Assembly (NCBI GenBank): GCA_963575645.1 | Contig: OY754465.1 | Coordinates: 6,696,001-6,760,000, forward strand | Direction of reading: 5' to 3' | Length of the DNA: 64,000 bases | Source of the DNA: Xanthostigma xanthostigma | Lineage: Eukaryota; Arthropoda; Insecta; Raphidioptera; Raphidiidae | Shown: positions 1-64,000 of the stretch, in pieces | Layout of the letters: each line of letters begins with the position of its first letter | How positions within the stretch are numbered: position 1 is the stretch's first letter | Notes under the pieces: generated by a model | Told to the model about the DNA's origin: nothing | The model's input: the letters and a program-made list of their open reading frames with translations, nothing else | Databases searched by the model: none | Translations under genes and position numbers: made by a program

Positions 1-54
1 GAATACGTTATCACGTAAAACTATCGTCCGTAAACCGACTTTACAGACAACCAA
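1..54 (-). mobile_element. Family A element, terminal fragment cut by window edge
   Basis: These bases match the outer end of family A seen in full at 14861-15516, 25181-25875 and 36220-36891. They contain the inner motif ACGTTATCACGT and the end hairpin whose arms are GTAAA/TTTAC and GTC/GAC. The element abuts a run of eight T, the usual insertion context of this family. The rest of the copy lies left of the window. It is non-coding. Confidence 0.8.
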
Positions 55-562
55 TTTTTTTTGTAACTTCTCAGGCAAAACAATATTTCTCATTCATGTT
101 GATTGAAGTTTTCATGTCTGTGGCTGTTTATTCAATGCATTGACATTATCGGCTCAAACAGAATTAGAATGTGATTTATTACAGCAATTTTGATAGCAAT
201 GTCCATTGTTCCAGTTTATGCATATTTGGTGGATATCGTTGAACCATCGACAACAAATGCACCAGACGAATGTAGTGATAATAATTGAAAATAAATGCCA
301 TTATTGACACGCAAACCATTGAACTGAGATTAGTAAAGCAATTTCAACTGTCCAATTATTTCATTAATAATTTTATCGGTATTATTTTTCATCAAATATT
401 TCATACTTTTAATCTATTCACATTTAAATAATTGATTTTTAAAAAAAACTTTTAATTTTAAGTGTGTTATTTATTTCTCAAAAATGGGAATTTATTTTAT
501 TGAATGAATGTATGAATAAATTTGGGGTTATGGCTTAATAGCCCGTTATAATTCAATTAAAC
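55..562. other. AT-rich stretch without recognised gene
   Basis: I see no coding frame, RNA gene or repeat end here. It is simple AT-rich sequence between the family A fragment and the first SINE. Confidence 0.5.
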
Positions 563-1159
563 ATCGGTGAGAGCACTAGAGGAGGTACCGGGTTCGAATC
601 CCAGCAGGTACAAATGTGGCTGGGATTTTTTCCTACTGCCTCTCCTTGAGAAAACCTCAACAAGATGGCCGGTACAGCAATTACTTCCTGTACCGGTCGT
701 CTTGTTGAGGTTTTCCATAATTTCCCTCACTAATTCTAGATAAATATCGAGATGGTTCCTTATTCAAGGCCATGGCCGATTACCTATCAAACTCCTATGC
801 TCAAAATTTAATCTTATCCTACTTTCCTAAAAATTCCTTCATTCGCCCATTGCTATTAATTAAGTTGAAAATTAAAAATTGTAGAAAATAACGGAAAGTA
901 TGACAGATGGAAAATAGTAACGGTGTGAATGGCGTCTGTTATGACATAAAGTCGAGAAACGGACGTTAAACGCATTATTATTACTACTATTATTATTATA
1001 TTCTCGTATTTTGTTATATGTAGCACTAACAAAACGATTTCTGAATGTATTTCAGTTTTAAATTAAAATTATAAAGTGTGATAGAAAAAAAAATAGTAAT
1101 GGTGCGAATGGCGTCTGTTATGAGTCTATGACATAAAGTCGAGAAACGGACGTTAAACG

Positions 1160-1192
<33 letters not shown>
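563..1192 (+). mobile_element. tRNA-derived SINE, family 1, copy 1
   Basis: It aligns with the better preserved copy at 22713-23280. The pol III box B is visible as GGTTCGAATCC near 591-601; the box A part is shortened here. The body shares the long segment with the Penelope-unrelated text 'gataaatatcgagatgg' and ends in an (ATT)n tail at about 1160-1192. The terminal 80 or so bases occur twice (about 908-985 and 1090-1165), so the 3' end was duplicated or a second copy inserted. It is a retrotransposed non-coding unit that depends on a partner LINE. Confidence 0.65.
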
Positions 1193-1196
<4 letters not shown>

Positions 1197-2936
1197 TCAC
1201 TTAAATAATAATATATAATTATTGAAGAATACTAATCAGACGTAAATCAAATATTTAAATTGGTGAATATTATAGAAAATATTTGTTAGTTGTGAATATT
1301 AGTGATAAAATATCACACTCCAGGTTTTTTTATTATTTCATTTCAATGAGCTATTTGTATGCAAACAAAAAATTACTTTTTAATCACGCCAAAAAATATA
1401 CGCGTACATAAGTACACTAACCCACTTTTTTATTACAGGGAAGATAATCTTTCCATCGATGTATTTTTTTTTAAATTCAATATATTTCTTTCAACTAACG
1501 TTGACATATAAATACCAGGAAAAGTTCTGTTTGAATTAATGACTAGAGACTTTGTTTTTCTACAATCGAATGTAAAAGAAGTTTCTAAAAATTATAGCAT
1601 GAGAAATTTACATTCGAGAATCTGAACTACAAGTTTTTCGAATTTTAATACTGTTGTGTCCAGAAGAGTTATGTACTGGACCGCCATTTTCGATCAGCCC
1701 TGTGCTTATAGAATATGTAAAATATTTTCACAAACCCTTATCCAATTTTGCGCAAGCGTTTGTCACTCCAATTAATTGATACGCATGTTTCCACATGTCG
1801 AATGACAGTCACAATGGAAATTTGATTTTCACTTCACCCTATTAAAAAGCTTCACAAAAGAAACATGCCAATCGTAAAATCTGTGGCCCCAAAACAAAAC
1901 CCATCATGTCGATTTTTTAGACGACTCTAAAAAAAGGTTGTCTTCGACGTTTATATTTGTATGTTCACGTTATTAGTGTATTTTCCATAAGGCACTTACA
2001 CTATTGGCGTTGGTGGGATGGCGGGACCTAGGGGTCGGACCAAAATAGCCTCCTAAGAAGTTTAACATTTTTGGAAATATTTATATGTATATATGTGTGA
2101 CCACGATATCTCTCGACAGACCTAATCGATTTAAACGAAATTTGGTTCACATGTTCGAATCGATCACCGCACGAAGCTTATTTAAAATGGGCCCAATCGG
2201 GCCATGTTAAGGGTGGTATTTAGAGGTTGAAAACATTTTTCGGGCCCAAAAATACTGAAAAAATTCTCGGAATCGTTTCAAATTTGAAATTTAACCCTCT
2301 AGTAATTATGAAAATGTGTTGCTAAAATTAAAAAAAAATCGGCCCGACAGGACCGGACTTACAAATTTTATGAAAACGCATAGATTTACATACTGAAGGG
2401 TGTATATAATTTGGTACAGATGTTGAATTGAGATGTAGTATTGAAATTAAGTAAAAAAATGTTGTTTTATGGGGTGTATTAAGGGGTATTTTTTTGAAAA
2501 CAAAGTTAAGTTCATACAATAGAGCCACACTGCCTATAATTGCAAATACACTACATTGTCGGCAGGGTTTAGCACTGCGACCCGGAGTTTTTTGTTTATG
2601 TATGCTTGTATGCTGCAAACTTTGCTTGATGCTCAGAGCAATTGCATAAATACTTACTATTTATTAAGTAAGTAACATTCCGTTACAAATTAAAAGAGTT
2701 TATTTGGAATTGTGTAACTTGAGAATAAATTAACAAATATCTTTTAAGTAAAAACATCTAAGAAACTTATTCTTTAATTTATATCTAACATAATTTCAGG
2801 ATAATTTAATAAATATCGCATTATAAAACTCGAAACTGTTTCATTTCAAAGAAGCTGAAAGATTTCGAAACATAATCAAATATTTACTTTAATTCCTTGA
2901 TTTATATTCAGGTTTGAAACGAAAATGAAATAAAAT
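1193..2936. other. Gene-free AT-rich region with diffuse repeat debris
   Basis: A short piece near 1225-1260 resembles the Penelope-type tail inserted at 22898-23018. The stretch 2085-2340 reads like the 3' non-coding text of old insect transposons, but I cannot name it. The 96-codon frame on the minus strand at 2328-2618 has no recognisable domain and biased composition, so I do not call it a gene. Confidence 0.45.
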
Positions 2937-3085
2937 ACAGTGTAAACTCTATATAGCGAAGTTCTATTTAACAAAAAACTGCTTAAAACGTAGAAACTGC
3001 TAAGGTTTGTTTTGGTTTACATTGTTACCCATTCATTGAAATACTCTATATAGCGTAACAACCACTCTCAATAGCGAAACAATAC
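2937..3085. mobile_element. Possible pogo/Tigger-like DNA transposon end
   Basis: The segment opens with CAGTGTAAACTCTATATAGC and repeats the phrase CTCTATATAGCG near 3042-3055. Many pogo/Tigger elements have ends of the form CAGT followed by a 'tatat' spaced motif. I see no matching opposite end, so this is a fragment at best. Confidence 0.3.
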
Positions 3086-3395
3086 ATCGCTTTAATTTTC
3101 CAAAATAAATTATTATTTTTAACTTCTCTACTTTCTAAGACAGTTTTATATCAGAAGGTAGATCAAATTTTTAAGAACATGACAAAAAGAAAATAAAATT
3201 TTGACATTGTCTGGTGAGGTACTTTCCATTTCTGAGTTCTGATTTTTGGTGCCTCCTGAGACGCGATGCCCTAAGCAATTGCTTAATTTGCTTATAGGTT
3301 AATCCAGCACTGACTGTATTCTTATATTCTGATTTTTATGGAGCAGATTTTATGTTTTTGTTTTTTCGATTTGCAGCGTTAATAATTAAAAAAAA

Positions 3396-3640
3396 TTGCT
3401 TGTCTGTAAAGTCGGTTTACGGACGATAGTTTTACGTGATAACGTCATAAAGAAACATTGATGAACTCTCTGACGTCACCCGAGAAGAGAGAGAAATGCG
3501 TACAAGCCGACGCTTGGGCCGATCGTGTCTCTCTATCGCTTATACCGCGCTCTCGCTTGCACGCTCAGGCTCAGGCGGAACGTGACACTTTTTCGTGCGT
3601 GCAGCCGGTGTTTCATCAATTTATAAGACGTTATCACGTC
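3396..3640 (+). mobile_element. Family A element, short copy (245 bp)
   Basis: One end starts TTGCTTGTCTG and carries the hairpin module plus ACGTGATAACGTC. The other end is GACGTTATCACGTC. It is flanked by runs of A on both sides (about eight each). Its inside is GC-richer than the surroundings and differs from the long copies, apart from the subterminal repeat ATTGATGAA/TTCATCAAT. The 75-codon frame at 3458-3685 runs through the element end and is not a gene. Confidence 0.8.
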
Positions 3641-4338
3641 AAAAAAAAGAATAGTTTGAAATTATTTATTGGTGTTTTACTGTAGTATGAAAAATATTAA
3701 TTTTAGATTGAAAAGATTCTGAAAATGTTTTTTTGTATGTACAGAAAACGTGACAATGGTGTCGTGTACGCGTCGTATTGAAAATTATTCCTAGAAAAAG
3801 AGGCTTTGAATAGAAAACTCATCTAGACGACTAGATATAACAGGCTTTAAAGATCTCTATACTATGCTGCAGTCCTAAACCAAAATGACGTACCGCACAT
3901 TTTTCTTATTTTAGATGCCAAGTTCTTATGACTTCTCACTATCCCCTCTCCTAAGTAAAATGGCCTTGACGCACATGCCTATCTCCAAAACAAAAACAAA
4001 GCCTAAACTCTCTAATCGTGACATAGGTACTAAAATCGATGTAATGTCATTTTCTTAAATATATATTTTTTAATTTATTTTTTTTAACTTTAGAATAATG
4101 TTTTTTCAAGCGATTTTTTGTTTTTTAAACCTTTTTTTTTATTTATCAGAATATTACTTCAATGAAATTTGAGACGAAATGGCTATAATATGCCAAAAAA
4201 AAAACAAAAATAAAATCGATAAAATGATTTTCGTATTTGAATCTAAATGTTTACCGCCGGCGACACTGCTTTTTTGTGACACCCTGTATATAGGTATAAT
4301 ATATAATATGTCGTACAGAAGTGTGTATTCTTGAATGG
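3641..4338. other. AT-rich spacer without gene
   Basis: It holds homopolymer runs and unremarkable AT-rich sequence. The phrase 'tgacaccctgtatataggt' near 4277-4295 looks like the 3' end common in insect DNA transposons, but there is too little to assign it. Confidence 0.45.
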
Positions 4339-4933
4339 TAGTGATGTATCCACATGACTCTTTATTGGGAGCTGGCTCCGTGCGCTCCGCCCACTAAAAA
4401 GAGTCGCTCAGAGGGAGTCGTTCAAAGGAGTGACACTAGACAGTACGCTCTACACAAGTGTGCAGACTGCAGAGGTGTGAACTGTCATCATGCATGCTTA
4501 GGAGTCACTTAGCATTGCACAGCACAATACACACTCACCTCTAAGCTCATTTTAATATGATTCTGATCTTATATTATTCGCATTTCGGATAAACTATAAA
4601 GTATAATAAAAGCTTAACGATAATAATGTTTATTGTTACAATATTATATCTTTGTCAACGACGTCAATGTGAATGGTTTAAGTCACTGTAAACAGTGTGT
4701 CATTCAACATTAAACGACTCAGCAAAGATAACTCCGTACGTGCAAAATTCACTAGTGCCTCTGTGGCCTGTGCTGTGTGCGTTCTGCAAATGTGCGAATG
4801 CAACAGTACAGAATAGTTCAGTACAGAGCAATGGCGCTCGGAGTGAGTCATTCACAAAAAAAGAGCGACTCGCTCCGCTCCGAGAAAGGAGTCGTTCATT
4901 ATGAACGACTCGCTCAGGAGCGACGCTTCACTA
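4339..4933 (+). mobile_element. hAT-type miniature element, copy 1 (595 bp)
   Basis: The ends are TAGTGATGT and its near inverse TTCACTA, typical of hAT elements. The flanks are TTGAATGG (4331-4338) and TTGAATAG (4934-4941), an 8-bp duplication with one mismatch, as the hAT superfamily makes. Subterminal sequence is packed with palindromic GAGTCGTTCA-like motifs (4395-4425, 4858-4922). There is no transposase; the short open frames across it are incidental. The second copy is at 26578-27138 in inverted orientation. Confidence 0.8.
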
Positions 4934-5319
4934 TTGAATAGACACGTGGAATTTTATATTTATGTAGGTATAATAACAAAGAAATGTGAATTATTGTACG
5001 ACGCGAACGTTCAGGAAGGCATATGAAATTTCTAATACACATTTCCGATAGAGTGCGAAGTAAATTTAAAACGGTCAAAGCTAGAGGTAATTTGAGAGCA
5101 TTGAAGCATAATAGGGTTTGGCGTGAAACTAGTTCCAACTATGTTCTATGTACCTATATCTGTGTTTCCGAAACTGGGGTCCGCGGAACACTAATAGGCC
5201 CCACTCACGATCAAACTTCATGCCACAGTTCAGTGTTCAAACTTATAGTTCAGTGAAGCATATTTATAATGTGTGGGACAAATAAACACTGAAACCAACA
5301 CTGAAGTCAAGCGAACTCA

Positions 5320-5640
5320 TCAAATGCATCTTGATTCAGTGTTCAAGTAAACTGCTGTGTGTGTGGGTATTTTCAGTTCAGTTTTTGGAGTTCTGTGTTT
5401 TGTACAACCAGAAGCCAAAAATCTCAATGTTGCTGCAAGTCTTTCTTGTGCAGAAATAGATTTTCGCATATTTGTGTCCTGGTTCTTAATAAATAGGGTA
5501 ACTAATTCCAGTAAATAATTGTAAGTTAATTCATCCATTCGTAAATAATTATTCCAATCAAGCGGCTCAAGATGTAATTCATTAATCAAATAAACATGAC
5601 TTCTTGAATCACGCATTTCTAACCAATTTTTCACCCACAT
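5320..5640 (-). pseudogene. HARBI1-like transposase, N-terminal fragment
   Basis: The frame of 106 codons begins with a methionine and contains LINELHLEPLDWNNYLRMD, followed by NMRKSISAQERLAATLRFLA. This is the conserved region before the DDE nuclease domain of PIF/Harbinger transposases, which cut and paste the element in the nucleus. Similarity stops after about residue 75; the remaining frame is read-through of non-coding sequence, and the catalytic DDE part is absent. A near identical, shorter fragment lies at 21447-21653. It is therefore a dead remnant. The family assignment rests on motif recognition and is quite secure. Confidence 0.8.
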
Positions 5641-5990
5641 TCTTCTATTTTTTTCTTATTTCTCTGTTTTAAATACAATCCCATAGCTATGAACAGCCAA
5701 TCCTCACTATTTAAATTACTCATTAAGTTCTTATTAATGAACTATACTCTATAGTATAATATTATAGTGTGTATATAATCGAAGAATCTCGTTAGAGATT
5801 CTTTTCTGTGCTAAATGCCGACGTATCTCTAACGTATTCTTATACATTGATTTTGCCTAGCTCCCATATAACGCCGTGTATATGAGACGAGTTTCCAAGT
5901 TTTATAGTTCTGTGACCACGTGACTTTCATAGGACCGATTTTTCGTATCACCCATATATACTTCTGTACCACAATAACAGCTTATACTGC

Positions 5991-6150
5991 GAGGGTGCCC
6001 GTGGACGAGTGGTTACGACGTTAGACTAGTAATAACACTAATAACAGGGTCTCGGGTTCGATTCCCAGCAGCATCATTGGAAAAGTTTTTTTTTTCTACT
6101 CCATTTTATTTCCACTTGATATTTATATATAATCATATATTTTTTTTTTT
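5991..6150 (+). mobile_element. tRNA-derived SINE, family 2, copy 1
   Basis: A box A-like GTGGACGAGTGG at 6001-6012 and a box B GGGTTCGATTCC at 6054-6065 are spaced as in a tRNA. They are followed by CATCATTGG, a T-run and TTCCACTTGATATT, shared with the copy at 23811. Downstream to about 6310 the sequence is T-rich low complexity. It lies inside Harbinger element 1. Confidence 0.6.
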
Positions 6151-6670
6151 AATTTTTAATTTTTTTTTAATTTTTAATTTTTTTTAATTTTTAATTTTTT
6201 TTACATTTTTAATTGTTTTTTTTATTTTTAATTTATTTTCTCAATTTTTTTCTCATATACCTACATATTTTTATTTCTTTTTTAATTTTTAATTTTTTAT
6301 TTTCTTGTTTTTTGAAAAATACACTTTCGTCAAATTTTTTATTAAAAAATAACAAAATATATGATTGAAGTTAGATTTAAATAATTTAATTTATTAAAAA
6401 ACATATTTATCATATAAAGTGCAACAAAAATTAAAAAGTGGAAAGTTTTCAAAGTGAAACTTCTTTTTTTAATGCAAAATAAGTATTTTACAAATGATAT
6501 GAAAAAAATTTTGTATTTTTAATGGTTGGCCTTGTTCATTGATTTTTTTTTCATGCCTTCAAAATTGGCCTTCATGGAATCTGTGGCCTCTTAATTCTAA
6601 AAATGCACATATGTTTATTTTTTGGAGAAAAAATAAAAATAATGTATCACACTTTGGAAAAAGACGTGAA

Positions 6671-7228
6671 ATCTTAAAAAAAAAACTTCGGAGAAGTAAA
6701 AACTTCGTTCTGTGCTAAATTCAAAAACTTGAGGCGACTGAATCTCAGAATTATAACTTAAAAAAAAAGAATTTCGAGGCAGACAAGAAATTGAAATCAA
6801 GCTCGAAATTCTGTGCCTAAGACGTCGAAAAAATAATGAATTTCGAGGCAGACAAGGAATTGAAATCCAACTTCGAAATTCTGTGCTTATAAAAGCTACA
6901 AGAACAACAGCAAAAAAAAGTGCACAGACGGCGTTTTTTAGTGGTAACTAAAGGAGTTATGCGAACACCGTCTTTGCATTTTTTTTGCTGTTGCTCTTGT
7001 AGCTTTTATAAGCACAGAATTTCGAAGTTGGATTTCAATTCCTTGTCTGCCTCGAAATTCATTATTTTTTCGACGTCTTAGGCACAGAATTTCGAGCTTG
7101 ATTTCAATTTCTTGTCTGCCTCGAAATTCTTTTTTTTTTAAGTTATAATTCTGAGATTCAGTCGCCTCAAGTTTTTGAATTTAGCACAGAACGAAGTTTT
7201 TACTTCTCCGAAGTTTTTTTTTTAAGAT
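6671..7228. repeat. Large foldback (arms about 265 bp) inside Harbinger element 1
   Basis: The left arm begins with ATCTTAAAAAA and the right arm ends with its complement. The arms are almost identical over about 265 bp and enclose a short loop near 6940-6965. Each arm holds two tandem units of about 75 bp, both beginning AATTTCGAGGCAGACAAG and ending CTCGAAATTCTGTGC or similar. It is non-coding; the arms' near-identity points to recent insertion. Confidence 0.85.
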
Positions 7229-7426
7229 ATAATATATCTTATGTATCTAATATCTATACTCGACGAGTGTATGCCAACAACTGCACCAAACTGAACACAA
7301 AAAATTTAAAAAAATGAGCTGTTTGCATGAACTGTGTGTGGTGCCAGTCAGTCTTTCGATTAATCGGTCCAACTTCACTGAACACTGAACTGTGGCATGA
7401 AGTTTGATCGTGAGTGGGGCCTATAA

Positions 7427-7904
7427 GGGTCTGTAAATATATCCTAGGACCTAGGAGATCCGCAAATCATCGCTGGTGTGTAGGCTATACAGTACGACCG
7501 TCGACACCCGAAATTTATAAACGCCGCTGTTTGGAAAACCGTGATTTTATAGTCAGTGACCTTGAACGCAAATTTGTAAGTGAACAAAAGCTGCTGATGT
7601 AAAACATTTCAGAAATTCTCTGAAAATGTATTTACTGGAAAACGCTTCTTATAATTTAAATGAATATTTACTGTAATGTTCATTCACCTGACATTTTTAA
7701 TACTGTACTTTACAGTTTCTTAAAATAAAAGCTTATTATTATTATTAGTTTGGTCGGCGATGGCCGTATTGCATGAGCGCCGTTTACACTACACAATATA
7801 GAAGTGAAATTTACGCAAAATCTAAATGTTATAAATTGATATTTAGACGTAAGAAAATAATTAAATAAATTACTGTTGATTTGTATTAACGAGGGTTCAT
7901 GATA
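7427..7904. other. Spacer without recognised gene
   Basis: The 62-codon frame at 7414-7602 begins in the Harbinger end and has no recognisable domain. The rest is AT-rich. Confidence 0.45.
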
Positions 7905-7965
7905 ACTTTGCTAATCTCTAAGGGGTCCGTTGGCGAAAAAGCTTAGGAAACGCTGATCTATTCCT
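7905..7965. mobile_element. hAT-like terminal fragment
   Basis: The phrase AAGGGGTCCGTTGGCGAAAA and the following 'aggaaacgctga' match the general form of degraded hAT 3' ends (…ggttgggaaccrctg). There is only one end and no target duplication, so this is tentative. Confidence 0.3.
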
Positions 7966-8070
7966 ACCAGAAAAACTTCTTCGTACATAATACCTATAGC
8001 CCTTACATACCCGCATAACACACTGACCGACCGCGCTTATCCAAATACAAAACTTCATTTTATTTTTTAC

Positions 8071-8706
8071 CATTCCAACCCACAAGTGGGGAATGGTACA
8101 AGTTTAGGTCAAAAATCACTTTTCAAAAATTTTACAATATCTTTCCGTTTTGAGGTCCCCCGAATCCAAAAAACATATTTTTCAAAAAACTCTGTTCGTC
8201 TGTTAGTCTGTGAACACGTTACAGGTCAAACGGATTGAAACCAAATTTTGGAAGGATGTTTGGTATGCAAATATGAAGAGCCCTATTGTTTTTGGGGAAA
8301 ATCGGCGCATGCGCAGAAGATATATATGCTATAATGGTATTTTTTATATAATAATGGTATACTTTTCATAACGGATTATTACTCTATTTATTTTTTCAAG
8401 AAAGTTTCGTTAAAATTTTTTTTTCTCAACTTTACAGTTTCGGAAATATTTTGAAAATAAAAAAAAATCAGCTGTCCTTTCGTTTTGTAGATATGTTACA
8501 AATATACTAGTTAAGCATGCTTTGATTAATTTTTACATGACGTGGAACATAATATTATGTAGGTAACCATGGCTACGAATAGCAAATATCATATTGAATA
8601 CTAGCCATTACCTGCGTCACCTCACGCGATATCAGATATTTTCTTTATTATAATCAAATGTCAACATTTTTGAAGTTGGAATGGTCCCGTCGCCCAATGG
8701 GCTGGA
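8071..8706 (+). mobile_element. Element C, full copy (about 635 bp)
   Basis: It starts CATTCCAACCCAC and ends GTTGGAATGGTCCCGTCGCC, giving inverted CATTCCAAC ends. Large parts reappear in the composite repeats at 16507-16915 and, inverted, at 28992-29462. Conserved phrases include GAAGAGCCCTATTGTTTTTG and TAACCATGGCTACGAATAGC. It has no coding potential. The superfamily is unknown to me. Confidence 0.65.
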
Positions 8707-9187
8707 ATTTTAAATATATTTCTCTCAGTGTGGCTAGGCAGTGCACTAACAAGTATTTCGTGCGAGTATACCTCTATTTATACAGTGTATTGAGGGGAAG
8801 ATTTTCGAGTGGCTGGTGACTTCTAACCTCTTTGCTATAGATGAGCTCAGACGTGACAAGAATTTCTATACAATATATTATAGAAACGAAATTATTATAA
8901 TTCAATGTACAACGTAGTGATTTTGTCAGTTTTTGTTTTCTCTGTTATCGCATATTATCCCTGTATGTATATATTATACGCACTGATAATTTTATTTGCT
9001 TTTTCAATAACATTTGCAAATTTCTATTTATATTCAAAGTTCGTCTTTATCTTTCATACCCAATATACAAACTTTTATAATTTATAATGTACCGCCGATT
9101 TATATCCACTGGTATAGTAATTATACGTAACCAGGGAAGTCACAGAAAATAGAAAAATATAATTTTAAAAATTTTATTTTCTAAATA
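8707..9187. other. AT-rich spacer without gene
   Basis: A 60-codon frame at 8905-9087 consists almost only of hydrophobic and aromatic residues and looks like chance in AT-rich DNA. Confidence 0.45.
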
Positions 9188-9574
9188 CACCCATCCCCCG
9201 ATTTACACGGTACTTGTTTTACACGTTTTCGCTTTTACATGGTTTTCCAAATAAGTTTTTTTTTGTTTTTATCGCACTCTACTAAATGCTACTGTGATTG
9301 AACACGTGCGCTGTGTACACATCTCACGGGGAATCCCGAGCTTATGTGCTGACTTGCTGCACACGCACACTGTGTCTGTATTTCTTCGCATAAAATTAAA
9401 GTTCTATCTACGGAAAATTGTATTTGAGTGAAAGTTTCACAGTTTCAGAACCTGTCAATGCATTTTATTTTTATTTCTGTGTACACCTAAAAATATTGAA
9501 AAAAATCACAACTGTTAAATAGCAAAATTATGCATTTTCTGCACGTATCTACCGTGTAAATCGGGGGATAGGTG
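9188..9574. mobile_element. Miniature Tc1/mariner or pogo-type element (387 bp)
   Basis: The inverted ends are about 25 bp: CACCCATCCCCCGATTTACA on the left, and the same with one mismatch (CACCTATCC…) on the right complement. The flanks are TA on both sides, as expected for the IS630-Tc1-mariner superfamily. There is no transposase inside. Confidence 0.75.
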
Positions 9575-10560
9575 TATACCCAAAGGACGTTGCCTGATTG
9601 TGCAGATCTAATCATCTAAATGTTGTTCAAAATCAACATGAAAGAAAATCCAATATGTCGAACATATTCGAGGTGTCAGACATTTTAATTGCGGTTCATG
9701 TTATTTGTAAGAGACATTATTTTAGCGTTTTGTTTGAAGTTTTTAAGCTATCCAATTAAAAAAACAAACAGTATCTATAAATTTTTACATGTCGTCAAAA
9801 CGACATCTTTCGGAAAGTTTAGAGGGAAAACGCCCCAAAATCAAAAAAAGTCATAGAGGAAATAGGTGTCAGACTAGGCTTAATGAAGCCATATACAAAG
9901 TTTGGGGAGAGTATGTAATAATAAAATTTTTGCCGACGGGCACTCTGACTAATAGCACCGGTAAGAGATTTATAAGTCGCATAAAACAGGCAAAACTTTG
10001 AATTTCACAGAAACAGCTCCGATTTTGATGATTTTTTCTAAATTTAGTTTTTTTATATTATTGAAAATCAGAAACATTTTGAGGCGGGGAACGAATTATT
10101 TATATTGTTTAAGGGGCTAAGGGCAGTCAGAGGCATGAAAAATTAAAAAAACAAATGTTTTGACAAAAGTTAATTTACTTTATAGCTAATAATATTTCAA
10201 CTTGACTTCACTAAATTTTCAAAAAAAAAAAATTTTTTTTGGACAAAGTTATAGCCATCTGTTGAACCCCTCTCATAAGCAAAAAAACAATATTCAATAC
10301 TTACGAAGGAAGGTGTCAAGCAAAATATTAATTCTTAAACCAATTTTACAAATTTTTTAGATTTTATAAATTTAATTTTTAGCCACGTATTCGTATTATT
10401 TTCAGTTTTATTTTTATGATCCTGGGGGGTGTAATTACCCCCTTTTCTATCCCTTTATCTACGCCCTTGGTATTTATTCGAAAGATTTAAAAAAATATTG
10501 AATTGGTATCGCAAAAAGTTCTCTAAAAATTGGTGTATTACGCACTAACATTTACTTTAT
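9575..10560. other. Spacer with one weak short frame
   Basis: Apart from the frame at 9789-10001 described separately, I see AT-rich sequence with A-runs and no repeat end. Confidence 0.4.
9789..10001 (+). CDS. Unrecognised short basic frame, 70 codons
   Basis: It starts at a true ATG and is rich in lysine and arginine. The segment GKRPKIKKSHRG near residues 13-24 looks like a nuclear localisation signal, and the second half contains GEYVIIKFLPTGTL. I recognise no domain. There are no visible splice partners, and the flanks are repeat-rich. It could be a leftover of a transposon protein or chance. I would not count it as a gene without transcript evidence. Confidence 0.2.
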   Translation: MSSKRHLSESLEGKRPKIKKSHRGNRCQTRLNEAIYKVWGEYVIIKFLPTGTLTNSTGKRFISRIKQAKL

Positions 10561-10735
10561 TAGATACTAATCTTTATATATAAAAATTACGTGTCACATG
10601 TTTGTCCGCAATGAACTCCTAAACTACTGAACCGATTTTAAATTTGATTTGCACACCGTGTGCAATTCGACCCAACTTAAAAGATAGGATAGCTTACATT
10701 TCAATTTATAGTCGCAATATTATTTTATTGCAAAT
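10561..10735 (+). mobile_element. Dispersed transposon fragment, unclassified
   Basis: It starts with ACTAATCTTTATATATAAAA and includes 'ctactgaaccgatttt' and the odd palindrome-like GCACACCGTGTGC at 10651-10663. This start-of-element wording (unit start, 'aactcctaaactactgaaccg') is common in insect non-autonomous DNA elements. No matching end was found. Confidence 0.4.
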
Positions 10736-10763
10736 TATTTGTCTATTCCTTGACAGTCATAAT

Positions 10764-10918
10764 ACAACCATATAAGATGGCGATACCTGTTGACTGGATT
10801 GAGCGAATATTCAATAGATGGCGCAACGAACTTAACAACCATATAAGATGGCGATACCTGTTGACTGGATTGAGTGAATATTCAATAGATGGCGCAACGA
10901 ACTTAACAACCATATATC
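10764..10918. repeat. Tandem duplication, 71-bp unit, 2.2 copies
   Basis: Units start at ACAACCATATAAGATGGCGA at 10764 and 10835, with a third partial start at 10906. Copies differ at about one base (GAGCGA versus GAGTGA). Frames on both strands across it are products of the duplication. Confidence 0.9.
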
Positions 10919-10965
10919 TAGATCGAGGATGTAAAAAAACTGAATATCGTTTAAAACAAATGCTT

Positions 10966-11112
10966 TTTTTTTCGAGCACGACGGCGCAGCCGGAGTGAAC
11001 CCTCGAAATAGAGCAAGTGTTTTAAAGGCCAGTTATCCACGAATACTTTACGCTATTCTTTTTCGAGCACGACGGCGCAGCCGGAGTGCTCGAAATAGAG
11101 CAAGTGTTTTAA
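10966..11112. repeat. Direct repeat with internal short inverted motif
   Basis: The phrase TTCGAGCACGACGGCGCAGC occurs at about 10971 and 11060. Each copy is followed by CCGGAGTG and then CTCGAAATAGAGCAAGTG. TCGAGCAC…GTGCTCGA forms an inverted pair in the second copy. This may be the tail of a transposon duplicated with its flank. Confidence 0.6.
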
Positions 11113-11484
11113 TTATTCAATATATTTTTAGAAAAAATCTTATAAAATATTACTTTTTGTTGAATACAAAATTTTTTCCCAGTGTAGTGTAGTTTGACCC
11201 ACAAAAATGACGATACGAAAATTCGTCCTGGGGTTTTAATTTCATATTTCAACAGTAGTAAGCTGGAGTCTATAATAATTTAATAGCCTTAAGTACTTTT
11301 ATTAAATAAAATATTGATACACCCAGATTTCTGTTCCTCCAGAAAAAATATTTTGATGCAAAAGATTGTTACTCCAAACAAAACCTTTCGATACCCACGC
11401 ATGTTTACTCTGTCAAACAACAAAACAATAATAAAGTTTTTTAAAAGTTGAGAATCTCATGTTTACAATCTTTGTTTACAGTTA
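11113..11484. other. AT-rich spacer without gene
   Basis: I see no coding or repeat signal here. Confidence 0.45.
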
Positions 11485-11706
11485 AGCGACCCATAGACGC
11501 GCAATATTTGGGTTTGTGCAATATAATTGACCGTGTGTAGACGAGATTGAAAGGTTGCGCAATATATTGTGTGATTGTCAAAATCTTGAAAATATATTGC
11601 ACAAACGGGGAAATATTGTACCGTCTGTTGTCAAGATTGCGCAATATCCCGTCAGTTGATCTCAAGTAGCGATCGTTTCAATAAGTCGTCTCAACTACGC
11701 CTCATC

Positions 11707-11870
11707 ATGGGAGACAAGAAAACCGAAAGACAATTTATTGTTGAATTTATCGAGGTGTATCGTGGTCTTCCGGCTCCGTGGGATGTGAAGTCCAAAAATT
11801 ATAGTAATCGTGACAACATGATGACTGAAGTTCTGGTGGGGACTGTTTGCACAATGTGGCTGTACCGTCT
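11707..11870 (+). pseudogene. MADF/Myb-like domain fragment of a Harbinger element
   Basis: From an ATG the frame reads MGDKKTERQFIVEFIEVYRG and continues with LPAPWDVKSKNYSNRD. This is the start of a MADF (Adf-1-type Myb/SANT-like) domain: a hydrophobic helix, then the conserved W-x-V-K-S-x-x-Y-x-x-R pattern. PIF/Harbinger transposons encode such a DNA-binding partner beside the transposase, which fits the element's TTA duplications. Similarity ends after about 40 residues; the frame then runs into the element's end and a nested insertion. It is a truncated relic. A host MADF gene fragment captured by the element is the alternative. Confidence 0.7.
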
Positions 11871-11944
11871 GTGCTCGCAATTGAGCAATATATTGCACAA
11901 CCTTCAATTTCGCCTACATACAGTAAATTTTTTTTGCACAAACC

Positions 11945-12257
11945 AAAATATAACCCACGGCAATCCGGCCAAAATTGCGATCTGTAGAGTCGTGACGTAC
12001 ATACGTACATACGTACGTACAGACCAATCGACGACTGCTGTTTGAGATTTTCAATTACAATTCTAATAGTATTTGTGAACTCCAATTGATTTAAAAATGG
12101 TTCTGTTTTATAGATCAGAATGTCCTCTTTTCAAAAAGTTTCAATTTGAATGGATTTCGTGTGAAATTAACTTCTTATAACTTCTTATATGAACGAAAGT
12201 CAGCTCTGATGCACAAAGCGATAATAAAGCACATACCGCTAGTTTAGCGGTATGTGC
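11945..12257 (-). mobile_element. Element G, copy 1, nested in element F
   Basis: It matches 23281-23610 in inverted orientation over about 310 bp. One end is a palindrome with 13-bp arms, GCACATACCGCTA and its complement (12229-12257). A GTAC/GTAT microsatellite lies at 11994-12022. It is non-coding; the two copies differ at several positions. Confidence 0.7.
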
Positions 12258-12328
12258 AATATTGTACAATAATATTGACCGTCAAAATATTGTGCAACAA
12301 TAATATTGAGCGTCTATGAGCCGCATTA

Positions 12329-12756
12329 CGTAGACAAAAATAGCTCCCAGTTACAAAATCAATTTGATATTAGTGAAACGGGATCGTTTTAAGAATAAAA
12401 AGTAGATATAAATAGAGCTTTCCAACAAAAACGCTATGATGAAAAGAGAGTTGCACTTCTTTATACATTCATTCTGCAGGAGCAATTTTTGCATAGGAGG
12501 TAATGATAAACCTCTGAGAGGCTGAATAGTGCGGTGATTCGCCCGCCAACTGCAATTTACATGACAAAGAGAGCACGAAGAGATAGTACCTGCTACCTAC
12601 ACGCCATATTGTCAGTACCTAGTCTGCTTGTGACAGTACTGATATCTGAACGTGCTCTCAATGGCCAAACTTTTTTCGAATCAACTGATTTTTTGCTCCT
12701 TCACATGTAACTAGTCCAGGAAAATTAGACTTCGATTACTTATTAAAAAAATGTTT
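12329..12756. other. Spacer without recognised gene
   Basis: I see no coding frame or repeat end in this stretch. Confidence 0.4.
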
Positions 12757-12964
12757 GTTATTAAATTTTCTTTAATTTTGAAGTCGGTCCTGGGATTATA
12801 TTATGTCACTATGGAAATATGTTATAATTATCAAAAATAATTGAGGCACACACAATTCTCTCAAAAACAGAACAATACACATACTTGATAATAACAACTT
12901 ATTTCCATAGTGACATAATATAACCCCAGGACCGACCTCAAAATTAAAGAAAATTAAATAAAAT
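12757..12964. repeat. Foldback element, arms about 63 bp
   Basis: The left arm (12757-12820) with AAGTCGGTCCTGGGATTATA is repeated as its complement at 12901-12964. The spacer is about 80 bp and AT-rich. It is probably a miniature inverted-repeat element; the flanks are too AT-rich to decide the duplication. Confidence 0.8.
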
Positions 12965-13170
12965 TTATTTAAACTTCGAAAGGCTGTTTCTCTCTTATTT
13001 TTGAGTTTTGATAAAAAAACTATTTGAAATATTTGCTCGTCTATTTGATTTTCACACGCTGTAAAAAAAGCATCAACTTAAAACTCAGCCTGTATTTAGT
13101 CTGAAAAAAATTGGTCGACAATTTTATTTATTTTATTTATTCGATTAGTATTAGTTTTGTTCCAAATAAT

Positions 13171-13862
13171 ACGTTAGAAGGAATAGTATATATTACACCA
13201 CATGGGCCGAAAGTGTGAGATACTTGCACTGTGCGAAGGACAAGGTATCACACTTTCGGTCAGTGTGGTGTATACTATTTTGCTTCATACCTCGATCGTA
13301 AGCACACTTATTAAATACATTAATTAATTAATTACATAAAAACACAGATAAATTCCAAGCAAGAATTTTTTGAGGCTATAAGTGAAAACAAGAATGACAG
13401 CTGTTCGTGGCTGTTAGCTAAAAATATGTAAGGGTTGCTATCGAAACGACATCTAAACAACAGTTGATTGGTTGTTTTTGCTTTACTACCGCATGGATGC
13501 ACTGATGCGGGAAGTCCGTACGTTCGGGCGGCAGTATAAAAAAAACAACCTATCAACTGTTGTTTAGATGTCGTTTCCATAGCAACCCTTTTACTATTTA
13601 GCTAATAGTCGTGACCAGGTGCCGTTCGCGTATTTACGTATGACCTCAAATTTGCTTGCTTGGAATTTATCTGTGTTTTTATGTAATTAATAATAATTAA
13701 TGTATTTAATAAGCGTACTTACGACCGAGGCATGAAGAAAAATAGTATACACTACACTGGCCAAAAGTTTGAGAGCCTTAAACCGTGCGTCATGATGCCC
13801 TCGGCAGTGCAAGGATATCAAACTTTCGGCCCTTGTGGTTTAATATATTATTTTTTGTTCTA
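13171..13862. repeat. Nested foldback about 690 bp with hairpins in the arms
   Basis: The outer arms (13171-13410 and 13606-13862) are complementary but diverged. An inner, much better matched pair (13431-13500 and 13525-13593) encloses a short loop. Each outer arm also holds its own hairpin built from a 'ggccgaaagt…actttcgg' pair (13206-13255; 13758-13832). The 82-codon minus-strand frame at 13332-13580 lies across the arms and is not a gene. Confidence 0.8.
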
Positions 13863-14717
13863 AGAGTCAAGCACAATCAACTAAAAACATAAGCACGAAT
13901 ATCAAGAAGACAATATTCTAATTCAATAGGTAATATCTTTTTTAAACGAAAACCATAAATTTGTTTACTCAAATCAGCATTATCAATAGTTACCATAGAG
14001 ATAAGGAACTGTTCCCTCTCTCTTAATTGCAGACACTTTCACTGCTCACTCGAGTAATTCAGTGTACTATGGTTAAAACAGAGGCAATGTGAAATAGGAG
14101 GTTGATGCGTTACAGTCCCAATCAAAAGTAATTCGAATTGTAAATCGGTACTTTTTCAGAATAAATTTTTACAAAAGGTTATAAGTCGATGATACCAATA
14201 AATTATTGTCATAAAAGCATAAATAAATCATTTTCTTATTATTAATGAATTATATTTCAGTATTTTACTTAATGGACTAACTTATGAATTTTTTGTACAA
14301 AGTTAGGTTAGAAAAAATAAATTTATGTAAATATCTGTATTTTACATATTTTTTGCAGTAAATAATTAAAAAAAGAAATTAGAAGTAATGAAAATTAAAA
14401 TTAAATCATTAAAAAGTTGAAAATTCAGTTAAAATTGTTATAATTGTCAAGAATAAAAGTTCATAATCGAAAAGTGCTAAAATTAAATAATTTTTTTTAA
14501 TTGATTAAAAAATTGGAAAAAATTTTAAAATTTTTGTAAGACATCGATGCTTTACCCAGTTAGTTTTCGGAACTGCTGACATTATTTGGTTATTTGCAAA
14601 AAATTAAAATGTACCGTTTGCATGCTAGGTTGACATATTTTCCATGTAAAAGTTTATTTTAATTTTTAACTTTATAAATCTCCTAATAATTTTGGATTTT
14701 TACAGAAAATTTTGTCA
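13863..14717. other. AT-rich spacer without gene
   Basis: Unremarkable AT-rich sequence; I see no coding frame and no repeat boundary. Confidence 0.45.
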
Positions 14718-15565
14718 TAAAAAAAGCCAATTGCACTCCGGGAGTGCCGGCAGAAGTGAAAACTTGAATGTTACTTCTACTCTCCATCCGTCTTACGAAT
14801 TTTCGATCAGGTCACGTGTCCTGACGCGAGTTTAACATTTTTTACCCATTACAAAAAAAATTGGTTGTCTGTAAAGTCGGTTTACGGACGATAGTTTTAC
14901 GTGATAACGTATTCCGTAATACATAACCTAAACCTCCCAAAATTTGGTTTCAATCCGCTTATCCTTGGTGTCGGAATGATAAGAAATGTCAAAAGTGACG
15001 TTTGCAACTGTCAAAGTATTATGTTCTAATAATAATTAGTTATTCCAATACTTAACTTAGAAGGCGTTGCATTTCACAAAATACTAATGTCAAAAAATTG
15101 AATTAAACATTAGAAATGCAGCCGTTTTCATGTTAAGACAAGACATACGTTATCTTCTAATTTCCATGTACGGCAAACAAAGACGACCGACCGCGTCGCG
15201 CCATGCATTAGACAACATTGCATTTATACAGCTATTTTTCTATATAAATTTGTATAAAAAAACTGTTTAGGCAAATTCTGTTATACGAAATCTATGTAAA
15301 ATGTTCTCCTCTTTCGTTTAAGACTGGTTTCAAACCGATCTGATTTAAATTGAGCGAGAAATTAGCAAAAAGCACGCACAGGGTCAGGCGGAACGTTACG
15401 CGTTACGCGTTACGAACGTTAGGATTTAGGAACGTTACACTTTTTCGTGCATGCAGCCGGTGTTTTATCAATTTATAAGATTGGTGATTCATCAATTTAT
15501 AAGACGTTATCACGTCAAAAAGTGTACAACGCCGCTAAAGAAGTTTTCACTTCAAAAATCTATTA
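14718..15565 (+). mobile_element. Element H, copy 1, split by a family A insertion
   Basis: The left part (14718-14860) and right part (15517-15565) match the uninterrupted copy at 33971-34292. Shared phrases are GGAGTGCCGGC, CTGACGCGAGTTTAACATTT and GCCGCTAAAGAAG. The ends form the inverted pair GAAGTGAAAACTT / AAGTTTTCACTTC. The interruption is exactly one family A copy placed in an A-run. Confidence 0.75.
14861..15516 (+). mobile_element. Family A element, long copy (656 bp)
   Basis: It runs from TTGGTTGTCTG to GACGTTATCACGTC. It contains the TTCATCAATTTATAAG subterminal repeat (partly doubled), a GC-rich patch of 'aacgttacgcg' minirepeats at about 15388-15446, and no open frame. Comparison with 33971-34292 gives the empty site, a plain A7 tract. 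Confidence 0.85.
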
Positions 15566-16052
15566 AAAAAACTTTATTTCAGATTTTTTTCATTATCTTC
15601 GTTTAACGCCTCAACCTCCTTAAACAGGTTCGTCAGTAAATAGTTTATCTATGCCTGTTGTATGATATCATGTCTCGCGCACGAGAGCATCGTTCTGAAT
15701 TGTATATTTTATGTATAAGAGAGCCAGGCGATTACCTGTACAGAGATATAAGGAAAGCATGACAATTTAAATTGTGCTGGAAAATGATTCAACAAATATC
15801 ATCTTAGCATTCTAGATTCTGATTAATATTGCATTGTGGAATTGCGGATAAAAATTTCCAACTCGACATCAGTCAGCAAAATATGAGGCGCAGTGAATCG
15901 ATTTGATTGGGTTTAGATTGGAGTTTAAACGTCAACAAAAATATTTAGATATTAATCTATCTGGAGTCGGATGCATCGAGCTTTCAAAATAATTTATATT
16001 GCTGTTGCATAGTGCTGAAAGACGTACAGAAATATCCCAATATTAGCTGTGC
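15566..16052. other. Spacer without recognised gene
   Basis: No coding frame or known repeat end is visible. Confidence 0.4.
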
Positions 16053-16915
16053 TTTTGGGAGCTAATAAAAATTAATTATTGTTATTCAAATCTTAGATTA
16101 ACGTCGGAACAAAAACCTTCAGTTTTAATTCTATTGTAAAATAAGTAGATACTAATTCATTTTTATATTTTTTAGATTACGTATTTCTGAAGAAGGTCCA
16201 AATCCGGACCGAAGCGTCATTTATCGAGATATTGAATTATAATTTTTTGTCAATATACAGACTGAAAAAATTGGTTGATAATTTTATTTATTTGAATTAT
16301 TATTATTGTTAAGGTTGCTGCCAACGAGGCTAGATTTTCCCCTAGATTCTATGCTAGATTTGACTACTAGTTTTCTAGCGCTGGTTTTCTTATGCAGTGT
16401 TCGCTTCACACGAGACGTGTTTCAAGCTTGTTTTGTGGATAGATCTGGTGCGCGCGCAGTGACAGTTCAAATATAAACACAGGACAAAACGTGTCTCTTG
16501 TCAGTTAGTCTGTGAATCTAAATTTTGGGAGGATGTTTGATTTGCAAATATGAAGAGCTCTATTGTTTTTGAGGAAGAGATATATGCTATAAAGACATTT
16601 TTTATTTAATAATGGTATACTTTTTATAAAGGCTTATTATTTTATTTATTATTTCAAGAAAGTTTCGTTAGATTTTTTTTCTAAACTTCTTAGTTTCGGA
16701 AATATTCTGTAAATAAAAAAATCAGTTGTTTTTTTGTTTTGTAGATCTGTCAGAAATAGTAACCATGGCAACGAATAGCAAATATCATATTGAATACTAG
16801 CCATTACCACGAGTCACCTCGCAATATCAGAAATTTTCTTTTCATCATTATACTGTATCAAATGTCAATATTTTTGAAGTTGGAATAGTCCCGTCGCGCA
16901 ATTGGCTGGATTTTT
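16053..16915 (+). mobile_element. Composite repeat L-D-C, copy 1
   Basis: Three pieces sit in a fixed order: a Penelope-type tail L (16053-16308), a truncated Harbinger-type miniature element D (16309-16506), and part of element C (16507-16915). The same order and the same internal junctions recur, inverted, at 28992-29942. The composite therefore spread as a unit. L contains a hammerhead-like hairpin at 16187-16218. Confidence 0.75.
16187..16218 (+). ncRNA. Hammerhead-like motif in Penelope-type tail L
   Basis: CTGAAGA fits the CTGANGA core box. It is followed by stem GGTCC/GGACC and then GAAGCGTC in the place of the GAAA box and cleavage-side UH. Penelope-like elements are known to carry hammerhead ribozymes in their terminal repeats. 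Helix III is minimal and one core base is changed, so activity is unproven. Related motifs: 22950-22981, 29762-29791, 30341-30374, 34660-34694. Confidence 0.4.
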
Positions 16916-17094
16916 TTTATTTGTTACAATCGGGTTGCTGCTGTGATTACGAATATACTATTTTCAAGCTATTCGACATGAAAACTTCTAAAATATTATT
17001 ATCAAACTCTCGTTTAGTTCTTCAAACTAAATTTACAAAAAGAAAAAAAAACGGTCTAGCCGAACTCGCGTGGAGTTTAAAACTTTATGACTTA

Positions 17095-17471
17095 AGGCCG
17101 CTGCACACGAGGCTGGAAACACTACTGGGATTGCTGCTGGCTCGCCTGCTAGCTCACAAGATAGGTTTTAAAATTAGAACTGGGACTAGGTCCTCTGCTT
17201 TGTCTAAGCAAGAACCAATCAGGAAACAGTATCTTGTCACGTGGGCGATATGTACAAACGCCCACAAACCAATATGGCGTCAGAATGACGCCATATTGGT
17301 TTGTGGGGTCACGGATTGCGCTGTGTTTATATTTGAACTGTCACTGCGCGCGTACCAAGTCTATCCGCGAAACAAGCTTGAATGGACGACTGGTGTAAAG
17401 CGCTAGATAACTATAGTAGTCAAATCTAGCAAGAAATCCAGCGGCAAGTCCCGCCTCGTGTGCAACGGCCT
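17095..17471 (+). mobile_element. Harbinger-type miniature element D, complete copy (377 bp)
   Basis: Inverted ends are AGGCCGCTGCACACGAGGC on the left and GCCTCGTGTGCAACGGCCT on the right. TTA flanks both sides (17092-17094, 17472-17474). An internal palindrome around 17270-17295 uses ATATGGCGTCA and its complement. The 161-codon frame spanning the element has no domain and is fortuitous. Other copies or pieces: 16309-16506, 19856-20215, 29463-29656, 37535-37985. Confidence 0.85.
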
Positions 17472-17844
17472 TTAGAGTTTCCGTTCAGGTTTTATTTTAA
17501 AAATTCTATTGTGCCTGTGCTAATAAGTACTATTGTTCATGCAAATTATAATTTTTGTTCCGTAATCCGTAATAAAGAGAAACGTATATCAAAACACAAA
17601 AGAACAAGATCTCTTTACAAATTATAAGTCATCAATGAAGAAACATTTGTCATATAAAAATTTTAATAAGTTTTTACAAAAGAAATAAAAAATTAGATAT
17701 TTTTTCTTTTGTGAAGCCATTCTTATATGATGCTGGCGGCGCTCTTTGAGAGAATATTAAATACGCGTTTGTTCATTTTAAATTTTATTTTGCTTATGTC
17801 CAGCAATATTATTAATTCCACGCTAATGTTGTCTAAGAAAATCG
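17472..17844. other. Spacer without recognised gene
   Basis: AT-rich sequence with no coding or repeat boundary that I can support. Confidence 0.4.
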
Positions 17845-18580
17845 TAGGGACGCCGTAACTTCGAAACGACGAATGATGCAGATTCAGCGTGATTTTTTCT
17901 CTAAGAATAACCTCCGTTGTAAGTCGTTTGTGAACAATATCTAACAGATTCCTCGGTTTTTTAAAAAACAGAAAAAGTAAGAAGGGGTATCCCTTCTTAC
18001 AAAATTGAAAAATTGTTGTGAAATAAATTCGCTCTGTTTCGTTTGATAATATGCATACTTATAGAAAAAGTCACTATGAATCGATTCCAACCATCCGCAA
18101 CCCTGTATCGCTTTTAGTTTCGGAGATATAGCCCATTTAAACTGTTTAATTTTTTTTGATTTTAAACAATCATAGCGTCTAAACTAATAGAGATACGAAT
18201 TTGCGCTTAGGTCTAATCGATTCAGCGTACTTTTTTCTATAAGACACGGTAATATGAAGCAAATCTTTAAATTTTTTATATTTCTATAAATATCGTAAAT
18301 CTTTTCATGAGTTTTGCAAATTTGCAACAGATGTGGGAGTGGTCGGAATCGATTAAGCGCCTTTTTTTCTATTAGAAAAACCTCAGTTTAAATTGTATGT
18401 AAACAATATCTCACAGATTTCTGAGTTTTTTTTTTTTTAAATGGAAAAAGTAAAAATCCGCTATGTTTCGTTTGAGATACATAGGTACCTATAGAAACAG
18501 TCATTCTGAATCGATTCCGCCAATCCGCAACCCTGTATCGCTTTTAGTTTCGGAGATATAGCCCATTTTAACTGTTTAAA
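17845..18580 (+). repeat. Diverged relative of the 654-bp satellite
   Basis: This single stretch follows the satellite monomer in order: the 'cttcgaaacgacgaa…gattcagcg' box, the 24-nt hairpin (17977-18000), 'catacttatagaaaaagtca', 'gaatcgattcc…ccgcaaccctgtatcg', 'gcgtctaaactaa', and a second repeat of these up to 18578. Similarity is clear but many bases differ and part of the monomer is missing, so it is an old dispersed copy and not a recent spill from the array. It is fused to a Helitron 3' end. Confidence 0.85.
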
Positions 18581-18703
18581 TCTCAAGTAGCGACATCTGG
18601 TAGAATTTTCTCAAAGCTATTAGATCAGACGCCGGACGGCTAACGAAATTCATTTTGTAGAATTATATCTATCGCACCCGGGTGAGCCGGGAGGAACCGC
18701 TAG
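18581..18703 (+). mobile_element. Helitron 3' end attached to the satellite relative
   Basis: After the satellite-like part comes AGTAGCGACATCTGGTAG, also seen at 38012-38240, and then the terminal hairpin CCCGG/CCGGG followed by CTAG at 18700-18703 and a T. A hairpin just before CTRR, inserted at A|T, is the hallmark of Helitron 3' ends. Confidence 0.8.
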
Positions 18704-19855
18704 TTTTTAAAAATGTTGAATTTAAATGTATGCGGAATACTATGATTTAACGATATAATTTGTTTTTGCAAATTGCTACACAGAATCGTTGACGGCTTTT
18801 TTATGATCGAAGTAGTATAAAAATAACCATAAAGGTTAAGATACAAAAGCAGTAGTCTAAGAAAGAAATAATTTGATGATAATAAACAGCGGCTCGTAAA
18901 CTGTTTTATATATTATTTTTTATTTCCTCTGTAAAGAAGTAGAGGTTTCTAACATTTTTTTTTCACAGAAGAGGACTTGCTCAAGCTACAACGGTTACCG
19001 ATTTATTTCAGACATTTCGAACGATGTTTTCATATATTTTCAGAATAACAACATTCAATTTTCCTGCGTAGCTAAGGAAAAGTAATTTTGACAATATTAC
19101 ATAAGAGAGAGAGAGAGAGAGAGAGAGAATGTAACAATACTTGCTAAAATACTTTTGAATTCGTAGAACCGTTGCAGTTAAGACGAAAGTCTTGAGGGGC
19201 AAACTTGTAGGGCTCGGAGCGCCTTCTACATTGGTATAATTAATTATTATTTTTGTCGTAGCTATAACACAAGCCGAGAAAATTAGAAGGGTATGTTTTT
19301 TATTGAAATGATAAATTTCAATGTAAAATAGATAATAATTTTCATTGTTCAATACTAGAGAAAAACTCACCGAAATTATTGCTTTGCCGAAAGATTATAA
19401 ACACCAGCACACGGAAATTTGGTTGTAAAATGTCAATTACACGATAAATTAATTATTTAAGTTAAAAAGTTGATTTTTAAACAAAAAAACACCACTGAAC
19501 ACGCATATAAATATCGAAATATTGTCCAAAAATAACGAAACAATTCACTAAAAAACACAATTTTTTGTTGATTTTAAATCAAGTGCAGTTAAATTAATAA
19601 AACAACAACACTTTGACCTTAAAAATGAATCTGAGATTATTGTTTTAATAATTAATAAAAACATAAATATCTTTCTATTATAATTTACAATAAAAACGAA
19701 ACGTGTAGTCTATTAGAACGCGCCCGTCTATTACAATTTTCACTGTAAAACATTTGATATAGATTTCTCCTTGACTGTTGCGTAAGTCATTCGGCACAGA
19801 CCCATTCGTTACATGCACAGACAAAGCAATCAATGAAATTAAAAAAATTATCTAA
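18704..19855. other. Gene-free region with a (GA)n microsatellite
   Basis: A (GA)12-like run lies at 19103-19128. The 120-codon minus-strand frame at 19008-19370 reads through this microsatellite and has no domain, so it is rejected as a gene. The rest is AT-rich. Confidence 0.5.
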
Positions 19856-20215
19856 AGGCCGCCTCACACCAGGCTAGAAACACTGCTTGAATTTCTGCTG
19901 ACCGGTAGGCTGGGTACGAAGCTGGAAATGACGTCACTGTGGGCTCGCCTGCTAACTCGCAAGATAGGTTTTAAAATTTGAACAGGGGTTATTTTTCTTG
20001 CTAGGTCCGCTGCTAGGTATGAGCAAGAACCAATCAGGAAACAGTATATTGTCACGTGTGGGACTTGAACAAACACTATGCCATAGCGTGTGCAGTACTG
20101 TTCAAAGACAATAAACATGCACTTAAACTTTTGTTTTAACTATCGCTGCGCGCGCATCGAATCTACCTGCAAAGCAAGCTTGTAAACACGTCTCGTGTGA
20201 AGCGAGCACATAGTT
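19856..20215 (+). mobile_element. Element D, truncated copy
   Basis: It starts AGGCCGCCTCACACCAGGC after TAA and follows element D through CAAGAACCAATCAGGAAACA and the 'gtctcgtgtgaagcgagca' phrase. The right inverted end is missing. Confidence 0.75.
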
Positions 20216-20418
20216 ACCAAACTTTACAGACACTACACATGTAAATCATGAACGTGTGTGCGTTACCCAGTAGCTGACGCCATATTGGTTCATGCGACAG
20301 ATATCGGTCCACCGCTACGCTCGAGTTTGGTCTTCTAGTTTTAAACTTCGTGGTTATATTATATCACCTACGTCATTAAACGATGTTTGCTATCTATTTA
20401 TTCTTTATCCGAATGATA
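20216..20418. other. Short spacer before Helitron copy 1
   Basis: The phrase 'tgacgccatattggttcatg' is shared with element D, so this may be more of a rearranged D copy. There is no gene. Confidence 0.35.
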
Positions 20419-21185
20419 TCTATACTAATATATAAAGCAGAAGAGTTTGTTTGTTTGTTTGAACGCGCTAATCTCAGGAACTACTGGTTCGAATTGAAAA
20501 ACATTTTTTTTGTTGGATAGCCCATTTATCGAGGAAGGCTATAGGCTATATAAAATCACGTTACGACTAATAGGAGCGGAAAATCAATGAAATCAGTCAA
20601 CATTTTTCACCATATACTTATATTCAGGTGAAATGCCGTAACAGAATATCCCAATATTAGCGGCGCACGCACCGAATCTCGGTTAGCTAAGTCGGTAGCG
20701 CGCTCGACTCTTAATCTCAGGGTCGTGGATTCGAGCCCCACCTTGGACGAAAATGTTTTTAATGTTTTTTTTTTTATTTTCTACATTGCTTTTTTCTAAG
20801 GCTATCATTTAAATTTATTTTAGTTTTATTTACAACTAATTAAAATTAAAAAAATCTAAATAATAGCTCATTTGAAAACTATTACAGTACCTATATGAAT
20901 ATAAAAATAATTTTCCTACAGTGTTTTCAATTAAATATTTATTATATTTTATTAATTATACAGTAATTACTGATTTAAAAGAAATAATTATTACTTAAAA
21001 AAAATATTTTCATCAAAAATGGAGGTTTGAGTTTAAAATAAGTAATAAAGCAGGGAACTGCCGAAAACTGCAAAACATTTGGACCCAACATTCATCTCGG
21101 TAAACTAAGATGAATGTGCGTACTCATGTCCGTTCCTTCCCCATTCGTTCTTTTGTACCCGGGTGAAACCGGACGGGACCGCTAG
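20419..21185 (+). mobile_element. Non-autonomous Helitron with tRNA-Lys segment, copy 1 (767 bp)
   Basis: The 5' end is TCTATACTAATATATAAAGC after an A. The 3' end is a CCCGG/CCGG hairpin, then GGGACCG and CTAG before a T. This fits rolling-circle Helitrons: TC start, hairpin plus CTRR end, A|T target. It encodes no Rep/helicase. The middle holds a tRNA-Lys-derived stretch followed by T-runs. Confidence 0.85.
20677..20749 (+). pseudogene. tRNA-Lys(CUU)-derived pseudogene inside Helitron copy 1
   Basis: D-arm text (TAGCTAAGTCGGTAGCGCG), an anticodon loop with CTT at 20710-20712 in 'gactcttaatctcaggg', and the T-arm TTCGAGCCCCA follow tRNA-Lys closely. The acceptor stem no longer pairs and the 3' side is altered (TTGGACG), so it is not expected to be a working tRNA. 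Box A and box B are intact enough that pol III transcription cannot be excluded. Confidence 0.8.
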
Positions 21186-21446
21186 TCTATTATATTAGTT
21201 AGAATGAAATGGATTCTAAATTTTTTTTTCTCAATACTTATAGGCCCCACTCACGATCAAACTTCATGCCACAGTTCAGTGTTCAAACTTATAGTTCAGT
21301 GAAGCATGATAATGTGTGGGACAAATAAACACTGAAACCAACACTGAAGCCAAGCATTAACTCATCAAGTAAACTGCTGTGTGTGTGGGTTTTTTTCAGT
21401 TCAGTTTTTGGAGTTCTGTGTTTTGTACAACCAGAAGCCAAAAATC

Positions 21447-21653
21447 TCAATGTTGCTGCCTTTCTTGTGCAGAAATAGATTTTCGCATATTTGTGTCCTG
21501 GTTCTTAATAAATAGGGTAACTAATTCCAGTAAATAATTGTAAGTTAATTCATCCATTCGTAAATAATTATTACAATCAAGCGGCTCAAGATGTAATTCA
21601 TTAATTAAATAAACATGACTTCTTGAATCACGCATTTCTAACCAATTTTTCAC
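21447..21653 (-). pseudogene. HARBI1-like transposase fragment, second copy
   Basis: The 68-codon frame shares LINELHLEPLD and NMRKSISAQER with the fragment at 5320-5640. A deletion near 21460 destroys the continuation ATLRFLA. It is the region before the DDE domain only; the catalytic part is absent. It is a dead remnant of the same parental element. Confidence 0.8.
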
Positions 21654-21800
21654 CCATAGTCTTCTTTTTTTTCTTATTTCTCTGTTTTAAATACAATCCC
21701 ATAGCTATGAACAGCCAATCCTCACTATTTAAATTACTCATTTAGTTCTTATTAATGAACTATACTCTATACTCTATAGTATAATATTATAGTGTGTATA

Positions 21801-21995
21801 TGTCACCGTAAAATTGTAAATACCGTCAGTAGTAATCTGTCTCGCGAGATTGTGAACTGTCGAAAGATTGTGAACCTCAACGTAATAATAATACATTAAA
21901 TTGTAAGCAGTACGTTGAGGTTCACAATCTTTCGACAGTTCACAATCTCGCGAGACAGATTACAACCTAACGATATTTACAATTTTACGGTGACA
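21801..21995. mobile_element. Foldback miniature element nested in Harbinger element 2
   Basis: The arms run from TGTCACCGTAAAATTGTAAA inward for about 85 bp and are nearly perfect complements, with a spacer of about 25 bp. The flanks give TATA on both sides. The sequence includes the palindrome TCTCGCGAGA. Element 1 at 5195-7423 shows the empty site in this stretch. Confidence 0.85.
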
Positions 21996-22187
21996 TATAT
22001 AATATAATATATCTTATGTATCTAATATCTATACTCGACGAGTGTATGCCAACAACTGAACCAAACTGAACACAAAAAATTTAAAAAAATGAGCAGTTTG
22101 CATGAACTGTGTGTGGTGTCAGTCAGTCTTTCGATTAATCACTGAACACTGAACTGTGGCATGAAGTTTAATCGTGAGTGGGGCCTA

Positions 22188-22712
22188 TAATAATTTCAAA
22201 CGTTTGTTATCTTAAATTTAATGTCCAGTAGTTTTCCATTAAAACAAGACTTCCTGCCGGTCGGATTCTCTCTGACGATATAGAGGCACAAAAATTGCGT
22301 CTTTAGTTCCGCTGATTACCGCAATAAATACGAGACGTTTGGGACTGACGCTGACTTATTATGATGAGTCTTCCAATGACAAAAATGCCAAGAGTGTTTC
22401 GCAATATTTTACATTGTACGGCTATGTTCGTGTCTTTTCTACCCATGTTCGTTTACAAGGGAATGTTGCCATTTATTTTGCTGTTTTTTTTACGTAAGAA
22501 ATTGCGAGCTTTTATTTCATTTAAAAAACATGCCATCAATAAACTAAGAATGTTATATTATAATAATATTTTATTAACATACAAAACTGTTTTTTTGCCT
22601 TTTCATTTTATATAGAATAATAAATTGCTCATAATTACTATGCAGATATTTTTAAATAATATTTCAACGAAGTTTAATTGTAATATTATATTAAAATATG
22701 TATATTAATAAT
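22188..22712. other. Spacer with an unassigned 84-codon frame
   Basis: The plus-strand frame at 22361-22615 begins MMSLPMTKMPRVF and has a hydrophobic middle that could be one membrane segment. I recognise no family, and its second half is low-complexity Lys/Phe/Tyr. There is too little to call a gene. Confidence 0.35.
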
Positions 22713-23280
22713 ACCGAGCGGGGTGGCGTAGCGGTGAGAGCACTAGACTCGCATTCGGGAGGTACCAGGTTCGAATCCCGGCGGGGGCAGATATGACTAG
22801 GACTTTTTTCTACTGCCTTTCGCCGAAGAAACGGTAATTCATGTACCGGCCATCTTGTTTAGGTTTTCCATGGTTTCCTTCAATAATCCCAGATAAAATT
22901 ATCGATCAATTTTTCAGACAATATATTAACAAAATATAATTAATACAATAACGTTTCGATCCCGATTTGGATCTTCTTCAGATTGAAGAGTTCTAATCAG
23001 ACGTTAATCAAAGATTTGAATCCCAGATAAATATCGAGATGGTTCCTTATTCAAGGCCATGGTCGGATTACCTGTCAAACTCCTATGCTCAAAATTTGCC
23101 TACCTTATTCTTAATTTCTTAAAAATTCCTTCATTCGCCCATTGCTATTAATTAAGTTGAAGTTTAAAAACTGTGGAAAATAACGGGAAGTGTGGTAGAT
23201 AAAAAATAGTAATGGTGCGAATGGCGTTTGTTATGACATATAGTCGAGAAACGGACGTTACACGCATTATTATTATTATT
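22713..23280 (+). mobile_element. tRNA-derived SINE, family 1, copy 2 (interrupted)
   Basis: It opens CCGAGCGGGGTGGCGTAGCG with box A TGGCGTAGCGGTG and box B GGTTCGAATCC at about 22771-22781. The body matches copy 1 at 563-1192 and the tail is (ATT)n. A 121-bp insert at 22898-23018 interrupts it. Confidence 0.8.
22898..23018 (-). mobile_element. Penelope-type tail inserted in SINE copy 2
   Basis: It is flanked by exact 13-bp copies of AATCCCAGATAAA (22885-22897, 23019-23031), a target-primed retrotransposition footprint. Read on the minus strand it matches the L tail at 16187-16308, including the hairpin GATCC/GGATC preceded by CTGAAGA and followed by GAAACG. Confidence 0.7.
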
Positions 23281-23610
23281 GCACATACCGCTAAACTAGC
23301 GGTATGTGCTTTATTATCGCTTTGTGCGTCAGAGCTGACTTTCGTTCATATAAGAAGTTATATCTAAGTTAATTTCACACGAAATCCATTCAAATTGAAG
23401 CTTTTTGAAAAGAGGAGATTCTAATCTATAAAATAGAACCATTTTCAGATCAATTCGAGTTCATAAATACTATTAAAATTGTAATTGAAAATCACAAACA
23501 GCAGTTGTCGGTTGGTCTGTACGTATGTACGTACGTACGTACGTATGTACGTACGTCACGACTCTACAGATCGCAATTTTGGTCGGATTGCCTTGGGTTA
23601 TATTTTATTC
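23281..23610 (+). mobile_element. Element G, copy 2
   Basis: It begins with the 13-bp-arm palindrome GCACATACCGCTA…TAGCGGTATGTGC at 23281-23309. A longer GTAC/GTAT microsatellite lies at 23520-23556. It is inverted relative to 11945-12257. It directly abuts the SINE tail. The 60-codon frame over the microsatellite is an artefact. Confidence 0.7.
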
Positions 23611-23810
23611 ACTTTGTTTACTATCAGACCAGAACCCTATTTAAATTCACTAAAATGTGTTCAGTAGTTTAATTTTTATAAACAGTTTTATTTTATTATT
23701 TTTGACAGCTAATAGTTTAAAAAAACAATATAATAATTGCTGTGTAAATATAGTGTAATCCATAAAACAAGTGCTACACTTCTATACCGTGATAACACCA
23801 CTACACGTAT

Positions 23811-24090
23811 TAGGCCGCCGTGGCGTAATGGTTATGCCGTTGGATCCCCAAGGGCAAGGTCCTGGGTTCGATTCCTTACGAAATCATTGATTTTTTTCTT
23901 TTTTTTTTCTTTTTGATTTGTTTTATTTTATTCCACTTGATATTAATTATATATTATATTATGTATAGTTCTTAATTTTTTTTATTTTTGCAAACTTAAA
24001 AAAAAATATTTTTTCAATTTTTAATTATTTATTTCTTTAAATTTTTAAATCTTTTTAAATTTATTAAAAATATTTTTTAATTGTTATTTT
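23811..24090 (+). mobile_element. tRNA-derived SINE, family 2, copy 2
   Basis: Box A TGGCGTAATGGTTA (23821-23834) and box B GGTTCGATTCC (about 23875-23885) are clear. They are followed by ATCATTGATTTTT and TTCCACTTGATATT as in the copy at 5991. The rest is T/A-rich. Confidence 0.7.
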
Positions 24091-24339
24091 TTTATCATAC
24101 AGTGGAAAACTTGCGGGATGTGCACTTTTGGTTTTGCCAACTATTATTATTATATTAATAATATAAATAATAATAATTATTATTATAGAAGTTATCTCGG
24201 GGCGAGGTATGTGCTTCTTATGAAATAATAAGCAAAAAAGTCATCTCCAAAAAGCTAATGAATAAAAATTATAAAAAATGTTTAGTTATAGTATAAAACG
24301 ACATCTGTGAAAGAAACTTAGACAGTTTATGCTCTATAA

Positions 24340-24425
24340 TAGTGATGGCGAACCTTTTTAAGATGTGGGTCAAATTTTGTTTATTATTTTTTTAGTATAA
24401 GCTCGTGGGCCACTAAGTCAGTGGC
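24340..24425 (+). mobile_element. hAT-like terminal fragment
   Basis: TAGTGATGGCGAACCTTTTT at 24342-24361 is a classic degraded hAT 5' end, followed by 'gggccact' typical of the same group. No second end was found. Confidence 0.5.
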
Positions 24426-24479
24426 GTTACTTGTAAAGTGAGAGGGGGATGGTTAAATACTATTTTTTTTAGTTCGAAA

Positions 24480-25180
24480 TTTTTTTTGACGACACACGTT
24501 GTTTTACGACCTTGCTGGATTCAGCGTGTTTTATTCTATAAGCATGATGATTTTGGAAGAGTTCCGAAAGATTAAGGTTTTCGTGAAAAATCGCATTTTT
24601 TAAAGGAGTATGCCTTGAAAAAATTGCAAAAATCTAATTATTTAATTAACTTTTTAAATTGAGAATGCTTACAGAAAAAAATAGGCTGAATTCAATGAGC
24701 GTAAGCAAACGTCTGTATCTCTTTTAGTTTGGAAACTACGCTCATTCGGAGGTTTTATATTATTTTCTGAAAACTATAAACGCAAATAACTTCTAAACCA
24801 AAAGACATACAGACGTTTGTTTGTGCTCATTGGATTCAGCGTGTTTTTTTCTACAAGCATGATGATTTTGTCAAAGTTCCGAAAGATTTCGGTTTTCCTC
24901 AAAAATCGCGTTTTTTTAAAGGGGTTGAGAATGCTTACAAAAAAAAATAGGCTGAATTCAATGAGCGTAAGCAAACGTCTGTATCTCTTTTAGTTTGGAA
25001 CTACGGCTATTCGGAGGTTTTATATTATTTTCTGAAAACTATAAACGCAAATAACTTCTAAACCAAAAGACATACAGACGTTTGTTTGTGCTCATTGGAT
25101 TCAGCGTGTTTTTTTCTACAAGCATGATGATTTTGTCAAAGTTCCAAAAGATTTCGGTTTTCGTCAAAAATCGCATTTTT
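24480..25180 (+). repeat. Satellite-like tandem array, unit about 266 bp
   Basis: Starts of GAGAATGCTTACA at 24661 and 24927 give a period of about 266 bp, with about 2.5 units. Each unit is an imperfect foldback: GCTGAATTCAATGAGCG…TGTATCTCTTTTAGTTT on one side and its complement on the other. Layout and key words (GATTCAGCG, GTATCTCTTTTAGTTT) resemble the large satellite, so they look related. The array is cut by a family A copy and continues at 25876-25960. Confidence 0.75.
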
Positions 25181-25875
25181 GACGTGATAACGTCTTATAA
25201 ATTGATGAGTCACCAATATTATAAATTGATAAAACACCGGCTGCATGTACGAAAAAGTGTAACGTAACGTTCCTAACGTTCGTAACGCGTAACGCATAAC
25301 GCATAACGCGTAACGTTCCGCCTGACCCTGTGCGTGCTTTTTGCTAATTTCTCGCTCAATTTAAATCAGATCGGTTTGAAACCAGTCTTAAACGAAAGAG
25401 GAGAACATTTTACATAGATTTCGTATAACAGAATTTGCCTAAACAGTTTTTTTATACAAATTTATATAGAAAAATATTTTATACAAATTTATATAGAAAA
25501 ATAGCTGTATAAATGCATTGTTGTCTATTGCATGGCGCGCGCGCGACGCGGTCGGTTGTCTTTGTTTGCCGTACATGGAAATTAGAAAATAACGTATGTC
25601 TTGTCTTAACATGAAAACGGCTGCATTTCTAATGTTTATTTTTTGACATTAGTATTTTATGATTTGCAAAGCCTTCTAAGTTAACTATTGGAATAACTAA
25701 TTATTATTAGAACATAATACTTTGTAAGTTGCAAACGTCACTTTTGACATTTCTTATCATTCCGACACCAAGGATAAGCGGATTGAAACCAAATTTTGGG
25801 AGGTTTAGGTTATGTATTACGGAATACGTTATCACGTAAAACTATCGTCCGTAAACCGACTTTACAGACAACCAA
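25181..25875 (-). mobile_element. Family A element, long copy (695 bp)
   Basis: It runs GACGTGATAACGTC to CAGACAACCAA. It carries an expanded 'taacg' minirepeat patch at 25258-25320 and an extra local duplication of TATACAAATTTATATAGAAA near 25452-25500. It inserted in the T-run of a satellite-like unit; the sister unit at 24592-24620 shows the empty site. Confidence 0.85.
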
Positions 25876-25996
25876 TTTTTTTTAAAAGGGTATGCCTTGA
25901 AAAAAATAAAAAAATTGAATTTTTTAAAATACTTTTTAAATTTAGAAAAACAGTAACAGCTCTTAGTAATGCAGTATAAGCAGCAATTCTTTAAGA

Positions 25997-26068
25997 GCAA
26001 CGGTGGTTCAGTGGTAGAATGCTCGTCTGCCACCCCGGGCGCCCTGTGATCGAATACTGGCCGATGCA
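25997..26068 (+). pseudogene. tRNA-Gly(GCC)-like pseudogene, 72 nt
   Basis: Acceptor strands GCAACGG and CCGATGC pair except at one position. The D-arm GGTTCAGTGGTAGAATGCTC is canonical for tRNA-Gly, and the anticodon loop CTGCCAC gives GCC. The T-arm is damaged: box B reads TGATCGAATAC instead of GGTTCGATTCC, and its stem pairs poorly. No downstream T4 terminator follows immediately. A real but weak gene, or a SINE head, are alternatives. Confidence 0.7.
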
Positions 26069-26577
26069 ATTATCTTTCTTGTTTTTAGAATTGCAAATAA
26101 CTTAATTAATATTTTTTATACTGACTTACTGATCAAAGCTTTTAATGTTTCCCGTTAACCTAGGATCTTGTTTGGCGTGAAAGAAGGTTGCAAGTAAAGA
26201 AAAAAATCCACCCTGTAGAAACACTATGGATGTAGTAAAAACTTTTAAACTTAAGGACTATCAAAGTATGTAATTGGGTAATACTAGAAGTCATGCTATA
26301 AAAGTCTGTAAGTCACTTTGATTAAAGAAAAGTGTTTTTTGAAGAGAAAGGCTTTGTGAAATTTATTAAACATTTGCATATACCATAAGTCAAGAAACTA
26401 CTGAGTTCTGAAAATATGGCTAACATAATATTTAAACAATTTGTCATGAAACTAGTCCATATCATTATAATATTATTTATTTATTATTTAACGACAGTTA
26501 TACAGGCTGAAAGCAGCTATTTTATAGAAAAGAGTGTGTAAAAATATAGTTCGAAGTTAATGGAAAAACGTTGTTAC
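26069..26577. other. AT-rich spacer without gene
   Basis: No repeat end or coding frame is visible. Confidence 0.45.
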
Positions 26578-27138
26578 TAGTGATGTGTCGCTCCTGAGCG
26601 AGTCGTTCATACTGAACGACTCCTTTTTCGGAGTGGAGCGAGCGCTCTTTTTTTGTGAATGACTCACTCCGAGCGCCATTGCTCTGTGCTGAGCTGTTCT
26701 GTACTGTTGCACGTACGGAGTTATCTTTGCTGAGTCATTTAATGTTGAATGACGCACTGTAAGTGTAAAAGTACTAAGCCTACAGTGACTTAAACTATTC
26801 ACATTGACGTCGTTGACAAAGATATAATATTGTAACAAACAACATTATTATTGTTCAACTTTTATTATATACCTACTTTATAGTTTATCCGAAATGCGAA
26901 TAATATTAGATCAGAATCATATTAAAATGAGCTCAGAGCTGAGTGTGTATTGTGTTGTGCAATGCTACGTGACTCCTGAGCATGCATAATGACAGTTCAC
27001 ATCTCTGCAGTCTGCACTCTTGTGTAGTGCGTACTGTCTAGTGTCGCTCCTATGAACGACTTGCTCTGAGCGACTCTTTTTAGTGGGCGGAGCGCAAGGA
27101 GCCAGCTTCCAATAAAAAGTCATGTGGACACATCACTA
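26578..27138 (-). mobile_element. hAT-type miniature element, copy 2 (561 bp)
   Basis: The ends are TAGTGATGTGTC and GGACACATCACTA. The flanks are GTTGTTAC (26570-26577) and ATTGTTAC (27139-27146), an 8-bp duplication with one mismatch. It carries the same GAGTCGTTCA palindromes as copy 1. No transposase; the minus-strand frame of 93 codons across it is fortuitous. Confidence 0.85.
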
Positions 27139-27146
27139 ATTGTTAC

Positions 27147-27764
27147 ATTTTTTTTAAATTTTGTTTCAATGAAAAATTTAGTCATAGAATATTATGGGTA
27201 TGTTCCAATCAGTCAGAGAACCGCCACCGTCTTGCGCAGTAAATGAAACGAAATTGTTTATATCGATTTTTGAGCTAGTGCTTAAGACAGTCTTGCGCAG
27301 TAACAAGGCTGTGACGGTTCTGTTAGCGTTATCTGCTGCTTGGAACGAACCTTTTATTATGGATTTGATCAGACCTCACGAGAGATTCAAAATAAAAATT
27401 GTTGACAATAGTGATTGTAGATATGTGGGGATATGTTTTGTTACCCAGTAAACAATGAAATTTAAAATCAATATTTACCTCATTCTTAAGACGAAAACAT
27501 GTTTAGATGATTGGTTTCTTTACCTGTAACAAAAAAACATCGCTTTTAAACTACATTAATCTCATTCATAAAGAGAAATTTCCCAGAAAATGTGATAACG
27601 TGGATTCAAGTCGTTAAAATTATTTGAAAACGAGAATAATTCAAAAGGACAGTTTTATTATATAGCTTTTTGTGTAAGAAGAAGGGTTTACAGCGGCGGT
27701 ACATTGATTGAAATAAGTTAACAAGAAAAGTTATTGTAAAATTTACTCAATTATACATCTTTTT
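27147..27764. other. Spacer with an unassigned 85-codon frame
   Basis: The plus frame at 27194-27451 contains a hydrophobic run and the DNA repeats GTCTTGCGCAGTAA twice (27229, 27290). CCGCCAC and GTGACGG near those repeats make an inverted pair, which suggests a transposon piece. I do not call a gene. Confidence 0.35.
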
Positions 27765-27929
27765 GACGTGATAACGTCTTATAAATTGATGAAACACCGG
27801 CTGCATGCACGAAAAAGTGTAACGTTCCGAAAAGTGTAACTTATAAAAGTATGCAATTTTTCATCAATGTTTCTTTATGACGTTATCGCGTAAAACTATC
27901 GTCCGTAAACCGACTTTACAGACAACCAA
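27765..27929 (-). mobile_element. Family A element, shortest copy (165 bp)
   Basis: Both ends are intact: GACGTGATAACGTC and CAGACAACCAA. Between them are only the subterminal repeats ATTGATGAA and TTCATCAAT and about 60 bp, including the minirepeat word AAAAGTGTAACGTTCC. T-runs flank it. It shows how little sequence a mobile copy may need. Confidence 0.85.
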
Positions 27930-28034
27930 TTTTTTTAAGTCGAAATCCTAATACGAATTCAAGTACTAACATAGTGGCCAACAGTAAAGGTTATTTGGGC
28001 GTAGCACCAGAACATATTTTCAATTTATTATTTA

Positions 28035-28117
28035 CTAGCTGCTTCCCGCGAATCCGCACGCGATTGTGATGAAACACGGTAGCGACAGAAGTAGTGGAGC
28101 TTTCGGCTATACTTATT
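28035..28117 (-). mobile_element. Helitron 3' terminal fragment of another subfamily
   Basis: On the minus strand the fragment ends GCGGGAAGCAG then CTAG, before a T. The form is like Helitron ends, but the hairpin is weak. It is cut by, or ends at, the next Helitron. Confidence 0.45.
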
Positions 28118-28726
28118 TATACTAATATATTATAAAGCTGAAGAATTTGTTTGTTTGGTTGAACGCGTTAATCTCAGTAACTACTGGATCAAATTGAAAC
28201 AATTTTTTTTGTTGGATAGCCCATTTACCGAGGAAGGCTATAGGCTATATAATATTACGCTACGACCATTAGAAGCGGAGCTTTAATGAAAAATGTTGCT
28301 AAATGTGTCTCAAAAATAAGCTTCTATTTATGTGAAATGCACTAACTAGATATACTCATATTAGTGATGCAAGAACACAACATCAGGTAGATCAATCGGT
28401 AGAGCATGCGTCTGTTAATATCAGGGTCGTGGGTTCGAGCCCCACGTTAGGCAAATATATATATTTTTTTTTTTCATTTCTTTCTTCTAAGGCTTACATT
28501 TAAATTTATTTTAATTTTATTTAATTCATTTAAAAAAAATTATTAGTTAAAAAAAGTTTAAATATCTACTGCTTTTTATCGACAAAAACTTTTGAACGGT
28601 AACTCCGATCATCATGAAATTTGGACACAACATTCATCTCGATAAACTAAGATGAATGTGTGTACTCATGTCCATTCCTTCCCCATTCGTTCTTTTGCAC
28701 CCGGGTGAAACCGGGCGGGACCGCTA
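28118..28726 (+). mobile_element. Non-autonomous Helitron with tRNA segment, copy 2 (609 bp)
   Basis: The 5' TATACTAATATATTATAAAG start is slightly changed (TT for TC). The 3' end CCCGGGTGAAACCGGG hairpin plus CTAG (28723-28726) is intact. The tRNA-like part at 28383-28455 keeps the T-arm GGTTCGAGCCCCACG; the anticodon position reads GTT instead of CTT. Confidence 0.8.
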
Positions 28727-28991
28727 GTAGATGATAAAAGACAAACAATAAATTTAAAGAATTCCACAAGGTATGCGACGACACTGTCAAAGTCGAAGGT
28801 AAATAATCTTGTTTCAAGATATTACTCATACTTAAGACTTTAATAAAGTTTTTATGATGCATATTTTCACTGCTTTCTTCTCCAAGTACGTGTATGAAAA
28901 TATATATTTACACGTTATTTGTAATATTTAAAGTCAGGAAGGATTTATTTGTCCCGTAACAAATTATATTAAAATAAATACATTCTGCCTA
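28727..28991. other. Short AT-rich spacer
   Basis: No gene or repeat boundary that I can support. Confidence 0.4.
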
Positions 28992-29942
28992 CAATACAAA
29001 AAAAAAAATTCCAGCCAATTGGACGACGGGACCATTCCAACTTCAAAAATGTTGACATTTGATTATAATAAAGACAATAAAATTTCTGATGTCGTGTGAG
29101 GTGACGCGAGTAATGGCTAGTATTCAATATGAGATTTGCTATTCGTTGTCATGGTTACCTACATAGTGTGTTCCACGTCATGTAAACATTAATCAAAGCA
29201 TGGCGAACTAGTTTATTTCCGACAGATCCATAAAACAAAAGAGCGGCTGATTTTTTTTTTTATTTTCAAAATATTTCCGAAACTATAAAAAACTTTCTTG
29301 AAAAAATAAGTAGAATAATAAGCCTTATGAAAAGTATACCATTATTATATAAAAAACACCGTTATAACATATATCTCTTCTGCGCATGCGCCGATTTTCC
29401 CCAAAAACAATAGGGCTCTTCATATTTGCATTCCAAACATCCTCCCAAAATTTAGATTCACAGACTGACAAGAGACACGTTTTGTCCTGTTTGAACTGTC
29501 ACTGCGCGCGTACCAAATCGATCCACAAAACAAGCTTGAAAAACGTCTCGTGTGAAGCGAACACTTAAAAGCAATTAAGAAAACCAGAGCTAGAAAACTA
29601 GTAGTCAAATCTAGCATCGAATCTAGCGGCAAATCCAGCCTTGTTTGCAGCGGCCTTAACAATAATAATAATTCAAATAAATAAAATTATCAACCAATTT
29701 TTTCAGCCTGTACCTATATTGACAAAAAATTATAAAATTATAATTCAATATCTCAATAAATGACGCTTCGGTCCGGATTTGGACCTTTCAGAAATATAAA
29801 AATGAATTAGTATCTACTTATTTTACAATAGAATTAAACCTGAATTTTATTTATTTGAAGATTTCAATTCAGACGTTAATCTAAGATTTGAATAATAATA
29901 ATTAATTTTTATTAGTTCCCAAAAGCATTTTTTTTGATTATC
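28992..29942 (-). mobile_element. Composite repeat L-D-C, copy 2 (inverted)
   Basis: In reverse it shows L (about 29657-29942), truncated D (29463-29656) and C (28992-29462), with the same junctions as 16053-16915. Its C part is longer than in copy 1 and includes TCTTCTGCGCATGCGCCG, present also at 8305. The short frames within it (60 and 80 codons) have no domain. Confidence 0.75.
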
Positions 29943-30282
29943 TTTATTACTGTTTAAATTAATAACAAAATATTATATTTGTCGCCGTCGACACAATAAA
30001 ATTGACATTTTTGAAACGAAATAAATTATATTTAAATTATCTTAGATTACTTTCGGTATTGAAGTGATCTGAAGATGGTAATACATTTTGTATTTAAGTA
30101 TTTAGTCGATACTTAGAGCTGATAGGTACTTAGATGATACAATTATTTAGCAAGTATAGTTTGTACATTGTACGAGATGCGTATCTAAGCTTTCGAAGTT
30201 TAAAGGTAATGAGCTTAACACAAGCTCATTACATTATACAGTGTTCGTCAAAAGTTTCCTATCACTTATTAAACTGATGACA
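29943..30282. other. Spacer without recognised gene
   Basis: No coding frame or repeat end seen. Confidence 0.4.
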
Positions 30283-30790
30283 TATTCAAATCTTCTTGGT
30301 TTCCGGGCTTATATGCCGTGGTCCATTGGTATTACTACCTGACGTTTCGTCTACAACTGCGGTAGACATTATCAAAGGCGATGTGATAGCGGACGAAGTA
30401 TCATACGTTGACTCTAGACAACCATAAGATCCTTTTTGAAGAAACCAAAGTTATAGACAGAACATCGCATATACAGAGAGGCTATAAATACACAAACACA
30501 CAAATAATTTCAGCCGCAAAGATGAAAGTTTGACTCTAAATAAAACCTGGACACCAGCACTGTGCAATACCAACCCACTGAATGGAACGACCAATCACGG
30601 AAGAGCATACTACGACCGAGTAGAGAACACGAGCACGCTGACCATAAAAAACGGAAGTACCACACTATTCTCGCACTTACCTGTGAGCAGCCTAGAAGGA
30701 ATCTTCGCCCGCTACCACATCGCCTTTAATAATGTCTACCGCAGTTGTAGACGAAACGACAGGTAGTAATACCAATGGACCATGGCATAA
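30283..30790 (+). mobile_element. Penelope-like element remnant with inverted terminal repeats
   Basis: A minus-oriented terminal segment (30308-30390) and a plus-oriented one (30700-30785) are complementary and enclose a decayed Penelope-type C-terminal coding piece. Inverted or partial terminal repeats are common in Penelope-like elements. A related pair lies at 34366-34745, also beginning near 'ttggtttccgggctt'. Confidence 0.7.
30423..30560 (+). pseudogene. Penelope-like polyprotein, C-terminal fragment, frameshifted
   Basis: Reading from 30423 gives HKILFEETKVIDRTSH. After a one-base frame change it continues with IHKHTNNFSRKDE and LTLNKTWTPAL. I recognise this series as the conserved region that closes Penelope-like RT/GIY-YIG proteins (…F-E-x-T-K-V…, K-H-x-N-N-F-x-R, L-N-K-x-W-x-P). 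The family's reverse transcriptase and endonuclease domains are missing. At least one frameshift and an internal stop make it a pseudogene. Recognition is from motif memory; a protein search would settle it. Confidence 0.7.
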
Positions 30791-30798
30791 TAGACGGA

Positions 30799-31506
30799 GA
30801 GCTGGCTACGGAGAAAATGAGTGCCTCGGTGCAGAGCTGAAAATTTGCAGAATAATAGGAGATAGTACAAGTAAGTAGGGAAAAAATTGCCAGAAGGCTA
30901 GGCGGAAGATAAAGAGCCGTCAGAAGGCGCTAATGTTGCGAAAAATCAGTGCACTTCTGGCAATTCCGATACTTATTCTGAAATTCAAAACTAAATTATA
31001 TATTATATAATATATTATACATTATATAGTTATAAGGGCATACTGAAAATTCAAACATGATATAATAATAATTACATTCGACAAATATTCAAAATTTTTA
31101 ATGTCATTTTGATAGAAATAAAATTAATCGTCATATATTTTCGTTAATAAAATTACATTGGTATAACAACGTAATTTTATTAATTTATTTAATTTTATTT
31201 CTATCAAAATAACATTAATAATTTTGAATATTTGTCGAATGTAATTATTATATCATGTTTGAATTTTCAGTATGCCCTTATAACTATATAATGTATAATA
31301 TATAATCTAGTTTTGAATTACAGGAAAAGTATAGAAATTGCCAGAAGTGCACCGATTTTTCACAACATTAGCGCCTTCTGGCGGCTCTTTATCTTCCGCC
31401 TAGCCTTCTGGCAATTTTTTCCCTACTTACTTGTACTATCTCCTGTTATTCTGCAAATTTTCAGCTCTCCACCGAGTCACCCATTTTCTCCGTAGCCAGC
31501 TCTCAG
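30799..31506. repeat. Large foldback, arms about 330 bp
   Basis: The arms start GAGAGCTGGCTACGGAGAA and end with the complement CTCCGTAGCCAGCTCTC. They contain GCCAGAAGGCTAGGCGGAAG and its complement, and meet around 31150. The arms are about 95% complementary by eye. It sits inside the Penelope-type tail; the 'acaagcccggaaacc' continuation resumes at 31517. It is a transposable foldback by form; no coding. Confidence 0.85.
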
Positions 31507-31549
31507 ACTATAAGTACAAGCCCGGAAACCAAGACGATTTGGATCAACA

Positions 31550-33045
31550 CCGGCCGTGAAAGCTTACACACTTGGATGATGACATATTATTTAGATCAAA
31601 TGAGAACTAATACACAACTTTTTAAATGACTTGCCCGGTCCAGGTATAAACTGTACATCTAAGTTGAAATTTTGATATAGTCTCACAATTCTAAACAGTG
31701 TGATTGTTAGCATTTATTTAAAAAACATTTTTAGCAAGGTTCGAATTTCGGCATGATGAATGTTGAGTATTGAGAAGTGCAACTATAAAATTATAAAAGT
31801 GCAGCTGCTTGAAGAGGAACTTCATAACATCTGAGTACCCACTTCTAGTAAAAAAAAAAAATAAACTCGCAGTGAAAAAGTTTTGCGAACATACATAATT
31901 TTCCTCATGAAAAACTAATATGGAAATTGGTATGTAAATAGAGTCAAGAGTAGGTATCTAATAAACCTAAGTGAAACGTATTTTTTTACGAGAAAACTTA
32001 AGAAGTATAAAATATGTTCTTCAAAGACATGACTGGTACCTACGATAATAATGGCCATATTCACCGAATGTAAGTAGTTATTTATTCGGTTCATTAGTTC
32101 TTGAGGTAACTATTCCCCCGAATAAATAGCGATAATTCAATTCACCAACCTTAAATTATGTTTACTGCAGGTATAAATCTATTCTGTCTTCCTTCGAGAG
32201 TATAAATATTTATTCGCCTGATAAAATAATAATGGCCGCCACATAGATCATAACCTATAAATGTGGAGCTATTTATGTGTTGTTTATTAACCTTTTGTGA
32301 AGTGTATAGTTGTAAAACATTAAAGTTAGTGGAAGTCTTGTGTGCAATTGGGTCAGGACAAAACATAATTAATTTGATGATACTTTTTTTTACGTTTACA
32401 CTAACGCCATCGGTCGGATTTTTGGGTGAACTTCAAAATATTCAACAAAAAGTGCAAGGAGTATAGTGCAATGTATATTTATTCTTTAACTAACTTTTCT
32501 CCCTGATAATTTACTTGGTGAAATTTTATTTTAACGAGAAAATTTGTTCCAAGATTATAAACTTCTATCTTTAATAATATTAATGGAAAAATATCCAATT
32601 TGTAATAACAACTATTGACAAATTAAATGAACAAAAACATTTTAAAATAGAAAAGAATGTTTTCGAAAATTTTCTGAATTGTTCAAGTGATTTTATTTAT
32701 TTTTGACGAACCGTTTACGGACATATTTGTGCCTCGTTTTGTGGGTTCGCATAGTCAACAGAAAAAAATGTCACCGCTTTTCAACCATTAGTGAGTGTAT
32801 TCTGTGTTCTACAAAAATATGTGTTGACACGTGTTTTTTTATATGTTTTATTTCACAGCTACGATAAAAATAGATCAAACAAGCGTATGCCACAAAACGA
32901 AAGTGATTTTTTAAAATAAAGAAAACTCAACATACAATCAAAACCTGATGTTTTCTTCTTGTGTGCACATACTAATAATTTCAACACGTATTCTACATAA
33001 CTAATAAGAAAAATCGCAGGTTTGTGGACAAAAGATATATTTATA
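31550..33045. other. Longest stretch without visible repeats; no clear gene
   Basis: No repeat shared with the rest of the window was found. A 67-codon frame at 32263-32466 has a secretion-signal-like start from the inner methionine near 32377 (MILFFTFTLT) and is followed by GTATAG, which could act as a splice donor. That makes a first exon conceivable but unproven. The opposite-strand frame at 32151-32366 has no support. Confidence 0.35.
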
Positions 33046-33052
33046 AATGTAC

Positions 33053-33085
33053 GACGTTTCGTCTATAAATTTAGACTTTTTCAAG
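33053..33085 (-). ncRNA. Hammerhead-like hairpin motif
   Basis: On the minus strand: CTTGAAAAA, a stem GTCTA/TAGAC with a loop of six, then GAAACGTC. It is similar to the Penelope-tail motifs at 16187-16218 and 30341-30374. The first core box deviates from CTGANGA, so activity is doubtful. Confidence 0.35.
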
Positions 33086-33190
33086 TACAATATGAAAATT
33101 ATTTAAAACAATAATTATTGTTTTAAATAATTACAATATGAAAATTATTTAAAACAATAATTATTGTTTTAAATAATTTTCATATTGTAC
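33084..33190. repeat. Two tandem perfect-type palindromes
   Basis: The unit ACAATATGAAAATTATTTAA with its centre AATAATTATT occurs at 33086-33132 and 33133-33190. The second is a nearly perfect palindrome of about 58 bp, ending CATATTGTAC. It could extrude as a cruciform. Confidence 0.85.
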
Positions 33191-33194
33191 TCTC

Positions 33195-33234
33195 GGAATC
33201 ACGGGTCGTGGGTTCTAATCCCGTCCACGCCGAA
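33195..33234 (+). mobile_element. tRNA-like 3' half (SINE head fragment)
   Basis: GGTCGTGGGTTCTAATCCCG followed by TCCACGCCGA keeps a T-arm and a 3' acceptor-like strand with box B GGTTCTAATCC. The 5' half is replaced by the palindrome. The following sequence is AT-rich and continues into a foldback. Confidence 0.5.
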
Positions 33235-33288
33235 AATAAAAATTGTTTTTTTTCGGCAAATTTTTGACAATAAATCGAACTAAAAAGT

Positions 33289-33590
33289 GGAAAATAAATA
33301 TAGTTTAAAAAAACTAAAAAACTCGCTTTATATTGAACTAGAAAGTAAAAAATATTTTTTTTAAAATAAGCTTAAAACAATAATGAATAAAAAGTACAAG
33401 TATTATTGTGAAAAAAGCGTGGGGCGCTTTGTTCCACATTTTCTTACATCGAGCGTCCACGCTTTTTTCGCAATAATACTTGTATTTTTTATTCATTATT
33501 GTTTTAAGCTTATTTTAAAAAAATATTTTTTACTTTTCAGTTCGATATAAAGCGTGTTTTTTAGTTTTTTTAAAACTATATTTTTACTAG
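33289..33590. repeat. Foldback, arms about 133 bp
   Basis: Left arm 33289-33425 and right arm 33458-33590 are complementary, including AAGCGTGG/CCACGCTT around a loop near 33426-33457. It contains 'agcttaaaacaataatgaat' and its complement. The sequence is AT-rich except at the loop. Confidence 0.85.
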
Positions 33591-33970
33591 TATATCTGTA
33601 ATTAACAATGTATTTTTTCAGCTCACTATGAAACTGAAAATTTGTTCAACGGCTTGTCAACATAATACGGTATAATCGGGTCATATTTTAAACTTTCATC
33701 AAACAATAAATTAAGCAGCTTCAATTTACGCGCAATTCCAAAACTCATCATCTCTGAAAGCGTAGATTAGCGAGGTTTAGAGAAACGACATGGCAGGACT
33801 AAACTTCAGTTTTAGATACCCACTATATAACATCCTGTTTGTAGAATGTACAAATATATTACAGAGACAGTGTGGGATGTACCTATATTTAACTAAAACA
33901 TTTTGTGACAAAATAACGCAGCTGGAAAATTCGGCAATCATCAGATAGTTTTCAAATTATTACTGCTTGA
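33591..33970. other. Spacer without recognised gene
   Basis: I see nothing coding and no repeat boundary. Confidence 0.4.
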
Positions 33971-34292
33971 AGAAAAAAAAAGACGGGTTGCCTTCCAGGA
34001 GTGCCGGCGGAAGTGAAAAATTGAATATTAACGTCTTAATTTTTTGCATTTAGAAGCATTGTTTATTTATTGACAACACTTGTAAATAAAATAGTTTGCA
34101 TCATAGATTGCATTTTTATGTACTATATTTCAACGCTAGATGTCTAACGTTGTATAAAAAGTATCTGGCAATTACTATCACTTAGAGGGTCTCACCCAGT
34201 TCTTACTAACCTGACGCGAGTTTAACATTTTTTACCCGATACAAAAAAAGTGTACAGTGCCGCTAAAGAAGTTTTCACTTCAAAAAACAGTT
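33971..34292 (+). mobile_element. Element H, copy 2, uninterrupted
   Basis: It matches the split copy at 14718-15565 at both ends. It shows GATACAAAAAAAGTGTACAG where copy 1 has a family A insertion, so it serves as the empty site. The inverted ends are GAAGTGAAAAATT / AAGTTTTCACTTC. Confidence 0.75.
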
Positions 34293-34365
34293 TGATTCAT
34301 ACAAAAAACTTCTATAATCCTGATTGATCATTTTGTTGGTTGAGTTTCCCACTAGGTGCAGGGAA

Positions 34366-34745
34366 TTGGTCCATTGATATTTCTACCTGACGTTTCGTCT
34401 ACAACTGCGGCAGACATTATCAAAGGCGATGTGGTAGCGGGCGAAGTGTCCTTCTAGGCTGCTCAAAGATTTTGTCGACAAGTGTGGAACTTCCGTCTTT
34501 TATGGTCAGCATGCTAGTGTTCTCTACTCGGTCGTAGTAGCTCTTCTGTGAAAAACGATACACGAGCACGTTGACTATAAAAGACGGAAGTTCCACACTT
34601 GTCCACACACTTACCTGTGAGTAGCCTAGAAGGACACTTCGCCCGCTACCACATCGCCTTTGATAATGTCAACCGCAGTTGTAGACGAAACGTCACGTAG
34701 AAATACCAATGTACCACGGCATACAAGCCCGGAAACCAAGAAGAT
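34366..34745. mobile_element. Penelope-type inverted terminal segments
   Basis: A minus-strand segment (34366-34555) and a plus-strand segment (34560-34745) are largely complementary and match 30283-30790. Both contain the 'cgcctttgataatgtc…gtagacgaaacgtc' hairpin. Minus-strand codons near 34480-34540 give YYDRVENTS, also present at 30610, so this part may once have been coding. Confidence 0.65.
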
Positions 34746-34838
34746 TTGGATTTTGATACCAGTTCAAAATTATCGTTATCTCAGTAGTCGTGAACACAAC
34801 TCGATCGAAGGGGTTATACTTGATACAAAATTATTTAA

Positions 34839-35277
34839 AGCGCGGGTCACACTAGGCTGCTTGTCAGCCGCTGCTGATCAACGGCGGACAGTATAGCACC
34901 AGCAAGCAGCGGCGGGCAGCCCGGTCACACTACGGCTGCTACTCGCTAGTCTACCGCGAGTAGTCGCTGCCAATCCGGTCACTACATCATCGAACATAAA
35001 CCACGTGGTACGTGATGGTTTACTCGCCTATGATGCACTGCTTCGGTCAGACTGCGCTGCTCGCTGGTGGTAGCGGGTGCGAGTGAGTCACGTGACCTGT
35101 TAGTCGCCGCTGCCTGGCTACCAAAATAGAACGTGTCCAATTTCACCAGCTGCTGATAAATACTTGTCGGCTGGCGGCGCCAGCGGCGAATTTTATGCTC
35201 ACACCAAGCTGATTGATGGCTGACAGTAGCGGCTTCCACAACTCGCGGCTGGCAACCAGCCTAGTGTGACCCGCGCT
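34839..35277. mobile_element. Harbinger-type miniature element N (439 bp)
   Basis: Perfect 21-bp inverted ends, AGCGCGGGTCACACTAGGC plus TG, are flanked by TAA on both sides (34836-34838, 35278-35280). Its interior is much GC-richer than the window and full of AGCAGCGGC/GCCGCTGC-type repeats. No transposase. It resembles element D in end design. Confidence 0.9.
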
Positions 35278-35530
35278 TAAGTATTAAAAACGATTTGTGT
35301 AAGCTACTTCCACTGATCATGCATGTGCATTGTGCATTAGTTAAATATTAACTATATTGAGCTATCTCATTAGACGTGGATTTATTGTATGTTTCATTTA
35401 ATTAAATTAATTATTGAATAAATACGTAGTGCAAATACGATGACGCGTTAAAATTACAACAGTATTATGTCAAATGTTATAAATATTAGTGTAATACCAA
35501 ATGGGTTGCAAAGCCGGATTTAAGAAAATC

Positions 35531-35631
35531 ACACAATATTTTGCGCAACCTTTCAATCTCGTCTACACACGGTCAATTATATTGCACAAACCCAAATATT
35601 GCGCAATAATATTGAGCCTCTATGGGCCGCT
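35531..35631 (-). mobile_element. Element F, solo end
   Basis: It matches the left 100 bp of element F at 11485-12325 inverted, including 'cgtctacacacggtcaatta' and CTATGGGCCGCT followed by TTA. The rest of the element is missing. Confidence 0.75.
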
Positions 35632-35989
35632 TTAAATAAAATCGTAGAGCGCGCATTTAGTAATATTAAGGTCGAAGAAAATAATCAAAAGCTAATATAT
35701 AGTGGGTAGGTGAATAATCAGTCGCAAGATTTGAAACAATTAATTATAATAGCTGCTATAAACGAACATAGACATAAATAAAAACGGTAAATGAACTCAG
35801 TGTATACTATTATTTATACAGTATGTAAACACGTAAGGTGCACATAGGGAAATTAACATTGGGAAAAAATGACTGGATCAGAGTGAGCCATGAAATCTTG
35901 TTTTTCAATTTGACAGATAATAGTCTTTTGCAAAATGAATGGGTATACTACCGAAGAAAATATTCAAATGATTACAACATAATCGGACT

Positions 35990-36180
35990 TTTTTGACTAA
36001 TGGGACATTAAATTCCCAAAAATACTTAAATATGGTGCGAGATCAAATATCTCCGCCTATTCGTGTTGAACCTAAAGACATTTGGGTCACTGATTTACCA
36101 GCGCGCATACGTCATACCAGTCAGACAATTTATGAATGAAATGTTTCAAAACAGATGGAGTTGTTTTTTTGTTTTATTTT
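35990..36180 (+). pseudogene. IS630-Tc1-mariner transposase fragment, frameshifted
   Basis: One frame reads GTLNSQKYLNMVRDQISPPI. After a frame change the next conserved piece PVRQFMNEMFQNRW appears. In mariner-like transposases these flank the second catalytic aspartate (…N-x-x-Y-L… and F-L-N-E-x-F-x-x-R-W). The expected W-x-Q-Q-D-G-A core between them is destroyed (a GACATTTGGG remnant remains), and stop codons follow. The fragment is dead. It supports the TA flanks as evidence of the superfamily. Confidence 0.65.
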
Positions 36181-36219
36181 TGTACAAAAAAATTAAAATA
36201 ATGATTTATAAGAGCTTTT

Positions 36220-36891
36220 GACGTGATAACGTCTTATAAATTGATGAATCACCAATCTTATAAATTGATAAAACACCGGCTGCATGTACGAAAAAGTGTA
36301 ACGTTCCTAACGGTCGTAACGTTCCTAACGTAACGTTCCTAACGCGTAACGTTCCGCCTGACCCTGTGCGTGCTTTTTGCTAATTTTTCGCTCAATTTAA
36401 ATCAGATCGGTTTGAAACCAGTCTTAAACGAAAGAGGAGAACATTTTACATAGATTTCGTATAACAGAATTTGCCTAAACAGTTTTTTTATACAAATTTA
36501 TATAGAAAAATAGCTGTATAAAATATAAATGCAATGTTGTCTAATGCATGACGCGACGCGGTCGGTCGTCTTTGTTTGCCGTACATGGAAATTAGAAAAT
36601 AACGTATGTCTTGTCTTAACATGAAAACGGCTGCATTTCTAATGTTTAATTCAATTTTTTGACATTAGTATTTTGTGAAATGCAACGCCTTCTAAGTTAA
36701 GTATTGGAATAACTAATTATTATTAGAACATAATACTTTGACAGTTGCAAACGTCACTTTTGACATTTCTTATCATTCCGACACCAAGGATAAGCGGATT
36801 GAAACCAAATTTTGGGAGGTTTAGGTTATGTATTACGGAATACGTTATCACGTAAAACTATCGTCCGTAAACCGACTTTACAGACAACCAA
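36220..36891 (-). mobile_element. Family A element, long copy (672 bp)
   Basis: It runs GACGTGATAACGTC to CAGACAACCAA between T-runs, inside the mariner relic. Its minirepeat patch (36298-36352) has a different arrangement of 'aacgttcc' units from the other copies. It is very similar to 25181-25875 outside that patch. Confidence 0.85.
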
Positions 36892-37069
36892 TTTTTTATT
36901 ATTAAAAAAGCCAAGGAAATAAAAAATAAATCAAAATAAAATAGAAATCCTGAAGATTACCACGATAATTCAATAGAAATAACAATTAATGCAGTCATGG
37001 ATAACTCTGATCCAAGTATTTTTTCCCAATGCGAATTTCCCTATGTGCAGCTTACGTGTTTACATACTG

Positions 37070-37534
37070 TATACCACAACTACAGTAGTTAAAAGCAACA
37101 AAATTAAAGAGTATTTACCAGCAAACGTTTCCAGCGAAAATTAAATACGGTTAAGTTATAATTTAATTAAAAGAAATATATATAATAACAAATTGTGGTT
37201 TGGAAAGAATAGTCAACACAGTTCTTTTACTTTAATCACTTTAATTAATTCAGAAACACGCTACTAATTAAGAGAATATTATGAGAAATTATATTAAAGC
37301 TTTGTATTATAATAAAACAATCTTAGGCATAACTTAAGGCTAAAGAATTCTTTTGAACGCTGCATTCCTTTGTCTGTACCCACTTAAAATTAATTATTGG
37401 GAAAAAAATATAAACGTTACGGCACTCAAATCATGTCGAGTCACTAAAAGTATCACTCAAAATGTTTTGGCGTTTCTAAAATAATCATTTTTTATTTATA
37501 AGCATTCATTTCGCACATGCGAAAAGGATATCAA
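37070..37534. other. AT-rich spacer without gene
   Basis: No supported feature. Confidence 0.4.
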
Positions 37535-37985
37535 AACCTACGAGGCTAGAAACGCTGCTAGAAGTGCTGCTAGGAGTTCTGCTAGCCGATAGGCTGGGTA
37601 CGAAATTGAAAATGAAGTCACTGCGGGCTGCCTTGCTAGCTCAGAAGATAGGTTTTAAAATTAGAACAGGGGCTATTTTCCCTGCTAGGTATGAGCAAGA
37701 ACAAATCAGGAAGCAGTATCTTGTCACATGGGCACTTGCACAAACGCCCACAAACCAACATGGCGTCATTCTGCTCTGCAGAGTCAGACAACAGACACGT
37801 TTTACTCTGTGTTTATATTTGAACAGTCACTGCGCGCGCACCAGATCTAAACACACGTCAAGCTTGAAAAGTAGTCTCGTGTGAAGCGAGCACTGAACAG
37901 CGATCAAGAAAACCAGCGCTAGAAAACTAGTAGGCAAATCTAGCAAGGAATCTAGCAGCGTTTCTAGCCTCGTGGGCAGCAGGCT
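37535..37985 (+). mobile_element. Element D, long variant
   Basis: The ends ACGAGGCTAGAAACGCTGCT and AGCAGCGTTTCTAGCCTCGT pair for about 20 bp. The outermost bases are diverged, so no clean duplication is seen. It shares CAAGAACAAATCAGGAAGCA and 'gtctcgtgtgaagcgagca' with other D copies. The 106-codon frame has no domain. Confidence 0.8.
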
Positions 37986-38011
37986 TTATACAGCGCAAAT
38001 GTCACTGTTTT

Positions 38012-38240
38012 AGCGACATCTGGTAGAATTCGTTCAAAGCTATTAGTTCAGAAGAAAACAAAAAAATAGTTTTAGTACCAAGTAGCGACATCTGTTAGAA
38101 TTCGCTCAAAGCTTTAGTTCAGAAGCAAACAAAAAAAACTGTACCAAGTAGCGACATCTGACAGAATTCGCTCGAAGCTATTAGTTCAGAAGCAAATCTG
38201 GTAGAATTCGCTCAAAGCTATTAGTTCAGATGCCGGGCCG
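38012..38240 (+). repeat. Minisatellite, unit about 66-71 bp, four units
   Basis: Units begin AGCGACATCTG at about 38013, 38085 and 38150, and a shortened one begins at about 38198. They carry GAATTCGCTCAAAGCTATTA. The same word occurs once at 18588. It lies just inside a Helitron 3' end. Confidence 0.8.
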
Positions 38241-38305
38241 CAAACGACACACATTTTGCAAAATTATATCTATCGCAATCGGGTGAAACCGGGACAGACC
38301 GCTAG
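38241..38305 (+). mobile_element. Helitron 3' end next to the minisatellite
   Basis: AATTATATCTATCGCA, then a hairpin with CGGGTGAAACCGG and CTAG at 38302-38305 before T. It is the same terminal module as 18661-18703. Confidence 0.75.
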
Positions 38306-38762
38306 TAAAGATATAGAAAAGAAAACACTAGCCTTGATTTTTTCGAATTTAATTAAATTTATAGTGTTCTGGAAACGAACTTTATTTCGAATGACTTTGC
38401 AAGAATTCCGCCAATTTATTTAACATTGTACGTATAATATATTCATTGTTGGAACTGAATAATTAAAAACATGTTAACGTCTCCCTTTGTAAGAACAAAA
38501 TTGCTAGCAGTGATTATACCTACAAAGTTAAACTTGTGAAGATCCTAATTAAGTGTTTTCTAAATATATTTAATTTGTAATTTCTGCTGTGCGGAAATCT
38601 AATTCAAATTGTTATAAAATACAATAATTGTACATTTTATTGAAGGAATAGTATATATTAAAATCAAACCTAATATACAGGCCAAGGCTAACGACAGGTG
38701 TGACGTAGCTTAAATATTTAAGCGGACTTAATTTTTTATTTTATTATTTGTTATTTGCAATA
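38306..38762. other. AT-rich spacer without recognised repeat
   Basis: The 5' flank of the possible reading frame at 38763. No promoter element can be proven. Confidence 0.35.
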
Positions 38763-38820
38763 ATGTCTTCTCAACAAAGTGAACAATTACTTTTGGTGAA
38801 CGGGGGAAATACTAATATAT
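38763..38820 (+). CDS. Possible start of a coding exon interrupted by an LTR
   Basis: An ATG opens MSSQQSEQLLLVNGG and stays open up to the LTR boundary at 38821. If the LTR is removed, the frame remains open for about 35 more codons beyond 39501, in whichever of the two frames the uncertain boundary implies. The product is unrecognised; acidic di-leucine-like patches would suit the cytosolic tail of a membrane protein, but that is a guess. Weak evidence. Confidence 0.2.
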
Positions 38821-39501
38821 TGTAACAAAACTGCTGTAGTCCGTGGCGGAAATTATTTATTTACAAGAATAATTGTTTAACAAAACGGTTAAAGCGTACT
38901 TCTTTAACTTAACGAAAAATAACACTAACAGAAATAAAACTAATAGTTCTAAATTATAAAATAAAAGACTAAGTAACAGAATAAAAGAGTCACTAAATTA
39001 TGTACAAAGAAATATTTACAACACACAAGAACACAACACAAAGTTTATCAGCACACTTCACTATGTCATTTATTTAAAACCGGATTTATAATTGCACTCA
39101 CTAGAGTTAATTTATTTCCACAGATTAACTGAATTTATGTCGTAATGCCAGAGCACTGTGTCTACACAACGAACAGCTCCAATAACTAACTGACTGACTT
39201 GCTCACTCTGCTTCGCCTTATATAGTTTCTCGGTCCATCTTCTAGAATGTTCGGGACGAATCGAGAGTTCCTTTCCTTAACATGTGTGTGGGTCTCCAAG
39301 GTCGGGTGTCCGTTATCTGCTTCCATTGTTGTTTGTTGACCTCCGAGTATTGTATAGTTTTTTCTAGAAACTCCCATAGGCGCATCACTGGGGGGGGGGG
39401 ATGCGCAACAATATCAACGCGCTGGCCAGTCTATTTCGCAACGAATCAACAGTATGGCGTTGATTCATGACGTCATTAGCACTGGCCAGTATACTGGATT
39501 A
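38821..39501 (-). mobile_element. Solo LTR of a retrotransposon (about 680 bp)
   Basis: Read on the minus strand it has promoter-like TATATAAGGCG at about 39218-39228, followed by an initiator-like AGTCAGTCAGTTAG. An AATAAA signal lies near the other end (about 38860), and the end is GTTACA. ATAT flanks both sides (38817-38820, 39502-39505). The other terminus (TAATCC) departs from the usual TG. A G9-10 run is at 39391-39400. No internal retroelement sequence or second LTR is present, so it looks like a recombination product. The 62-63 codon frames inside are incidental. Confidence 0.55.
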
Positions 39502-40065
39502 ATATTTCGGAACACACCCAATGTAAACGTCGCACCGCGCCGGCCGCTTCGAATAAAAACAAAAGGAGCGGGAACTGTTATTTCTTTGTATTATTATTAT
39601 TATGCATGCCTACAAAGTTAATTAATAAAAGTAACAGTAAACAGAAAAGATAATTTAGAATAAGCGGCCTGTCAAGAGCAGCGTTTAGATTTTATTAACA
39701 AATTAAAACATTTTACAAACGAGTGAAAAGCTCGAGTACCGTTCAAATTTTCATAAATATTTTTAGAACAGGACAAAGTGAATCAGATGAAAACAAACCT
39801 CTATTACCATCAAGTGTATAAGATAAATAAGAAAGTTTATTTAGGAATGGATATTTTATTGAGAGACAGTAAGCAAGCGAAAATTTTAAAAATCATATAT
39901 ATTAATACGTTAAGGTTAAGATGTTTGCCTCCCTTTTTAGAAAAAACCACACAATTTCTCCACATAAATTATTATATATCATTTTACAGATAATTGCTTG
40001 CTCTACTAGACATCGACAACTAAAAAAATTTATTATTGCTTTTGTTTTTGTAAATTAATTAATTA
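39502..40065 (+). other. Region with one exon-like segment, otherwise AT-rich
   Basis: At about 39768-39818 an acceptor-like run ending TATTTTTAG is followed by codons for GQSESDENKPLLPSS and then GTATAAG, a fair donor. This could be a 50-base exon belonging with the frame starting at 38763. The 71-codon frame at 39778-39993 is in another phase and less convincing. Confidence 0.25.
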
Positions 40066-40068
40066 ACA

Positions 40069-40345
40069 GCAACGCTGAACAACGTCTGCCATTTGACGGC
40101 TTTAATTTTGAAACAACGTCAACACTTCGATCTGTCATCTGACCTTTATATTGTAAATACTGCATACTGCCATCTGACGGCTTTAATTTTGAAACAGCGA
40201 GCAACGCTGAACAACGTCACAGCAATGCTGCATGATGCCATCTGACGGCTTAGCTCAACGCTTTTGCTACTTGCGCCTCTATATGACAATTTTAGTAAAA
40301 TATTTCTTTGATCTGTCATCTGAGCTTCATATTGTAATACAACAA
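40069..40345. repeat. Degenerate tandem repeat region
   Basis: The phrases GACGGCTTTAATTTTGAAAC (40095, 40176), GCAACGCTGAACAACGTC (40070, 40202) and ATCTGTCATCTGA (40131, 40312) recur in a scrambled order. The minus-strand frame of 84 codons across it is a by-product. Confidence 0.65.
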
Positions 40346-40491
40346 AAAGAAGAACGTTATAAGCAGTGTGCAAAATTAGAAACGAATTGAATATCTCCAA
40401 TCGTATTAAAAAAAATAATTTTGTAAAGTGATAATTATTATACTTTAGTGCGAATAATTCGCACAGGTCACTCTAGTATGTTTATAATATT

Positions 40492-40680
40492 ACTAGTGGT
40501 CCCGCCCGGTTTCACCCGACTGCAAAAGAACGAATGGGGAAGGGAGGGACATGAGTACGCACATTCATCTTAGTTTACCGAGATGAATGTTGTGTCCAAA
40601 TTTTTTGCAGTTTTCGGGCAGTTTCCTGCTATTTTATTTTAAACTCAAACCTCAATTTTTGATAAAAATATTTACATGTA
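40492..40680 (-). mobile_element. Helitron 3' part, truncated
   Basis: CTAG (40492-40495) is followed by the complement of the CGGG…CCCG hairpin and by 'aaaagaacgaatggggaagg', as in the other tRNA-Lys Helitrons. The 5' half is missing. Confidence 0.75.
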
Positions 40681-41302
40681 TGTGTCATCTAGGGTCGAAT
40701 AAATATAGATGTATACTGCAAGCAGGGGTTGGTGGTATAACGGTGAAAATTTAGGGTTATAAGTATTTTTAATGGCAAATCATAAAAAAATTTTAAAAAA
40801 TTTTTGTCCAAAAAATAAAAAAAAATTCTGGAGAGGGCCACCCTTATCACCTAGGAGTATAAAAAATAGCCTACGACCTATTCTCAGACCTACCAAGTAT
40901 ACACAAAAAATTTCATAAAAATCGGTCAAGCCGTTTTGGAGGAGTTCGATAACAAACACTGTGACACGAGATTTTTATATATAGAGATATTGTTTTTCGT
41001 GATTGCTTAAAAAATGAAATTTATAAAAATGAATTATACGTGTTTATTTATTTGTTGACAGGAATAATCCTGAGCATTTTCGAATTGATACATCTATCTT
41101 ATATGATTTCTTCATGCAAATTTTGAACACACCCGTTACACCCTTTTAGAGGTTGATTTGTCAAAAATTTGTTCTTAGCGGATGCCTACGTCATAATAAC
41201 TATCTGTGTGCCAAATTTCAGCTCAATCCGTCCAGTGGTTTGACCTGTGCGTTGGTAGATCAGTCAGTCAGTCACGGTTTCCTTTTATATATTTATATTT
41301 AA
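40681..41302. other. Transposon-tail debris, no gene
   Basis: It contains two stretches typical of 3' non-coding ends of insect elements: 'aaaatcggtcaagccgtttt…gatttttatatatag' (40915-40990) and 'cagctcaatccgtccagtgg…cagtcagtcagtcacgg' (41218-41280). I cannot assign a superfamily. Confidence 0.5.
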
Positions 41303-41697
41303 CTAGCGGTCCCGTCCGGTTTCACCCGGGTGTAAAAGAACGAATGGGGAAGGGAGGAACATGAGTACACACATTCATTTTTTACTGAGATGAATGTTGT
41401 GTCCAAATTTCATGATGATCGGAGTTACCGTTCAAAAGTTTTTGTCGATAAAAAGCAGTATTTATACTTTTTTAAACTAATATATTTTTTTTAATTAATT
41501 AAATAAAAATTAAAGTAAATTTAACTGTAAGCCTTAGAAGAAAGCAATGTAGAAAATAAAAAAAAATATAAATGTTTTCGCCCAACGTAGGGCTCGAACC
41601 CACAACCCTGATATTGACAGTCGCATGCTCTACCGATTGAGCCACCTGAGGTTGTGTTCTCACAATGCTAATATGAGCATATTTAGTTAGTGCATAT
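41303..41697 (-). mobile_element. Helitron with tRNA segment, copy 4, 5' truncated
   Basis: The 3' end CTAG (41303-41306) and hairpin CCCGG/CCGGG are present. The tRNA-like part at about 41578-41652 has an intact T-arm GGTTCGAGCCC. The anticodon-loop area reads CTGTCAA, not CTCTTAA. The 5' half is replaced by an unrelated tail (41750-41874, 'aaaatcggtccagccgttta'). Confidence 0.8.
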
Positions 41698-41874
41698 CAA
41701 CAACTACTTACAAATAAAAAATTAATTAAAAAAACATTTTTCAGTGGACCAAATTGTGAATCGAAACCATTTTTGAATCCCCTTGAACGCACACAAAAAA
41801 TTTCATCAAAATCGGTCCAGCCGTTTAGGAGGAGTTCAGTGACATACACACTGACAGAAGAAATATATAATATA

Positions 41875-42469
41875 CTAGCGGTCCCGTCCGGTTTCACCCG
41901 GGTGTAAAAGAACGAATGGGGAAGGGACGCACATGAGTACACACATTCATATTAGTTTACCGAGATGAATGTTGTGTCCAAATTTCATGATGATCAGAGT
42001 TACCGTTCAAAATTTTTTGTCGATAAAAAGCGTATTTATACTTTTTTTAACTAATATTTTTTTTTAATTTATTAAATAGAATTAAAATAAATTTGAATGT
42101 AAGCCTAAGAAGAAAGCAATGTAGAAAATAAAAAAAAATAAAAATGCATTCGCCCAACGTAGGGCTCGAACCCACGACCCTGGTATTGAACGTCTTGTGC
42201 TTTACCGATTGCGCTAGCCGGCGTTGTATTCTTACATCGCTAATATGAGTATACTTAGTGCATTTCACCTGAATACAAGCTTATTTTTTAGATACATTTG
42301 GAACATTTTTCATTAATGCTCCGCTCCTAATGGTCGTAGCCTGATTTATTATAGCCTATAGCCTTCCTCGAACAAAAAACAAATTTTTTTTCAATTTGAA
42401 CTAGTAGTTCCTGAGATTAGCGCGTTCAAACAAACAAACAAACTCTTCAGCTTTATATATTAGTATAGA
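41875..42469 (-). mobile_element. Helitron with tRNA segment, copy 5 (595 bp)
   Basis: CTAG and hairpin lie at 41875-41905; on the minus strand the 5' end TCTATACTAATATATAAAGC is complete at 42450-42469. The tRNA-like part (about 42151-42226) has T-arm GGTTCGAGCCC, and the anticodon position reads TTC within GTTCAAT. It directly follows another element's tail. Confidence 0.85.
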
Positions 42470-42475
42470 TATAAA

Positions 42476-42575
42476 GATTAGCCATTATTTACCGAGCTCC
42501 CCACGCGACCGCCCCTAATATCTGGCCGCCCCAGGCCCGGGCTTAGTCGGCCCCATGGTAAGTCCGCCTCTGCTG
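42476..42575 (-). mobile_element. hAT-like terminal fragment, GC-rich
   Basis: On the minus strand it starts CAGAGGCGGACTTACCATGG, a form typical of degraded hAT ends, and continues with 'ggccgactaagcccgggc'. No opposite end found. Confidence 0.5.
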
Positions 42576-43215
42576 AGATCGACTATTTCCTGGGAACTGA
42601 AAGATTATTATCAGTGCGGCTGTGTACTGTACTAAAAACAAGTACGGTTGAAATAATAGATTGTGTGTACGTCTGCTCACGAGTCCTTAATCTTACCTTA
42701 GAATATCCTACTTAAATTTAAGCATCTAATGTACGTAACGTAGCGATTACGAAGATGTTACATAATCAGCGGAATATTGATGAAACGACGCAGCTATAAG
42801 ATGACCTGAATACTAAAGATGTTTCCATTTAAACTAATCCTTTGCTCACAGAAAGTGGGTAGAACGCTAGAATTCTAGTAGTGTTTAAAATTGAACAAAA
42901 TCAAATTGTACCTATAGTTTTCTTTTTCGAAAGGCGCTAGGTGTTAATAAAAATCGATTGCTGGGAATATATTAAATCTTAAAAATTCACTATTTTCTGA
43001 TTTTTTCAATAACCTAACCGGGCGCCAAATTTCAACTTTCTAGGTCATCTGAAAGTGGGCTAGGTTTTTGATCTATGTGTCAGAGAGTCAGTCAATATAA
43101 AAATGCCGATTTTTAAACGTTAATATCTCAATAACCGTTTGAGCTGTATTTATGAAATTTGGGGTTCTAGTTGATCTAAGGGGTTTTAATAAATAAACCA
43201 AATTTTATGTGTTTA
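42576..43215. other. Spacer without gene
   Basis: The stretch 43010-43200 ('gtcagagagtcagtcaatata…aatatctcaataaccgtttgagctg') resembles transposon 3' text. Nothing is coding. Confidence 0.45.
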
Positions 43216-43640
43216 TCTATTCTAATATATAAAGCTAAAGAGTTGTTTGGTTGAATGCGCAAATCTCAGGAGCTACTGGTTCAAATTGTTGGATAGCTCA
43301 TTTATCGAGGAAGGATATAGGCTATATAATATCACGCTTCGACCAATAGGAGCGGAGCATCAATGAAAAATGTTGCAAAATGTATCTCAAAAATAACTTC
43401 TATTCAGGCGAAATGTCGTAACTACATATATCAATATTAGGTCGTGCATTCACAAGCCCGGCTCGGTCAGTCGGCAATCGTGGGCTTGAGCCCCACGTTG
43501 GGCGAATATATTAGTTTTTTTTTTTATTTTCCACATTGCTTTCTTCGAAGACTTACATTTAAATTTATTTTAATTTTATTTACGACTAAATGAAAGTAAA
43601 TAAATCTAATTAATAGCTCATTTAAAATTTGTTATAACTA
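43216..43640 (+). mobile_element. Helitron 5' half leading into the satellite array
   Basis: It starts TCTATTCTAATATATAAAGC and follows copies 1 and 2 through CATTTATCGAGGAAGG and the tRNA-like part (43456-43504). That part has lost its anticodon arm but kept the T-arm TTGAGCCCCACGTTGGGCG. Homology to copy 1 runs to about 43640 ('taatagctcattt'), where the satellite begins. No 3' Helitron end is seen in the window. Confidence 0.8.
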
Positions 43641-46600
43641 TAGGTACCCACTTATAGAAAAAGTCATTCTGAATCGATTCCGACCACCCGCAACCTTGTA
43701 TCTCTTTTGGTTTCGGAGATATAGCCAATTTAAACTGTTTAAATTTTTTTACACTTTAAACCGTCATAGCGTCTAAACTAACAGAGATACGAATGTGCGC
43801 TTGGTCCCATTCGATTCAGCGTACTTTTTTCTATAAGACACGTTACTATTAAGCATATCTGAAAAAATTATATATTTTGCCATATATCGCAAAATTTCAA
43901 GTTTTCATATACGTTTTGCAAAACTGCAACTTTTTAAGACACTAAACGACTTTTGGACTGTTCTATACTAACCGAGCTAATAGAAAATTTCAAGCTGAAT
44001 CGATTCCGACCATCCGCAACCCCGTATCACGTTTAGTTATGGAGATATGAGCGTTTATTCATAATATTAGGGAAAAACTTAAAAACGCTGTAGCTTCTAA
44101 ACGACGAAAGATACCGAGACGGGAGTGGTCGGAATCGATTCAGCGCGATTTTTTACATAAGAATAACCTCAGTTGTAAGTCGTATGCGAACATTATGACA
44201 GTGATTTTTGAGTTTTTTTAAAATCGAAAAAAGTAAGAAGGGGGGACCCTTCTTACAAAATTGGAAAATTTTCGAAAAATAAATTCGTTTGATATCATGC
44301 ATACTTATAGAAAAAGTCATTCTGAATCGATTCCGACCACCCGCAACCTTGTATCTCTTTTGGTTTCGGAGATATAGCCAATTTAAACTGTTTAAATTTT
44401 TTTACACTTTAAACCGTCATAGCGTCTAAACTAACAGAGATACGAATGTGCGCTTGGTCCCATTCGATTCAGCGTACTTTTTTCTATAAGACACGTTACT
44501 ATTAAGCATATCTGAAAAAATTATATATTTTGCCTAATATCGCAAAATTTCAAGTTTTCATATGCGTTTTGCAAAACTGCAACTTTTTAAGACACTAAAC
44601 GACTTTTGGACTGTTCTATACTAACCGAGCTAATAGAAAATTTCAAGCTGAATCGATTCCGACCATCCGCAACCCCGTATCACGTTTAGTTTTGGAGATA
44701 TGAGCGGTTTATTCATAATATTAGGGAAAAACTTAAAAACGCTGTAGCTTCTAAACGACGAAAGATACCGAGACGGGAGTAGTCGGAATCGATTCAGCGC
44801 GATTTTTTACATAAGAATAACCTCAGTTGTAAGTCGTATGCGAACATTATGACAGTGATTTTTGAGTTTTTTTAAAATCGAAAAAAGTAAGAAGGGGGGA
44901 CCCTTCTTACAAAATTGGAAAATTTTCGAAAAATAAATTCGTTTGATATCATGCATACTTATAGAAAAAGTCATTCTGAATCGATTCCGACCACCCGCAA
45001 CCTTGTATCTCTTTTGGTTTCGGAGATATAGCCAATTTAAACTGTTTAAATTTTTTTACACTTTAAACCGTCATAGCGTCTAAACTAACAGAGATACGAA
45101 TGTGCGCTTGGTCCCATTCGATTCAGCGTACTTTTTTCTATAAGACACGTTACTATTAAGCATATCTGAAAAAATTATATATTTTGCCTAATATCGCAAA
45201 ATTTCAAGTTTTCATATGCGTTTTGCAAAACTGCAACTTTTTAAGACACTAAACGACTTTTGGACTGTTCTATACTAACCGAGCTAATAGAAAATTTCAA
45301 GCTGAATCGATTCCGACCATCCGCAACCCCGTATCACGTTTAGTTTTTGAGATATGAGCGTTTATTCATAATATTAGGGAAAAACTTAAAAACGCTGTAG
45401 CTTCTAAACGACGAAAGATACCGAGACGGGAGTAGTCGGAATCGATTCAGCGCGATTTTTTACATAAGAATAACCTCAGTTGTAAGTCGTATGCGAACAT
45501 TATGACAGTGATTTTTGAGTTTTTTTAAAATCGAAAAAAGTAAGAAGGGGGGACCCTTCTTACAAAATTGGAAAATTTTCGAAAAATAAATTCGTTTGAT
45601 ATCATGCATACTTATAGAAAAAGTCATTCTGAATCGATTCCGACCACCCGCAACCTTGTATCTCTTTTGGTTTCGGAGATATAGCCAATTTAAACTGTTT
45701 AAATTTTTTTACACTTTAAACCGTCATAGCGTCTAAACTAACAGAGATACGAATGTGCGCTTGGTCCCATTCGATTCAGCGTACTTTTTTCTATAAGACA
45801 CGTTACTATTAAGCATATCTGAAAAAATTATATATTTTGCCTAATATCGCAAAATTTCAAGTTTTCATATGCGTTTTGCAAAACTGCAACTTTTTAAGAC
45901 ACTAAACGACTTTTGGACTGTTCTATACTAACCGAGCTAATAGAAAATTTCAAGCTGAATCGATTCCGACCATCCGCAACCCCGTATCACGTTTAGTTTT
46001 GGAGATATGAGCGGTTTATTCATAATATTAGGGAAAAACTTAAAAACGCTGTAGCTTCTAAACGACGAAAGATACCGAGACGGGAGTAGTCGGAATCGAT
46101 TCAGCGCGATTTTTTACATAAGAATAACCTCAGTTGTAAGTCGTATGCGAACATTATGACAGTGATTTTTGAGTTTTTTTAAAATCGAAAAAAGTAAGAA
46201 GGGGGGACCCTTCTTACAAAATTGGAAAATTTTCGAAAAATAAATTCGTTTGATATCATGCATACTTATAGAAAAAGTCATTCTGAATCGATTCCGACCA
46301 CCCGCAACCTTGTATCTCTTTTGGTTTCGGAGATATAGCCAATTTAAACTGTTTAAATTTTTTTACACTTTAAACCGTCATAGCGTCTAAACTAACAGAG
46401 ATACGAATGTGCGCTTGGTCCCATTCGATTCAGCGTACTTTTTTCTATAAGACACGTTACTATTAAGCATATCTGAAAAAATTATATATTTTGCCTAATA
46501 TCGCAAAATTTCAAGTTTTCATATGCGTTTTGCAAAACTGCAACTTTTTAAGACACTAAACGACTTTTGGACTGTTCTATACTAACCGAGCTAATAGAAA

Positions 46601-49600
46601 ATTTCAAGCTGAATCGATTCCGACCATCCGCAACCCCGTATCACGTTTAGTTTTTGAGATATGAGCGTTTATTCATAATATTAGGGAAAAACTTAAAAAC
46701 GCTGTAGCTTCTAAACGACGAAAGATACCGAGACGGGAGTAGTCGGAATCGATTCAGCGCGATTTTTTACATAAGAATAACCTCAGTTGTAAGTCGTATG
46801 CGAACATTATGACAGTGATTTTTGAGTTTTTTTAAAATCGAAAAAAGTAAGAAGGGGGGACCCTTCTTACAAAATTGGAAAATTTTCGAAAAATAAATTC
46901 GTTTGATATCATGCATACTTATAGAAAAAGTCATTCTGAATCGATTCCGACCACCCGCAACCTTGTATCTCTTTTGGTTTCGGAGATATAGCCAATTTAA
47001 ACTGTTTAAATTTTTTTACACTTTAAACCGTCATAGCGTCTAAACTAACAGAGATACGAATGTGCGCTTGGTCCCATTCGATTCAGCGTACTTTTTTCTA
47101 TAAGACACGTTACTATTAAGCATATCTGAAAAAATTATATATTTTGCCTAATATCGCAAAATTTCAAGTTTTCATATGCGTTTTGCAAAACTGCAACTTT
47201 TTAAGACACTAAACGACTTTTGGACTGTTCTATACTAACCGAGCTAATAGAAAATTTCAAGCTGAATCGATTCCGACCATCCGCAACCCCGTATCACGTT
47301 TAGTTTTGGAGATATGAGCGGTTTATTCATAATATTAGGGAAAAACTTAAAAACGCTGTAGCTTCTAAACGACGAAAGATACCGAGACGGGAGTAGTCGG
47401 AATCGATTCAGCGCGATTTTTTACATAAGAATAACCTCAGTTGTAAGTCGTATGCGAACATTATGACAGTGATTTTTGAGTTTTTTTAAAATCGAAAAAA
47501 GTAAGAAGGGGGGACCCTTCTTACAAAATTGGAAAATTTTCGAAAAATAAATTCGTTTGATATCATGCATACTTATAGAAAAAGTCATTCTGAATCGATT
47601 CCGACCACCCGCAACCTTGTATCTCTTTTGGTTTCGGAGATATAGCCAATTTAAACTGTTTAAATTTTTTTACACTTTAAACCGTCATAGCGTCTAAACT
47701 AACAGAGATACGAATGTGCGCTTGGTCCCATTCGATTCAGCGTACTTTTTTCTATAAGACACGTTACTATTAAGCATATCTGAAAAAATTATATATTTTG
47801 CCAAATATCGCAAAATTTCAAGTTTTCATATGCGTTTTGCAAAACTGCAACTTTTTAAGACACTAAACGACTTTTGGACTGTTCTATACTAACCGAGCTA
47901 ATAGAAAATTTCAAGCTGAATCGATTCCGACCATCCGCAACCCCGTATCACGTTTAGTTTTGGAGATATGAGCGGTTTATTCATAATATTAGGGAAAAAC
48001 TTAAAAACGCTGTAGCTTCTAAACGACGAAAGATACCGAGACGGGAGTAGTCGGAATCGATTCAGCGCGATTTTTTACATAAGAATAACCTCAGTTGTAA
48101 GTCGTATGCGAACATTATGACAGTGATTTTTGAGTTTTTTTAAAATCGAAAAAAGTAAGAAGGGGGGACCCTTCTTACAAAATTGGAAAATTTTCGAAAA
48201 ATAAATTCGTTTGATATCATGCATACTTATAGAAAAAGTCATTCTGAATCGATTCCGACCACCCGCAACCTTGTATCTCTTTTGGTTTCGGAGATATAGC
48301 CAATTTAAACTGTTTAAATTTTTTTACACTTTAAACCGTCATAGCGTCTAAACTAACAGAGATACGAATGTGCGCTTGGTCCCATTCGATTCAGCGTACT
48401 TTTTTCTATAAGACACGTTACTATTAAGCATATCTGAAAAAATTATATATTTTGCCAAATATCGCAAAATTTCAAGTTTTCATATGCGTTTTGCAAAACT
48501 GCAACTTTTTAAGACACTAAACGACTTTTGGACTGTTCTATACTAACCGAGCTAATAGAAAATTTCAAGCTGAATCGATTCCGACCATCCGCAACCCCGT
48601 ATCACGTTTAGTTTTGGAGATATGAGCGGTTTATTCATAATATTAGGGAAAAACTTAAAAACGCTGTAGCTTCTAAACGACAAAAGATACCGAGACGGGA
48701 GTGGTCGGAATCGATTCAGCGCGATTTTTTACATAAGAATAACCTCAGTTGTAAGTCGTATGCGAACATTATGACAGTGATTTTTGAGTTTTTTTAAAAT
48801 CGAAAAAAGTAAGAAGGGGGGACCCTTCTTACAAAATTGGAAAATTTTCGAAAAATAAATTCGTTTGATATCATGCATAAATATAGAAAAAGTCATTCTG
48901 AATCGATTCCGACCACCCGCAACCTTGTATCTCTTTTGGTTTCGGAGATATAGCCAATTTAAACTGTTTAAATTTTTTTACACTTTAAACCGTCATAGCG
49001 TCTAAACTAACAGAGATACGAATGTGCGCTTGGTCCCATTCGATTCAGCGTACTTTTTTCTATAAGACACGTTACTATTAAGCATATCTGAAAAAATTAT
49101 ATATTTTGCCAAATATCGCAAAATTTCAAGTTTTCATATGCGTTTTGCAAAACTGCAACTTTTTAAGACACTAAACGACTTTTGGACTGTTCTATACTAA
49201 CCGAGCTAATAGAAAATTTCAAGCTGAATCGATTCCGACCATCCGCAACCCCGTATCACGTTTAGTTTTGGAGATATGAGCGGTTTATTCATAATATTAG
49301 GGAAAAACTTAAAAACGCTGTAGCTTCTAAACGACGAAAGATACCGAGACGGGAGTAGTCGGAATCGATTCAGCGCGATTTTTTACATAAGAATAACCTC
49401 AGTTGTAAGTCGTATGCGAACATTATGACAGTGATTTTTGAGTTTTTTTAAAATCGAAAAAAGTAAGAAGGGGGGACCCTTCTTACAAAATTGGAAAATT
49501 TTCGAAAAATAAATTCGTTTGATATCATGCATACTTATAGAAAAAGTCATTCTGAATCGATTCCGACCACCCGCAACCTTGTATCTCTTTTGGTTTCGGA

Positions 49601-52600
49601 GATATAGCCAATTTAAACTGTTTAAATTTTTTTACATTTTAAACCGTCATAGCGTCTAAACTAACAGAGATACGAATGTGCGCTTGGTCCCATTCGATTC
49701 AGCGTACTTTTTTCTATAAGACACGTTACTATTAAGCATATCTGAAAAAATTATATATTTTGCCTAATATCGCAAAATTTCAAGTTTTCATATGCGTTTT
49801 GCAAAACTGCAACTTTTTAAGACACTAAACGACTTTTGGACTGTTCTATACTAACCGAGCTAATAGAAAATTTCAAGCTGAATCGATTCCGACCATCCGC
49901 AACCCCGTATCACGTTTAGTTTTGGAGATATGAGTGTTTATTCATAATATTAGGGAAAAACTTAAAAACGCTGTAGCTTCTAAACGACGAAAGATACCGA
50001 GACGGGAGTAGTCGGAATCGATTCAGCGCGATTTTTTACATAAGAATAACCTCAGTTGTAAGTCGTATGCGAACATTATGACAGTGATTTTTGAGTTTTT
50101 TTAAAATCGAAAAAGTAAGAAGGGGGGACCCTTCTTACAAAATTGGAAAATTTTCGAAAAATAAATTCGTTTGATATCATGCATACTTATAGAAAAAGTC
50201 ATTCTGAATCGATTCCGACCACCCGCAACCTTGTATCTCTTTTGGTTTCGGAGATATAGCCAATTTAAACTGTTTAAATTTTTTTACATTTTAAACCGTC
50301 ATAGCGTCTAAACTAACAGAGATACGAATGTGCGCTTGGTCCCATTCGATTCAGCGTACTTTTTTCTATAAGACACGTTATTAAGCATATCTGAAAAAAT
50401 TATATATTTTGCCTAATATCGCAAAATTTCAAGTTTTCATATGCGTTTTGCAAAACTGCAACTTTTTAGACACTAAACGACTTTTGGACTGTTCTATACT
50501 AACCGAGCTAATAGAAAATTTCAAGCTGAATCGATTCCGACCATCCGCAACCCCGTATCACGTTTAGTTTTGGAGATATGAGCGTTTATTCATAATATTA
50601 GGGAAAAACTTAAAAACGCTGTAGCTTCTAAACGACGAAAGATACCGAGACGGGAGTAGTCGGAATCGATTCAGCGCGATTTTTTACATAAGAATAACCT
50701 CAGTTGTAAGTCGTATGCGAACATTATGACAGTGATTTTTGAGTTTTTTTAAAATCGAAAAAAGTAAGAAGGGGGGACCCTTCTTACAAAATTGGAAAAT
50801 TTTCGAAAAATAAATTCGTTTGATATCATGCATACTTATAGAAAAAGTCATTCTGAATCGATTCCGACCACCCGCAACCTTGTATCTCTTTTGGTTTCGG
50901 AGATATAGCCAATTTAAACTGTTTAAATTTTTTTACACTTTAAACCGTCATAGCGTCTAAACTAACAGAGATACGAATGTGCGCTTGGTCCCATTCGATT
51001 CAGCGTACTTTTTTCTATAAGACACGTTACTATTAAGCATATCTGAAAAAATTATATATTTTGCCTAATATCGCAAAATTTCAAGTTTTCATATGCGTTT
51101 TGCAAAACTGCAACTTTTTAAGACACTAAACGACTTTTGGACTGTTCTATACTAACCGAGCTAATAGAAAATTTCAAGCTGAATCGATTCCGACCATCCG
51201 CAACCCCGTATCACGTTTAGTTTTTGAGATATGAGCGTTTATTCATAATATTAGGGAAAAACTTAAAAACGCTGTAGCTTCTAAACGACGAAAGATACCG
51301 AGACGGGAGTAGTCGGAATCGATTCAGCGCGATTTTTTACATAAGAATAACCTCAGTTGTAAGTCGTATGCGAACATTATGACAGTGATTTTTGAGTTTT
51401 TTTAAAATCGAAAAAAGTAAGAAGGGGGGACCCTTCTTACAAAATTGGAAAATTTTCGAAAAATAAATTCGTTTGATATCATGCATACTTATAGAAAAAG
51501 TCATTCTGAATCGATTCCGACCACCCGCAACCTTGTATCTCTTTTGGTTTCGGAGATATAGCCAATTTAAACTGTTTAAATTTTTTTACACTTTAAACCG
51601 TCATAGCGTCTAAACTAACAGAGATACGAATGTGCGCTTGGTCCCATTCGATTCAGCGTACTTTTTTCTATAAGACACGTTACTATTAAGCATATCTGAA
51701 AAAATTATATATTTTGCCAAATATCGCAAAATTTCAAGTTTTCATATGCGTTTTGCAAAACTGCAACTTTTTAAGACACTAAACGACTTTTGGACTGTTC
51801 TATACTAACCGAGCTAATAGAAAATTTCAAGCTGAATCGATTCCGACCATCCGCAACCCCGTATCACGTTTAGTTTTGGAGATATGAGCGGTTTATTCAT
51901 AATATTAGGGAAAAACTTAAAAACGCTGTAGCTTCTAAACGACGAAAGATACCGAGACGGGAGTAGTCGGAATCGATTCAGCGCGATTTTTTACATAAGA
52001 ATAACCTCAGTTGTAAGTCGTATGCGAACATTATGACAGTGATTTTTGAGTTTTTTTAAAATCGAAAAAAGTAAGAAGGGGGGACCCTTCTTACAAAATT
52101 GGAAAATTTTCGAAAAATAAATTCGTTTGATATCATGCATACTTATAGAAAAAGTCATTCTGAATCGATTCCGACCACCCGCAACCTTGTATCTCTTTTG
52201 GTTTCGGAGATATAGCCAATTTAAACTGTTTAAATTTTTTTACACTTTAAACCGTCATAGCGTCTAAACTAACAGAGATACGAATGTGCGCTTGGTCCCA
52301 TTCGATTCAGCGTACTTTTTTCTATAAGACACGTTACTATTAAGCATATCTGAAAAAATTATATATTTTGCCAAATATCGCAAAATTTCAAGTTTTCATA
52401 TGCGTTTTGCAAAACTGCAACTTTTTAAGACACTAAACGACTTTTGGACTGTTCTATACTAACCGAGCTAATAGAAAATTTCAAGCTGAATCGATTCCGA
52501 CCATCCGCAACCCCGTATCACGTTTAGTTTTGGAGATATGAGCGGTTTATTCATAATATTAGGGAAAAACTTAAAAACGCTGTAGCTTCTAAACGACGAA

Positions 52601-55600
52601 AGATACCGAGACGGGAGTAGTCGGAATCGATTCAGCGCGATTTTTTACATAAGAATAACCTCAGTTGTAAGTCGTATGCGAACATTATGACAGTGATTTT
52701 TGAGTTTTTTTAAAATCGAAAAAAGTAAGAAGGGGGGACCCTTCTTACAAAATTGGAAAATTTTCGAAAAATAAATTCGTTTGATATCATGCATACTTAT
52801 AGAAAAAGTCATTCTGAATCGATTCCGACCACCCGCAACCTTGTATCTCTTTTGGTTTCGGAGATATAGCCAATTTAAACTGTTTAAATTTTTTTACACT
52901 TTAAACCGTCATAGCGTCTAAACTAACAGAGATACGAATGTGCGCTTGGTCCCATTCGATTCAGCGTACTTTTTTCTATAAGACACGTTACTATTAAGCA
53001 TATCTGAAAAAATTATATATTTTTCCAAATATCGCAAAATTTCAAGTTTTCATATGCGTTTTGCAAAACTGCAACTTTTTAAGACACTAAACGACTTTTG
53101 GACTGTTCTATACTAACCGAGCTAATAGAAAATTTCAAGCTGAATCGATTCCGACCATCCGCAACCCCGTATCACGTTTAGTTTTGGAGATATGAGCGGT
53201 TTATTCATAATATTAGGGAAAAACTTAAAAACGCTGTAGCTTCTAAACGACGAAAGATACCGAGACGGGAGTAGTCGGAATCGATTCAGCGCGATTTTTT
53301 ACATAAGAATAACCTCAGTTGTAAGTCGTATGCGAACATTATGACAGTGATTTTTGAGTTTTTTTAAAATCGAAAAAAGTAAGAAGGGGGGACCCTTCTT
53401 ACAAAATTGGAAAATTTTCGAAAAATAAATTCGTTTGATATCATGCATACTTATAGAAAAAGTCATTCTGAATCGATTCCGACCACCCGCAACCTTGTAT
53501 CTCTTTTGGTTTCGGAGATATAGCCAATTTAAACTGTTTAAATTTTTTTACACTTTAAACCGTCATAGCGTCTAAACTAACAGAGATACGAATGTGCGCT
53601 TGGTCCCATTCGATTCAGCGTACTTTTTTCTATAAGACACGTTACTATTAAGCATATCTGAAAAAATTATATATTTTGCCAAATATCGCAAAATTTCAAG
53701 TTTTCATATGCGTTTTGCAAAACTGCAACTTTTTAAGACACTAAACGACTTTTGGACTGTTCTATACTAACCGAGCTAATAGAAAATTTCAAGCTGAATC
53801 GATTCCGACCATCCGCAACCCCGTATCACGTTTAGTTTTGGAGATATGAGCGGTTTATTCATAATATTAGGGAAAAACTTAAAAACGCTGTAGCTTCTAA
53901 ACGACGAAAGATACCGAGACGGGAGTAGTCGGAATCGATTCAGCGCGATTTTTTACATAAGAATAACCTCAGTTGTAAGTCGTATGCGAACATTATGACA
54001 GTGATTTTTGAGTTTTTTTAAAATCGAAAAAAGTAAGAAGGGGGGACCCTTCTTACAAAATTGGAAAATTTTCGAAAAATAAATTCGTTTGATATCATGC
54101 ATACTTATAGAAAAAGTCATTCTGAATCGATTCCGACCACCCGCAACCTTGTATCTCTTTTGGTTTCGGAGATATAGCCAATTTAAACTGTTTAAATTTT
54201 TTTACACTTTAAACCGTCATAGCGTCTAAACTAACAGAGATACGAATGTGCGCTTGGTCCCATTCGATTCAGCGTACTTTTTTCTATAAGACACGTTACT
54301 ATTAAGCATATCTGAAAAAATTATATATTTTGCCAAATATCGCAAAATTTCAAGTTTTCATATGCGTTTTGCAAAACTGCAACTTTTTAAGACACTAAAC
54401 GACTTTTGGACTGTTCTATACTAACCGAGCTAATAGAAAATTTCAAGCTGAATCGATTCCGACCATCCGCAACCCCGTATCACGTTTAGTTTTGGAGATA
54501 TGAGCGGTTTATTCATAATATTAGGGAAAAACTTAAAAACGCTGTAGCTTCTAAACGACGAAAGATACCGAGACGGGAGTAGTCGGAATCGATTCAGCGC
54601 GATTTTTTACATAAGAATAACCTCAGTTGTAAGTCGTATGCGAACATTATGACAGTGATTTTTGAGTTTTTTTAAAATCGAAAAAAGTAAGAAGGGGGGA
54701 CCCTTCTTACAAAATTGGAAAATTTTCGAAAAATAAATTCGTTTGATATCATGCATACTTATAGAAAAAGTCATTCTGAATCGATTCCGACCACCCGCAA
54801 CCTTGTATCTCTTTTGGTTTCGGAGATATAGCCAATTTAAACTGTTTAAATTTTTTTACACTTTAAACCGTCATAGCGTCTAAACTAACAGAGATACGAA
54901 TGTGCGCTTGGTCCCATTCGATTCAGCGTACTTTTTTCTATAAGACACGTTACTATTAAGCATATCTGAAAAAATTATATATTTTTCCAAATATCGCAAA
55001 ATTTCAAGTTTTCATATGCGTTTTGCAAAACTGCAACTTTTTAAGACACTAAACGACTTTTGGACTGTTCTATACTAACCGAGCTAATAGAAAATTTCAA
55101 GCTGAATCGATTCCGACCATCCGCAACCCCGTATCACGTTTAGTTTTGGAGATATGAGCGGTTTATTCATAATATTAGGGAAAAACTTAAAAACGCTGTA
55201 GCTTCTAAACGACGAAAGATACCGAGACGGGAGTAGTCGGAATCGATTCAGCGCGATTTTTTACATAAGAATAACCTCAGTTGTAAGTCGTATGCGAACA
55301 TTATGACAGTGATTTTTGAGTTTTTTTAAAATCGAAAAAAGTAAGAAGGGGGGACCCTTCTTACAAAATTGGAAAATTTTCGAAAAATAAATTCGTTTGA
55401 TATCATGCATACTTATAGAAAAAGTCATTCTGAATCGATTCCGACCACCCGCAACCTTGTATCTCTTTTGGTTTCGGAGATATAGCCAATTTAAACTGTT
55501 TAAATTTTTTTACACTTTAAACCGTCATAGCGTCTAAACTAACAGAGATACGAATGTGCGCTTGGTCCCATTCGATTCAGCGTACTTTTTTCTATAAGAC

Positions 55601-58600
55601 ACGTTACTATTAAGCATATCTGAAAAAATTATATATTTTGCCAAATATCGCAAAATTTCAAGTTTTCATATGCGTTTTGCAAAACTGCAACTTTTTAAGA
55701 CACTAAACGACTTTTGGACTGTTCTATACTAACCGAGCTAATAGAAAATTTCAAGCTGAATCGATTCCGACCATCCGCAACCCCGTATCACGTTTAGTTT
55801 TGGAGATATGAGCGGTTTATTCATAATATTAGGGAAAAACTTAAAAACGCTGTAGCTTCTAAACGACGAAAGATACCGAGACGGGAGTAGTCGGAATCGA
55901 TTCAGCGCGATTTTTTACATAAGAATAACCTCAGTTGTAAGTCGTATGCGAACATTATGACAGTGATTTTTGAGTTTTTTTAAAATCGAAAAAAGTAAGA
56001 AGGGGGGACCCTTCTTACAAAATTGGAAAATTTTCGAAAAATAAATTCGTTTGATATCATGCATACTTATAGAAAAAGTCATTCTGAATCGATTCCGACC
56101 ACCCGCAACCTTGTATCTCTTTTGGTTTCGGAGATATAGCCAATTTAAACTGTTTAAATTTTTTTACACTTTAAACCGTCATAGCGTCTAAACTAACAGA
56201 GATACGAATGTGCGCTTGGTCCCATTCGATTCAGCGTACTTTTTTCTATAAGACACGTTACTATTAAGCATATCTGAAAAAATTATATATTTTGCCAAAT
56301 ATCGCAAAATTTCAAGTTTTCATATGCGTTTTGCAAAACTGCAACTTTTTAAGACACTAAACGACTTTTGGACTGTTCTATACTAACCGAGCTAATAGAA
56401 AATTTCAAGCTGAATCGATTCCGACCATCCGCAACCCCGTATCACGTTTAGTTTTGGAGATATGAGCGGTTTATTCATAATATTAGGGAAAAACTTAAAA
56501 ACGCTGTAGCTTCTAAACGACGAAAGATACCGAGACGGGAGTAGTCGGAATCGATTCAGCGCGATTTTTTACATAAGAATAACCTCAGTTGTAAGTCGTA
56601 TGCGAACATTATGACAGTGATTTTTGAGTTTTTTTAAAATCGAAAAAAGTAAGAAGGGGGGACCCTTCTTACAAAATTGGAAAATTTTCGAAAAATAAAT
56701 TCGTTTGATATCATGCATACTTATAGAAAAAGTCATTCTGAATCGATTCCGACCACCCGCAACCTTGTATCTCTTTTGGTTTCGGAGATATAGCCAATTT
56801 AAACTGTTTAAATTTTTTTACATTTTAAACCGTCATAGCGTCTAAACTAACAGAGATACGAATGTGCGCTTGGTCCCATTCGATTCAGCGTACTTTTTTC
56901 TATAAGACACGTTACTATTAAGCATATCTGAAAAAATTATATATTTTGCCAAATATCGCAAAATTTCAAGTTTTCATATGCGTTTTGCAAAACTGCAACT
57001 TTTTAAGACACTAAACGACTTTTGGACTGTTCTATACTAACCGAGCTAATAGAAAATTTCAAGCTGAATCGATTCCGACCATCCGCAACCCCGTATCACG
57101 TTTAGTTTTGGAGATATGAGCGTTTATTCATAATATTAGGGAAAAACTTAAAAACGCTGTAGCTTCTAAACGACGAAAGATACCGAGACGGGAGTAGTCG
57201 GAACGATTCAGCGCGATTTTTTACATAAGAATAACCTCAGTTGTAAGTCGTATGCGAACATTATGACAGTGATTTTTGAGTTTTTTTAAAATCGAAAAAA
57301 GTAAGAAGGGGGGACCCTTCTTACAAAATTGGAAAATTTTTCGAAAAATAAATTCGTTTGATATCATGCATACTTATAGAAAAAGTCATTCTGAATCGAT
57401 TCCGACCACCCGCAACCTTGTATCTCTTTTGGTTTCGGAGATATAGCCAATTTAAACTGTTTAAATTTTTTTACACTTTAAACCGTCATAGCGTCTAAAC
57501 TAACAGAGATACGAATGTGCGCTTGGTCCCATTCGATTCAGCGTACTTTTTTCTATAAGACACGTTACTATTAAGCATATCTGAAAAAATTATATATTTT
57601 GCCAAATATCGCAAAATTTCAAGTTTTCATATGCGTTTTGCAAAACTGCAACTTTTTAAGACACTAAACGACTTTTGGACTGTTCTATACTAACCGAGCT
57701 AATAGAAAATTTCAAGCTGAATCGATTCCGACCATCCGCAACCCCGTATCACGTTTAGTTTTGGAGATATGAGCGGTTTATTCATAATATTAGGGAAAAA
57801 CTTAAAAACGCTGTAGCTTCTAAACGACGAAAGATACCGAGACGGGAGTAGTCGGAATCGATTCAGCGCGATTTTTTACATAAGAATAACCTCAGTTGTA
57901 AGTCGTATGCGAACATTATGACAGTGATTTTTGAGTTTTTTTAAAATCGAAAAAAGTAAGAAGGGGGGACCCTTCTTACAAAATTGGAAAATTTTCGAAA
58001 AATAAATTCGTTTGATATCATGCATACTTATAGAAAAAGTCATTCTGAATCGATTCCGACCACCCGCAACCTTGTATCTCTTTTGGTTTCGGAGATATAG
58101 CCAATTTAAACTGTTTAAATTTTTTTACACTTTAAACCGTCATAGCGTCTAAACTAACAGAGATACGAATGTGCGCTTGGTCCCATTCGATTCAGCGTAC
58201 TTTTTTCTATAAGACACGTTACTATTAAGCATATCTGAAAAAATTATATATTTTGCCAAATATCGCAAAATTTCAAGTTTTCATATGCGTTTTGCAAAAC
58301 TGCAACTTTTTAAGACACTAAACGACTTTTGGACTGTTCTATACTAACCGAGCTAATAGAAAATTTCAAGCTGAATCGATTCCGACCATCCGCAACCCCG
58401 TATCACGTTTAGTTTTGGAGATATGAGCGGTTTATTCATAATATTAGGGAAAAACTTAAAAACGCTGTAGCTTCTAAACGACGAAAGATACCGAGACGGG
58501 AGTAGTCGGAATCGATTCAGCGCGATTTTTTACATAAGAATAACCTCAGTTGTAAGTCGTATGCGAACATTATGACAGTGATTTTTGAGTTTTTTTAAAA

Positions 58601-61600
58601 TCGAAAAAAGTAAGAAGGGGGGACCCTTCTTACAAAATTGGAAAATTTTCGAAAAATAAATTCGTTTGATATCATGCATACTTATAGAAAAAGTCATTCT
58701 GAATCGATTCCGACCACCCGCAACCTTGTATCTCTTTTGGTTTCGGAGATATAGCCAATTTAAACTGTTTAAATTTTTTTACATTTTAAACCGTCATAGC
58801 GTCTAAACTAACAGAGATACGAATGTGCGCTTGGTCCCATTCGATTCAGCGTACTTTTTTCTATAAGACACGTTACTATTAAGCATATCTGAAAAAATTA
58901 TATATTTTGCCTAATATCGCAAAATTTCAAGTTTTCATATGCGTTTTGCAAAACTGCAACTTTTTAAGACACTAAACGACTTTTGGACTGTTCTATACTA
59001 ACCGAGCTAATAGAAAATTTCAAGCTGAATCGATTCCGACCATCCGCAACCCCGTATCACGTTTAGTTTTGGAGATATGAGCGTTTATTCATAATATTAG
59101 GGAAAAACTTAAAAACGCTGTAGCTTCTAAACGACGAAAGATACCGAGACGGGAGTAGTCGGAATCGATTCAGCGCGATTTTTTACATAAGAATAACCTC
59201 AGTTGTAAGTCGTATGCGAACATTATGACAGTGATTTTTGAGTTTTTTTAAAATCGAAAAAAGTAAGAAGGGGGGACCCTTCTTACAAAATTGGAAAATT
59301 TTCGAAAAATAAATTCGTTTGATATCATGCATACTTATAGAAAAAGTCATTCTGAATCGATTCCGACCACCCGCAACCTTGTATCTCTTTTGGTTTCGGA
59401 GATATAGCCAATTTAAACTGTTTAAATTTTTTTACATTTTAAACCGTCATAGCGTCTAAACTAACAGAGATACGAATGTGCGCTTGGTCCCATTCGATTC
59501 AGCGTACTTTTTTCTATAAGACACGTTACTATTAAGCATATCTGAAAAAATTATATATTTTGCCTAATATCGCAAAATTTCAAGTTTTCATATGCGTTTT
59601 GCAAAACTGCAACTTTTTAAGACACTAAACGACTTTTGGACTGTTCTATACTAACCGAGCTAATAGAAAATTTCAAGCTGAATCGATTCCGACCATCCGC
59701 AACCCCGTATCACGTTTAGTTTTGGAGATATGAGCGTTTATTCATAATATTAGGGAAAAACTTAAAAACGCTGTAGCTTCTAAACGACGAAAGATACCGA
59801 GACGGGAGTAGTCGGAATCGATTCAGCGCGATTTTTTACATAAGAATAACCTCAGTTGTAAGTCGTATGCGAACATTATGACAGTGATTTTTGAGTTTTT
59901 TTAAAATCGAAAAAAGTAAGAAGGGGGGACCCTTCTTACAAAATTGGAAAATTTTCGAAAAATAAATTCGTTTGATATCATGCATACTTATAGAAAAAGT
60001 CATTCTGAATCGATTCCGACCACCCGCAACCTTGTATCTCTTTTGGTTTCGGAGATATAGCCAATTTAAACTGTTTAAATTTTTTTACATTTTAAACCGT
60101 CATAGCGTCTAAACTAACAGAGATACGAATGTGCGCTTGGTCCCATTCGATTCAGCGTACTTTTTTCTATAAGACACGTTACTATTAAGCATATCTGAAA
60201 AAATTATATATTTTGCCTAATATCGCAAAATTTCAAGTTTTCATATGCGTTTTGCAAAACTGCAACTTTTTAAGACACTAAACGACTTTTGGACTGTTCT
60301 ATACTAACCGAGCTAATAGAAAATTTCAAGCTGAATCGATTCCGACCATCCGCAACCCCGTATCACGTTTAGTTTTGGAGATATGAGCGTTTATTCATAA
60401 TATTAGGGAAAAACTTAAAAACGCTGTAGCTTCTAAACGACGAAAGATACCGAGACGGGAGTAGTCGGAATCGATTCAGCGCGATTTTTTACATAAGAAT
60501 AACCTCAGTTGTAAGTCGTATGCGAACATTATGACAGTGATTTTTGAGTTTTTTTAAAATCGAAAAAAGTAAGAAGGGGGGACCCTTCTTACAAAATTGG
60601 AAAATTTTCGAAAAATAAATTCGTTTGATATCATGCATACTTATAGAAAAAGTCATTCTGAATCGATTCCGACCACCCGCAACCTTGTATCTCTTTTGGT
60701 TTCGGAGATATAGCCAATTTAAACTGTTTAAATTTTTTTACATTTTAAACCGTCATAGCGTCTAAACTAACAGAGATACGAATGTGCGCTTGGTCCCATT
60801 CGATTCAGCGTACTTTTTTCTATAAGACACGTTACTATTAAGCATATCTGAAAAAATTATATATTTTGCCTAATATCGCAAAATTTCAAGTTTTCATATG
60901 CGTTTTGCAAAACTGCAACTTTTTAAGACACTAAACGACTTTTGGACTGTTCTATACTAACCGAGCTAATAGAAAATTTCAAGCTGAATCGATTCCGACC
61001 ATCCGCAACCCCGTATCACGTTTAGTTTTGGAGATATGAGCGTTTATTCATAATATTAGGGAAAAACTTAAAAACGCTGTAGCTTCTAAACGACGAAAGA
61101 TACCGAGACGGGAGTAGTCGGAATCGATTCAGCGCGATTTTTTACATAAGAATAACCTCAGTTGTAAGTCGTATGCGAACATTATGACAGTGATTTTTGA
61201 GTTTTTTTAAAATCGAAAAAAGTAAGAAGGGGGGACCCTTCTTACAAAATTGGAAAATTTTCGAAAAATAAATTCGTTTGATATCATGCATACTTATAGA
61301 AAAAGTCATTCTGAATCGATTCCGACCACCCGCAACCTTGTATCTCTTTTGGTTTCGGAGATATAGCCAATTTAAACTGTTTAAATTTTTTTACATTTTA
61401 AACCGTCATAGCGTCTAAACTAACAGAGATACGAATGTGCGCTTGGTCCCATTCGATTCAGCGTACTTTTTTCTATAAGACACGTTACTATTAAGCATAT
61501 CTGAAAAAATTATATATTTTGCCTAATATCGCAAAATTTCAAGTTTTCATATGCGTTTTGCAAAACTGCAACTTTTTAAGACACTAAACGACTTTTGGAC

Positions 61601-64000
61601 TGTTCTATACTAACCGAGCTAATAGAAAATTTCAAGCTGAATCGATTCCGACCATCCGCAACCCCGTATCACGTTTAGTTTTGGAGATATGAGCGTTTAT
61701 TCATAATATTAGGGAAAAACTTAAAAACGCTGTAGCTTCTAAACGACGAAAGATACCGAGACGGGAGTAGTCGGAATCGATTCAGCGCGATTTTTTACAT
61801 AAGAATAACCTCAGTTGTAAGTCGTATGCGAACATTATGACAGTGATTTTTGAGTTTTTTTAAAATCGAAAAAAGTAAGAAGGGGGGACCCTTCTTACAA
61901 AATTGGAAAATTTTCGAAAAATAAATTCGTTTGATATCATGCATACTTATAGAAAAAGTCATTCTGAATCGATTCCGACCACCCGCAACCTTGTATCTCT
62001 TTTGGTTTCGGAGATATAGCCAATTTAAACTGTTTAAATTTTTTTACATTTTAAACCGTCATAGCGTCTAAACTAACAGAGATACGAATGTGCGCTTGGT
62101 CCCATTCGATTCAGCGTACTTTTTTCTATAAGACACGTTACTATTAAGCATATCTGAAAAAATTATATATTTTGCCTAATATCGCAAAATTTGAAGTTTT
62201 CATATGCGTTTTGCAAAACTGCAACTTTTTAAGACACTAAACGACTTTTGGACTGTTCTATACTAACCGAGCTAATAGAAAATTTCAAGCTGAATCGATT
62301 CCGACCATCCGCAACCCCGTATCACGTTTAGTTTTGGAGATATGAGCGTTTATTCATAATATTAGGGAAAAACTTAAAAACGCTGTAGCTTCTAAACGAC
62401 GAAAGATACCGAGACGGGAGTAGTCGGAATCGATTCAGCGCGATTTTTTACATAAGAATAACCTCAGTTGTAAGTCGTATGCGAACATTATGACAGTGAT
62501 TTTTGAGTTTTTTTAAAATCGAAAAAAGTAAGAAGGGGGGACCCTTCTTACAAAATTGGAAAATTTTCGAAAAATAAATTCGTTTGATATCATGCATACT
62601 TATAGAAAAAGTCATTCTGAATCGATTCCGACCACCCGCAACCTTGTATCTCTTTTGGTTTCGGAGATATAGCCAATTTAAACTGTTTAAATTTTTTTAC
62701 ATTTTAAACCGTCATAGCGTCTAAACTAACAGAGATACGAATGTGCGCTTGGTCCCATTCGATTCAGCGTACTTTTTTCTATAAGACACGTTACTATTAA
62801 GCATATCTGAAAAAATTATATATTTTGCCTAATATCGCAAAATTTCAAGTTTTCATATGCGTTTTGCAAAACTGCAACTTTTTAAGACACTAAACGACTT
62901 TTGGACTGTTCTATACTAACCGAGCTAATAGAAAATTTCAAGCTGAATCGATTCCGACCATCCGCAACCCCGTATCACGTTTAGTTTTGGAGATATGAGC
63001 GTTTATTCATAATATTAGGGAAAAACTTAAAAACGCTGTAGCTTCTAAACGACGAAAGATACCGAGACGGGAGTAGTCGGAATCGATTCAGCGCGATTTT
63101 TTACATAAGAATAACCTCAGTTGTAAGTCGTATGCGAACATTATGACAGTGATTTTTGAGTTTTTTTAAAATCGAAAAAAGTAAGAAGGGGGGACCCTTC
63201 TTACAAAATTGAAAAATTTTCGAAAAATAAATTCGTTTGATATCATGCATACTTATAGAAAAAGTCATTCTGAATCGATTCCGACCACCCGCAACCTTGT
63301 ATCTCTTTTGGTTTCGGAGATATAGCCAATTTAAACTGTTAAAATTTTTTTACACTTTAAACCGTCATAGCGTCTAAACTAACAGAGATACGAATGTGCG
63401 CTTGGTCCCATTCGATTCAGCGTACTTTTTTCTATAAGACACGTTACTATTAAGCATATCTGAAAAAATTATATATTTTGCCTAATATCGCAAAATTTCA
63501 AGTTTTCATATGCGTTTTGCAAAACTGCAACTTTTTAAGACACTAAACGACTTTTGGACTGTTCTATACTAACCGAGCTAATAGAAAATTTCAAGCTGAA
63601 TCGATTCCGACCATCCGCAACCCCGTATCACGTTTAGTTTTGGAGATATGAGCGTTTATTCATAATATTAGGGAAAAACTTAAAAACGCTGTAGCTTCTA
63701 AACGACGAAAGATACCGAGACGGGAGTAGTCGGAATCGATTCAGCGCGATTTTTTACATAAGAATAACCTCAGTTGTAAGTCGTATGCGAACATTATGAC
63801 AGTGATTTTTGAGTTTTTTTAAAATCGAAAAAAGTAAGAAGGGGGGACCCTTCTTACAAAATTGAAAAATTTTCGAAAAATAAATTCGTTTGATATCATG
63901 CATACTTATAGAAAAAGTCATTCTGAATCGATTCCGACCACCCGCAACCTTGTATCTCTTTTGGTTTCGGAGATATAGCCAATTTAAACTGTTTAAATTT
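43641..64000 (+). repeat. Satellite array, 653-654 bp monomer, about 31 copies
   Basis: The marker GATATCATGCATA recurs at 44291, 44945, 45598, 46252 and so on to 63892: 31 occurrences with spacings of 653 or 654, apart from 652 and 649 at 49521-50822. Copies differ by very few bases. All units are head to tail, and there is no gene, no inserted element and no open frame of 60 codons across 20 kb. The array continues past the right edge. It is probably heterochromatic; a centromeric role is possible but not shown. Confidence 0.98.
44233..44256 (+). repeat. 24-nt hairpin present in every satellite monomer
   Basis: The arms GTAAGAAGGG and CCCTTCTTAC are perfect complements around the 4-nt loop GGGA. 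The example given is the first copy; it recurs once per 653-654 bp through the array. The diverged relative at 17977-18000 has the same arms with loop GTAT. Confidence 0.9.

Follow-up and report, generated by a model that had tools for sequence, protein, structure and literature searches.

In Drosophila, central repeats of Helitron-type elements such as DINE-TR1 have turned into satellites (for example, dmgsat-7) with arrays of up to ~82.6 kb, as stated in the available part of a paper that cites Dias et al. 2015 for this (PMC9957191). An earlier note on the DNA analyzed here had pointed to such DINE-type emergence of satellites from Helitron central repeats, and this precedent is indeed described in that part of the source. 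In the Pacific oyster, Cg_HINE elements hold satellite-like arrays between their left and right modules and a related stand-alone satellite exists besides, according to the accessible sections of the report (PMC7492417). Abrupt joins of satellites and transposons, sometimes in palindromes or at short stretches of similarity, have likewise been described (PMC5139131, PMC12628747), and a 2025 review mentions arrays both inside and outside Helitron-type elements (PMC12628747; both sources as far as their available parts go).

The locus that we compare with these systems lies on contig C2 of the Xanthostigma xanthostigma assembly (623 Mb, 28 contigs). Our analysis covered the window, i.e., the whole stretch of 64,000 nucleotides at C2:6696001-6760000, together with a further 120 kb on its right flank.

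A satellite array inside a non-autonomous Helitron

The entire satellite array sits within one non-autonomous Helitron of ~710 bp. The 5' part of this element, which belongs to a family that we call family 1, was delimited by alignment of its relatives and spans 434 bp (43216..43649, forward strand); directly after it, at about 43650, the satellite sets in abruptly, close to where the earlier note had placed the start of the array. Unit alignment and flank comparison show that the array (43650..64000, forward strand) fills the window without a break and continues to C2:6768375 (window coordinate 72375), where it directly adjoins the right half and 3' end of the same Helitron in the orientation of the 5' part (C2:6768379-6768655, window 72379-72655). 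Inspection of the far end of the array for a Helitron 3' module, a check that the earlier note had proposed, thus did reveal one. The left join (43640..43662, forward strand) reads ATAGGTACC/CACTTATAGAAAAA, or ATAGGTACC/CACTTATAG in a longer reading, and occurs in its exact form only once genome-wide; the right join (C2:6768371-6768379) reads GCATACC/TACCTATATAAAA.

The array measures 28,726 bp (28.7 kb) and consists of 44 head-to-tail units of about 653/654 bp, which are 99.1-100% identical to the array consensus (divergence of 0-0.9% across the 44 units); we measured divergence against the consensus, given that the pairwise mean of 0.962 is distorted by one row fusing two units. Each unit falls into two halves of about 327 bp, which have diverged from each other and both contain an imperfect inverted repeat some 190 bp long. 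The inverted-repeat arms of the half-unit are 70% alike, and GAATCGATTCCGACC-like motifs are found in both orientations. A scan of 2 kb of the array against Rfam revealed no known structured RNA up to an E value of 1, and the unit has no strict match to NTTCGNNNNANNCGGGN, which we take to be the CENP-B box motif, the best candidate showing 2 mismatches.

The first and the last unit of the array, which were both included in the comparison, have G at position 478, where the array consensus has A; the fused double-unit row also has G. Outside the array, G is found in five of seven copies (those on contigs C6 and C10 and C11, the dispersed copy L050, and the decayed copy at 17881-18581 described below), with T in the C4 array and a gap in the dispersed copy L051. 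The end units of arrays are often spared by homogenization, and the G shared between the outermost units and outside copies fits an interior that was homogenized after insertion, i.e., expansion in place.

The Helitron begins with TCTATTCTAATATATAAAGC at 43216, preceded by A (A/TC at 43215/43216), and ends with TTAG followed by T at C2:6768655; it has thus inserted between A and T, as is typical of Helitrons. Four further family-1 copies lie in the window, all ending in CTAG (CTRR type) where the array-bearing copy has TTAG: copy B (20416..21194, forward strand), copy C (41866..42472, reverse strand), copy D (28113..28753, forward strand, with the CTAG end within this range), and the 5'-truncated copy E (41302-41699). 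The A/TC start is also present in B and C but altered in D, and copies B, C, and D are free of satellite. Single-strand DNA folding of 3' ends, where a terminal hairpin is expected in Helitrons, was no better than that of shuffled sequences, neither for the array-bearing copy (z 1.08) nor for the Helitron end at 18703 discussed below (z -0.77). All five family-1 copies in the window (20416, 28113, 41302, 42472, and 43216) share a stretch that we take to be tRNA-Lys-like and that is followed by a run of T; the earlier note had already seen this part in the 5' sequence, and we found it to be common to B, C, D, and E. At 43440-43510, in the array-bearing copy, the middle of this stretch is deleted. 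ARAGORN called no tRNA in the window, and a literature search on tRNA-Lys-like stretches in Helitrons found nothing.

Genome-wide, the family-1 5' part has at least 41 matches (with the best 40 of 4795 candidates scored), and its closest relative among the matches listed is 87% identical and has an empty site. Seven aligned relatives (L021-L024, two copies at L025, and L026) are continuous through the array site, with ATAGGTACC running directly into TATATAAAA or, in a wider reading, AACTATAGGTACC into TATATAAAAATAATTATCC; L022 has a small deletion beside this empty site. Copy B and another copy, R9923, have rearranged interiors that are satellite-free. When compared with the majority consensus of eight other copies (leave-one-out), the array-bearing Helitron shows differences at 32 of 428 sites in its left half (7.5%) and at 17 of 275 in its right half (6.2%); this consensus retains outlying 3' parts of L022 and L025b (33%) and of B (20%) that reflect truncation or poor trimming. 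The 2 halves are therefore about equally old. Taken together, their shared orientation, the contiguous empty site of the relatives, and the similar divergence make a single old element, interrupted by the array, the simplest reading of the flanking pieces. Since this Helitron differs from its family by several per cent and the units differ from their consensus by only 0-0.9%, the array in its present homogeneous state is far younger than its host.

A search for autonomous Rep/helicase genes using PF14214 (Helitron_like_N) gave 89 matches from 99 candidates, all above the cut-off. More than 30 of these contain open frames close to 1,550 aa in length, and many are equal in score, which suggests recent Helitron activity in this genome.

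The satellite elsewhere in the genome and a second join

The satellite also exists elsewhere without a Helitron. A second array at C4:7805615-7813341, the best units of which are 94% identical and one 90%, has flanks (left, 915 bp; right, about 1,060 bp) that do not match the Helitron queries. Repeated rows further mark arrays at C6:44521240-44527199, at C11:24089788-24108209, and on C1 across at least 66725321-66768346. In the 5' flank of the C1 array (644 bp), hits to Helitron pieces are weak, the best being AT-rich with 74.5% identity over 51 bp (E 1e-4); at its other end, sampled in 41-base slices, there is a family-1 Helitron that has an empty site and terminates near C1:66722276, separated from the array by some hundred bases. 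Dispersed decayed copies account for at least 104 matches (with the best 32 of 1197 candidates scored) and are found, among the matches listed, on contigs C1, C2, C3, C4, C5, C7, C8, C9, and C10. Judged by their flanks, the copies L050 and L051 lie outside family-1 Helitrons, with Helitron pieces about 350 bp away from L050. At its unit boundary the copy on C10 reads GCATACCTACTTATAG, with TACCTA in common with the Helitron site.

Other repeats of the region touch on this satellite. A 265-bp tandem repeat in 2 copies (24516-25180) has a core about 69% similar to the inverted-repeat half of the satellite unit, and a stretch of similar sequence is located at offset 117779-117923 to the right of the window; this points to a broader superfamily of palindromic repeats. 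A further repeat, about 700 bp long, is present in 3 copies that are 90-96% alike (14855-15520, 25177-25881, and 36216-36897), of which the one at 25177 adjoins the 265-bp tandem repeat.

In the window itself, about 1.2 units of decayed and rearranged satellite (17881..18581, forward strand) were identified by BLAST as 4 pieces with 77-89% identity to the array unit. As the earlier note had observed, this diverged satellite really is joined to a Helitron 3' end (18570..18703, forward strand), which is truncated and terminates with CTAG at 18700-18703. Its family, family 2, is about 400 bp in length and carries tandem repeats of ~66 bp, and AACTGTTT is common to the satellite and family 2 at the join at about 18575. 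At 26 of 26 other family-2 loci examined we found no satellite match; the set comprised 30 loci, of which 2 satellite matches lacking the module and 2 that correspond to the window locus were set aside. The family-2 copy at 38311 in the window also lacks the satellite. With its 3' end at 18703 coming from another Helitron family, this join is an event separate from the array join, and the proposal of the earlier note that the 2 joins are the 2 ends of one ancestral Helitron had to be abandoned. Within the decayed satellite, an internal unit boundary at 18476-18492 (ATAGGTACCTATAGAAA) is like the Helitron insertion site at 16 of 17 bases.

We also searched for further Helitrons with an internal unit, as the earlier note had suggested, and among the matches listed the C2 locus was the only one. 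None of 8 close relatives (L021-L028) has the satellite inside the Helitron, though at L028 a satellite-like stretch lies 1.4 kb upstream of the element. Queries across the left join (161 and 111 bases) and across the right join (146 bases) were each matched over their full span by 1 of the best 40 rows; in each case this row is the C2 locus itself. With the 111-base query, 8 Helitron rows extend 13 bases beyond the join, which we tentatively put down to the likeness of native TATATAAAAATAA to ACTTATAGAAAAA. Two rows of the right-join query overrun the join by 30 and 18 bases (on C8 and C5, respectively) and were considered as candidates for a second unit-bearing Helitron; reading of the loci revealed an empty site on C8 and a different dispersed repeat on C5. 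A unit-bearing Helitron that is rare and diverged might have escaped these searches of the best candidates. At C5:10620370-10621350 (L083 and L087), the unrelated dispersed repeat abuts a family-1 Helitron at the join point of the satellite, and it also matches L031, L047, L052, and L054.

Origin of the nested array

We consider it highly probable that the locus arose by nested insertion of a pre-existing satellite into an old Helitron, followed by local expansion. A TC...CTAG-type non-autonomous Helitron of about 710 bp would have inserted at C2:6739216 long ago, and a satellite already present in the genome would later have contributed an insert of one or a few units to its interior, at the palindrome ATAGGTACCTAT. 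Entry probably occurred by illegitimate recombination of satellite DNA (e.g., an extrachromosomal circle) via the short common TACC(TA), and the insert would then have grown in place to 44 near-identical units by unequal exchange or a similar process. What the sequences show directly is the nesting, the empty site of the relatives, the equal age of the 2 Helitron halves, the young array, and the presence of the satellite elsewhere with no Helitron around it; from these we infer in which order the events took place, that a circle and microhomology were involved, and how the array expanded.

Both joins fall within a TACCTA motif, which we regard as suggestive only: The unit boundary at C2 is matched as well by 22 of 295 other Helitron windows as by the true site. 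Local alignment of the Helitron copy L026 with the satellite was not significant (p 0.79 for the C2 dimer and p 0.18 for the decayed copy), and derivation of the satellite from Helitron sequence was rejected for want of significant similarity. The duplicated TACC at the right join could represent a 4-bp target duplication or, alternatively, TACCTACC may be native, a variant of the Helitron itself; several of the best 40 rows of the right-join query also start at an extra TACC. Because the satellite and the unrelated repeat on C5 are both joined at the point between TACC and TATATAAAA, the palindrome ATAGGTACCTAT of the very abundant family 1 might be a hotspot of breakage or recombination that admits foreign repeats, an idea that we hold to be unlikely; if true, thousands of old Helitron copies would be docking sites for starting new satellite loci.

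Other histories were weighed against nested insertion. The array lies exactly between the 2 halves of a Helitron, growth of central repeats of non-autonomous Helitrons into satellites has been published (PMC9957191 and PMC7492417, in their available parts), and the unit boundary at 18476 in the decayed satellite agrees with the Helitron site at the 16 of 17 bases given above, all of which would suit the origin favored by the earlier note, an ancestral Helitron with a central repeat from which the satellite elsewhere descended. We nevertheless hold this origin to be very improbable, for a second unit-bearing Helitron is absent among the matches listed, the native interior of the family-1 copies compared lacks the repeat unit, the C4 array has no Helitron, the unit is not significantly similar to the Helitron, the join at about 18575 involves another family, and an old Helitron copy contains a young array. 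What stands of the proposal is that the satellite lies within a Helitron, both halves of which flank the array; that it was born there finds no support, given the C4 array without Helitron and the youth of the array. It is also quite improbable, in our view, that a Helitron captured a piece of satellite and transposed with it before the array grew. Capture of host sequence, often tandem repeats, is reported for Helitrons in the accessible part of the 2025 review (PMC12628747), and the 89 Helitron_like_N matches represent a putative source of transposition, but among the matches listed there is no sister copy that shares these joins, and the site is empty in the closest of these relatives (87% over the 5' part).

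Family 1 occupies 7,839 of 154,555 bases (5.1% of the 154.6 kb around the array), so that Helitron pieces are common near any point, and the joins are known from assembly sequence alone; flanks stemming from 2 Helitron copies, or a collapsed or misjoined array, are on these grounds conceivable as chance or artifact. We give almost no credence to this explanation, given that both pieces abut the array in the same orientation and with similar divergence and that they meet at one site in the relatives with nothing missing. The same local coverage, along with the many satellite pieces in the genome, means that a satellite within a Helitron is to be expected and that nested insertion needs no special link between the two.

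Comparison with described Helitron-linked satellites

The presence of the satellite elsewhere in the genome makes the Helitron its host and probably not its creator. Like DINE-TR1, the element described here is of the non-autonomous Helitron type and has tandem repeats arrayed at its center; in DINE-TR1, however, the repeat is a family feature with homology across species, as far as the available part of the source describes it, whereas here a single copy is interrupted and the family interiors examined are repeat-free. With Cg_HINE it shares a satellite-like array between the modules of a non-autonomous element as well as a stand-alone satellite, but the accessible sections of that report describe many copies with the same joins and arrays that are central repeats, in contrast to the single locus of 28.7 kb with TC/CTAG ends that we found. 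A unit at the same interior place in several family copies, as known from DINE-TR1 and HINE, was seen in 0 of 8 relatives and in 1 of the best 40 rows per join query.

Helitron-linked satellites are often taken to be Helitron-born, but the C2 locus favors an old transposon as passive host and urges caution against reading the origin of a satellite from its flanks alone. Compared with known satellite junctions in repeats, as covered in the available parts of the literature (PMC5139131, PMC12628747), both joins, the empty site, and homogenization in place can be read at this one locus, which makes it a clean case of a satellite seeding a new locus and then growing in place. We therefore favor a direction opposite to that of the known Helitron-derived satellites, with the transposon as the host of the satellite and not its parent.
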